The notes beneath the pieces are model-generated. The model worked only from the letters and a program-made list of their open reading frames with translations, did not search any database and was not told the origin of the DNA. From IMG/VR virus record IMGVR_UViG_3300017744_004210, positions 1-39,149 of that record: a stretch of 39,149 bases of DNA; one strand, given 5' to 3'. Both the position numbers and the translations under genes were made by a program. The stretch is from a virus. Below, one piece after another: positions 1 through 39,149 of this stretch. Each line of letters starts with the position of its first letter. The first letter of the stretch is position 1.

Positions 1-1421
1 CCAATATTAGTACCTCTAAATGGGTTAGCTGATATTAAATCAGATGAATTATATAGTTGAGTACTTAAGTTTTGGTTACCAGTAGAAGCATATTGATTAA
101 GACCTAATAGATCATTCATTGCTCTGTAGTGATAACCTGTGTAATCCCTAAGATCTAATCCTAATGAATATCTCATACTACCTTTCTGGATATTAAGCTT
201 AGAGATAGCTCCAATCCAGTTATGAGAGTTCATAGATGCTCTTCGTACTAATACGTTTCTAGCGTAATCTTTATCATTATGAGACCCTACTTCGTATTGT
301 GAGTTATGAGCAACTACTGCGTCATAGTTAATAGTACCATCAGCATTTCTAGTTCCTTTACCATCTTCTAGGTAGTGTTCTGTTAGATCCTTACGGAAAG
401 GTAACATATCGATAGATCCTTCATAATAGTTTCTACCTCTAGGACCTGTTCCTCCACCTCTTCCGGCTGAACCGTATACAGATGTATTTAATTGAACGTT
501 TTCTGAAATATCCCAATCCCAGTTTAGAGTAGCAAGAGGTTTATTGTAGAAGTTTCTACGTAAGTTATACTCACTACCATTTAACGTTCCACCGTTAGTA
601 TTCCATCTCTGATCAATACCGGCTTTACCAAAGTTCTGGTAATCTCTAATAGATACCCAAACATCTCTTTGATGATGCCATTGTCCAGCACCTAAAACTG
701 ATAAGTTTAGGCTATGTTTTGAACCTTCTGGTGTGTAACCAACAGATGCAAAATAAGTCCAACCAGCTCCTGAAGTATTGTAAATATATCCGTTACCAGA
801 CCATTTAGTCAATAAATAAGAAGAAGACCATCCTTTGTCATTTACTCCAGTATTGTAAAGAGCGGTTGTTTTAATGTAACCGTCGTTACCTACCATTTGA
901 GTAATAGCCCCACCTTGAGCTTTCTCTGCACTCTTAGTGAAAATAGAAACAGTTCCACCGACTGAAGGAACTGCTAACGATGTGGCACCAAGACCACGTT
1001 GGATTTGGATGCTAGACGTCACGTCTGTCAATCCTTGCCAGTTTGACCAATAAACCCAACCATTTTCCATATCATTAACGGGTTGACCGTTAATAAGGAA
1101 AGAAGTATTACGCTGATCGAAACCTCTTAAAGAAATACGACTATCACCGTATCCTCCTCCTTGTTTAGTAGCATACACTCCAGGTGTCTTGTTCATAATT
1201 TCTGGAAACTCTTGGTTTCCTACTTTAAGGAGTACTTCTTGTGCTGAGATCGTACTAACTGCAATTGGTGTCTCTCTTTCTTTTGCGACATCAATAACTC
1301 TAGACGATACAACAACTTCTTCTAAGTTTACATCTAAGATGGTCTTAGAATCAGTACTCGTTTCTTGAGCGTAAGCTCCAACTGCTAAAAACATTAACAG
1401 CACTGTAACGAGTTTTCTCAT
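1..1421 (-). CDS. TonB-dependent receptor, N-terminal part (runs off the left edge)
   Basis: The frame is open from an ATG at 1421 to the window edge, about 473 codons, and the C-terminus is missing. Residues 1-18 form a Sec signal peptide (MRKLVTVLLMFLAVGAYA, then Q), typical of Bacteroidota. A TonB-box-like stretch (LEEVVVSS, about 33-40) and a plug domain follow (NKTPGVYATKQGGG, RISLRGFDQRN, INGQPVNDMENG, GGTVSIFTK). After that come alternating aromatic/polar strands of an outer-membrane barrel, including GLDLRDYTGYHYRAMND. Such receptors import siderophores, vitamins or glycans using TonB energy and often serve as phage receptors. The gene starts 46 bases after a small phage ORF on the same strand, so it looks like part of the phage operon. 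A chimeric assembly cannot be excluded. Family call is firm; substrate and phage role are unknown. Confidence 0.9.
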   Translation of the reverse strand, partial: MRKLVTVLLMFLAVGAYAQETSTDSKTILDVNLEEVVVSSRVIDVAKERETPIAVSTISAQEVLLKVGNQEFPEIMNKTPGVYATKQGGGYGDSRISLRGFDQRNTSFLINGQPVNDMENGWVYWSNWQGLTDVTSSIQIQRGLGATSLAVPSVGGTVSIFTKSAEKAQGGAITQMVGNDGYIKTTALYNTGVNDKGWSSSYLLTKWSGNGYIYNTSGAGWTYFASVGYTPEGSKHSLNLSVLGAGQWHHQRDVWVSIRDYQNFGKAGIDQRWNTNGGTLNGSEYNLRRNFYNKPLATLNWDWDISENVQLNTSVYGSAGRGGGTGPRGRNYYEGSIDMLPFRKDLTEHYLEDGKGTRNADGTINYDAVVAHNSQYEVGSHNDKDYARNVLVRRASMNSHNWIGAISKLNIQKGSMRYSLGLDLRDYTGYHYRAMNDLLGLNQYASTGNQNLSTQLYNSSDLISANPFRGTNI

Positions 1422-1467
1422 TTTCGTTGATTTAGATTAAATTAAGGTTAAACATTAACATAACATT

Positions 1468-1581
1468 TTAGGCTACAGTAGTTGTCCATATCCTTTCATC
1501 AATAATGTAAGGAAATGAATTCGAACATTCAACTTTTTGTAGCTTTTCTTCTATAAGTTGAACTATTTCTGGTTTTGTCAT
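1468..1581 (-). CDS. Small hypothetical protein (37 aa), coupled to the nuclease gene
   Basis: A 37-codon ORF whose ATG overlaps the stop of the upstream nuclease gene as ATGA, suggesting translational coupling. It starts MTKPEIVQLIEEKLQKVE, which looks like one amphipathic helix, and ends IIDERIWTTTVA. I recognise no family. It fills most of the space between the nuclease and the TonB-dependent receptor gene. The coupling supports a real gene, but the length makes this uncertain. Confidence 0.45.
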   Translation of the reverse strand: MTKPEIVQLIEEKLQKVECSNSFPYIIDERIWTTTVA

Positions 1582-1943
1582 CCTTGAAATACTTTTTTCT
1601 TGCCACCATCGTAGACATAAGCGTGGCCATTTTCTAATAATAACTCATTTAGAGATTTCTTTTCTCCTTCTATAAAAATTTCTGCTAATACTCTTCCATA
1701 TTTACCCACTCCATATGATTGAATAGTAAACAGTCCATTATTTTTTTCTAAATATTCTGTAGTAAATGCAGTAGCAGCTAGACCTCTTATTTTTTCTTCT
1801 TTATCTCGAGTTCTTTTTTCCCAAGTATCAACTCCTTTGAACCTTAATCTTTGTTTAGTCCAAACGTTAAACCCAAGGTCTATCATAACATCGGCAGTGT
1901 CGCCGTCTACAACCCTTACTAATTTTGCTTTATACTTATACAT
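1578..1943 (-). CDS. Thermonuclease / SNase-like nuclease
   Basis: Staphylococcal-nuclease fold protein of about 121 aa that would cleave DNA or RNA phosphodiester bonds with calcium. Motifs from the ATG at 1943: VVDGDT near residues 11-16, RFKGVDTWE (34-42) holding the Arg, Asp and Glu that match R35, D40 and E43 of micrococcal nuclease, and GKYGR (80-84) with the second catalytic Arg. LNELLLENGHAYVY closes the fold. I prefer this ATG over an in-frame TTG at 1958 because it leaves only an 8-base overlap with the ferredoxin gene. No signal peptide is seen, so it probably acts in the cytoplasm, perhaps in host DNA breakdown or phage recombination. That role is inferred. Confidence 0.9.
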   Translation of the reverse strand: MYKYKAKLVRVVDGDTADVMIDLGFNVWTKQRLRFKGVDTWEKRTRDKEEKIRGLAATAFTTEYLEKNNGLFTIQSYGVGKYGRVLAEIFIEGEKKSLNELLLENGHAYVYDGGKKKVFQG

Positions 1944-2244
1944 TATATTGTAAGCCAAAAAAGTTATAATTTCTCTTTACGTATGTGTCAGTACCATCTT
2001 TTTCAATAGCCTCTTCTTCACTATCATAAATAGCTTCAACTGGACATTCCGGCAAACAAGCTCCACAGTCAATACATTCGTCTGGATTGATGTAAAGCAT
2101 ATCGGTAGGACCTATTTCCATACCTGATACTTCTTGACCTGCTCCATCAATATCTATAGGACCATGTATACAGTCAACTGGGCAAACTGCTACACAGGCA
2201 GTATCACAAGTTGCTTCACATGGTTTACCTATAATATAACTCAT
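1936..2244 (-). CDS. Ferredoxin with two [4Fe-4S] clusters
   Basis: A 102-aa dicluster ferredoxin. The first half has Cys9, Cys13, Cys17, Cys21 and Cys25 (PCEATCDTACVAVCPVDC). The second half has the classic CxxCxxCxxxCP at residues 57-68 (CIDCGACLPECP). It would carry low-potential electrons in the cytoplasm. The start overlaps the stop of the preceding 80-aa gene as ATGA, and the radical SAM enzyme QueE lies about 0.6 kb upstream in the same operon. QueE and its relatives need a reductant, so a QueE partner role is plausible but inferred. Redox support of host metabolism is the main alternative. All cluster cysteines are present, so it should be functional. Confidence 0.9.
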   Translation of the reverse strand: MSYIIGKPCEATCDTACVAVCPVDCIHGPIDIDGAGQEVSGMEIGPTDMLYINPDECIDCGACLPECPVEAIYDSEEEAIEKDGTDTYVKRNYNFFGLQYNV

Positions 2245-2483
2245 TTACCTACTGATGTTACACGTTTCATAAAATTATTTAATGCATCAGTTCTTTTTAA
2301 ACCTCTCATTACAGACTCTCTTACGTTTTGAGCTCCATAAAGATTAGATAAAATTTCTCCTAATGCATCAAGCTCATTTTCAGTAATTCCTCTTGAATCT
2401 GTTATAGATTCTAATAACTTAATTGAGTTATTGATTTCAGTTAACGAGAACTCACTTAATTTTCTTATTACTGGTAGTTTCAT
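2241..2483 (-). CDS. Hypothetical protein (80 aa)
   Basis: A small, largely helical protein of 80 aa (starts MKLPVIRKLSEFSLTEINNS) with a charged central region (SITDSRGITENELDALGEIL) and a C-terminal FMKRVTSVGK. I recognise no characterised family; similar short proteins of unknown function occur in T4-like phages as far as I recall. There is no signal peptide or membrane segment. It overlaps the ferredoxin start by four bases and the stop of the 70-aa gene by four bases, so the three are probably translated together. Confidence 0.7.
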   Translation of the reverse strand: MKLPVIRKLSEFSLTEINNSIKLLESITDSRGITENELDALGEILSNLYGAQNVRESVMRGLKRTDALNNFMKRVTSVGK

Positions 2484-2692
2484 TCTGCAAAATGTCTTTC
2501 TATGGTCTCTAATACGTCTTCAGCCTCGGCCAAAGCTACAATAGCTTCAGTTGCATTTTTATAGAAATCCTCTGTAGAGTGATCACCAATACCAGCAGGA
2601 TGTTGAGTTAGTAACTCTAGTGTGAGTAAAGCTTTTTCTCTGTTTGCTTCGAATTCCTTCTTAAGCATTTTAATCACCGTGTATTGTGCCAT
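2480..2692 (-). CDS. Hypothetical helical protein (70 aa)
   Basis: A 70-aa acidic, mostly helical protein (starts MAQYTVIKMLKKEFEANREK; ends AEAEDVLETIERHFAE). Family not recognised. It is coupled through ATGA to the downstream 80-aa gene, and its start lies inside the end of the 56-aa ORF upstream, so it belongs to the same run of small genes between QueE and the ferredoxin. It shows no membrane segment and no cysteines. Confidence 0.65.
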   Translation of the reverse strand: MAQYTVIKMLKKEFEANREKALLTLELLTQHPAGIGDHSTEDFYKNATEAIVALAEAEDVLETIERHFAE

Positions 2693-2840
2693 CTTTTTCT
2701 CTAATTTTTATTAATAATTCTGTTAATTTTTCTAAACTGTATATTGCATTAGGGGCATCGCAATACTCCTGACAGCATATACCTAAATTACCGTGTATAA
2801 CTGATAGATGCTCTTCTATTTCGTTCCACGTATCTTCCAT
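2670..2840 (-). CDS. Small cysteine-containing hypothetical protein (56 aa)
   Basis: A 56-codon ORF starting with the ATG immediately after the QueE stop and running to TAA at 2670, overlapping the next gene by 23 bases. It begins MEDTWNEIEEHLSVIHGN and holds three clustered cysteines (ICCQEYC, residues 21-27) and one His nearby. The cluster could bind a metal but is too small to assign. Coding is supported by the tight packing and by the lack of another explanation for these 150 bases. Confidence 0.55.
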   Translation of the reverse strand: MEDTWNEIEEHLSVIHGNLGICCQEYCDAPNAIYSLEKLTELLIKIREKDGTIHGD

Positions 2841-3617
2841 TTATACTTCTCTTTCAGTATTAAACGCCATAATATGTGCTCTACCAGTAAATCTATATCC
2901 TTTATCTCTAACAAAGTCCATAACAACTGGGTAGCTTTCCATTAAAGATTCTCTATCATCACCTGCAGGCATACACCAAACTTTTTCATTAGGTATCTCT
3001 AACTCTTCTAAGAATTTATAAACTTCACCATAAATCCTTAAATCTTTATCTAATACAGGTTTAATATGATAATCCTTATGATACTCTATTGACTTTTTTA
3101 TAGCATCTTTATTAAGTCTAAACTTATTATGCTGTTTAATCATTTTTTCATCTACAATCTTACCTTGAGGAGTTTCTACTCCTAGTTGAGGAATAGAGTT
3201 ACTAAACTTAGGACTAATAGAAAGTAAATCTATAGGATAGTCAGTAGGTAAAAAATGACTACCTTCATTCTCTATTGTAATAAAGATATCTCTTTCATTA
3301 GCAAAATGTGTAAGTTCATTTACAAGTTTACCATGCATAGTAGGAGAACCACCAGTTAACATCATTTCTGATATATGAGGATTATCATCATATGCTTTAA
3401 TAATGTCATTAAAATTAAACTTACCTTTTTCTGGATGAATACTTGTATACCAGCTATCACACCAGCCACCTTCACCGAAGTAACACCTATGAGTGCAACC
3501 AGTAGTTCTAATAACAATAGTAGGAAAACCTTGTCTTGAACCTTCCGATTGTACTGCAGTATATACTTCTACTATTGGTAAATTTTTATTGTAGTCTTCT
3601 ATTCTACCTAGGCTCAT
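2841..3617 (-). CDS. queE: 7-carboxy-7-deazaguanine synthase (radical SAM)
   Basis: QueE converts 6-carboxytetrahydropterin to 7-carboxy-7-deazaguanine with SAM and a [4Fe-4S] cluster, in the preQ0 pathway. The 258-aa protein has the family start EVYTAVQSEGSRQGFPT (17-33), a radical SAM cysteine motif at Cys41, Cys45 and Cys53, the MMLTGGSP glycine-rich SAM motif near 90, and a TIENEGS segment near 135. The cysteine spacing is CX3CX7C, wider at the last step than the usual CX3CX2C; variants with insertions are known in QueE. The gene overlaps queD by 14 bases, so the two enzymes that act in sequence are made together. Family confidence is high; the spacing is worth noting. Confidence 0.9.
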   Translation of the reverse strand: MSLGRIEDYNKNLPIVEVYTAVQSEGSRQGFPTIVIRTTGCTHRCYFGEGGWCDSWYTSIHPEKGKFNFNDIIKAYDDNPHISEMMLTGGSPTMHGKLVNELTHFANERDIFITIENEGSHFLPTDYPIDLLSISPKFSNSIPQLGVETPQGKIVDEKMIKQHNKFRLNKDAIKKSIEYHKDYHIKPVLDKDLRIYGEVYKFLEELEIPNEKVWCMPAGDDRESLMESYPVVMDFVRDKGYRFTGRAHIMAFNTEREV

Positions 3618-4071
3618 ATATTGCTGAGTTTTTACCGTGTTCTCTAAATTCTACTTTTGATATTTTTACTCTACCTTGAGTTTCTTCTTTTATAAAGGGA
3701 TTTACTTTATCGTAAATAAATTGAGAAAATCTTTCAGCTCCTGTAGCAGGTACTATTCTTACTTGAGCTACACCTGCTTCATTCATTTTAAGAAAAGATT
3801 CTTTAAAAGGATCATCTTCGGCTACTACAAAAGTATGATCAAACATGTAATCAAACCATGCTTTAGGAGACATACCGTCTATAGTACCTTTAGCTCTTTT
3901 CATACCTCCGAAGTCCCATACCCAGTTACGTTCATCCAAATCTCCTTCAAACCATAATTTAAATGATATACCATACCCATGTAAATACCTACAGTGAGTA
4001 GTTTCGGCTTTCCATTGACGGAATACAGTCGAGAAACCGTCAAATACTTTCGTTGATGTAAATTTTCCCAT
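3604..4071 (-). CDS. queD: 6-carboxytetrahydropterin synthase (QueD / PTPS family)
   Basis: QueD turns 7,8-dihydroneopterin triphosphate into 6-carboxytetrahydropterin, the QueE substrate. In this 155-aa protein I see His26, Cys27 (probable catalytic Cys) and CRYLHGYG (27-34), then VWDFGGMK (51-58), FDHT with the Asp-His pair (77-80), and ATGAERFSQFIYD (109-121) with the conserved Glu. The usual zinc motif HGH reads HGY here (His31, Tyr33). I recall HGY in a divergent branch of the family, so the protein is probably active, but one zinc ligand differs from the E. coli enzyme. It ends in TAG, showing that this genome uses amber as an ordinary stop. Confidence 0.88.
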   Translation of the reverse strand: MGKFTSTKVFDGFSTVFRQWKAETTHCRYLHGYGISFKLWFEGDLDERNWVWDFGGMKRAKGTIDGMSPKAWFDYMFDHTFVVAEDDPFKESFLKMNEAGVAQVRIVPATGAERFSQFIYDKVNPFIKEETQGRVKISKVEFREHGKNSAIYEPR

Positions 4072-4349
4072 TATACCAGTTCTTCGTAGATACCTACTAC
4101 TTCTGATAATATAAGAACTACTGCGCAGGCTACCAACATATCGGCAGCTAATAATACGTACCCTGCTATTCTAACTCCAGACTTAATAAAAGATACTATT
4201 TGATGCTTTTTAGCATCTGGGTGATTTGTAGGTTGTGAAGGACTTTTAGCTTTAGAACGTCTACTGTAGAGATACTCTTCGTTCCTTAATTTGCGAGAAT
4301 CAACGTCATAGAGGTCATCCTCGATTTCTTTTAAATTTAAATTTACCAT
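4071..4349 (-). CDS. Hypothetical membrane-anchored protein (92 aa)
   Basis: A 92-aa protein with an acidic then strongly basic, Ser/Lys/Pro-rich N-terminal half (residues 1-50) and a hydrophobic C-terminal half (about 57-85, GYVLLAADMLVACAVVLIL) that would make one or two membrane helices. Family not recognised. Its stop shares a base with the queD start (TAATG), so it heads the que cluster. About 80 bases separate it from thyA, and an AT-rich stretch there may hold its promoter. Confidence 0.65.
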   Translation of the reverse strand: MVNLNLKEIEDDLYDVDSRKLRNEEYLYSRRSKAKSPSQPTNHPDAKKHQIVSFIKSGVRIAGYVLLAADMLVACAVVLILSEVVGIYEELV

Positions 4350-4428
4350 TTTTCGTGTTTTTAAAGTGGTGCTACGACACTATAGTCATATTAATAAATA
4401 TAATAAAAAATATTTTAATAGCCAACTT
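4350..4428 (-). promoter_or_regulatory. AT-rich intergenic stretch with possible promoter for the queD-queE group
   Basis: This 79-base gap is one of few real gaps here. Read on the minus strand it has an AT-rich run containing TTATATTTATTAA, which loosely resembles the CTTATATTATAA element seen before the replication genes. A short inverted repeat, GTGcTAcGACAC, follows it. The thyA side ends TAAAAGTTGG, and a very similar string follows the stop at 12753. Promoter function is a guess from position and composition. Confidence 0.25.
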
Positions 4429-5223
4429 TTAATTTGATAAAGATGCTTTGATTATAGGGTGAGATTCATAATTAATAAGTTCTACATCGAAATCTCCTCT
4501 ATATATATCATAGCAACTAAGCTTAGCTTCCGGAAGGTCGTAAGAATATCTACTTATTTGTTCCTCTGCTTGATCTAAATGATTAGAATATAGATGAACA
4601 TCACCAAAGTTTCCTATCAACTCTCCAGGCTCTAATCTAGTCTCTTTACATAGTAATAACAGTAACAGACCGTAACTACTAATATTAAACGGTACTCCTA
4701 AGAATAGGTCAGCACTTCTTTGATTCCACATAAGAGAGAGCTTACCATCTGCTACATAACATTGGAATGAATAATGGCAAGGAGGAAGAGTCATCTTATC
4801 TAAATCTTCTACATTCCAACTATCAACTAAATGTCTTCTACCATCTGGATTACTAATAATACCTGTAATAAGGTTCTCTAGCTGATCAATACCGTTTATA
4901 TCTCTCCATTGCTTACCGTAGATAGGTCCTAAATCTCCATCTGTTCTACCAGACTTTTCGTAATCACCATCCCATATCTTGCAATTGTTATCTTGAAGGT
5001 ACTTTATATTAGTATCTCCTCTAAGGAACCATTTTAACTCAGTAACCATAGTCTTGAAAGCAACCTTCTTAGTGGTTAAGATAGGAAAGCCTTCTGACAT
5101 ATCATGTCTGATTGTTGATCCGAATATAGATTTAGTACCAGTGCCTGTTCTATCGGTTTTATTTACACCCACAGCAAGAACTCTTCTAAGAAGTTTCTGA
5201 TAATCATTATCTAAGCTATTCAT
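4429..5223 (-). CDS. thyA: Thymidylate synthase (ThyA)
   Basis: ThyA methylates dUMP to dTMP using methylene-tetrahydrofolate. The 264-aa length matches the family. Motifs: DRTGTGT (24-30, phosphate-binding Arg), GFPILTTKK (45-53), LRGDTN (67-72), LGPIYGKQWR (98-107), LPPCH with catalytic Cys149, and NQRSADLFLGVPFNISSY with the Asn that selects uracil over cytosine. By these residues it is a normal dTMP synthase rather than a dCMP hydroxymethylase, although a dUMP hydroxymethylase cannot be ruled out by eye. It lies between the carbamoyltransferase group and the que genes and serves dNTP supply together with NrdAB and thioredoxin. Confidence 0.96.
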   Translation of the reverse strand: MNSLDNDYQKLLRRVLAVGVNKTDRTGTGTKSIFGSTIRHDMSEGFPILTTKKVAFKTMVTELKWFLRGDTNIKYLQDNNCKIWDGDYEKSGRTDGDLGPIYGKQWRDINGIDQLENLITGIISNPDGRRHLVDSWNVEDLDKMTLPPCHYSFQCYVADGKLSLMWNQRSADLFLGVPFNISSYGLLLLLLCKETRLEPGELIGNFGDVHLYSNHLDQAEEQISRYSYDLPEAKLSCYDIYRGDFDVELINYESHPIIKASLSN

Positions 5224-5225
5224 AC

Positions 5226-5342
5226 TTAAAAATTTTTATAAGTAAAAGGATCTCTCTTTTTTAATTCAGCTAGCTTTTTTTTATATATTTTATTTCTTTT
5301 ATATTCAGCAATTTTAGACTTTATCCATTTTATTATTTTCAT
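5226..5342 (-). CDS. Small basic helical protein (38 aa) coupled to carbamoyltransferase 1
   Basis: A 38-codon ORF whose ATG overlaps the carbamoyltransferase stop (ATGA) and that ends three bases before thyA starts. The product (starts MKIIKWIKSKIAEYKRNK) has about 16 Lys/Arg and looks like one long basic helix ending in DPFTYKNF. From memory, tiny Lys-rich ORFs of this kind accompany carbamoyltransferase genes in other phages, but I cannot check that. No function can be assigned. Coupling and placement argue that it is real. Confidence 0.55.
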   Translation of the reverse strand: MKIIKWIKSKIAEYKRNKIYKKKLAELKKRDPFTYKNF

Positions 5343-6979
5343 TTTTTTTGTATTAAAAAGTTATTGATTACTAAAAAGTCTATATTTGAATTTAAATATC
5401 TCTTAATAGCTTGTTCAGGAGTTAATGTTATAGTCTGATCTTTAAGATTAAATGATGTATTTAAAACTACAGGTATTCCTGATTGACTTCCAATTTGAGT
5501 AATAAGTTTATGAAATTTTTCGTTTTGCTTTTTTGAAACTGTCTGAACTCTACATGTATTATCTATATGGGTAGCCGAAGGAATAAGTTTAGTTTTACTT
5601 TTCATTACTTTAGACATATATGGTGATATCTCTTCAGAATCAAAAAATTGATAAAATCTTTCTTCAGTAATAGCAGGGGCAAAGGGTCGAAATCCTTCTC
5701 TTTTCTTTATAACTAAATTTAATTTTTCTCTCATTGATGGATCTCTAGGGTTAGCTAGTATACTTCTATTGCCTAAAGCTCTTGCTCCGAACTCCATCCT
5801 GCCTTGGAACCATGCAATTATATTCCCACCATTTATTAATTTAGCAACCTTATTAATAAGAGCATTTTCATTAAGTTTAAAAATATAAAGATTTGGTTTA
5901 TACTTATTAACTACACTCTTAACAACTTTATCTGAAAATTCAGGTCCTAAGTATGGATCAATTTTTATTTTACTATTTAAACAAGCTCCTATTGCTGACC
6001 CTGCATCTGAAGGAGCAAAAGGTATATAAATTGACTTAAAAAACTTATATGCTAAACTGTTAGCTTTACCATTATAAGCACAACCTCCTGATATGCATAA
6101 GTTATCAGAACCTGTAATATTTTTAGCTGTTTTTACTAACTTTAAAAATTGATATTCGTAAAGTTTTTGTAAAGCTGCAGCTAAATTTTTATGATCTTGA
6201 GTAACTTTTTCTTCAGGGAGTCTAGGGGGTAAATTAAGTAATTTGCATAAACGTCTGTTAAACATTATCTTATCTGAATATTCCCAGGTAAAGTATTTTT
6301 GATTTATAGTAAATTTGTTAGAAGTATTTTCAAACACAGATAATAATTCAGTAAAATATACTCTACTATCACCGTATGGAGCAAGTCCCATTACTTTATA
6401 TTCACCTTCATTAGGTTTAAATCCTAAATATGCAGTAATAGTTGAATATAGCATTCCTAAAGAGTTAGGAAAATCTATAGATATTTTTTTCTCTATTTTA
6501 TTACCTCTACCGTGGGAGATAGTAGTTGTTTCCCACTCTCCAACACCGTCGACAGTGAGTATTGCTGAATTACTATAATCACTAGTGTAATAAGAGTAAG
6601 CAGCGTGACTATCATGATGATCGTTAAAATAGATTTTGCCGGTGTAGCCCATAGATTCGAGAATATCTTTCGGATTTTGGGACTTTTTGAATTTTTTATA
6701 CTTCCTGTTAAGAAAAAACGTTTTGAAGGGTTTTTTAGCAAACGTAGTGCGGACTCTGCTATCTTTTTTTTCTGGATTTTCATACCAATATACCTCATTT
6801 ATATCATAAATAGTTTTACCAGCTTCTGAAAGTACATATCGTATAGCATTTTTAGGAAAACTACTATCATGTTTAATCCCTGTAAATCTCTCTTCTTCTG
6901 CAGCAGCTACTACTTTATTATCTATAATTAGTGCAGCAGCCGAGTCGTGGTAAAAAGCTGATATCCCTAATTTAATCAT
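5339..6979 (-). CDS. Carbamoyltransferase 1, NodU/CmcH/TobZ family
   Basis: Enzymes of this family move a carbamoyl group from carbamoyl phosphate, via carbamoyl-AMP, to a hydroxyl on a sugar, antibiotic or, in some phages, possibly a nucleobase. Counting from the ATG at 6979 (546 aa): Kae1-like N-domain start KLGISAFYHDSAAALI (3-18), metal site NDHHDSHAA (119-127) with VDGVGEWE (143-150), GGCAYN (298-303), and APSDAGSAIGA (322-332). The YrdC-like C-domain follows with FGARALGNRSIL (397-408) and FRPFAP (430-435). An upstream in-frame start at 7072 would add 31 residues that look non-coding and would overlap the DUF2061 gene, so I use 6979. The start overlaps the DUF2061 stop (ATGA). The acceptor is unknown. 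Confidence 0.92.
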   Translation of the reverse strand: MIKLGISAFYHDSAAALIIDNKVVAAAEEERFTGIKHDSSFPKNAIRYVLSEAGKTIYDINEVYWYENPEKKDSRVRTTFAKKPFKTFFLNRKYKKFKKSQNPKDILESMGYTGKIYFNDHHDSHAAYSYYTSDYSNSAILTVDGVGEWETTTISHGRGNKIEKKISIDFPNSLGMLYSTITAYLGFKPNEGEYKVMGLAPYGDSRVYFTELLSVFENTSNKFTINQKYFTWEYSDKIMFNRRLCKLLNLPPRLPEEKVTQDHKNLAAALQKLYEYQFLKLVKTAKNITGSDNLCISGGCAYNGKANSLAYKFFKSIYIPFAPSDAGSAIGACLNSKIKIDPYLGPEFSDKVVKSVVNKYKPNLYIFKLNENALINKVAKLINGGNIIAWFQGRMEFGARALGNRSILANPRDPSMREKLNLVIKKREGFRPFAPAITEERFYQFFDSEEISPYMSKVMKSKTKLIPSATHIDNTCRVQTVSKKQNEKFHKLITQIGSQSGIPVVLNTSFNLKDQTITLTPEQAIKRYLNSNIDFLVINNFLIQKK

Positions 6980-7167
6980 TTGTAAAATTTTATCCAGATT
7001 CTTTCGTAACTGAAGTATCCTATGGTTTTTAATACCGTGTCTATACTTCCTACTGCTAATCCAAATTTCCAATCACCTGAAACTGCCCATCCTGTAAATA
7101 TAGTAATTGAAGTAGCTATAATTCTCCATATAAAAGTTTTTACTAACGTTTTTTTTATACTACTCAT
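6976..7167 (-). CDS. DUF2061 membrane protein
   Basis: A 63-aa protein matching the DUF2061 pattern: KTLVKTFIWRIIATSITIFT (6-25), GDWKFGLAVGSIDTVLKTIG (31-50) and YERIWIKF near the end. Two membrane helices are predicted. The family is poorly understood; members are often found beside sulfate-activation or sugar-phosphate genes, and an APS-kinase-like gene lies 1.2 kb upstream here. It is coupled by ATGA to carbamoyltransferase 1, so it may hold that enzyme or its substrate at the membrane. That role is inference. Confidence 0.85.
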   Translation of the reverse strand: MSSIKKTLVKTFIWRIIATSITIFTGWAVSGDWKFGLAVGSIDTVLKTIGYFSYERIWIKFYK

Positions 7168-7171
7168 ATTA

Positions 7172-7675
7172 TTAAATTAAATGCTTAGTTTTATAGTCAG
7201 TGATTAAAAAATGTAAGCTCCATCTTTTACCTTTTTTTACTTCTTCTACTCCATGAGAATCATCAAAACCGTGAGTATATAATCTACCTTTAAGATAGTC
7301 TACTTTTTTGTCTTTTATAAAAAATTCTCCACCTTCAAACTCTTTTTTCTCACTTAATTCTACACCCCCGTAAAAATGAAATGGAAGTTCTTTGGATAGA
7401 GTATTATTCCATATACCGTCCGTATGTTTTAAAAAAAAGTCCCCTTGTTCATACTTCAATATAGTAACTCTTTCTAATAGAGAATACTTTTTACCTATAT
7501 TTTTTTTAATAAAATCATCTATTAAGTTATATAGCCATGAATTAGTATCTATTTCATGATAGTTTTTTTGCTTTCTAATATTACTCTCCTGTAAAAAAAT
7601 TTTAGATTCATAAAGATTTTTAATTTTTCTACATTCAGGTTCAGACAAAATAAATTTATCAAAAGTACCTATCAT
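7172..7675 (-). CDS. 2-oxoglutarate/Fe(II) oxygenase (prolyl-4-hydroxylase-like)
   Basis: A 167-aa double-stranded beta-helix oxygenase. Iron ligands: HTD (His84, Asp86) and distal His141 in DDSHGVEEVKKGKRWSL. Arg151, ten residues later, would hold 2-oxoglutarate. Such enzymes hydroxylate proteins, small molecules, lipids or nucleic acids, and the substrate cannot be read from sequence. It starts one base from the nucleotidyltransferase stop (shared base) in the accessory block. A second, only distantly similar oxygenase lies at 8800-9363. Confidence 0.88.
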   Translation of the reverse strand: MIGTFDKFILSEPECRKIKNLYESKIFLQESNIRKQKNYHEIDTNSWLYNLIDDFIKKNIGKKYSLLERVTILKYEQGDFFLKHTDGIWNNTLSKELPFHFYGGVELSEKKEFEGGEFFIKDKKVDYLKGRLYTHGFDDSHGVEEVKKGKRWSLHFLITDYKTKHLI

Positions 7676-8040
7676 TATTCTCTGTTAATAATTGTGCCAT
7701 TTTTTCTCATCTGTTCTCTAATTTTAGTAGCAGATATTTCTTTTATATCTTGAGGGGGTACATGCTCTATAACTTCATAACCCACACCTCTACCGTAATT
7801 AATAGATTCGATATCTGGTACTATTGTGATTTTTATTCTACCTTCTTCTAAAAGGTCTTTTAACTCTTCAGATAGGTTCATAAGAACTTCATGAGGAGTC
7901 CAAGGCTGTTTTTCGTTAGGTTCTACATCTCTAATAGCTACCCATACGTTCTTACCTTCTTTTAATCTTTGGTCGATCAACCATCTATGGCCTTCATGCC
8001 ATGGTTGCCACCTTCCTATAAATAAACTATATGCCTTCAT
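7675..8040 (-). CDS. Nucleotidylyltransferase, cytidylyltransferase-like (HxGH family)
   Basis: A 121-aa Rossmann-like nucleotidyl transferase. The N-terminus SLFIGRWQPWHEGH places the HxGH nucleotide site at His15 and His18. The C-terminal KEISATKIREQM is the matching ISxTxxR motif. Relatives make CDP-glycerol, ADP-heptose, NAD or CoA intermediates by joining a nucleotide to a phosphate. It overlaps the HAD gene by 14 bases and shares the operon with a P-loop kinase, so it probably activates a phosphorylated sugar or similar compound for the nearby glycosyltransferases. Substrate unknown. Confidence 0.88.
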   Translation of the reverse strand: MKAYSLFIGRWQPWHEGHRWLIDQRLKEGKNVWVAIRDVEPNEKQPWTPHEVLMNLSEELKDLLEEGRIKITIVPDIESINYGRGVGYEVIEHVPPQDIKEISATKIREQMRKNGTIINRE

Positions 8041-8365
8041 CTCTTTTTACATTTATTGCAATTGCTCGATCGCCAGGTTTTTTAGGGTCCATATCATTTA
8101 TAAGATATCTAGGTCCTCTTTCAATTTGCATTATTAATTTGTGGTAAGGTACACCATTTTTAGCTAATTCATGTTCAGTATGCTCTCTTAAATATTCCGG
8201 ACGAGCTGTAGTAAGTATAATCATATGACCTTCGTCATTAACCTGCTGTAAGTACTGTTTAGTACTCTTAATAACCTGGGCTTCAGAAGTTTCATAGGTT
8301 TCAAACTTTCTATATATAAATATCGTTCCGTCAATATCAACGAAGTATGTGTTTTTCTTATCCAA
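8027..8365 (-). CDS. HAD-superfamily phosphatase-like protein (TTG start)
   Basis: A 112-aa HAD-fold protein with motif I FVDIDGTIF (8-16; nucleophile Asp10, acid Asp12), motif II in ILTTARPE (50-57) and a short C-terminal motif (LINDMDPKKPGDRA). It is near the minimum size for a HAD hydrolase and lacks a cap, so it would suit a larger substrate or a small phosphate ester. The start is a TTG at 8365 inside the end of the kinase gene (TTGGATAA); no ATG lies near enough to keep motif I. It follows the kinase and precedes the nucleotidyltransferase, suggesting one phosphate-handling pathway. Confidence 0.82.
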   Translation of the reverse strand: MDKKNTYFVDIDGTIFIYRKFETYETSEAQVIKSTKQYLQQVNDEGHMIILTTARPEYLREHTEHELAKNGVPYHKLIMQIERGPRYLINDMDPKKPGDRAIAINVKRDEGI

Positions 8366-8798
8366 TATATTTTTTTATTTTTTTTAATGATTCATCTTCG
8401 CTGTCTAAAGTAGTATCTACTTCTAAATAATCTATTATAGGTTTTTGAAAATTTAAAACGTGATAATGTTCTCTTCCTCTAGTTTTATAGCTTTTATCAT
8501 AATAACAGTAAAACTCCCACATAAACCATTTACCGTCTTTAAACTCTTCTCTTTGGTCTAAATAAGGAGTTACTAATGATACAATAACGTCTTTGCCTTG
8601 ATTATGTAAATAAAGTGCTATTTTCTGAGCTGCATCTATATTAGCTATTCTGCCTTTCATAGAATAATCTTTGTTATCAAATAGCAGTCTCATCTCATCG
8701 CCATCTATTCTATAAGCGTGAGGTAAAACTTCTTCTTTTAACTTATCAGCTAAAACTGTTTTGCCAGATCCAGGTTGGCCTATAAACCAGTATATCAT
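8358..8798 (-). CDS. P-loop kinase resembling adenylylsulfate (APS) kinase
   Basis: A 146-aa kinase with Walker A GQPGSGKT (7-14), then AYRIDGDEMRLLF (28-40), matching the DGDnvR motif of CysC-type kinases, and DYSMKGRIANIDAAQKIALYLH followed by VIVSLVTPYLDQRE. The pattern is that of APS kinase, which phosphorylates adenylylsulfate to PAPS. Related phage kinases act on other hydroxyls, so true APS activity is uncertain. No ATP sulfurylase is seen in the window. It overlaps the HAD gene by 8 bases and is two bases from the 2OG oxygenase gene. Confidence 0.83.
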   Translation of the reverse strand: MIYWFIGQPGSGKTVLADKLKEEVLPHAYRIDGDEMRLLFDNKDYSMKGRIANIDAAQKIALYLHNQGKDVIVSLVTPYLDQREEFKDGKWFMWEFYCYYDKSYKTRGREHYHVLNFQKPIIDYLEVDTTLDSEDESLKKIKKYIG

Positions 8799-8799
8799 A

Positions 8800-9363
8800 T
8801 TATATAGTTTTTTTCTTAAGTGAATTAGCTTCTATAAAAATAGTGCAACTCCATCGCTCTCCTAAAGTTATAGGAGTTACCCAATGTAGTTTACCTTGAC
8901 TAAATATAGTTACATTTCCAATTTCTTGACTTATTTTAATATCATTTTCATCGTGTACCCATAATTCTCCTCCTTTATACTCATCTGTTGAACTAAATTG
9001 TATTAGGACTGTATAATGTCTTGCTCTCTTTATGGTTTTTTTATCCTTAGAAAGTACATCATCTATATGCGGCTTAAATTCTAATCCTTTTGTATATTTT
9101 TGAATAATAAATTCCCATCCTAAACTTACGATTGGTAAATTTAACTCATTAACCCAATCCATTATCCTTTTATTAATCCAATCGTATTTAATATCTGAAG
9201 TCCATGGTAGATGTTCAGCTAAATTATGTCCTCCTTGCGGATCGTGAATTGCATCGTTAACATCAGGATGGTATGTACCGATTACTCTATCTTGCAAGTT
9301 AGTAACATACCCTCGTATTTTATCAATCTCTAATGAATTAAATAAAACTTTCTGATGTAACAT
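8800..9363 (-). CDS. 2-oxoglutarate/Fe(II) oxygenase 2
   Basis: A 187-aa oxygenase with iron motif PHIDD (His99, Asp101), strand GGELWVHDEND (131-141), and distal LHWVTPITLGERWS with His160 and Arg170 ten residues later for 2-oxoglutarate. The layout is that of prolyl-hydroxylase-like 2OG-Fe(II) enzymes common in T4-like marine phages. It differs enough from the oxygenase at 7172-7675 that a recent duplication is unlikely. It sits between a kinase and a glycosyltransferase, so a role in modifying a sugar or lipid is possible but not shown. Confidence 0.88.
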   Translation of the reverse strand: MLHQKVLFNSLEIDKIRGYVTNLQDRVIGTYHPDVNDAIHDPQGGHNLAEHLPWTSDIKYDWINKRIMDWVNELNLPIVSLGWEFIIQKYTKGLEFKPHIDDVLSKDKKTIKRARHYTVLIQFSSTDEYKGGELWVHDENDIKISQEIGNVTIFSQGKLHWVTPITLGERWSCTIFIEANSLKKKTI

Positions 9364-9371
9364 TGTTAATG

Positions 9372-10097
9372 TTATATTGTTGATTTTAATTTAGTAGTAT
9401 TTTCCCATCCTATATGTCTTACATAACCATTCTCAAAAATAGCAGCTTTGAATCCTAAGTCTCCATATTTTTTACTTATTGCAAGTTCTATTTCTAAAAG
9501 AGATTCCGGAATATTAACTAATTTATCTGATATATGTTTAGTAAAAGGACTTATAGTTTTATAATCTTTATATCTACGCAGTCCAGGATTAAAAGTAAAA
9601 CCAGACCACCCTTTAAAATCTTCGAGATAAAAGAATTTGCTAACAAAAAGCGGTTGATTATCTTCTAAATAAGTAACAAACTTATAGTCTTTTCCTACTG
9701 GGTGATCCATAGTATCATTTAGTTCTCTTAACCAGACTGTAATCAATTTAGAGTCTACATCCATCAATTTAAATGAATGTTCTATGAAATATGACTGGTA
9801 AAATTTCCAATCGTCCTCCAAGTGAAAAATATACTGGGTCTCAACTAAATTATAAGCATAATCTATACTTTTTATTTGACCTTGTCTTTTTTTATTAAAA
9901 ATTAAACTATAATCATACTCTTTTAATAATGAACTTAAAATTTTATTTGCTTCTTCTTTAAATTTTTTATCTCCACTATCATCTATTAATAAAAACTTAG
10001 TTATAGGGTAAGTATTAAATTTGTTAAAACTTTCTATAGTTCTAGTTAGTAAGTCTAATCTACCACAGCTTGTTAATACGACGGTAACTTCTTTCAT
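9372..10097 (-). CDS. Glycosyltransferase, family 2-like (GT-A)
   Basis: A 241-aa GT-A enzyme: N-terminal VTVVLTSCGRLDLLTRTIESF (4-24), FLLIDDSGD (35-43) for nucleotide-sugar binding, RQGQIKSIDYAYN (71-83), and metal-binding FHLEDDW (91-97). The C-terminal third (FSG/GWSGFTFNPGLRRYKDY region) is less typical. It probably transfers a sugar from a nucleotide donor in the cytoplasm. It overlaps the next gene upstream by four bases. The acceptor is unknown; the target could be phage DNA, host glycan or virion protein. Confidence 0.82.
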   Translation of the reverse strand: MKEVTVVLTSCGRLDLLTRTIESFNKFNTYPITKFLLIDDSGDKKFKEEANKILSSLLKEYDYSLIFNKKRQGQIKSIDYAYNLVETQYIFHLEDDWKFYQSYFIEHSFKLMDVDSKLITVWLRELNDTMDHPVGKDYKFVTYLEDNQPLFVSKFFYLEDFKGWSGFTFNPGLRRYKDYKTISPFTKHISDKLVNIPESLLEIELAISKKYGDLGFKAAIFENGYVRHIGWENTTKLKSTI

Positions 10098-10840
10098 ATA
10101 AAAGGACGGGTATCTTTTAAGTTACTAAACTGATCTAATAATTCCAACTTTCTAGGTCCTCCTAAATGATCAAAGTTATTAAAATTATTATCTAAAAAAT
10201 AAAAAGGAGTAATATCTATACTATCTAAAAATTGATAAGTAAACATACAACACCCGGCTGAGCCAAATAGAACTTCCCTTTTATTTATTTTATATTTTTT
10301 ATCTATAAATGAGGAAAAAAATAATTGAGTATTTCTATATTCTTTGATGAGTTTATTTTTTAAAGAATCGTCATTAAAGTACATCAAACCTAAATTATTA
10401 ATAAATTTACTTTTTCCTTTCCAATAGTTTAATTCATTATCTATACCCTCTTTTTGCATTAAGAGTTTCATTTTAAAAGTATTTTCGCATTCTAGTTTAC
10501 ATTCAAAACCTATTTTAAAATCAGAGGGTACCTTTAATTCTTTTTTAATAAAAAGATCACCATCGGTAATAATAAATTCACCGTCGATAGTCTCAGCGGC
10601 GTCAAACTTTAAATCGTCTAAAAAAATAAATTCTTTTTTAGGAGCTGGTATCAGCTTTACATTTAAGTCTTGAAAAAGAGGAAAATTGTATACGTCTGTA
10701 AATACTACCTTTTCGTATAAACTCGGAGCTTCTTTAATAGATTTTTTAAATAAAAACTGTATATATTTATGAGAAGCTAAAGTATTTTTATTCCAACTTC
10801 CTTTTTTAAATCTATCGCTATAAGTCCATACTAACTTCAC
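10094..10840 (-). CDS. Putative glycosyltransferase-like protein (248 aa, GTG start)
   Basis: A 248-aa protein starting at GTG (GTGA overlap with the stop of the secreted-protein gene). I do not place it in a named family with certainty. It looks like a GT-A protein: MKLVWTYSDRFKKGSWN opening, FTDVYNFPLF, then EFIITDGDLFI (88-98) with a DxD-like Asp93/Asp95 pair, and a LFGSAGCCMFTYQFLD segment near 190-205. It is coupled to the family-2 glycosyltransferase, supporting a joint sugar-transfer role. Function is inferred from context and one motif. Confidence 0.6.
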   Translation of the reverse strand: MKLVWTYSDRFKKGSWNKNTLASHKYIQFLFKKSIKEAPSLYEKVVFTDVYNFPLFQDLNVKLIPAPKKEFIFLDDLKFDAAETIDGEFIITDGDLFIKKELKVPSDFKIGFECKLECENTFKMKLLMQKEGIDNELNYWKGKSKFINNLGLMYFNDDSLKNKLIKEYRNTQLFFSSFIDKKYKINKREVLFGSAGCCMFTYQFLDSIDITPFYFLDNNFNNFDHLGGPRKLELLDQFSNLKDTRPFI

Positions 10841-11166
10841 TGTATTCTAGTCCAAAGCCATGCTCTAACTGAGTTTGGTTTATTAATAACCATCGTTTCG
10901 TTACCAATAAATAAACCTAATCTATATGCATCTTCAGTATCATATCTATTAATATGCATATCTCCGTTATCCATTGTAATTTCACCAGTGGCTAATACTT
11001 TAGTTGCACTTTTTCTTACAAATACTACTTTCTCAGCCTTTCTACTAATTACCAATACTTCCCCATCTAAGTTATACCATGCACCTAGTGCATCATAGGG
11101 TACCTCCTCTTGCCCGAAGGTAAGAGAAGATACTACTAATGATATAAAAAGTAAAAACTTACGCAT
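10837..11166 (-). CDS. Small exported protein (109 aa) with signal peptide
   Basis: MRKFLLFISLVVSSLTFG-Q is a clear Sec signal peptide (1-18) of the Bacteroidota type. The mature 90 aa look like a small beta-rich domain with ALGAWYNLDGEVLVISRKAEK (26-46), a GEITMDNGDMHINRY stretch and VRAWLWTRIQ at the end. No cysteine follows the cleavage site, so it is not a lipoprotein; it should be periplasmic. No family is recognised. It overlaps the queC stop by 8 bases. An exported phage protein could act on the host envelope or block superinfection; both are guesses. Confidence 0.75.
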   Translation of the reverse strand: MRKFLLFISLVVSSLTFGQEEVPYDALGAWYNLDGEVLVISRKAEKVVFVRKSATKVLATGEITMDNGDMHINRYDTEDAYRLGLFIGNETMVINKPNSVRAWLWTRIQ

Positions 11167-11950
11167 ATTGTGCTAATAGTTTTTCGACATGTGCTTTCGC
11201 AACACTATATTCAACTTCTCCAGTTTCATCCTCATATTGTACAGGGTCATCCACACCCAAGTTGATGAATGCTTCAATCCTTTCAACAGATGATGCTGAT
11301 TTATAGTCGCTATTACCGCTAGGATAGGGCTTGTAAGAAGTATTAGTACGTTTGTAAACTTCATCAAACTCAATTCCGAGCTCGTTAACCAATCTTTGTC
11401 CATCTTTTAAAATTCCAAGTTTATCAGTATCTAAGTAAGGAGTAGCATAATTTACTTTATCTGCATCCCAGTTACCTAATCTAAAGGCATAATCATCAGC
11501 ATCTCTAAACTCCTGTCTACAGTCTGGATATATTGCATGATCTCCTGCATGTATACCTAGAGCAATATCAGTCTCTAAACCATTTGCATTAGCTTCAGAC
11601 AAAGCAACTGCTTGAACTATAGAAGCAAATATTTTATTTCTATTGGGTACTACAGTAGCTTTCATATTATCTTCTTCATAATGACCTTCCGGTACATCAT
11701 CTCCTCCAGTTACTAATGCTGAGTTAAGAAGATTAACTAATCCGTCAAGTTTAATAACTTGATATTTAATATTCTGACCATTAGCATTTAAATAATCTAC
11801 TAATGATTGAGCTCTTTCGAGCTCTACTCTATGCTTCTGACCATAATCAAAAGATAAAGCAGTTACATTATCATACTCAGATAAACATCTAAGTAATAGA
11901 GTTGAGGAGTCCATCCCTCCTGAAAGACTAACTACGACATTTTTCGCCAT
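11159..11950 (-). CDS. queC: 7-cyano-7-deazaguanine (preQ0) synthase, lacking the usual zinc cysteines
   Basis: QueC converts 7-carboxy-7-deazaguanine to preQ0 using ATP and ammonia. The 263-aa protein has the PP-loop SLSGGMDSS (8-16), ALSFDYGQKHRVEL (31-44), VVPNRNKIFASIVQAVAL (100-117) and GIHAGDHAIYPDCRQEF (132-148), all typical. The C-terminal zinc site, normally four cysteines (SCY...CGxCxxC), reads TNTSYKPYPSGNSDYKSASS (202-221): the cysteine positions hold Tyr206, Asp215, Ser218 and Ser221. The only cysteines left are Cys22 and Cys144. The gene is 7 kb from queD/queE. Catalytic parts look intact, but the loss of zinc is unusual. Confidence 0.9.
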   Translation of the reverse strand: MAKNVVVSLSGGMDSSTLLLRCLSEYDNVTALSFDYGQKHRVELERAQSLVDYLNANGQNIKYQVIKLDGLVNLLNSALVTGGDDVPEGHYEEDNMKATVVPNRNKIFASIVQAVALSEANANGLETDIALGIHAGDHAIYPDCRQEFRDADDYAFRLGNWDADKVNYATPYLDTDKLGILKDGQRLVNELGIEFDEVYKRTNTSYKPYPSGNSDYKSASSVERIEAFINLGVDDPVQYEDETGEVEYSVAKAHVEKLLAQYA

Positions 11951-12001
11951 TTTATATAATAATTAAATTTTGCCAGGTATTATTGAGCGTATAGGCTAAC
12001 G

Positions 12002-12298
12002 CTATTCTAATATTGAAGTTAAGGATTCTTTTACAGATTCCCAACGATCAACATAACTTTTTAAATCGTAAGTTTTACCTTCTACGTTTAGTTTTTCTCT
12101 AGCTATAGTTCTTAATGCGTTACCAAAGTTTGAAGGGTAGCTTATATTTTTAATATATTCAGTATCTTTTTCTCCTTTGATTACTCTTTCATATACTGTA
12201 TATCCATTATTAGGAGAACGGGTAATAAAAAAAGGTTCCATAACAGGATCTTCTATTATAGTATCAGTTGCAGGTATTGAATTAGGATTTCTTAACAT
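12002..12298 (-). CDS. Hypothetical protein (98 aa)
   Basis: A 98-aa soluble protein of unknown family. It has a beta-rich middle (PFFITRSPNNGYTVYERVIKG region) and a helical C-terminal half (FGNALRTIAREKLN, then SYVDRWESVKESLTSILE). Its ATG touches the thioredoxin stop, so the two are probably co-translated. About 50 bases separate its TAG stop from queC. It could be a small phage regulator, but nothing in the sequence shows it. Confidence 0.7.
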   Translation of the reverse strand: MLRNPNSIPATDTIIEDPVMEPFFITRSPNNGYTVYERVIKGEKDTEYIKNISYPSNFGNALRTIAREKLNVEGKTYDLKSYVDRWESVKESLTSILE

Positions 12299-12564
12299 TA
12301 TGATAGTATTAGTTCAGTTAATTCTGTTTGGTTTAATCTTCCTTCTAGCGCTTTACTAGAACCGTCTTCTCTTATAAGAATAGTAGTTGGTACAGTATCT
12401 ACTTTATATTTATTAGCTAATCCAGAAGTATCTTTATCTATATCAATATCTAAAAAATCTACTTGATCTGAATAGCTAGGGATAGTTTTATCCCACGTTT
12501 TGCTATAAACTTTGCATGGCCCACACCATGAAGCATAAAATTTAATTATCTTTTTTGCCGCCAT
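12298..12564 (-). CDS. Thioredoxin-like protein
   Basis: An 88-aa thioredoxin fold with redox motif WCGPC at residues 13-17 and cis-proline in TVPTTILI (59-66). It is short for thioredoxin (about 105) but keeps the core. No signal peptide is seen, so it acts in the cytoplasm as a disulfide reductant. The likely partner is the phage ribonucleotide reductase encoded 7 kb upstream in the same direction, whose C-terminal CLSC pair needs such a donor. Start overlaps a 52-aa ORF by 23 bases. Confidence 0.93.
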   Translation of the reverse strand: MAAKKIIKFYASWCGPCKVYSKTWDKTIPSYSDQVDFLDIDIDKDTSGLANKYKVDTVPTTILIREDGSSKALEGRLNQTELTELILS

Positions 12565-12700
12565 ATCTATTGTTTGCTTTTTTATAATGATCCGCTTTTG
12601 AAAATTTGCGTGGTTTTTTAGAATCGTTGCCTCCGAATTTCATAGCTTTTAACCACTCTTTTAATTGTATTACTTTTTGTTTAGTAGAAGATTTTGACAT
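12542..12700 (-). CDS. Small basic hypothetical protein (52 aa)
   Basis: A 52-codon ORF starting at ATG 12700, 15 bases after a copy of the CTTATATTATAA-type element, and ending inside thioredoxin. The product begins MSKSSTKQKVIQLKEWLK and is rich in Lys and Gly/Asn (FGGNDSKKPRKFSKADHYKK). It may bind nucleic acid, but no family is recognised. The promoter-like element and translational overlap with thioredoxin make it a credible first gene of a short transcript. Confidence 0.55.
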   Translation of the reverse strand: MSKSSTKQKVIQLKEWLKAMKFGGNDSKKPRKFSKADHYKKANNRYGGKKDN

Positions 12701-12715
12701 ATGTTTATTATTATA

Positions 12716-12727
12716 CTATAATATAAG
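12716..12727 (-). promoter_or_regulatory. CTTATATTATAG element before the 52-aa gene
   Basis: Minus-strand CTTATATTATAG, 11 of 12 matching the copies before the polymerase and gp32. It lies 15 bases upstream of the ATG at 12700 in a 52-base gap after a glycosyltransferase gene. Likely a phage promoter core; not proven. Confidence 0.45.
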
Positions 12728-12752
12728 AAAAGTACCGCTAAATCCCAACTTT

Positions 12753-14462
12753 TTAACCTGCATTTTCTCTTCTTTCTTCAGGTTTATAGTACTTTATTCT
12801 ATCTTGCCAAATAGGTGAAGCTAATAGTACTCCTGCTTTAATATAATCTTCTTTTTGTTTCTGAAATACATGAGACATCCAAGTCTGTTCATAAGGATGT
12901 TGCCATTTTATTTCTAAAAAAACTTTTTTATTACCTTCTTTTGACATAATCATAGGCCAATTAGTATAAGTTACTTCACCATCTATATAAGTTAACCCAT
13001 CTATATTTTTTATATTGTTAAAAATAGTTCTAGGAGCGTTATTAGATTTTCCTCCTTTTGGTAATTGAGTATTACCAGGAAAAAATTTATTTCTTACACC
13101 TTGAGGTACGTTATACCAACTAGTCTGAATATCATTATCCCAGTATACTTCTGTAAAAGATAGTTTTAAAAAATCTAAATTATCAGTAAGCATTATTTTA
13201 TGTAGTAAAGTATACAAATTAGGAATATATTTTCTTAAACCATTTCTACAGAATTTTCCTTCTAATTCAGGAGGGTTAGAAGTCATATCATCTTCAAAGA
13301 AAAAATAATAATCGGCATCTGATTTATCGAAGTGTTCAGCTGCTGCTTGTCTTCCTCCACATATTCCTTTATTACCTTCTAACCAGATATACTCGAAATT
13401 ATATTCATCAGCAATTTTTTTATTTTCTTCTTGAGCATTTTTATCAATAGAATTGTCTAATAATACCTTGAAAGGTTTTTCTAACCATTCAGGAGTTTTT
13501 TTCATTGATTCAATAGTATGAAGGAGTTGTTCTGGAAAATTAAAAGTAAGTATATATAAATTAGTTTTTATGCTGTCAAGTTGTTTTTGACTAATTATTA
13601 TTTCAGGTTTAACGTTACTTTCTATAGGAACTAATTTTACATTATCATCTAAAATTGCTTGAGTAAATTTTAAAATTAATCCATTATCATCTAGTTGATA
13701 TCTCCTATATCTTGCTGGTTCAGAAACGGCCATTATAGCAAAAATACTTTCTTCAGTACCCATTAGACCTTCACTCAAGCTATCACTCAAGTAAGAATAA
13801 TAAGTTGAATTTGCTTCACTTATTGCTTCTTTATGTCCTCCAAAAAACCCTCCTCTACATACAATGTCTACTTCTGCACCTGCAAATCGGTTGATATCAT
13901 TCCATTTAAATCCGTGAATTTCATCTCCATTAAGATAGGGCCACGATAAAAATAAAAAATTATCAGTATAGTCTGCTACTTTATCTAAAACTTTATTTTC
14001 GACTAAATGAGTTTTTGGAACAGTATTAGTTATTCCTGCATCTAACCAATAAAAATACTCGGTATTAAAATTATTGTAAAGACTAGCATCATGAAGCATA
14101 AACATTTTAGACATTACTACTGGGTTATAGTATTCTAAAGTAGCTTGTGGGCTTGTAGTTAACCATCCTCCTTCTCCAGTTATGTTTAACCATTCTTTGC
14201 TAGTTCTTATACCTTGTGTCTTATCCCAATGAGGAGCATATAAATTAGTTTTTAAATCTTCTAACTCAGTAATTTTTATAAAAGTATTTTCAGGTTTTCT
14301 ATGCTTCCACACAAACTCTTCTAATTCTTTAGGTAAGAAAAGTATCATATTAGCATCTATCTGTAAAAACTCTTCGAATTTAGATAAATAATGGCTTTCG
14401 AAATTTCTTTCGTCTCTACCTATATTCCATAACCCTGATACTATAGTAACGTTTTTTGGCAT
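12753..14462 (-). CDS. Two-domain glycosyltransferase: HtrL/YibB-like plus GT2-like
   Basis: A 569-aa fusion. Residues 1 to about 275 resemble the HtrL/YibB (WlaTC) domain: TIVSGLWNIGRDERNFE (6-22), FYWLDAGIT (137-145), CRGGFFGGHKEAI (202-214) and LMGTEESIFAIM (233-244). About 297-560 is a GT-A domain with LYILTFNFPEQLLHTIESM (302-320), WLEGNKGICGGRQAAAEHF (360-378) and the metal motif FFFEDDM (387-393). Two transferase domains in one chain suggest two successive sugar additions. Its end is followed by 52 non-coding bases. The start overlaps carbamoyltransferase 2, linking sugar transfer with carbamoylation. Confidence 0.78.
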   Translation of the reverse strand: MPKNVTIVSGLWNIGRDERNFESHYLSKFEEFLQIDANMILFLPKELEEFVWKHRKPENTFIKITELEDLKTNLYAPHWDKTQGIRTSKEWLNITGEGGWLTTSPQATLEYYNPVVMSKMFMLHDASLYNNFNTEYFYWLDAGITNTVPKTHLVENKVLDKVADYTDNFLFLSWPYLNGDEIHGFKWNDINRFAGAEVDIVCRGGFFGGHKEAISEANSTYYSYLSDSLSEGLMGTEESIFAIMAVSEPARYRRYQLDDNGLILKFTQAILDDNVKLVPIESNVKPEIIISQKQLDSIKTNLYILTFNFPEQLLHTIESMKKTPEWLEKPFKVLLDNSIDKNAQEENKKIADEYNFEYIWLEGNKGICGGRQAAAEHFDKSDADYYFFFEDDMTSNPPELEGKFCRNGLRKYIPNLYTLLHKIMLTDNLDFLKLSFTEVYWDNDIQTSWYNVPQGVRNKFFPGNTQLPKGGKSNNAPRTIFNNIKNIDGLTYIDGEVTYTNWPMIMSKEGNKKVFLEIKWQHPYEQTWMSHVFQKQKEDYIKAGVLLASPIWQDRIKYYKPEERRENAG

Positions 14463-16144
14463 TTTTTAAAGTATATGTCGTTAATTATCAGTTTATCTAG
14501 TTCTGTATCTCTAAATAAAGTCATTGCGTCTTTAACAGTATTAGTAATAGGTTTACCAGCTATATTAAATGAAGTATTTAATAAAACTCCAATGCCTGTT
14601 TTATCTTTAAATTTAGAAATTAAATCGTATAAGAAAGTATTTTGCTCTCTAGTAATAGTTTGAATTCTAGCAGTACCATCAACGTGGGTAATAGCTGCTA
14701 ATTTTTCTCTCCATTCTGTTCTTACCTTAGGACAAAAAGTCATCCATCTTGACTCTCCTTCAAATTCAAAATACTCTGAAACATCTTCTAATCTTACAAC
14801 AGGGGCAAAAGGCCTATAAAACTCTCTATTTTTAACTTTTTCATTGAGTATATCTTTCATTTTCTTAATAGAAGGATTACATAATATACTTCTATTTCCT
14901 AAAGCTCTAGGTCCATGTTCAGAGTTGCCTTTTATAAGTCCAATAATTTCTCCTTTTGCTAAACTATCTACTATATCACCTTCATCTACATCGTGACTTG
15001 TAAACCACCAGTGGTCGTTAATATGTTCAAAAACAGAATTAGGGTCTAATAAAGGTAATCCAGCATAAGTAATATCAGCAGGTATTTTAGGTTTTAACTC
15101 TTGTAAGCATAGTCCTGTACTAATTCCGCAATCACTAGGAGCAGGTCCTACAAATACTTCTCTACCAAATTCTTCTTTAAGTCTAGTGTTGAGTATAATA
15201 TTTAATCCACATCCTCCCGCTAGACACATAGGTATATCATTATAACGTTCCATCCAAGGTTTAGCAAATACTAAAAATGCTTCTTCAAATGCTTTTTGAG
15301 AAGTAGCAGCAATATCGTATGCTACTTTGCCTGAAAGTCTATCTTCTTCATATCGGTTGTGAAAAAGGGTATCGTTATGTTCTATTTTTAAATCATCAAA
15401 TAAATTTTTCATGTGATCTACATAACTATTACCTTGATGTACATTACCAATATAGTACTGAATAAATCTATCTAACCATTCTTTTCTAACTTCACCATAC
15501 GAAGCTAATCCCATAATTTTACCTGGGTATACAAGTATACCGTTAGATAAGTCTCCTTCTCTTCTTATATCTTGTAAAACTTCTCCGAAAGATGCATAAG
15601 GTAAACCTAAGTCTAAAAATACATGAGGACTCCCGGCATTTGGATGTTTAACTGTTTCTAATAAGTCTATATGATCGTACTTATCACTTATTTTATTTTT
15701 CTTATCTCCTAAATATACATTAAAAAATCCATCGTTTCCCCCTCCATCAAATGAGACTATCAACGCCTTATCATGAGGAGAAGTATAAAGAACATTAAAT
15801 GCATGAGCAGCATGGTGATGACCGTAAATATACTCGTCGGCTGGTATATAATTCTCAGCTATATAAGTTTCTTGGTCTTGTCCTTGACCAAAATTTACTC
15901 CTGTATTTAATGCTACTATCTTATTAAATTTTTTAATTCCAAAATAATTTAAAATATATTTAGAAATATACTTCATCATAAAGACTATATCTGAGCCTTT
16001 GATTGTTTTATATTGGGCTAACCCTACATTTTTTTCATTAAATAAACGTTCAAACTCTAATGTTAAAACTACCTTATCGTTTTTGGCAACTGTAATACCG
16101 CCATTATGGGAACCATTAATACCGAGAATATAAAAATCATTCAT
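14441..16144 (-). CDS. Carbamoyltransferase 2, NodU/CmcH/TobZ family
   Basis: A 567-aa member of the same family as carbamoyltransferase 1 but clearly diverged. Motifs: FYILGINGSHNGGITV (4-19), metal site GHHHAAHA (108-115), SFDGGGNDG (131-139), AGGCGLN (309-315), PAPSDCGISTGLCL (334-347), and C-domain HGPRALGNRSILCNPS (410-425) and FYRPFAPVV (442-450). It overlaps the glycosyltransferase fusion by 22 bases and the 313-aa gene by 8 bases. Two divergent copies in one cluster suggest two acceptors rather than a simple duplication. The acceptor, sugar or base, is unknown. Confidence 0.93.
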   Translation of the reverse strand: MNDFYILGINGSHNGGITVAKNDKVVLTLEFERLFNEKNVGLAQYKTIKGSDIVFMMKYISKYILNYFGIKKFNKIVALNTGVNFGQGQDQETYIAENYIPADEYIYGHHHAAHAFNVLYTSPHDKALIVSFDGGGNDGFFNVYLGDKKNKISDKYDHIDLLETVKHPNAGSPHVFLDLGLPYASFGEVLQDIRREGDLSNGILVYPGKIMGLASYGEVRKEWLDRFIQYYIGNVHQGNSYVDHMKNLFDDLKIEHNDTLFHNRYEEDRLSGKVAYDIAATSQKAFEEAFLVFAKPWMERYNDIPMCLAGGCGLNIILNTRLKEEFGREVFVGPAPSDCGISTGLCLQELKPKIPADITYAGLPLLDPNSVFEHINDHWWFTSHDVDEGDIVDSLAKGEIIGLIKGNSEHGPRALGNRSILCNPSIKKMKDILNEKVKNREFYRPFAPVVRLEDVSEYFEFEGESRWMTFCPKVRTEWREKLAAITHVDGTARIQTITREQNTFLYDLISKFKDKTGIGVLLNTSFNIAGKPITNTVKDAMTLFRDTELDKLIINDIYFKKCQKTLL

Positions 16145-17078
16145 CTAACTTATCTATATTAATTAATTTTTTTGAAATATTAGCTATACTATCTATCTTA
16201 CTGTTATCCAACCACCATTGGTGTCCATTATCAGCAACAAACTCTAAATATTCAGGATCTTTTATAACTTCATTATATCTATCTAAAATTCTATCAGCTT
16301 TGGCTTTATATAAACCCTCGTATTGCTCAGTACGCTTTAAATCACTACAGTCTACGCTTATGTAATGGTAATCAGGTATCAAGTTGTTATGGAATTTACT
16401 ATTAAGTTTTTCTCTAAAAAGAGCTGATTTTACAGCTAGTATTTCCATATCTCTATGACATACCTCTCCAGCGCCATTTATATTAAAATTTATTTTATTA
16501 GAAGCTAACCAAGTATAATATTTTTCTTCTTCGAGAATATCTGAACTTACATTAAATCTACTGTCTTTAGTAAGGTATTCTCTAAAGGAATAGACTGAAC
16601 CATTAAAAGAAGGTTTACTGGGAATAAATTTTTTAGCCATACTTTTATATGTATCTAAACTTTCATGTAATCGAGGATTATTATAAGTATAACACCAGGG
16701 AGTGTATGCTTCGTCTAAGGATGGAATTAATTGGTGACAAAATAAATCAGTTACTCCACATGAGGTAAATATTTCAACTATATTCTCAGTATCCCAACCA
16801 GTAACAGTAGGGTCGATATTAACTATATCTTCTAACCTATCCCAAAAAGAAAATAGAAAGTATTTACCTGTATCTGGGTTAAGTATATAAAGATAATGAT
16901 GATTGCTGTATTTACATCCTGGTCCGCAATTTGGGTATAACTTCTCATATTTAGGATGAGGATCAATAATCTCGAATTCATGTTCCGGATACTTCTCTAT
17001 AATAGTATTAGCCACTCTATCCAAAACAGTAGACTGAAACATAGTTGCATTATGATTATGGTAGAGTATATACTTCAT
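16137..17078 (-). CDS. Putative glycosyltransferase-like protein (313 aa)
   Basis: Not assigned with certainty. The N-terminal half (MKYILYHNHNATMFQSTVLD) looks like a Rossmann-type sugar-transferase domain. The C-terminal stretch NINGAGEVCHRDMEILAVKS (200-219) resembles the donor-site segment of some capsule or LPS glycosyltransferases, where a GxGE...R.E pattern is typical. It ends with a helical tail (ISKKLINIDKLDE). It sits between carbamoyltransferase 2 and two glycosyltransferases with 1-8 base overlaps, so a sugar-related job is the best guess. Confidence 0.55.
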   Translation of the reverse strand: MKYILYHNHNATMFQSTVLDRVANTIIEKYPEHEFEIIDPHPKYEKLYPNCGPGCKYSNHHYLYILNPDTGKYFLFSFWDRLEDIVNIDPTVTGWDTENIVEIFTSCGVTDLFCHQLIPSLDEAYTPWCYTYNNPRLHESLDTYKSMAKKFIPSKPSFNGSVYSFREYLTKDSRFNVSSDILEEEKYYTWLASNKINFNINGAGEVCHRDMEILAVKSALFREKLNSKFHNNLIPDYHYISVDCSDLKRTEQYEGLYKAKADRILDRYNEVIKDPEYLEFVADNGHQWWLDNSKIDSIANISKKLINIDKLDE

Positions 17079-18352
17079 TATTTATACTCAAATTCTTGCC
17101 TTTCTGCCCATCCTTCACTCTTGCTATGTGCCCAGTATACTACCCTAGTTGGTTGCTCTACGCTCATAAAGGTTTGTTCGAAGTGAATAGGAGTTCCATT
17201 TTCTAAAAACTTTGATAACCTGCTATCATCTATAAATATACTTTCGATACTTTTTCCATTTTTATCGTCAAAAGCTACTAATATAAAATCATAATCTTTT
17301 TTACTGAAAAAATTAGGATCTATATTAACTAAATGATAATGAGATTTCGAAAAAGATTCTTCCCACTCTTCTTCATTTTCTCCTATAATAGGATTAGGAG
17401 GATACTTCATATCCAAAGTATGTTGCTGCATTGCTCTGTTTTTAAAATGTAAACCAGCATATATCTCATAGTCTCTAAATGTACGTTCTTTACCTAAATC
17501 ATACCCAGTTAAATCAAATCCATTATCTTCTACTCTAAATAATTGTCTTATCTTTGCTCTACCAGAATCTTGCTTTTTCCAGTACATTTCATTACCAGCC
17601 TTTGCTTGGTCATCCCATACTAAAATACCATCCCGTTCTTCTCTCATAGTAGCATGCCATATAACTAATCTATGAGGATGAAATAGATCATATCCGTGAG
17701 TAAAACTTCGAACAGTTAAATTAATCTCTTCTCCAGAAAAATATAAATCTGGGTCATGTTTAATTTCTTTGGCCCATTTATTTCTAGCAAAAGCAAAATG
17801 ACCACAAATAAAACGAGAAGGTACAGGTTCAGTTAAATCTTCCCATCCTTCTAATTTAGTAGGTTGAATAAAAATAGTACCGTGAGGATAGAAACAATTA
17901 GGTATACTCAACCATGGGCAATCTGCTCTTCCTTCAGGTTCTTCAAAGGGCTTGTATTCTGGTAAGTATCCGGTAAGTATAGGTCTATAGCCTTTCTTTT
18001 CTAACCCTTCATGCATATTAATTAACGTCTCATCCCAATCTTTCACAAACCTATGATGTGAATCTAATTGTAGTACGTAATCTTGATTAGTTAATAACTT
18101 TTCATTTATTATAGCTCTTGCATAAGGTAAACCTTGAGCGTCTTTAGCGAGCATTTCATGTATATGAAAGTTAGGATTCTTTTTATATTCAGTTAAATCG
18201 TCAAATCCGTCAGAAGGTTCATACTGCCTGCAGATACCAAAATGTAATCTTTGCGGATATTTAGCTTGAGAAAGAGCATCTTTTATAGTAGGTAAAAGCT
18301 CAGGTTCTCTATATGCTGGTAAATGTAAAAATATGATAGAATTTTTGCTCAT
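17078..18352 (-). CDS. Glycosyltransferase, PF11397 (GlcNAc-transferase-like) copy 1
   Basis: A 424-aa protein of the PF11397-like group, named after Skp1 GlcNAc transferase. N-terminal FLHLPAYREPELLPTIKDAL (8-27), RLHFGICRQY (35-44), metal/donor motif LQLDSHHRF (95-103), and FICGHFAFARNKW...LYFSGEEI near 180-210, then FTHGYDLFHPH. It is paralogous to the next gene upstream (18355-19632), sharing motif order and length. These enzymes add a sugar to a hydroxyl; the acceptor in phages is unknown. It overlaps the 313-aa gene by one base. Confidence 0.8.
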   Translation of the reverse strand: MSKNSIIFLHLPAYREPELLPTIKDALSQAKYPQRLHFGICRQYEPSDGFDDLTEYKKNPNFHIHEMLAKDAQGLPYARAIINEKLLTNQDYVLQLDSHHRFVKDWDETLINMHEGLEKKGYRPILTGYLPEYKPFEEPEGRADCPWLSIPNCFYPHGTIFIQPTKLEGWEDLTEPVPSRFICGHFAFARNKWAKEIKHDPDLYFSGEEINLTVRSFTHGYDLFHPHRLVIWHATMREERDGILVWDDQAKAGNEMYWKKQDSGRAKIRQLFRVEDNGFDLTGYDLGKERTFRDYEIYAGLHFKNRAMQQHTLDMKYPPNPIIGENEEEWEESFSKSHYHLVNIDPNFFSKKDYDFILVAFDDKNGKSIESIFIDDSRLSKFLENGTPIHFEQTFMSVEQPTRVVYWAHSKSEGWAERQEFEYK

Positions 18353-18354
18353 TA

Positions 18355-19632
18355 TTACCGAGGAAAAATATGTTCAAATCTTTCAACATAACCATTTTTT
18401 TTACTGTAAGGCCATACAATTAGTTTATATGGTTCTCTACCGTAAAAGTCTTTTTCAATTTGTAAAAAACCTCCTTTTGCATTTTCTATTAAATCTAATA
18501 AGTTTTTACCTTTTATGTCTTCTCTAAAAATAACATCTTCAGGTTCTTCACCTTCGAAAGATAATACACAAAATTCATAATCATCTTCATTAAAATGAGA
18601 CGAATGAACGTCCACTATATACTTATTGTAATGTAAAAACGAATCGCCATATCCATCAACTGTCTCAAAGTTAGTTGGGTTAGGAGGATAAAAATGATCT
18701 AAAGTATGCTTTTGTATTCTTTTAGTAGTAAAATCTATTCCTGCATATTGTTCATAGTCCACTATAGTTCTTTCTTTTCCTAAAGCATATGGTTCTAATT
18801 GCTTCAATACACACGGCCTACATTTAGGTTTTCCTACTCCTAGTAAAGTTCTTACTCTAGAAAATGAGACTTTATCTCGCAAATCAAAATCGTGATCAGA
18901 CCAATGCTTAACTCCGTCATTTCTTTCATAATAATGATAGGCTAGAGGTTTATGGGGGCAAAGTAAATCATAACCATGAGTATAAGCTCTTACCGCCATA
19001 GTAATTTCTTCACCATGAAAATAAAGAGCTGGATCATATAAGACGGTTTCTTGAAACTTACCGTCAGTAAAAGCAAAATGACCTGAGAAAAATCTATGAG
19101 GTATAGGTCCTTCTAATGTTTCCCATTCATTTAATGTATGTGGTTTAGTATGAAGAGGTCCTTCTGGAGCTATTCTATCAAAACATAAGTACCATACATT
19201 TTTTTCTCTATCCTTTGGATCTTTATCTGGAAAATAAGAACCTAAATAAGTAGTTAGTAAAGGTTTAGGGTATCCTTGTTTAATTGCAAGTTTGTACATC
19301 TTAATACATTCCTCATCCCATTTCTCAATAAATCTATGATGAGAATCTAGCTGTAAAGAGTAAGTTTCGTCATCATAAAACTTTTGAATCTGATGTCTAG
19401 CCCAGCATGCTCCTTTAGAGTCTTTATAGTCTACATCAACTATATGAAATCTTTTATCATTTTTATATAAATCTAAATTGTCCCACAGATCTTCTTTACT
19501 ATGCTGCCAGCATATTCCAAATCTTAATCTATCGGGGTATTCAGCCTGCTCTAAACAGTCTTCAATAGTTGGTAGTAGTTCTTTGTCTCTATAACTTGCT
19601 ATAGAGATAAAAATTGTATCTCTTTTTGCCAT
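18355..19632 (-). CDS. Glycosyltransferase, PF11397 (GlcNAc-transferase-like) copy 2
   Basis: A 425-aa paralogue of the downstream gene. FISIASYRDKELLPTIEDCL (8-27), RLRFGICWQHS (36-46), LQLDSHHRF (94-102), RFFSGHFAFTDGKFQ and LYFHGEEITMAVRAYTHGYD are all in the same order as in copy 1. Extra cysteines (GKPKCRPCVLKQL) set it apart. Tandem arrangement with two bases between stop and start points to gene duplication followed by divergence. It begins 14 bases after the nrdA remainder, at the edge of the accessory block. Confidence 0.82.
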   Translation of the reverse strand: MAKRDTIFISIASYRDKELLPTIEDCLEQAEYPDRLRFGICWQHSKEDLWDNLDLYKNDKRFHIVDVDYKDSKGACWARHQIQKFYDDETYSLQLDSHHRFIEKWDEECIKMYKLAIKQGYPKPLLTTYLGSYFPDKDPKDREKNVWYLCFDRIAPEGPLHTKPHTLNEWETLEGPIPHRFFSGHFAFTDGKFQETVLYDPALYFHGEEITMAVRAYTHGYDLLCPHKPLAYHYYERNDGVKHWSDHDFDLRDKVSFSRVRTLLGVGKPKCRPCVLKQLEPYALGKERTIVDYEQYAGIDFTTKRIQKHTLDHFYPPNPTNFETVDGYGDSFLHYNKYIVDVHSSHFNEDDYEFCVLSFEGEEPEDVIFREDIKGKNLLDLIENAKGGFLQIEKDFYGREPYKLIVWPYSKKNGYVERFEHIFPR

Positions 19633-19646
19633 AACTAAAATTAATT

Positions 19647-19964
19647 TTATCCATCACAAGAAAGACAATCGGTAGATGTTCTACTACCTATATCTCCATT
19701 GATGACAGAGTCGGTCCTTAAATAATATAAGGTTTTTATTCCTAATCTCCAAGCAGTTTGGTGAACTTCGTTTATAAACTTTGGACTGTCGGTGGGGTCA
19801 AAAGCTAAATTTAAAGATTGAGTTTGATCTATGTATTTTTGTCTCGCTGCTGCTTGTTCGACTAATTGTAATTGATTTATTTCTGCAAACGTTAAAAATA
19901 TTGGTTTATCTTCAGCAGGCATTACATCTTCAGGTAAATTAGCTATAGAACCTCTATCTCTCAT
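19647..19964 (-). CDS. nrdA: Ribonucleotide reductase alpha, C-terminal part after an in-frame amber codon
   Basis: The frame is the same as the long nrdA segment upstream and is open from the amber codon at 19974-19976, so codons DEI precede the ATG at 19964. The 105 aa carry AAARQKYIDQTQSLNL, LGIKTLYYLRTDS with the paired tyrosines of the radical path, and the C-terminal redox pair CLSC. Without this part NrdA cannot work. It may be made by reading through the TAG, by re-initiation at the ATG (AATAATG), or the TAG may be a sequence error. At this position I recall Trp in relatives (EVW), one base from amber. Confidence 0.9.
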   Translation of the reverse strand: MRDRGSIANLPEDVMPAEDKPIFLTFAEINQLQLVEQAAARQKYIDQTQSLNLAFDPTDSPKFINEVHQTAWRLGIKTLYYLRTDSVINGDIGSRTSTDCLSCDG

Positions 19965-19973
19965 TATTTCATC

Positions 19974-21362
19974 CTATACTTCTTCAGTATTAGCACCTTT
20001 TTCTTCAAGATAATCAACTAATGCAGGATTTTTTCTAATAAAAGTACCTTTTGCTGAATTAAATGTATAAACATTAGCTGGTACTGGTTCGATACCTGCG
20101 GATACTCCTCCTGATATCGTAGAATTAGAAACTGTAGGAGCTATTGCAAGTAAATGTGTATTTCTCATACCGGTTCCTTTACACCATACTGGTTCTCCAT
20201 ATTCATCAGCAAGCTGTCTTGAAGCATTTTCTGCTTGAGTACGAATTTGAGAAAAAATTTGATGAGTTAACGATGTAGCTCTTATAGAATTAAAAGGTAT
20301 TCTTTCATTCTGTAAAAAAGTATGCCATCCAAGTACTCCTAAACCAATAGCTCTACCTTTTTTAGCGGATCTGTGAGCTCTTATTAGTGAATCCCTTCCA
20401 GAAGTTTTTGATAAAAATTCTTCTAATACACCGTCTAAAAAGTATATGGCGGTTTCGACAAGATCCGTGTTTTTCCATTCATCCCATTTAGTTAAATTAA
20501 CACTTGATAAACAACAAATAAAACTATGCTCTTCATCTGTATGAAGAGTTATTTCCGAACATATATTCGTCATCGAAACTTCTAGATTGTTCTTTTTATA
20601 TGCAGGAGGATTAGCATTATTAACATTATCCTTATACATAACGTAAGGTTCTCCTGTTTCTACTCTAGATTTTAAAATTTTTACCCATAATTCCATTGCC
20701 TCAGCGTCTCTATGCTCTAGTTTTTGCATAAAGATATCATCCACTACAACGCATTGATGAAGGTTAAGACACTGTCTATTAGGATCTCCTTTAGGGCGTC
20801 TTATTTCTAGGAATTCATGGATATCTGGGTGATTAATGTCTAGGTTTACAGATGCTGCTCCTCTTCTTACTGCTCCTTGATTAGTAGCAATTATAGTTGA
20901 GTCGTATATCTTAGCCCAAGGTACTATACCTTCAGATTGACCCATATCATCTTTACCTATTTTATTACCTCTACCTCTAACTTTAGATAACCCTACACCT
21001 ACTCCACCACCGAGGGAAGTCAGCCTCATTAACTCTGCGTTAGTAAGGCCGATTCCTCTTATAGAATCAGGGGTATCAATTCCAAAACAAGAGATGGGCA
21101 ATCCTCTATCGGTTCCTGTATTTGAAAGTACAGGCGAGGCTAAGTTCAACCAACCTTTCCACATATAACGAAAAAATTTATTCGCTAAATCGGGTCGATC
21201 TAATCTATGTGCTATTCTATCAGCAACTCTTCTATATGCTTTTTTAGGAGTTTCGTCAGATAACAGATATCCTTTAGAGATAGTTGCTATCGAAACTTCG
21301 TTCATCCATTCTGGGTAATCCTTACCAGCTTCCCAGTTGCTGGTATCTACTACTACTGACAT
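19974..21362 (-). CDS. nrdA: Ribonucleotide reductase alpha subunit (class I), main part
   Basis: NrdA reduces ribonucleotides to deoxyribonucleotides. The 462-aa segment carries the core barrel: NLASPVLSNTG, then PISCFG with the first redox Cys; GGGVGVGLSKVRGRG; MTNICSEITL with the Asn, thiyl-radical Cys and Glu; FICCLSSVNL with the partner Cys; and APTVSNSTISGGVSAGIEP. There is no recognisable N-terminal ATP cone, so allosteric control may be limited. It stops at an in-frame TAG after NTEEV, and the rest continues in the same frame. TAG is used as a true stop elsewhere here (queD, 98-aa gene). nrdB ends ten bases upstream. Confidence 0.93.
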   Translation of the reverse strand: MSVVVDTSNWEAGKDYPEWMNEVSIATISKGYLLSDETPKKAYRRVADRIAHRLDRPDLANKFFRYMWKGWLNLASPVLSNTGTDRGLPISCFGIDTPDSIRGIGLTNAELMRLTSLGGGVGVGLSKVRGRGNKIGKDDMGQSEGIVPWAKIYDSTIIATNQGAVRRGAASVNLDINHPDIHEFLEIRRPKGDPNRQCLNLHQCVVVDDIFMQKLEHRDAEAMELWVKILKSRVETGEPYVMYKDNVNNANPPAYKKNNLEVSMTNICSEITLHTDEEHSFICCLSSVNLTKWDEWKNTDLVETAIYFLDGVLEEFLSKTSGRDSLIRAHRSAKKGRAIGLGVLGWHTFLQNERIPFNSIRATSLTHQIFSQIRTQAENASRQLADEYGEPVWCKGTGMRNTHLLAIAPTVSNSTISGGVSAGIEPVPANVYTFNSAKGTFIRKNPALVDYLEEKGANTEEV

Positions 21363-21372
21363 AACTTTCTAT

Positions 21373-22350
21373 TTAAAAAGCAGCGGACCAATCAATGTGC
21401 CCCTTACTATAGTTAGTAACTCTATTTGCAAAGAAATCGGTTTGTTGCTTACCAGCTATAACTGCGTCAAACCATTTCATAGTTTTTAATGCTCCTTTAT
21501 CTATCTCATCAGCTGGTATGATAGGGCTTAATCCTAAATCAGCCATTTTTGTATTAACTCTATGACGAATAAAATTCTTTAATTCTTCTTTACTTAAATT
21601 TTCAAGATCTCCCATTTCAAATACTTTATCTATAAAATCAAACTCTAACTGTGAAGCTAAAAGAGCTGCTTCCTCGATTTCCTTAATTAATTTTTTAGTT
21701 TTGAACTCTGGGTGTTCTTTCATAAGAGTTCTAAATAACCAACATCCTGCTTCTGAATGTAAACTTTCATCTCTTACAGACCATTCTACTATCTGTCCTA
21801 CTCCTTTAAGTAAGTTTCTCATTTTATAAGATAATAAAACTGCAAAAGAACTAAATAAATTAACTCCTTCTGTAAATGCTGAGAATATAGCCAATGATTT
21901 AGCTCTTTCATGCCAGTTAGCTGTACCATCGTGATTATCTCTAACGTTCATCAAAGCTTCTATTTTAGCCATAGTAGCTTCGTCTTCTAAAAACTCACTA
22001 AAATCATCTAATCCTAGCTGCTCATTTAACAATGAATAAGCTTCAGCATGTATAGTTTCACTTGACCCTAATGTAGTCCCCATCATTATAACTTCCGGCT
22101 TCCTAAACCATTTAGTAACTAAAGTTGACCAGTAGTCATTAACTATAGTTTCAGTTTGCGCAAATCCTTTTAAAATTTGACCTACTACATTTTTTTCGTG
22201 AGGTTTCATATTTGATTTCCAATCCGTGACGTCTTGTGCCATAGGAACTTCTGTATGCAACCAGTGTGCTTGTTGTTGTTTTAACCAGTAATCGTATGCT
22301 TTGGGGTACTCGAAGGGTTTGTACACAACTCTTTCTTCTAATAAACTCAT
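21373..22350 (-). CDS. nrdB: Ribonucleotide reductase beta subunit (class I)
   Basis: NrdB houses the metal centre that starts the radical used by NrdA. In this 325-aa protein I map the metal ligands as Glu98 and His101 (SSETIHAEAY), Glu161 (FTEGVNLF), and Glu195 and His198 (RDESLHSE). Tyr105 lies where the radical Tyr122 of E. coli lies. The residue 31 before Glu98, where E. coli has Asp84, is Glu67, though Asp72 is near and the alignment is by eye. The end DWSAAF and a DFFANRVTNYSKG segment match the family. It is the first gene after the terminator following the helicase gene. Confidence 0.95.
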   Translation of the reverse strand: MSLLEERVVYKPFEYPKAYDYWLKQQQAHWLHTEVPMAQDVTDWKSNMKPHEKNVVGQILKGFAQTETIVNDYWSTLVTKWFRKPEVIMMGTTLGSSETIHAEAYSLLNEQLGLDDFSEFLEDEATMAKIEALMNVRDNHDGTANWHERAKSLAIFSAFTEGVNLFSSFAVLLSYKMRNLLKGVGQIVEWSVRDESLHSEAGCWLFRTLMKEHPEFKTKKLIKEIEEAALLASQLEFDFIDKVFEMGDLENLSKEELKNFIRHRVNTKMADLGLSPIIPADEIDKGALKTMKWFDAVIAGKQQTDFFANRVTNYSKGHIDWSAAF

Positions 22351-22380
22351 ATTATATACTTATATATTTTAATATTTTAG

Positions 22381-22412
22381 ACAAAAACACCCGTTGGATA
22401 GTATCCTTCGGG
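22381..22412 (-). terminator. Rho-independent terminator between helicase gene and nrdB
   Basis: On the minus strand CCCG-AA-GGAT-ACT-ATCC-AA-CGGG forms a stem of two four-pair arms with a small AA/AA internal loop, followed by TGTTTTTG. It lies 45 bases after the helicase stop and about 30 bases before nrdB, so it would end the replication transcript. A 21-codon micro-ORF covers the same bases. Confidence 0.6.
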
Positions 22413-22456
22413 CCGATAATAAATATGATATATATTCAACATTCAGCCGAAAAAAA

Positions 22457-23794
22457 TCATATTAATTTGGATAAAGTTTCACGTGACAAATTAAACTTAG
22501 GTTTATTAGTTTCCTCTAATAAGTCTGCAGGATCTGCCTTACCATCGAATTCAATATGTCCATTATTAGTATCCATTTTTACGTTATAAGTCATTCCATC
22601 TTGTCCGTAACGATTCTTCATAACGTGTACTCTTCCAGTTCCAAGAACTTTATCTTCCTTCTGACGAGATAGAGATAAACAAATATCTGCTACCATCATT
22701 TTATCGTAACTACCTGCTGCTTTATCCCCCTCAATAACATTATCCCTAGCCCCCATTCTATTTACCTGAGAAGGAGTTAATACTGGTATTTTTAATTCTT
22801 TAGCTAATCCTTTAGTAGCTATAAACACATCATCTATTTCGTCTTTTCTTTCAAAAGTTTTTCCTCTTGAAGGAGCCCTTAAATAATCTACGTAATCTAT
22901 AACTACTAAATCAGGTTTATGCTCCATATCCATACATTTCTGTATATGAGATTTAATAGTATTAACTGTAGCTCCTTTAGGAGGGTATTCTTTAACTATT
23001 AATTTACCTTTAAGATTATCTACATACGTTTGGACTTCCTTACGGTGTTTATTAACCTCATCAATAGAGTATCCTGTAAAGTAGCAGTCAAATCTTTTAC
23101 CCACATAGTCCTCTCCGAGCTCGAGCGTATAGTAATTAACTTTATAACCAAGAGAGACAGCATGAGCAGCAATAGCAACCATACACCATGACTTACCGCC
23201 ACCAGGGTTACCAAAAACAATACCCAGATCGCCAGGACCGAACCCACCTTGAATACCATCATTAAGAATAGGCCAAGGAGAAGGAATGGTAGGACGGTAA
23301 TTAACTCTATACCTAGTTTCAATATCTTTATTATATTCATGTCCCATATTTTTGTCCATACCTGCCTTCATAGCTTTTTCCACCTGATTTCTAATACCAT
23401 CGAAGTCTCCTTCTTTAAGTAGATCGGCTGAGTTAAGTATAGCGTTTTTCATTTCTTGATTCTTACAGAAAGTTTGAAACTCTTCCTGTACATATTCTAA
23501 ATCGTCTTGTGTAGCTTGATAGGAGTTTCTTAACTCTTCTTTTAAAGCTACTTGAAGTACTTCATTTTCTAACTTTTGAAGTTCAACTTTAAGAACATCC
23601 ATAGTAACGTTAGTGTGGTATTTGTCAAAGTATTCACAAATCTGGTTGATTATCCATTTATGAGAATCGGCGTCGAAGTAATGATCATGTAACACGTCTC
23701 TTACGTTTAGAAGAAACTTTTTATCAGTAAGTAACGATCCTAAAACCTTTAATTGAAACCCCTTGCCGTACTGCTGTAAACTCTTTAATGTCAT
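22457..23794 (-). CDS. Replicative DNA helicase (DnaB / T4 gp41-like)
   Basis: A 445-aa hexameric helicase of the DnaB/gp41 group that unwinds the lagging-strand template. The N-terminal 150 aa are helical and would contact primase. The RecA-like motor has Walker A GNPGGGKS (195-202), LELGEDY (224-230), Walker B LVVIDYVDYL (296-305), and TPSQVNRMGARDNV, which holds the sensor Gln, followed by GSYDKMMVADICLSLSR. It starts twelve bases after a CTTATATTATAA-like element and ends before a terminator, so it may form its own transcription unit. Primase was not seen in the window. Confidence 0.93.
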   Translation of the reverse strand: MTLKSLQQYGKGFQLKVLGSLLTDKKFLLNVRDVLHDHYFDADSHKWIINQICEYFDKYHTNVTMDVLKVELQKLENEVLQVALKEELRNSYQATQDDLEYVQEEFQTFCKNQEMKNAILNSADLLKEGDFDGIRNQVEKAMKAGMDKNMGHEYNKDIETRYRVNYRPTIPSPWPILNDGIQGGFGPGDLGIVFGNPGGGKSWCMVAIAAHAVSLGYKVNYYTLELGEDYVGKRFDCYFTGYSIDEVNKHRKEVQTYVDNLKGKLIVKEYPPKGATVNTIKSHIQKCMDMEHKPDLVVIDYVDYLRAPSRGKTFERKDEIDDVFIATKGLAKELKIPVLTPSQVNRMGARDNVIEGDKAAGSYDKMMVADICLSLSRQKEDKVLGTGRVHVMKNRYGQDGMTYNVKMDTNNGHIEFDGKADPADLLEETNKPKFNLSRETLSKLI

Positions 23795-23806
23795 TTAAAA
23801 CCTTTG

Positions 23807-23818
23807 TTATAATATAAT
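23807..23818 (-). promoter_or_regulatory. ATTATATTATAA element before the helicase gene
   Basis: Minus-strand ATTATATTATAA lies 12 bases before the ATG and is followed by CAAAGGTTTTAA. The element and the following bases match the polymerase upstream sequence almost base for base (there CTTATATTATAA then AAAAGGTTATAA). It overlaps the stop of the preceding nucleotidyltransferase gene. Probable phage promoter plus leader. Confidence 0.5.
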
Positions 23819-24240
23819 TATTTTTTATCTAATAACCAACTGCTTGATTGCATTTTATTTCCTAAACCTTCTATTAATTCTATACCTAATTTCCTACAAA
23901 CTTTAGACTCAGGGATAGTATCATTATTTTGGTCTCCTCCATTAGCAAATGCTAATTTATGAGTATCTTTATAAATTTCGTAAACCTCTTCAATGCTTTC
24001 ATTCTGAGTTTTGTCTTTGTCTATAGAAATCATAGCCCAGTCTACATATTTTATAGCTTTGATTATTTCTAACCTTTCTTGTTCAAGCTGAAATTCCTTA
24101 CTTCCTTTTAAAAATCTCTGTAAATCAGAGTTTACAATAACTATAAGCATATCCCCTATAGCTTTAGATATTTCAAATAATTCAATATGACCTTTATGCA
24201 GAGGGTTAAAATATCCGCTAACTATTATAGCTTTATTCAT
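23818..24240 (-). CDS. Nucleotidylyltransferase, RfaE/cytidylyltransferase-like
   Basis: A 140-aa HxGH nucleotidyl transferase: IIVSGYFNPLHKGH (5-18) with His15 and His18, NSDLQRFLKG (37-46), RLEIIKAIKYVD (56-67) and a LAFANGGDQNNDTIPE segment (96-111) that fits the sugar-phosphate side of ADP-heptose or CDP-glycerol synthases. The terminal ISxTxxR motif is replaced by MQSSSWLLDKK. It overlaps the membrane-protein gene by 8 bases and sits among replication genes, away from the sugar cluster. Substrate unknown. Confidence 0.85.
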   Translation of the reverse strand: MNKAIIVSGYFNPLHKGHIELFEISKAIGDMLIVIVNSDLQRFLKGSKEFQLEQERLEIIKAIKYVDWAMISIDKDKTQNESIEEVYEIYKDTHKLAFANGGDQNNDTIPESKVCRKLGIELIEGLGNKMQSSSWLLDKK

Positions 24241-24589
24241 ACTTCCAAAAGACCTGTAAAATTATAATCATTGATGCCAGAACTAATATAGTACCAGTTT
24301 TAATATTTATTCCTTCTTTCATAAAAATTAAAGTCAGAATATAAAAACTAAATATACCGGTAGCAAAAGCAATAATTCTAGACGGCCATAGTTGTCCGTT
24401 AAAAAATTCTACAATATAAGTAGTACCAAATATATACGATGCTCCTACGGGAATACCCATAAGGCCTGAAACAAGTATAGGATGATCCTTTACCCATGAA
24501 CTTAAAAACTGACCGTTTGTTTGAAACCATGCAAGTGACTGTGCCACAAGAAATAATATCAATCCTAAAATTAATGACTTATAATTCAT
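24233..24589 (-). CDS. Small integral membrane protein (118 aa, about four helices)
   Basis: A 118-aa hydrophobic protein with probable membrane helices near 5-22, 38-56, 68-92 and 97-114. Short basic/aromatic loops lie between them (FQTNGQFLSSWVKDHP; FMKEGINIKTG). It has some resemblance to small multidrug-resistance-type proteins in size and helix count, but I see no clear motif and do not assign a transporter role. It overlaps the exonuclease stop by four bases and so is made with the replication genes. Confidence 0.75.
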   Translation of the reverse strand: MNYKSLILGLILFLVAQSLAWFQTNGQFLSSWVKDHPILVSGLMGIPVGASYIFGTTYIVEFFNGQLWPSRIIAFATGIFSFYILTLIFMKEGINIKTGTILVLASMIIILQVFWKYE

Positions 24590-25599
24590 TTTACTGTAGT
24601 TAACCCTCTAAAATTTTCTAACCAACCTTCTGTATTTTTGGTAATACCTTCTATTTTATCTTGGTCTAATAGAGATAAAAATACTCCTGTCTGTAATTTA
24701 GGTATATTGCTTTTAAAAATATCTTCTACATATTTTATTTCTTTATCATCTAAAGAAGTATCATGTAGATCCATCAATTTAAAATTAGTCTCTACTCTAT
24801 CCCAGCTGTGTATGATTTTTGCAAATATCTTTTTACCTTCTAATTTTTCTTCTGCAACTTTAAATATATAATCTAAGTCTGTTTTTTCAGTTAGTAATTT
24901 AGGAAACTCTGCTACTACAGTTTTTATACCTAATCCTTTGACTCCTGGTAAATTATCAGAATTATCTCCTAGTAATGCTTTTACTAGGTTGAAGTTTGTA
25001 GGTAGTACTTTTATTTCTTCAAATATATTATTTTTTGTAAAAGTTTTTTTCTTGACCGGAGCATATATTTCTATATTGTCATCTACTAACTGTAAAAAAT
25101 CTTTATCAGAAGAGACTATAGTAACTTTTTTACCCGCATTAGATGCTCTTTTAGCTAGATAAGCCATTATATCATCAGCTTCTAACTTTTCCATAGTCAA
25201 TTGTTGTACTGGTAAGCATTCTAAGTAGTCTTGAGTTCTAAATAATTGTCCTATTAAAGCTTCGGTTTCTTCTTCTTTATTATCATATAGCCCCCAATGG
25301 GTAATTCTACTAGTAGCACGCTGTGCTTTATAGTTAGGGTCTATATTTTTTCTATTTGAAGATCCTCCTTTACCGTCCCATACTATAACCACCCTAGTAG
25401 GATCAAATATCCGAGTTATATACCCTAAAGAACGAAGAAACCCTACCAGGCCCCCTATATGGGCACCTGATGGGTTCATCGCTTTGAGCAGTGAAAAAGA
25501 CCTTATTAAGGTATTCATCGCATCAACGATCAAAATATGATCATTAAGGGCTCGGGGTGGGGTCTCCTTTAAATTCTTTAGAATTTTATCGTACGGCAT
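24586..25599 (-). CDS. 5'-3' exonuclease / flap endonuclease (T4 RNase H-like)
   Basis: A 337-aa PIN/FEN-family nuclease that would remove RNA primers and flaps. Acidic sites: LIVDAMN (Asp26), VIVWDGKG (Asp75), KLEADDIMAYL (Glu140, Asp142, Asp143), VSSDKDFLQL (Asp165, Asp167) and GDNSDNLPGVKGLGIKT (211-227), which holds Asp212, Asp215 and the helix-3-turn-helix DNA grip. All match the Pol I 5' nuclease and T4 rnh pattern. The polymerase here lacks a 5' nuclease domain, so this separate enzyme would serve instead. It shares a base with the uvsX stop (TAATG). Confidence 0.92.
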   Translation of the reverse strand: MPYDKILKNLKETPPRALNDHILIVDAMNTLIRSFSLLKAMNPSGAHIGGLVGFLRSLGYITRIFDPTRVVIVWDGKGGSSNRKNIDPNYKAQRATSRITHWGLYDNKEEETEALIGQLFRTQDYLECLPVQQLTMEKLEADDIMAYLAKRASNAGKKVTIVSSDKDFLQLVDDNIEIYAPVKKKTFTKNNIFEEIKVLPTNFNLVKALLGDNSDNLPGVKGLGIKTVVAEFPKLLTEKTDLDYIFKVAEEKLEGKKIFAKIIHSWDRVETNFKLMDLHDTSLDDKEIKYVEDIFKSNIPKLQTGVFLSLLDQDKIEGITKNTEGWLENFRGLTTVK

Positions 25600-26669
25600 T
25601 AATCAAGAATATTAGGAGTAATCGGGGTTTCCTCTAAATCTCCTTCTTCAATTAAATCGAAGTCTACTGAGCCAACTAATTTTAACCAGTGATCTTTATG
25701 GGCATCTTTATATTTATCTATATCTCTCTTATCATCAGCTATAAAACCATGAGGTGTCATTACTATTCTACCTCTTGACTGTACTCCGCCGATATGATTC
25801 TTCTCTACTTGAACGTTAGTACGTTTAGCAAACTCTACCTGCATACCAGCTTTAATAGCTTTAATCTTAGATGTACCTGGATTAGTTATGTTACCGAAAG
25901 TAACTACTAAAGTAGCATCATACCACATAGACATTCCACCTTTGTTCTGAAGCTTAGGTTGACCCATAGGCGATTCAGGTTTCATAGTCCATACTTTATT
26001 AATAGCTACTAACGTATTAGTATAGGGTGAGTTCTCTTTTCTAGATAATAGAATCTTCTGATTAAGATTATTACCGAACTGAGTAGACATAGCACCTGCA
26101 TTCCATTCGTTGTTATTCTTATTAGAACGTACTGATAAATCACAAGGTACTGAACCGATACTATCCCAGAAGAAACACATATCGTAAGGTAAGTTACCTT
26201 TAGCTTGTTCGTCCATAAGATCGGCAATATAAACCGCTACCTCTTCAATAGTATTAAGTTGACCTCTGTCTGCGTATAAGAAATGACCTTCGTAGTCAAT
26301 AACAGTACCATTAGCATCAGTTACTTCCTTAAACTCTAGACCCATCTCTTTAGCATGTTCCCAAGACCATTTCATCTCAGTAACAATAAAGACTGGGAGA
26401 ATGCCCTGTTTTTGAGCATTCACCGCAGCTTCTATCAGGGCAGTTGTTTTGCCCGTATCACTATGTCCACGCAAGAGAGTGATATGACCGGTAGGAATAC
26501 CGGGTAGGGAAGTAATATCTTGAAAAGCTTTAGAGAGTGGTATCCACCCTTGCTCCTTAAACTTTACAGAAGCATTAGCAAAACCTTTCTTTTTCTTAAG
26601 ATTACCTAAATTAAACGACTTGCGTACAGCAGCGGTCGCTTTTTGTTGTACTTCTTTATTTTTCGCCAT
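25599..26669 (-). CDS. uvsX: UvsX / RecA-like recombinase
   Basis: A 356-aa RecA-family strand-exchange protein. Walker A is RGHSDTGKT (67-75), TEMKWSWEHAKEMG follows, and MCFFWDSIGSVP provides Walker B. A basic N-terminal tail (1-40) and an acidic C-terminal tail (DFDLIEEGDLEETPITP) fit T4 UvsX. It drives recombination-dependent replication with gp32, whose stop overlaps its start. The gene order gp32, uvsX, exonuclease suits co-expression as a replication/recombination set. A RecA of host type is less likely by length and context. Confidence 0.93.
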   Translation of the reverse strand: MAKNKEVQQKATAAVRKSFNLGNLKKKKGFANASVKFKEQGWIPLSKAFQDITSLPGIPTGHITLLRGHSDTGKTTALIEAAVNAQKQGILPVFIVTEMKWSWEHAKEMGLEFKEVTDANGTVIDYEGHFLYADRGQLNTIEEVAVYIADLMDEQAKGNLPYDMCFFWDSIGSVPCDLSVRSNKNNNEWNAGAMSTQFGNNLNQKILLSRKENSPYTNTLVAINKVWTMKPESPMGQPKLQNKGGMSMWYDATLVVTFGNITNPGTSKIKAIKAGMQVEFAKRTNVQVEKNHIGGVQSRGRIVMTPHGFIADDKRDIDKYKDAHKDHWLKLVGSVDFDLIEEGDLEETPITPNILD

Positions 26670-27466
26670 TATTCATTAAATAAGTCATCAAATTTACTAA
26701 CTGTGTCTTGGTTGCCAGCCGTAGCTGTTTCCAAAGTAAAGTCTGTTTTTTGAGGACTTGTGCTTTCTGGCTTAGTTTCAGCACCTGCAGTAGGAGTACT
26801 AGTCTCCTCAGCTCCAGGGTTTAAATAACTTTGTAGTTGTTTTTTAATAAAGTCGTAATCATACTCAGTATGAACTTCAGTAGGATTAGGTTGAGTCTTA
26901 ATCCATGTATCGACTAAATCATTATTATCAGATAAAGGAGTTTGTTTAGGTTTAATACGAACAGTAGTCTCAGGGTAAGGATTACCTTGTACTTGTTCTA
27001 CCACCATATCCCATCCGTTAATAACGTCTGTGAAGTCTCCGATATCTTCATCTTCTGCTAAAGCAAGTAATGCTTTATAGATAGTAATACCAAAGCCCCA
27101 TAGTCTTACACCTTTATCTTCTTCTCCTCTTACAACAACAGGAGCAAAAACTCTGGTTTTAGGGTTAAGTTTACCTGATAGAGACCAATTATCTTTATCG
27201 TTAGTTTTTCTTAGTTCTTTAACGAACTCTTCGATTGGGTCTTGCTTACCAAAGTTTGATAAGGCTACCATCGGGTACTTTCCTACTCCGTAGTGAAATT
27301 TTAATTCCTTAAACGGAAAAGTAGGATCATAAGCAGAAGGTACGATACGTACGGTTTGCTTACCTAGTTCAGGTTTCCAAAATATTTTTGAATAATCTGT
27401 TTTCTCTCTTTGCTGGCCGCTATTATTTAACGTATCCAGCTTTGCGCGTATAGCATTTAAATCCAT
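26669..27466 (-). CDS. ssDNA-binding protein, gp32-like, without zinc finger
   Basis: A 265-aa gp32-like protein. A basic N-terminal arm (1-25) would give cooperative binding. The OB-fold core reads FWKPELGKQTVRIVP (29-43), FPFKELKFHYGVGKYPMVAL, LRLWG-like VRLWGFGITIYKALL and DVINGWDMVVEQVQG. A Pro/Thr-rich linker ends in the acidic tip VSKFDDLFNE that recruits partners. T4 gp32 binds zinc through three Cys and one His, whereas this protein contains no cysteine at all. A promoter-like element lies 25 bases before the ATG. It covers single strands for the helicase, polymerase and UvsX. Confidence 0.88.
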   Translation of the reverse strand: MDLNAIRAKLDTLNNSGQQREKTDYSKIFWKPELGKQTVRIVPSAYDPTFPFKELKFHYGVGKYPMVALSNFGKQDPIEEFVKELRKTNDKDNWSLSGKLNPKTRVFAPVVVRGEEDKGVRLWGFGITIYKALLALAEDEDIGDFTDVINGWDMVVEQVQGNPYPETTVRIKPKQTPLSDNNDLVDTWIKTQPNPTEVHTEYDYDFIKKQLQSYLNPGAEETSTPTAGAETKPESTSPQKTDFTLETATAGNQDTVSKFDDLFNE

Positions 27467-27491
27467 ATAACTAATTTATTTATAACGTTTA

Positions 27492-27503
27492 TTATAATAT
27501 AAG
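27492..27503 (-). promoter_or_regulatory. CTTATATTATAA element before gp32
   Basis: Minus-strand CTTATATTATAA identical to the copy before the polymerase gene, 25 bases upstream of the gp32 ATG. TATAAATA, like the T4 late-promoter core, also occurs closer to the start (on the minus strand near 27477-27484) but would leave almost no leader. The element follows directly on a stop-codon hairpin. Likely promoter; activity not shown. Confidence 0.5.
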
Positions 27504-27520
27504 AACTATTTTTTAGTTCT
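27502..27520 (-). terminator. Short hairpin over the stop codon of the 152-aa gene
   Basis: AGAACTA-AAAAA-TAGTTCT is a perfect seven-pair inverted repeat with a five-base loop that includes the TAA stop of the 152-aa gene. It is directly followed by the CTTATATTATAA element, not by a T-run, so it may be a weak terminator, a processing site or a protein-binding site. Confidence 0.35.
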
Positions 27521-27971
27521 CCAACTCTATTATCTTGTAAAGTTTAGTGTTTACTCTTTTAAGTTCTGGCCCTTTTGTAAGTAGTATACAGTTGCGGTAA
27601 TCTAACCAGTTTATTCTATAAGAAGTATCTAGAACACCTCCATTTAGTTCTTTTATTAATGTATTAAGTGCATTAATCGTATAGAGAGTATTTGATTCTT
27701 TTTTACGGTGTACTAAAATAGTATTTTCTAAAAAAGACCCTACATTGCCGAAATCCACATTATAAGTACATATATACTCATCTTGGCTTTTTGAATAAAG
27801 AACAAAGATTTTGTTATATATGATTTTATACCTTTCTTTGACTTGCTCAAGGACTGAATCTAAAGTATCTTGAGTAGCAAAGGTACAGAAAAGTTTATTG
27901 CTCATATCTTCATTTAAATAAATGGGATCGATATCATAATCGAAACCTTTTACGATAGCTTCTTGTATCAT
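27513..27971 (-). CDS. Hypothetical protein (152 aa) between polymerase and gp32
   Basis: A 152-aa protein of no family I recognise (starts MIQEAIVKGFDYDIDPIYLN). It seems mixed alpha/beta, with FVLYSKSQDEYICTYNVDFG (56-75), a helix ALNTLIKELNGG (101-112) and a C-terminal INWLDYRNCILLTKGPELKR (119-138). No membrane or export signal is seen. Its place just before gp32 suggests a replication role, but that is only context. The stop codon lies in a hairpin. Confidence 0.7.
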   Translation of the reverse strand: MIQEAIVKGFDYDIDPIYLNEDMSNKLFCTFATQDTLDSVLEQVKERYKIIYNKIFVLYSKSQDEYICTYNVDFGNVGSFLENTILVHRKKESNTLYTINALNTLIKELNGGVLDTSYRINWLDYRNCILLTKGPELKRVNTKLYKIIELEN

Positions 27972-27990
27972 ATATAAATATCTTTACTGT

Positions 27991-29316
27991 TTATAAACAC
28001 AGATCTTTTGAGTATTTAAATTTAACTGGGTATTTTCCATCTTCTTCTAAGATCTCTTTAATTTGTTCCAAGGTTTCTTTACCGTCTTCTTTATCAAAAT
28101 CAAATAATAACGCATCGTAAGTATATAAAACTATATTAGTCTTTTTATTCTGTAGATACCTTAGTACTTCTTTTAATATAAGAATATTTCTTGAAGTCTC
28201 TAACGATTGCATGATATAGTTCATTAACTTTTGAGGATTCATGTCTTTTAACGCTTTAGTGAACGGTTTATTACTAATTGGCGCCAAGACTCTTCCGTTA
28301 GTTTCGTATTCGGTCCATAGACCTTTGATAAATTCATCGATTTTTGTAAACACTTCGAGAAAAGCGTATTTCTCCGGGATTTTTCCGTAAATTGCATGAA
28401 AGTTAATCTGTTTTGCTTTATCATATTCTTCTTCTGTAATTTCTTCTTTGTTAAAGTACTGTTTAGCTAACTGTTTATGAGCAGACTCATTAGTTAGCGC
28501 ATAATCAATCTGATCACAAAGTAAACGCAAGTGATAACCGTCAAAATCAAACTCAATAAAGTAGTCGTTTTGAGGTCTGAAGCTTTTTCTATGTTGTTGA
28601 GACTTAGGAATAGCAGCGAAATTAACGCTATTAAAAGCATTAGTTGGTCTGGAGGTAGCATTATATAAATTGTATAAAGTTAATACTGAATTATCTATAG
28701 TGTTGTATAAAGGGTTATTAGGATTGAACATTTCAATATAGTTATCGTAGAAAACTCCCAAACCTGATTGCTCTAATAAGTAAAATACATTAGTAGCGGT
28801 TTTATTGTAGAAATTAAATCCTTCTGGAATACTGTATCCTATAACTTCTTTAACTTGATCATATTTTTTTGAACTTATTTCATAAAGTTTTGAAATTGGA
28901 ATTAACTGATTTACTTTATCAAAACTTTTAAATTTACTATAAAAGTAATTTAAAGCATTACTTTCCGAGGTAAATTCTAATCTATCAAATTTTACCATAG
29001 AGTAAAGTAGTGATATATCTATAGCATCCTGTAAGTTAAAGTGGTAGAGTAGTTCTTTTTTATTTAAAGTATATAGCTTACTTGCTTTTTTTAAAATAGC
29101 ATAGACACGATCTTTTGATACGTTTAAACCTTCGCTATGATTAATAGGAATAATATACCCATGGTCAGAACCTAAAAGTCTAAGGTAGATTGCAACAGTA
29201 GAGCTAAGTTTAGGGTGAAAGTAGTTATTAGTAGGTATAATATCTACATAAACTCCTAATCTAGCTAGTTTCTCTAGACTAATTAATTTTTCTTCTTGCT
29301 CTACTATATAAAACAC
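27991..29316 (-). CDS. Divergent family A DNA polymerase without proofreading or 5' nuclease domains (GTG start)
   Basis: A 441-aa polymerase of the Pol I type. RPTNAFNSVNFAAIPKSQQH (223-242) is the template/dNTP lead-in. Motif A is EFDFDGYHLR, with Asp257 matching Klenow D705 but His262 in place of E710. Motif B is KAKQINFHAIYG (300-311), with Lys302, Phe306 and Tyr310 matching K758, F762 and Y766, and Tyr298 in place of R754. Motif C is YTYDALLF, with Asp401 kept but HDE reading YDA. Residues 50-110 resemble the end of a 3'-5' exonuclease domain without its acidic residues. T4 relatives normally carry family B gp43. Start is GTG, 12 bases after a CTTATATTATAA element. Confidence 0.85.
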   Translation of the reverse strand: MFYIVEQEEKLISLEKLARLGVYVDIIPTNNYFHPKLSSTVAIYLRLLGSDHGYIIPINHSEGLNVSKDRVYAILKKASKLYTLNKKELLYHFNLQDAIDISLLYSMVKFDRLEFTSESNALNYFYSKFKSFDKVNQLIPISKLYEISSKKYDQVKEVIGYSIPEGFNFYNKTATNVFYLLEQSGLGVFYDNYIEMFNPNNPLYNTIDNSVLTLYNLYNATSRPTNAFNSVNFAAIPKSQQHRKSFRPQNDYFIEFDFDGYHLRLLCDQIDYALTNESAHKQLAKQYFNKEEITEEEYDKAKQINFHAIYGKIPEKYAFLEVFTKIDEFIKGLWTEYETNGRVLAPISNKPFTKALKDMNPQKLMNYIMQSLETSRNILILKEVLRYLQNKKTNIVLYTYDALLFDFDKEDGKETLEQIKEILEEDGKYPVKFKYSKDLCL

Positions 29317-29328
29317 TTATAACCTTTT

Positions 29329-29340
29329 TTATAATATAAG
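29329..29340 (-). promoter_or_regulatory. CTTATATTATAA element before the DNA polymerase gene
   Basis: Minus-strand CTTATATTATAA, 12 bases before the GTG start and followed by AAAAGGTTATAA, very like the helicase upstream region. It lies in a 48-base gap between the 568-aa structural gene and the polymerase gene, the border of tail and replication blocks. Confidence 0.5.
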
Positions 29341-29364
29341 AAAAATTATATAGCTATCAAACTT

Positions 29365-31071
29365 TTATGTAGCTCTAAGGTTTCTGTTTCGATTTCCTCT
29401 ATTATCTCTGTATTGAGGAGCTTCTATAACTCTATTGTTTCGACTTCCTGCAGTAGCAGCTCCTGCTCTTTGACTATACCTACCAGTTTGATTTGAAGAA
29501 TTAAGTCTTCGATAAGCATTAAATCTATCTAAAACATCGTTTCTAATATCCGAGGTTTCCTCGGGATAAGTTCCTACATTATCTCTATAAACGAGTTTTT
29601 GTTCTTTCCATATTTTTATAATAATTGATCTTAATTCAGGTTTTCTGTTATCTCTACCTCTTAATAAAGCTAAAGCAGCTCTACGTTCACTACCAGATAG
29701 TTCTATAGCATCGTAGTTATTTGAAGGATCAGGTATATCGAGTTCTCTTTGTATATTAGCTTGAGTTATTCTTTTAAGAGTCGTTCTACCTGAATAAGTT
29801 TTATTATCTCTAGTCCATTGAGCATACAGTGCTTTGGATGTTAATCTTAATCTCATTCGAGTATTCAACTTAGAATCATTAACCCATCCTACCATTTCTT
29901 TAGGAGTAAATTTGTATGGTTCATCTTTATCGTTTTTCCATTTAAATTGATGAAATAAACTTCTAAATAAAAGAACTGCTTTTTCTTCATCTCTTCTTTG
30001 ATCTAATCTTCTTTTTTTCCTTTTATTTTTAGCACCTGAGCTCATTTCTACAATATTTTGAACCCATTTGCCTTCTTGACCGGACATATCATTAAGTATC
30101 TCATTAAATGCATTTTTGCGTTTTTGCTGTTCCTGTTCTTCTTCAATTTTCCTTAGTCTACCTTCTTCTTCATTCTTTAAAGATTCTTGTTCAGCAGTTA
30201 CCTGATCTTGTTCAGCAAGCAGATCTTCTATAGATGCTGATACGTTGCCCAGTATTTCATCAGCAGCTGTAAAGTCCCCAGCTAAATCATCTGCAAAATC
30301 TAAATCTAATTTAGGAAGTTGAGGTAATTCTAATGTGTTAGAACCAAATCCTAAATCTTCTATTTCCTCAGCTTTATCATTTAAATCTTCTTCAGGTTCA
30401 GGTAAATTTACTATCTCAGGATCTCCTGAGTAATCGTCTAAGCTTTCTAAAAGATATTCTATTTTATCTTCTAAATAATCACTTATACCGGGTATGGTAG
30501 ATTCAGCTTGAGCTAGTACATCTATGTTGTTATTTCTAACTCCAGGGTAGATATATTTTTTTATTTGAAAATCATCTGCTTTACCGAAAATATACCATGA
30601 AATAACGAATGATCTTTTATATCTTAAAGATCTAAATTCTACATAATCATCCTGGCTTACTTCTATTATTTCACTATTTCTAATATCAAATAAAAAATAT
30701 CTATCGATAGTTCCTCTTTTATAATCTTCTAAAAGTGGTTTTGGTCTGAATCTTACTATTACTGGTTCAGAATCTTCTTCTATTGGTACTTCATTTGATA
30801 CGAATACTGCTTTATCAAAATCACCTTTTTCCAAATCTTCTTTATTCATTGCAAATACTTGAAGATTTCTGGTAGTAAATACTTCGACATCTTTATTGCT
30901 CAACGTAACTCCAGGTACTCCAGATTTTTTACTTCCAGCACCCCCAATACCCAACGTTTTATCCACCACACCAAATACCTTATTCAAAAGCTTATCTATA
31001 ATTTTGTTAAGGTCAAAATCTAGATCGAAACCTGGCGGTAACTTTTTTCGCATGGATTTAGGTAGGTACAT
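29365..31071 (-). CDS. Putative virion/baseplate-associated protein (568 aa)
   Basis: Family not recognised. Residues 1-60 contain Gly-rich linkers (GIGGAGSKKSGVPG). About 60-200 is a beta-rich domain (VIVRFRPKPLLEDYKRGTID; FRSLRYKRSFVISWYIFGKA). About 200-330 is very acidic and coiled-coil-like (AEQDQVTAEQESLKNEEEGR), then a basic stretch (KNKRKKRRLDQRRDEE, near 352-367). The C-terminal 200 aa are helical and end in an Arg/Asn-rich tail. Between the baseplate genes and the polymerase, it is probably a structural or assembly protein. Nothing identifies an enzyme. Confidence 0.6.
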   Translation of the reverse strand: MYLPKSMRKKLPPGFDLDFDLNKIIDKLLNKVFGVVDKTLGIGGAGSKKSGVPGVTLSNKDVEVFTTRNLQVFAMNKEDLEKGDFDKAVFVSNEVPIEEDSEPVIVRFRPKPLLEDYKRGTIDRYFLFDIRNSEIIEVSQDDYVEFRSLRYKRSFVISWYIFGKADDFQIKKYIYPGVRNNNIDVLAQAESTIPGISDYLEDKIEYLLESLDDYSGDPEIVNLPEPEEDLNDKAEEIEDLGFGSNTLELPQLPKLDLDFADDLAGDFTAADEILGNVSASIEDLLAEQDQVTAEQESLKNEEEGRLRKIEEEQEQQKRKNAFNEILNDMSGQEGKWVQNIVEMSSGAKNKRKKRRLDQRRDEEKAVLLFRSLFHQFKWKNDKDEPYKFTPKEMVGWVNDSKLNTRMRLRLTSKALYAQWTRDNKTYSGRTTLKRITQANIQRELDIPDPSNNYDAIELSGSERRAALALLRGRDNRKPELRSIIIKIWKEQKLVYRDNVGTYPEETSDIRNDVLDRFNAYRRLNSSNQTGRYSQRAGAATAGSRNNRVIEAPQYRDNRGNRNRNLRAT

Positions 31072-31072
31072 A

Positions 31073-32656
31073 TTATGCTGTTTTATCTTTAAAGTTTTCT
31101 ACCTTACTTTTAATACTACTTTTTAAATTTACTGTGTTAAAAGTTTTAACTACTCTTTTAGGGTCAGGTTCACAAATACACATATACGCAGTTATATCAG
31201 TAGTCCAAGAATTACTTTGAATAGAATGATTTATACTTTTTATTATAAATCCAGCAGTATCATTTATATAACCAGGAAGTATACCATCTTGTAATTTAAA
31301 TCCTTGACCTATAAGTAAACCTGCTATTCCCTGCATAGTGAAAGAAAGTTCGAATGGAAGTATTCCAGGGTTAGGGTTTGTTGCCAATTGTATATCTTGT
31401 TTGCTTATAAAGTTATGAATCTGTTCTAAACTATCTCCATCTGATTTACTAAAAGATCTACCTCCAACAAAACTTTCAACTACTTCCTCTATTTTACTTA
31501 TTTTATCTTTATACTCTTTACCGCTTTCTTCAGTAGATTTTTGATCTTGTGCTTTAAGATCACCTTTAAATCTATCAGTCAACCCTGCATTAAAAGAAAA
31601 TAATGGCAAGCCTTTATTATCAATGTCAGTAGCAGATTTTTGTGCAGCAATAGCCATCATATTCATGATATCATTACTTATTTTAGAAGTAACACTAATA
31701 TTAGATAATAATCCTCCTTTGCCATAACATGGTAATATATTCCTTCTTATATCTTTTGATGTTGGAGTAGTTTTTCTATCTACTATAAATAAAGTTGCAG
31801 GTTCAAATGTATCTTTTGTTTCATAATTTTCAAGGTAATGAAAATCAAATTCGTTTATTCCCCCTAAAGCAGGTTGAATTTTTTTAAAGATATTTTTTAC
31901 ATAGTCAACTATTGTTCTATCTTCTTCAGGAGCATCTGATAGATCACTTAACGTTCTAATTAAAAAATTAACGTCTAATAAAATATCACTATAAAGTTGA
32001 TTACCTAAAAATGAAGCTCTTGGAAATTCTTTTTCATCTACACCAGCTCCAAAATCTAATCTTTTATTATTTGGTTTCTTTTTTAATAAACAAACATGAG
32101 GATTAGATGATATATGATCATCGTAAGTCAAAAATGGGCTATTAACTCGAATCTTTGATTCTTCATCATTATAACCAAACTTTACTAGAGCATTAGTTTT
32201 TCCATTTACATACATATTGACCGTATTGTTAAGTATTTTGAAAAAACTACTAAAAGTGATATAAACTTTTTTGCTTCCGTTTTTAATATCTGTGTTAACA
32301 TCGTGTAAATAGTACGGTCTATCTCCTCTATCTAAACCTATAGGAAAGTTACCTTTTAATTCATCAATTTGAGAACCTCTTTGCCCTGTAGTAGTGTATA
32401 TATTATTAAAAATTTCTAAAACCGTAGAAATTTTATCCATAGACGAAGACTCAGATTTTTTACCTGTAAGTAGACCTTGAGCCATTGCAGCGGATTCACT
32501 TACCTGATCTATGAATGATAAAGAATCAGGTCCTTTTATATTTTTTATTTCTCCTGATGTTAGTGCTTTTATTGAGTCTATAATACCTCCGGCACTTATA
32601 ATATAAAACGTACAATCATACCCACCCTCAATATTAAAAGAATATTGAAAATTCAT
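31073..32656 (-). CDS. Baseplate hub-like structural protein, downstream part (joined by -1 frameshift)
   Basis: The frame is open upstream of the ATG at 32656 to 32725 and continues the protein encoded at 32710-33264 in the -1 frame; the joined product would be about 730 aa. The part annotated here (527 aa) is rich in beta strands (YLHDVNTDIKNGSKKVYITF; FEPATLFIVDRKTTP) and ends TWTDITAYMCICEPDPK-like, in the manner of tail hub proteins whose last domain sits on the tube. Just before the ATG the -1 frame reads KIEELKQSSDYNYDAILGFC. I call it hub-like from its place next to the gp53- and gp48/54-like genes; no catalytic site is seen. Confidence 0.65.
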   Translation of the reverse strand: MNFQYSFNIEGGYDCTFYIISAGGIIDSIKALTSGEIKNIKGPDSLSFIDQVSESAAMAQGLLTGKKSESSSMDKISTVLEIFNNIYTTTGQRGSQIDELKGNFPIGLDRGDRPYYLHDVNTDIKNGSKKVYITFSSFFKILNNTVNMYVNGKTNALVKFGYNDEESKIRVNSPFLTYDDHISSNPHVCLLKKKPNNKRLDFGAGVDEKEFPRASFLGNQLYSDILLDVNFLIRTLSDLSDAPEEDRTIVDYVKNIFKKIQPALGGINEFDFHYLENYETKDTFEPATLFIVDRKTTPTSKDIRRNILPCYGKGGLLSNISVTSKISNDIMNMMAIAAQKSATDIDNKGLPLFSFNAGLTDRFKGDLKAQDQKSTEESGKEYKDKISKIEEVVESFVGGRSFSKSDGDSLEQIHNFISKQDIQLATNPNPGILPFELSFTMQGIAGLLIGQGFKLQDGILPGYINDTAGFIIKSINHSIQSNSWTTDITAYMCICEPDPKRVVKTFNTVNLKSSIKSKVENFKDKTA

Positions 32657-32709
32657 ACAGAATCCTAATATAGCATCGTAGTTATAATCTGAAGATTGTT
32701 TTAATTCTT

Positions 32710-33264
32710 CTATTTTTTTGCTATATCAGTCCTTTTACTAGTATTAAAAAAATCTATTACTGATGGAACATCATTAATGATGTTTCTATTATTATCATAA
32801 TACGAACTATGACCATATTCTAACAATAAAGTATACCCGGGTCTTAAATACAGTCTTTCAAATATCTCTAACTGCTCTAAACTATTTACTTTAAAAGCTA
32901 CATCAGTTTTACGGATAGTACCTTGATCATTTTGAGTAACTATTTCTATACTATCTACTCCTGGTATAGGTCTAAACCCTAAAGCTCCGTCTTTAGTATA
33001 TGATGAATCTTTTCCTGTTTGATTAAAACCTTTATTTAATTTATTTAAAATCCCGCCTTGAAGTATATTATTTTCAGCTTTAAATTTTGGATCAGTTTCT
33101 TCATCAATAATTACTCCAGAAGATATTCTTGCCCAACCGGTACTGCCGTGTTGAACTGCTAAGTCTCTATCCGTTAAATTTTGAGAAGCTCTTTTTTGAC
33201 TACGTACTTGTAACTGCTCTTGTACTTCAAGTTTAAAAGGAGCTCCTATTAAAGGTGCAGCCAT
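32710..33264 (-). CDS. Baseplate hub-like structural protein, upstream part ending at an A7 slippery run
   Basis: A 184-aa segment ending TSKRTDIAKK-stop. It contains LEQLEIFERLYLRPGYTLLL and EYGHSSYYDN (about 128-158), a pattern I associate with structural proteins of T4-like marine phages. The last codons are GCA AAA AAA TAG. A_AAA_AAA is a classic -1 slippery heptamer, and in the -1 frame the ORF opens at 32725 (after TGA) and runs on for 546 codons. The two frames overlap by only 16 bases, around the A-run. Either programmed frameshifting or one missing A explains this. Its ATG touches the LysM gene stop. Confidence 0.7.
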   Translation of the reverse strand: MAAPLIGAPFKLEVQEQLQVRSQKRASQNLTDRDLAVQHGSTGWARISSGVIIDEETDPKFKAENNILQGGILNKLNKGFNQTGKDSSYTKDGALGFRPIPGVDSIEIVTQNDQGTIRKTDVAFKVNSLEQLEIFERLYLRPGYTLLLEYGHSSYYDNNRNIINDVPSVIDFFNTSKRTDIAKK

Positions 33265-33569
33265 TATCTATTATTATTTGCGGCTCTATACAGATCTAAA
33301 ACCCTTGATTTACTTAAAGGTATTTTTAACTGCACGCCTGGTCTTACTACTAAACTATCTCTTACAGATGTATTTGCAGAAGCTATTACCCACCATAGTG
33401 AGGAATCTCCATAAAATTGTAATGCAAGAGTATCAAATCTATCTCCGCCAGTACTTATGACATATATATCCTCTTCACTATCTGGTATATCAGGATATAC
33501 AGGATTAAGATAGTAATTTTTTCCTTCGTCGGAAACTAATTTTTTTATATTATTATATCGTCTAAACAT
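33264..33569 (-). CDS. Baseplate wedge protein, gp53-like with LysM-type domain
   Basis: A 101-aa protein. PVYPDIPDSEEDIYVISTGG leads into a LysM-like fold: DRFDTLALQFYGDSSLWWVI (43-62), ANTSVRDSLVVRPGVQLKIP (65-84). T4 gp53 and many small tail proteins (gpX type) have this WWVIA...PG..L.IP pattern; they glue the baseplate wedges together, not peptidoglycan. It ends with a helix SRVLDLYRAANN. It shares a base with the hub-like gene and follows the gp48/54-like gene by six bases, a natural baseplate order. Confidence 0.82.
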   Translation of the reverse strand: MFRRYNNIKKLVSDEGKNYYLNPVYPDIPDSEEDIYVISTGGDRFDTLALQFYGDSSLWWVIASANTSVRDSLVVRPGVQLKIPLSKSRVLDLYRAANNNR

Positions 33570-33575
33570 ATTTTA

Positions 33576-35204
33576 TTAATTTCCTAAAAATCTAGAAAAA
33601 TCATCCGGTGCTGATGGTTGCTGTACTCCAGTAAATTTTGAAAAATCTGCAGCAGCTTCTTTTCCGCCTAATTTTAGCATAGCAGCATCAGTATCAAAAG
33701 GCTCAGGTTTTGGTTCATTAATCGGAACTCCATCTAAAAAGTTTACTCCAGCATCTTTATTAGTTATATAGTGTAGCTGTCCAGTCTGTACTGAGAATCT
33801 ATGAATAGGAGTAAACGATAACGATACGTCTAATACATGGGGTAGTTGCTGTACACCAAAATCTTCAATACCTGATAATTTTACTTCCCAAGGATAATCA
33901 GTTTGCCAAGAATAATCTACTGAACTTATAAATCCTGGTTGATCTACTATATAGTCTCCAACAGTTGTAGTAACTAAAGTACCTCTCATAAATCCGTTAT
34001 TATTAGAATAAGTAGGTGCAGTAGTAGAAGCAAGCATAACTAATTTTTTAAATATGGGTTCTAATTCTCTTCTACTAAAAGCAGCTGCTTTAAACCCTAA
34101 ATTAATAGTTCTACTAAATCCTTGATAAGTATAAAAATCTTCTGCTCTACCTAAATATTTAGTGTTATTCCAAGATCCTTGATAGCTATCGCTAAAATTA
34201 GATAAAAATGCTCTAAAATAAAGATTTATATTATCGTCTTCATCAGGGTTAATTATACTAAATTTAAATTTTATGTGATCTTTTACTGTAGCTGGATCTG
34301 TTGTAGGTTCTAACAGGTTTCTTAAATCACTAAATTGAGTATCGAAAGATACATATGAATCAGTATATTTTGCTAGTCTTTTATTTTTAGATAATCCTAT
34401 TCTAGTTTCTTTTTTTACCTCATTACTTATTTTCTGAGGGGCTATTCCAGTTGGAGTATCTTCAGTTTTAGTAAAATCTTTTATTACACCATCTCCTATA
34501 GTATCATTAGATTTACTTTTTACAAAATCATATGCTGATATTTTAGATGGATTTTTTAATTGGTTATTAAGTAGTAAATTACCATCAGCTAATGGATGAT
34601 CTGCTCCAGGTTTAGGAGTTAATGAAGACCATGCTTCTTTTAATTCACTTCGATTTCTATCGAAATCAGCAGGAATTGGTATTTTACCTCTTAATTTAGC
34701 AAGTACATGAGGATTTGCAGTACCAGGAATGTATTTACCTTTTACTCCAAAGCCGTATACAAAATGTGTTCCTGCTTCTGCAGCTGCTTGAGCTAACGTA
34801 GCAGCAAGAATAGTAGGTGTTTGAACTGCAGCATTTGCTAATAGTAATGTTTCGTCTTTAACTATATTAGATATATCTCTTATACCTTGAGCTAAAGCAT
34901 TAAAAAATTTACCTATATTATTACTTGCAACTCCTCTAGGTACATCATTAGCATTTCTCTGTACAGGCTTATTTCTTCTACCTTGATCAATAGCATTAAG
35001 TTGGAATAGATTAGTAGCGAATTGAGGGCTACCAAAGACTATTGCACGACTGAGTCTTTGAGCATCATCTCCTCTAGCTTCAGCATCTCTACTAAAAGAG
35101 TTATATACAGGAGGATTATTTATATCCTTCTGTACAGCTGGTCCTAACCCAGAGTACCTTAAGTTTTTTAACGTGGTACTTTTTAAGCTATTGATTAAAG
35201 GCAT
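33576..35204 (-). CDS. Baseplate tail-tube protein, gp48/gp54-like
   Basis: A 542-aa protein. The C-terminal half looks like the tube-like domain of T4 gp48/gp54: LGRAEDFYTYQGFSRTINLG, FKAAAFSRRELEPIFKKLVM, GFMRGTLVTTTVGDYIVDQP, GFISSVDYSWQTDYPWEVKL, then VLDVSLSFTPIHRFSV. The N-terminal half has a helical stretch (about 95-150) rich in Ala that may insert or bind the hub. Such proteins cap the baseplate and start tube polymerisation. It overlaps the 66-aa gene by one base. Which of gp48 or gp54 it matches cannot be told by eye. Confidence 0.75.
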   Translation of the reverse strand: MPLINSLKSTTLKNLRYSGLGPAVQKDINNPPVYNSFSRDAEARGDDAQRLSRAIVFGSPQFATNLFQLNAIDQGRRNKPVQRNANDVPRGVASNNIGKFFNALAQGIRDISNIVKDETLLLANAAVQTPTILAATLAQAAAEAGTHFVYGFGVKGKYIPGTANPHVLAKLRGKIPIPADFDRNRSELKEAWSSLTPKPGADHPLADGNLLLNNQLKNPSKISAYDFVKSKSNDTIGDGVIKDFTKTEDTPTGIAPQKISNEVKKETRIGLSKNKRLAKYTDSYVSFDTQFSDLRNLLEPTTDPATVKDHIKFKFSIINPDEDDNINLYFRAFLSNFSDSYQGSWNNTKYLGRAEDFYTYQGFSRTINLGFKAAAFSRRELEPIFKKLVMLASTTAPTYSNNNGFMRGTLVTTTVGDYIVDQPGFISSVDYSWQTDYPWEVKLSGIEDFGVQQLPHVLDVSLSFTPIHRFSVQTGQLHYITNKDAGVNFLDGVPINEPKPEPFDTDAAMLKLGGKEAAADFSKFTGVQQPSAPDDFSRFLGN

Positions 35205-35404
35205 TATTTAGGTAAATTATCAGTATATTTAGAAGGTATTCCTCCGTCAAGATCAAGTTTAGATGCCTTAGACGGTACAGAAATATCTGTCCCAGAACCT
35301 TTGGCATGTGTTTGAGAAGTAGTATCCCTACCTCCTTTAGATAATGGTTGAGTATCTCTTAATCCTAATACTGTATTAAATGTTTGGTTGTTTAAAATTG
35401 ACAT
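35204..35404 (-). CDS. Hypothetical protein (66 aa), tail operon
   Basis: A 66-aa hydrophilic, probably disordered protein rich in Ser, Gly, Thr and Asp (LGLRDTQPLSKGGRDTTSQT). Family not recognised. It lies between the tape measure and the tube-initiator gene, sharing a base with the latter. CTTTATATTATG includes its own start codon, a partial match to the promoter-like element. It may be a small assembly or structural factor. Confidence 0.55.
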   Translation of the reverse strand: MSILNNQTFNTVLGLRDTQPLSKGGRDTTSQTHAKGSGTDISVPSKASKLDLDGGIPSKYTDNLPK

Positions 35405-35436
35405 AATATAAAGTTTTGTTTATAAATAGTTTTTAA

Positions 35437-38148
35437 TTAAGAATTCATCTTAATAGCATTACGTTTTAAGCTTTGTGCAACAGTAACGGTATCCATTTTT
35501 ATTACTTTACCTGCTTTTGTTTCAGCTAATAGTTCTTCAAGTAGTCTTTCTACTTTACCACCACCCATACCAAGTTGAGTACCGCCCATTATTAAGTCCC
35601 CCTTGTTAAAGCTTATAGGAGGTTGACCTGGTCTTAATATAAAATCACCTTGATCGGACCCAGCAGCGGCTTTTGCTTGTTCTTCTAATCTGTTTCTTTT
35701 TGTTTCAGGATCGTTATATATAGCGGTTAACCTTCCTAATTCAGCTGCTGCTGCTTGTTTGTCTTCTCTTAGTTTTATTCGGTTTGCTTGAACTCCAGTG
35801 TTATCCTGTGAATTACGAATTCTTTCTAGCTCTTCTACTAATTTTTTATCGGCAACACTTAAATCTTTATTATTAAGTAATGCAGCTGTTTCTTTATCAG
35901 CTACTTCTGTAGTTCCTCCACCAAAAAGAGCACTAACCAAACCTACTTCAGCTACTCGTTTCATAAAATCAACTAAGCTAGTAGTTAATTTATTTATTAC
36001 ATCTGTGTTAACTAAGCTAGCAAATTGACTTTTTACCATCCGCATCGTATCTTCAAAAGCTTCCGAGGTAGTTCTTAAATTAGTAAAATCTTTTATTTCT
36101 GTATCTACATAACCTGCTCTAGCTCTAGCGTTTTGGATTTGCGCTTCACTAAATTCATTAATCATATCATTTAGAACTTTAGTCTGAGCTTTTTCTTCAC
36201 TTATCCCAGATAATTTAGCAACATTAATATCAGAAATGTACCTTTGATCATTTTTATATTTTTCTAATGCAATATCAAAATCTTTTTGCTGTTGTTCATT
36301 CAAAGTCTTTCTGAAGGATTCTTCATCATTAAAGATTTTCGTTTTTGCTAAATGAAGCTTACCAGTTTCAGCAGCAAGTGCTTTGACTATTTTTTGCTCT
36401 TTTAGTAAAGCTGCATTTTGTTGCTGCTGAACGTTAAGGGTTTCTAGATACTGTTCATAACTCATACCTAATACACTAAGCATTTTGTTTCTTATCATAG
36501 GCATTTTCATTTCAGCAGCACTTAGTTTACCCATTTCTTTTTGTATAAGTTTAAATGCACCTTGGGTATCTCCTGCTGCAGCTAATCGTTGAGCATCTAA
36601 TAAGTTAATATCTTTACCGGTAAATATCTGAAGCTCTAATTGATCTGACATAGTCTTTTCAAAGTCAAGTAAACCTTCAGCTGTTGAACGTTGCTGTGAC
36701 AGACTTAAACCTGTTCTTCTTACTGCTTGAGCTTGTCTCATTGCAGCATCAGCTCCTTGAGTAAGAAATATTCTTTGTAATTCTGCATCTGAAGTAATAT
36801 CTCCCATCAAAGCTTTAAACGTCGCAGTTGCTTTGCCTTGGAGCTTCATTGTATTATAACCTTCGATTAAAGATTCTAATCCTTGTTCCGAGGAAGTACC
36901 TTGTGCTTTAAAAGATTCAGTTAAGTGCACAGCTTCTTCGTTACTAAAACCAAGCTGTTTGGTCATAAGAGACATAGTTTTGAGCTGATCAGTGTTTAAT
37001 CTGGTCACCATTCCTGTCTGTTTAGTAAACTCTAACTGTAATTTAATAAAATCTTCAGTATTTGCTCCTAATAAACCTGCTGCTTGAGCTGATGCATCTA
37101 TAGATTTACGTAATTCATGACCTTCTCTTTTAGATATTGAAAAAGCTCTAGCTAAATCTACAGCTTCGTTTTCTACTCCGAAAATTGAATACTCAATAAA
37201 TTCTACAACCTTCGCTATACCTTTAAGTACTATTAAACTTTTAGCTAAAGCACCTATTGCTTTCCCAAGACCTTTCATCATGGTTCCTAATTCGGAAGGA
37301 AGTGCTGTTTTAGTATTAGACATACCCTTTTGTGCTGATTTTATTCTTTCAGCAGCTACATCATTTTCTCCTCCTCCTGTAATTCCTTCTAAGTCGAACT
37401 GACTTAGTCTATCAGCTGTCATTCCTTTTCCTTCTTCTACAAATTCCTTTTGTAATCTATTTATTTCTTTTTGATCTTCAACATTTTCATGATTCATCTT
37501 TAAATAATCCTCAAATGCTGCGTTAATTTTTCCTTGAAGTTCTAATTCATCTTCCTGAATAATTTGTTTTTGACGCTGTATTTCGTTTGCATCTTCAAAT
37601 GAAGTAGTTAAATGATTACTTAAACCTAAAGTATCAGATATAGCTGCGGCAGTACCATAAACATTTCTTGATAAATCTTGAGAAGTTTTTCCTAAAGTTT
37701 CAAATTGATCAGCTAAAGCTGTACTGTTTCCTACCTGAGCGTCTAAAGCTTTCGCTATATCTTCCTGCTCTTTTGCTTGGGCTTTTAAAACTTTTGCTTT
37801 TTGCTTTGCTTCTTTAGTTCCTTTTAAAGTTAAATCATAGGCCTGTTTTTCAGCTTTTTGAGCTCGAGTAAAATATCTACTAGCTTCTGCTTGTTGTTTA
37901 TTAGCTAAACCTCTTAAATTGTTAGCTTTTTCTAATAACTTATTTACATTTTTGGTACTCTTTACAGCATTAGCTTGATAAGTAGCAAAATTATTAGCTT
38001 CTCTAGAAACTGTTGCAAAATCTCTTGAAAAGTTATTAGTATCAGCACCAATAGCTTTAAGAAATTGCCCTATTTGTTTAGTTGCATCTCTTACTCCTAG
38101 AGCATTATCTAAATCTCCCTTACTAAACCCACTACTTTCTCTTGCCAT
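35437..38148 (-). CDS. Tail tape measure protein (gp29-like)
   Basis: A 903-aa protein, the longest in the window. Residues 50-240 are coiled-coil (ANNLRGLANKQQAEASRYFT; KQKAKVLKAQAKEQEDIAKA). A hydrophobic stretch lies near 285-325 (MMKGLGKAIGALAKSLIVLK). Long helices continue to about 830. The end has GDFILRPGQPPISFNKGDLI (about 840-860), a C-terminal motif I know from other marine phage tape measures, and a final helix. It sets tail length and is threaded through the tube. It directly follows the gp26-like gene pair, an order that matches chaperone-tape-measure sets in other tailed phages. Confidence 0.85.
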   Translation of the reverse strand: MARESSGFSKGDLDNALGVRDATKQIGQFLKAIGADTNNFSRDFATVSREANNFATYQANAVKSTKNVNKLLEKANNLRGLANKQQAEASRYFTRAQKAEKQAYDLTLKGTKEAKQKAKVLKAQAKEQEDIAKALDAQVGNSTALADQFETLGKTSQDLSRNVYGTAAAISDTLGLSNHLTTSFEDANEIQRQKQIIQEDELELQGKINAAFEDYLKMNHENVEDQKEINRLQKEFVEEGKGMTADRLSQFDLEGITGGGENDVAAERIKSAQKGMSNTKTALPSELGTMMKGLGKAIGALAKSLIVLKGIAKVVEFIEYSIFGVENEAVDLARAFSISKREGHELRKSIDASAQAAGLLGANTEDFIKLQLEFTKQTGMVTRLNTDQLKTMSLMTKQLGFSNEEAVHLTESFKAQGTSSEQGLESLIEGYNTMKLQGKATATFKALMGDITSDAELQRIFLTQGADAAMRQAQAVRRTGLSLSQQRSTAEGLLDFEKTMSDQLELQIFTGKDINLLDAQRLAAAGDTQGAFKLIQKEMGKLSAAEMKMPMIRNKMLSVLGMSYEQYLETLNVQQQQNAALLKEQKIVKALAAETGKLHLAKTKIFNDEESFRKTLNEQQQKDFDIALEKYKNDQRYISDINVAKLSGISEEKAQTKVLNDMINEFSEAQIQNARARAGYVDTEIKDFTNLRTTSEAFEDTMRMVKSQFASLVNTDVINKLTTSLVDFMKRVAEVGLVSALFGGGTTEVADKETAALLNNKDLSVADKKLVEELERIRNSQDNTGVQANRIKLREDKQAAAAELGRLTAIYNDPETKRNRLEEQAKAAAGSDQGDFILRPGQPPISFNKGDLIMGGTQLGMGGGKVERLLEELLAETKAGKVIKMDTVTVAQSLKRNAIKMNS

Positions 38149-38162
38149 AATTATATAGAGTT

Positions 38163-38174
38163 ATATAATATAAA
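38163..38174 (-). promoter_or_regulatory. TTTATATTATAT element before the tape measure gene
   Basis: Minus-strand TTTATATTATAT, 10 of 12 matching CTTATATTATAA, 14 bases upstream of the tape measure ATG. It follows a stop-codon hairpin in the same way as the gp32 copy. Weaker than the replication-gene copies. Confidence 0.35.
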
Positions 38175-38180
38175 TAGGAA

Positions 38181-38201
38181 GAGCTCTTTTATTTAGAGCT
38201 C
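38181..38201 (-). terminator. Hairpin over the stop codon before the tape measure gene
   Basis: GAGCTCT-AAATAAA-AGAGCTC, a perfect seven-pair inverted repeat whose loop holds the TAA stop of the frameshift extension ORF. TTCCT and the promoter-like element follow. No strong T-run, so termination is uncertain. Confidence 0.4.
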
Positions 38202-38455
38202 CTCTTTGTAGTAAAATCTGGTTTAACGTTTGGCCCTTTAACTGGGGCTTTAGTAGAAGCTTGACCGCTAGCTTTTTTAGCTTGTTCAGCTAACTTATCC
38301 ATATGTTCTTGAATAGTTTGAAAAGTAAACTTTCTTAACCATATAGGCATGTTATAAACAGTATGCCAGTCATATCCTCCGTTACCATGAAAAACTATTT
38401 CATGTATCTGTCGGAATAAAGATGTTCTAGGTGGACAGGCTTGGGTAAAAAAACC
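38189..38455 (-). CDS. Extension ORF of the gp26-like protein (+1 frame; tail assembly chaperone-like)
   Basis: An 88-codon frame with no ATG at its head: it opens right after an in-frame TAG at 38456-38458 with GGT TTT TTT ACC and ends at TAA 38189. Its product has SLFRQIHEIVFHGNGGYDWH and TVYNMPIWLRKFTFQTIQEH, a conserved-looking segment, then a basic tail. The gp26-like gene overlaps it, and both pass through GGGTTTTTTTACC. A +1 slip of tRNA-Phe on T7 would join 207 gp26-like residues to 85 of these (292 aa). The only ATG is internal (38350), which would lose the conserved start. A sequence error in the T7 run is the alternative. Confidence 0.6.
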   Translation of the reverse strand, partial: GFFTQACPPRTSLFRQIHEIVFHGNGGYDWHTVYNMPIWLRKFTFQTIQEHMDKLAEQAKKASGQASTKAPVKGPNVKPDFTTKRSSK

Positions 38456-39149
38456 CTATCCCAATCGGGATTGGAACCTCCTCACTCCCTGGACCATCTG
38501 GTTGATGTGTCAATAAAATATCTGGTTGAATTTCGTTATATTTAGCTCTTAACCATCTACCATCTCTTGCAGTAAGTCCATTATCTACAAAGTCTCTTAT
38601 AGTAGCAGCATCTGTTTCTCCGTTAATTGAAGTAATAATATGTTTTAATCTAGTAGAATTGCTATAATCAGAATCAGGTTCTATTTTTTTCTTTCCTTCT
38701 ACTTCCTCATCAATAGCAGACTGGTCTGCATGAGATAGGAGTTTTACAGTCACTATATTATCAGTATTTGGTAATTTAAATTCTACTTTATTTCCGTTTT
38801 TAAATACCTCTTCATCTATAGGTTTATTATCTAATTTAGATAAATCAACAGTATAAGGTTGACCATCCCAGTAGATTGGATAATCTTTACCGTATGCTAA
38901 TATACGAGCAGCCACCATTAAAGCATTTTTATCCCCTACTAATAATTCGTCATAGTTGATGGATTTATCTACTATTAAAGATTTAATAGCTCTATCTAAT
39001 GCAGTACCGTCTTGAACATAGTTATTATTGGTAAGTATATCTTCTTCTCTGGCTGTCATATATTTCATTTCGACAGTACCTTTTTTAAGAGGAGAAGATT
39101 CAGGATATAATAATCCTTTTGAGGGTAATTCTACCGTTTCGGTAGGTAA
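38427..39149 (-). CDS. Baseplate/tail assembly protein, gp26-like (5' end outside window)
   Basis: The frame is open through the right edge: before the Met at 39068 the codons read VELPSKGLLYPESSPLKKGT, the typical opening of T4 gp26-like proteins, so the true start lies beyond the window. It continues KYMTAREEDILTNNNYVQDG, then AARILAYGKDYPIYWDGQPY, HADQSAIDEEVEGKK and LRAKYNEIQPDI. It ends VPIPIGIGFFYPSLST with TAG. gp26 and relatives help build the baseplate hub and lie just before the tape measure, where other phages encode frameshifting assembly chaperones. The T7 run near its end may give a longer product. Confidence 0.85.
   Translation of the reverse strand, partial: LPTETVELPSKGLLYPESSPLKKGTVEMKYMTAREEDILTNNNYVQDGTALDRAIKSLIVDKSINYDELLVGDKNALMVAARILAYGKDYPIYWDGQPYTVDLSKLDNKPIDEEVFKNGNKVEFKLPNTDNIVTVKLLSHADQSAIDEEVEGKKKIEPDSDYSNSTRLKHIITSINGETDAATIRDFVDNGLTARDGRWLRAKYNEIQPDILLTHQPDGPGSEEVPIPIGIGFFYPSLST

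What the first reader, a model, noticed from the sequence alone, without database searches (positions are those of the whole stretch)
1..1421. A TonB-dependent receptor gene in a phage operon
An outer-membrane nutrient receptor with a full signal peptide and plug lies on the same strand, 46 bases after a small gene coupled to the phage nuclease. Phages use such receptors to enter cells but rarely carry one. It might replace the host receptor late in infection (superinfection exclusion or decoy) or raise uptake of iron or glycans. The gene is cut at the window edge, so its completeness is unknown.
Basis: partly seen in the sequence, partly recalled or inferred. Interest (0 to 1): 0.78.

Follow-up and report, generated by a model that had tools for sequence, protein, structure and literature searches.

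The report
Phage-borne nucleic-acid uptake gene cluster
Marine phages carry their own outer-membrane import pump together with nuclease and nucleotide-kinase genes, which suggests that an infected bacterium is made to collect DNA or nucleotides from outside the cell as building material for new viruses.

Summary
A TonB-dependent receptor (TBDR) gene runs off the window edge. A 91-kb viral contig, 99.9% identical over 11.4 kb, completes it (824 aa, intact) and continues with phage-type genes, so it is not a chimera. It is not a one-off: 422 viral stretches encode relatives. Four of 30 records searched carry the receptor together with a T4-type capsid and terminase. Phages exchanged this family with their hosts repeatedly and keep it under purifying selection.

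The receptor's most specific neighbours are an S1/P1 nuclease with an export signal and a nucleoside/nucleotide-type kinase. Of 38 viral contigs found with this nuclease, 30 carry this receptor up to 4 kb upstream and two carry an unrelated TBDR instead. Upstream there is sometimes a lipoprotein DNA/RNA endonuclease, ribonucleotide reductase or IMP dehydrogenase. Some hosts keep the homologue beside a nuclease and a locus resembling one essential for DNA uptake in Riemerella.

Best reading: a phage-encoded module for scavenging extracellular nucleic acid or nucleotides (probability 0.6). The substrate is untested; NAD-precursor salvage is a main rival. Phage TBDRs have been reported before; my searches showed no report of this module.

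The parts
3..1421 (-). TonB-dependent receptor, first 473 codons (signal-peptide-like start, TonB-box-like segment, plug, first barrel strands); complete as 824 aa in L002:10001-12475
   Evidence: AlphaFold model pLDDT 73.9, closest solved folds PqqU/YncD, FhuA, FecA
1468..1581 (-). 37-codon ORF between nuclease and receptor; perhaps not a gene
   Evidence: also in L002 and, diverged, in L007 of seven loci scanned
1578..1958 (-). SNase-type nuclease (TTG start at 1958, or ATG at 1943), no signal peptide seen; the same place holds a lipoprotein DNA/RNA endonuclease in several related phages
   Evidence: PF00565 1.4e-9; phrog_452 endonuclease 2.7e-41 for the L002 copy; gene order

Best explanation
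The receptor is the outer-membrane part of a phage-encoded module that scavenges extracellular nucleic acid or its breakdown products during infection. Proposed order of events: a surface or secreted endonuclease (an Endonuclease_NS lipoprotein in some relatives) cuts DNA or RNA outside; the TBDR, driven by the host's TonB-ExbBD, takes oligo- or mononucleotides into the periplasm; the exported S1/P1 nuclease trims them to nucleosides and phosphate; an inner-membrane carrier (host, or perhaps the phage's small membrane protein) passes nucleosides on; the phage kinase re-phosphorylates them for ribonucleotide reductase, thymidylate synthase or IMP dehydrogenase. Shown here: gene identities, export signals (by eye), S1/P1 metal-site conservation, physical linkage in both directions, receptor replacement with partners kept, purifying selection. 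Inferred: substrate, direction of transport, expression during infection, benefit to the phage.
For: (1) S1/P1 profile against viral contigs: 38 loci; this receptor lies up to 4 kb upstream in 30, an unrelated BtuB-like TBDR in two more (L241, L242), two start at the contig edge, four have neither; kinase within 1.4 kb downstream in 31. (2) Kinase profile: of 64 examined loci with at least 2 kb upstream, 56 have this receptor within 3 kb; three of the other eight have the BtuB-like TBDR. (3) Receptor side, 62 distinct contigs with at least 3 kb downstream: kinase within 3 kb in 39, S1/P1 in 19 (all 19 also with kinase), same strand. (4) Upstream, of 75: Endonuclease_NS 10, SNase 3, IMPDH 12, RNR large subunit 14; 10 of 11 Endonuclease_NS members show a lipobox-like start in the stretch printed. 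(5) Residues matching the S1/P1 zinc ligands (positions recalled) are invariant in 15 sequences; PDB S1/P1 match 3.6e-40. (6) Kinase: AAA_28, PHROG thymidylate kinase 1.1e-11, nearest folds NadR kinase domain, thymidylate and deoxynucleoside kinases. (7) Hosts: S1/P1 next to the receptor in L083 and L086; Exo_endo_phos_3 nuclease within 6 kb in 12 of 55 host loci, with a barrel/DUF5689 pair like the one essential for natural transformation in Riemerella (PMC8459023). (8) dN/dS 0.06-0.14 among seven phage copies.
Against: No substrate has been tested. Of 50 distinct receptor contigs with both flanks, 13 have none of the scored partners, and most lack S1/P1. Four S1/P1 loci have no TBDR found, one of them (L254) with a close S1/P1 (83%). 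Endonuclease_NS lies next to the receptor in only 9 of 63 viral loci. The window's SNase shows no export signal. A strong terminator-like hairpin follows the receptor in L002, so it may not be co-transcribed with S1/P1. The closest host orthologues (L082, L084) sit in neighbourhoods without these nucleases; 41 of 55 host loci have none of those sought within 6 kb. The kinase matches NadR best, which allows an NAD-precursor role. Many TBDR-carrying phages are related, so loci are not independent.
Confidence: 0.6

Rival explanations
1. NAD-precursor salvage: the receptor takes up NAD-, NMN- or nicotinamide-riboside-like compounds; the kinase is a ribosylnicotinamide kinase; the small membrane protein is a half-size carrier; NAD synthase completes the path.
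For: NadR kinase domain is the best structural match (Z 16.5, 154 aligned, rmsd 2.3, against 14.4 for thymidylate kinase); an NAD-synthase cluster lies between receptor and kinase in L048, L049 and L056 and after the receptor in L075 (PF02540 9.6e-50 for the L048 copy).
Against: S1/P1 and Endonuclease_NS have no place in it; RNR and IMPDH are commoner neighbours; PHROG names the kinase a thymidylate kinase; the small membrane protein matches no Pfam family.
Confidence: 0.15
2. General nutrient or cofactor AMG (iron, B12 or other): the receptor keeps uptake of a limiting nutrient going after host shutdown; neighbours only reflect the phage's metabolic gene block.
For: TBDRs classically import such compounds (established knowledge); the phage encodes iron-type enzymes (RNR small subunit, 2OG oxygenases, ferredoxin); the substitute TBDR is nearest to B12-receptor models.
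Against: No NCBIfam cut-off reached by either TBDR; viral S1/P1 is linked to a TBDR in 32 of 38 loci and the linkage survives replacement of the receptor.
Confidence: 0.15
3. Superinfection exclusion: receptor made late as decoy or replacement, with periplasmic and surface nucleases destroying incoming phage DNA.
For: The S1/P1 and Endonuclease_NS partners look exported; TBDRs are phage receptors (for example FhuA of T5, also solved with the exclusion lipoprotein Llp, titles).
Against: Does not explain kinase, RNR or IMPDH partners; a decoy need not keep plug and TonB-box-like segment.
Confidence: 0.07
4. Host contamination or chimeric assembly.
For: Close host homologues exist (up to 74%); receptor GC is somewhat above the rest of the window.
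Against: Same junction in three further contigs; 3 of 1,343 ORFs in 80 viral loci match host loci only; four records carry receptor, Gp23 and terminase together.
Confidence: 0.02

Closest known systems
TBDR (SusC) reported in marine megaphage Mar_Mega_1 and in LR745206 (PMC9723777, passages)
   Same: A phage-encoded TonB-dependent receptor treated as an auxiliary metabolic gene
   Different: There read as carbohydrate uptake; the LR745206 hit here is 31.7% over 45% of the query; no nuclease or kinase module described in the passage seen
Flavobacteriaceae DNA-uptake pair RA0C_RS04915/RA0C_RS04920 of Riemerella (PMC8459023, passages)
   Same: Outer-membrane barrel plus DUF5689 partner needed for natural transformation; in 12 host loci the phage receptor's homologue sits 0.5-2.6 kb from an Exo_endo_phos_3-type nuclease with a DUF5689 protein farther on, and in 11 of them a second barrel lies between
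   Different: The phage receptor is the neighbour of that barrel, about 20-24% identical to it (26% over a short stretch in L115), and has a plug; identity of the host pair with the Riemerella genes is inferred from domains and order
Low-phosphate-induced TBDTs and EndA nucleases of Flavobacterium johnsoniae (PMC8115612, passages)
   Same: TBDTs co-induced with phosphodiesterases and secreted nucleases for phosphorus supply
   Different: Host regulon, separate loci; homology to the phage receptor not tested
Class I (S1/P1) nucleases in extracellular purine salvage of Leishmania (PMC13232948, abstract)
   Same: Same nuclease family, secreted, feeding purine salvage
   Different: Eukaryote, no TBDR

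Membership tests
TonB-dependent receptor/transporter | N-terminal plug domain | tested here: met
   Pfam Plug 1.5e-13; 30 of 30 records over cut-off
TonB-dependent receptor/transporter | Outer-membrane beta-barrel of TBDR type | tested here: met
   Model pLDDT 73.9, pTM 0.76; Foldseek to PqqU, FhuA, FecA with E 3.5e-34 or better
TonB-dependent receptor/transporter | TonB box and TonB-dependent transport | not testable with these tools
   TonB-box-like 'LEEVVV' seen by eye; dependence needs experiment
SusC/D glycan importer | SusD lipoprotein encoded alongside | tested here: not met
   No ORF of 300 aa or more within 2 kb of the receptor in L002; other loci not scanned for SusD
Siderophore, heme or B12 receptor equivalogs | NCBIfam curated cut-off | tested here: not met
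   Best 82 bits against 324; substitute TBDR best 166 against 600
S1/P1 nuclease (partner gene) | Family match and metal-site residues | tested here: met
   PF02265 1.1e-65; invariant W, H and D positions in A1; PDB 3.6e-40; ligand identities recalled
NadR ribosylnicotinamide kinase (partner gene) | Substrate specificity | tested here: inconclusive
   Fold Z 16.5 to NadR, 14.4 to thymidylate kinase; sequence profile finds no convincing PDB relative
Phage nutrient-uptake AMG | Gene in phage genome, homologous to host gene, under selection | tested here: met
   a nutrient-uptake function itself is untested
Superinfection exclusion factor | Blocks infection by other phages | not testable with these tools
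   No assay available

The most novel reading that the evidence does not exclude
Phages repeatedly equipped themselves with a TonB-driven nucleic-acid import line: the infected cell takes in DNA or RNA fragments, perhaps from lysed neighbours or rival virions, through a phage-made outer-membrane transporter and converts them to precursors for phage DNA with phage-made nucleases and kinase. This would make extracellular nucleic acid a virus-controlled nutrient and would define a TBDR family whose substrate is nucleic acid or its fragments.
Probability: 0.35. Interest if true: 0.9.

Novelty: new variant of a known kind. Interest (0 to 1): 0.72.

Why it matters
Phages are usually thought to draw nucleotides from the host genome and de novo synthesis (established knowledge). 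A widespread phage-encoded route from outside the cell would change budgets of phosphorus and nucleotides in infected Bacteroidota, would give a candidate substrate to a TBDR family found in many marine Flavobacteriia, and is directly testable by isotope labelling. It also questions the default reading of phage TBDR genes as carbohydrate or iron uptake genes.

Tried and rejected
Chimera or host contamination: rejected. Substrate by curated family: no NCBIfam cut-off reached. Substrate by solved relative: phmmer found only chance-level PDB matches; the profile's best hits, SusC homologues, align only to the N-terminal domain and plug. SusD partner: none in L002. Cultured phage with the module: S1/P1 and the small membrane protein have no match in 50,697 phage records; the wider kinase family occurs in 68 of them, all under 60% identity, so only the subfamily searched is TBDR-linked. 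Endonuclease_NS as a specific partner: rejected as specific, 9 of 63 viral loci (with L006 and L073). Carrier family for the small membrane protein: no Pfam match in four copies. Faecal TBDR hit MT837128: unannotated and marked UNVERIFIED, left aside. PMC9878933 (passages): only a reference title matched.

Corrections to my own counts: S1/P1 queries included a fused S1/P1-kinase ORF (L020) and inflated S1/P1 to 41; one search repeats it without that query (19). The 97 receptor loci include three contigs twice (L280=L066, L281=L078, L287=L072); one search recounts the 94 distinct ones. One search showed host-only neighbours in 11 of 80 viral loci because only loci L001-L017 served as the viral reference and the phage-like contig L100 counted as host, against all viral loci and without L100, finds 3 ORFs in 3 loci. 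Limits: the kinase test used the best 80 of 152 loci, which favours the TBDR-linked subfamily; receptor scans kept the best 80 of 422 and of 432; the S1/P1 scan reaches only sequences with one of two peptide patterns; a search for other TBDRs in all viral contigs was not made.

Full report
What is in the window. The ORF 1421..3 on the minus strand encodes the first 473 residues of a TonB-dependent receptor (Pfam Plug 1.5e-13). The window is a 39,149-base virus record. Viral contig L002 (91,139 bases) is 99.947% identical over window 1-11421. In it the receptor is complete at 824 aa and is followed, same strand, by an 81-aa ORF, a 263-aa S1/P1 nuclease, a 72-aa small membrane-type protein, a 177-aa P-loop kinase and further genes. 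SNase lies 140-160 bases before the receptor in L002, L007 and L008.

Are these phages? In 80 viral loci, 3 of 1,343 ORFs match host loci only, in 3 loci (an earlier count with a narrower viral reference gave 11 loci). Most host loci show the reverse pattern; one MAG contig (L100) looks like phage (5 of 7 ORFs viral-only). Of 30 records searched whole, four (89, 191, 253 and 276 kb) carry both T4-type major capsid Gp23 and a terminase besides the receptor; the other 26 contigs show neither family. The 89-kb record (L009) has a receptor about 90% identical to this one. In the window, PHROG matches include a UvsX-like recombinase, a weak DNA polymerase match and ribonucleotide reductase, but none of the ten proteins tested matched a structural family.

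Spread and origin. 422 viral stretches encode relatives of the receptor (best 80 kept). Host homologues reach 74% in marine Flavobacteriales. A tree of 101 receptors mixes 56 viral and 45 host rows and needs 15 host/virus changes, at least 8 forced by starred branches (quick search, long host branches present, unrooted, so the direction of each transfer is not shown). Some viral rows group with Balneolaceae. Forms of about 824-845 aa and about 900 aa occur in both phages and hosts; the longer one has an extra N-terminal domain in the alignment (CarboxypepD_reg-like in host L090), so the short window form is not a phage truncation. dN/dS among seven close phage copies is 0.06-0.14.

The partners. 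Pfam identifies the partners as Endonuclease_NS (1.8e-19), S1-P1_nuclease (1.1e-65), AAA_28 kinase (9.7e-12) and IMPDH (1.5e-94). Ten of 11 Endonuclease_NS cluster members show a lipobox-like start in the 45 residues printed, and the S1/P1 proteins have hydrophobic starts that look like export signals (by eye). From the receptor side, in distinct contigs: of 62 with at least 3 kb downstream, the kinase lies within 3 kb in 39 and S1/P1 in 19 (all 19 with the kinase as well). Of 75 with at least 2 kb upstream, Endonuclease_NS lies within 2 kb in 10, SNase in 3, IMPDH in 12 and RNR large subunit in 14. Of 50 with both flanks, 37 have at least one of these and 13 have none. Presence of S1/P1 and of the kinase each changes 9 times on the receptor tree (44 viral rows), so the association is not one inherited block only. 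In the window itself a thymidylate synthase gene lies 3 kb from the receptor (4429-5223, PF00303 3.2e-93).

Reciprocal tests. An S1/P1 profile found 38 viral loci. The receptor lies up to 4 kb upstream in 30 of them (29 within 1.8 kb), the kinase within 1.4 kb downstream in 31. Of the eight without it, two start at the contig edge (L164, L233). Four have no receptor of this family within the fetched flank and no long same-strand ORF nearby (L253-L256); L254 is a plain exception, since its S1/P1 is 83% identical to a module copy. L242 carries instead a 658-aa BtuB-like TBDR, then a 285-aa gene, the small membrane protein, S1/P1 and kinase, and L241's contig has the same TBDR. A kinase profile gave 152 relatives, best 80 examined: 56 of 64 with at least 2 kb upstream have the receptor within 3 kb. 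Of the other eight, three have the BtuB-like TBDR (L331, L340, L342) and two more have the receptor farther off in the fetched stretch (L336, L338). One of these is a 253-kb Gp23-positive phage with an Endonuclease_NS gene about 1.4 kb before the BtuB-like TBDR (L360). That TBDR was found in three viral contigs, all three with the kinase, two with S1/P1. A non-orthologous receptor in the same place is the strongest single argument that the partners act together.

The enzymes. The S1/P1 profile matches solved S1/P1 nucleases (3.6e-40), and the W, H and D positions that I recall as zinc ligands are invariant in 15 sequences. The kinase model (pLDDT 86) is closest to the NadR kinase domain (Z 16.5), then thymidylate and deoxynucleoside kinases (14.4 and below); PHROG calls it thymidylate kinase. 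The receptor model (pLDDT 73.9) resembles PqqU/YncD, FhuA and FecA, and no curated substrate family fits.

The hosts. In Candidatus Arcticimaribacter contigs L083 and L086 an S1/P1 nuclease follows the receptor directly, and L086 has Endonuclease_NS 3 kb on. In 12 of 55 host loci with adequate flanks an Exo_endo_phos_3-type nuclease lies within 6 kb of the homologue, with a DUF5689 protein farther on; in 11 of these a second barrel lies between. In L141, the copy tested, that barrel has a CarboxypepD_reg-like domain (below Pfam's cut-off) and the DUF5689 protein a lamin-tail domain. A barrel with such a domain followed by a DUF5689 protein is reported essential for natural transformation in Riemerella anatipestifer (PMC8459023, passages); orthology with the host pair here is inferred. 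That second barrel is only about 20-24% identical to the phage receptor. In 41 of the 55 host loci, the closest ones included, none of the proteins sought lies within 6 kb.

Mechanism and rivals. I take nucleic-acid or nucleotide scavenging as most likely (0.6): shown are identities, linkage, replacement and selection; export signals are by eye; inferred are substrate, transport and benefit. NAD-precursor salvage (0.15) is favoured by the NadR-like fold and by an NAD-synthase gene between receptor and kinase in L048, L049 and L056. A general nutrient AMG (0.15) and exclusion (0.07) explain fewer of the partners.

What is known. Mar_Mega_1 was reported with a TBDR read as SusC for carbohydrate uptake (PMC9723777, passages). 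PMC6302217 (passages) lists TBDRs in reconstructed hot-spring phage genomes. PMC8289736 (passages) treats marine DNA degraders; the term TonB does not occur in its main text. F. johnsoniae induces TBDTs and secreted nucleases under low phosphate (PMC8115612, passages). S1/P1-type nucleases serve purine salvage in Leishmania (PMC13232948, abstract). The listings of searches of the open PMC library showed no phage module of this kind; most subscription papers and preprints are not covered.

Noticed in passing
window 2841-3617, 3604-4071, 11159-11950; L002:16225-16938: Radical-SAM (below cut-off), PTPS/QueD-like, QueC and GTP cyclohydrolase I genes: a likely 7-deazaguanine set, perhaps DNA modification.
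   Followed up: partly
window 5339-7072 and 14441-16144: Two carbamoyltransferase-like genes in one phage contig, with glycosyltransferase-like genes near.
   Followed up: no
window 1936-2244: Small 4Fe-4S ferredoxin-like gene overlapping the SNase ORF.
   Followed up: no
window 7172-7675 and 8800-9363: Two 2OG-Fe(II) oxygenase-like genes.
   Followed up: no
L002:12478-12499: Strong terminator-like hairpin with T-run directly after the receptor stop, between receptor and S1/P1 gene.
   Followed up: no
L020:4916-6265: S1/P1 nuclease and kinase read as one 449-aa ORF; a real fusion or a sequencing indel.
   Followed up: no
L019/L342/L360 (same 253-kb contig): One Gp23-positive phage carries two different TBDRs: this family at 22 kb without scored partners, a BtuB-like one at 233 kb with Endonuclease_NS and the kinase.
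   Followed up: partly
L100: A contig binned into a Crocinitomicaceae MAG looks like phage: 5 of 7 ORFs match viral loci only.
   Followed up: no
L018, L023, L045 and related loci: GroEL- and GroES-like genes close to the receptor in a large phage group (read by eye).
   Followed up: no
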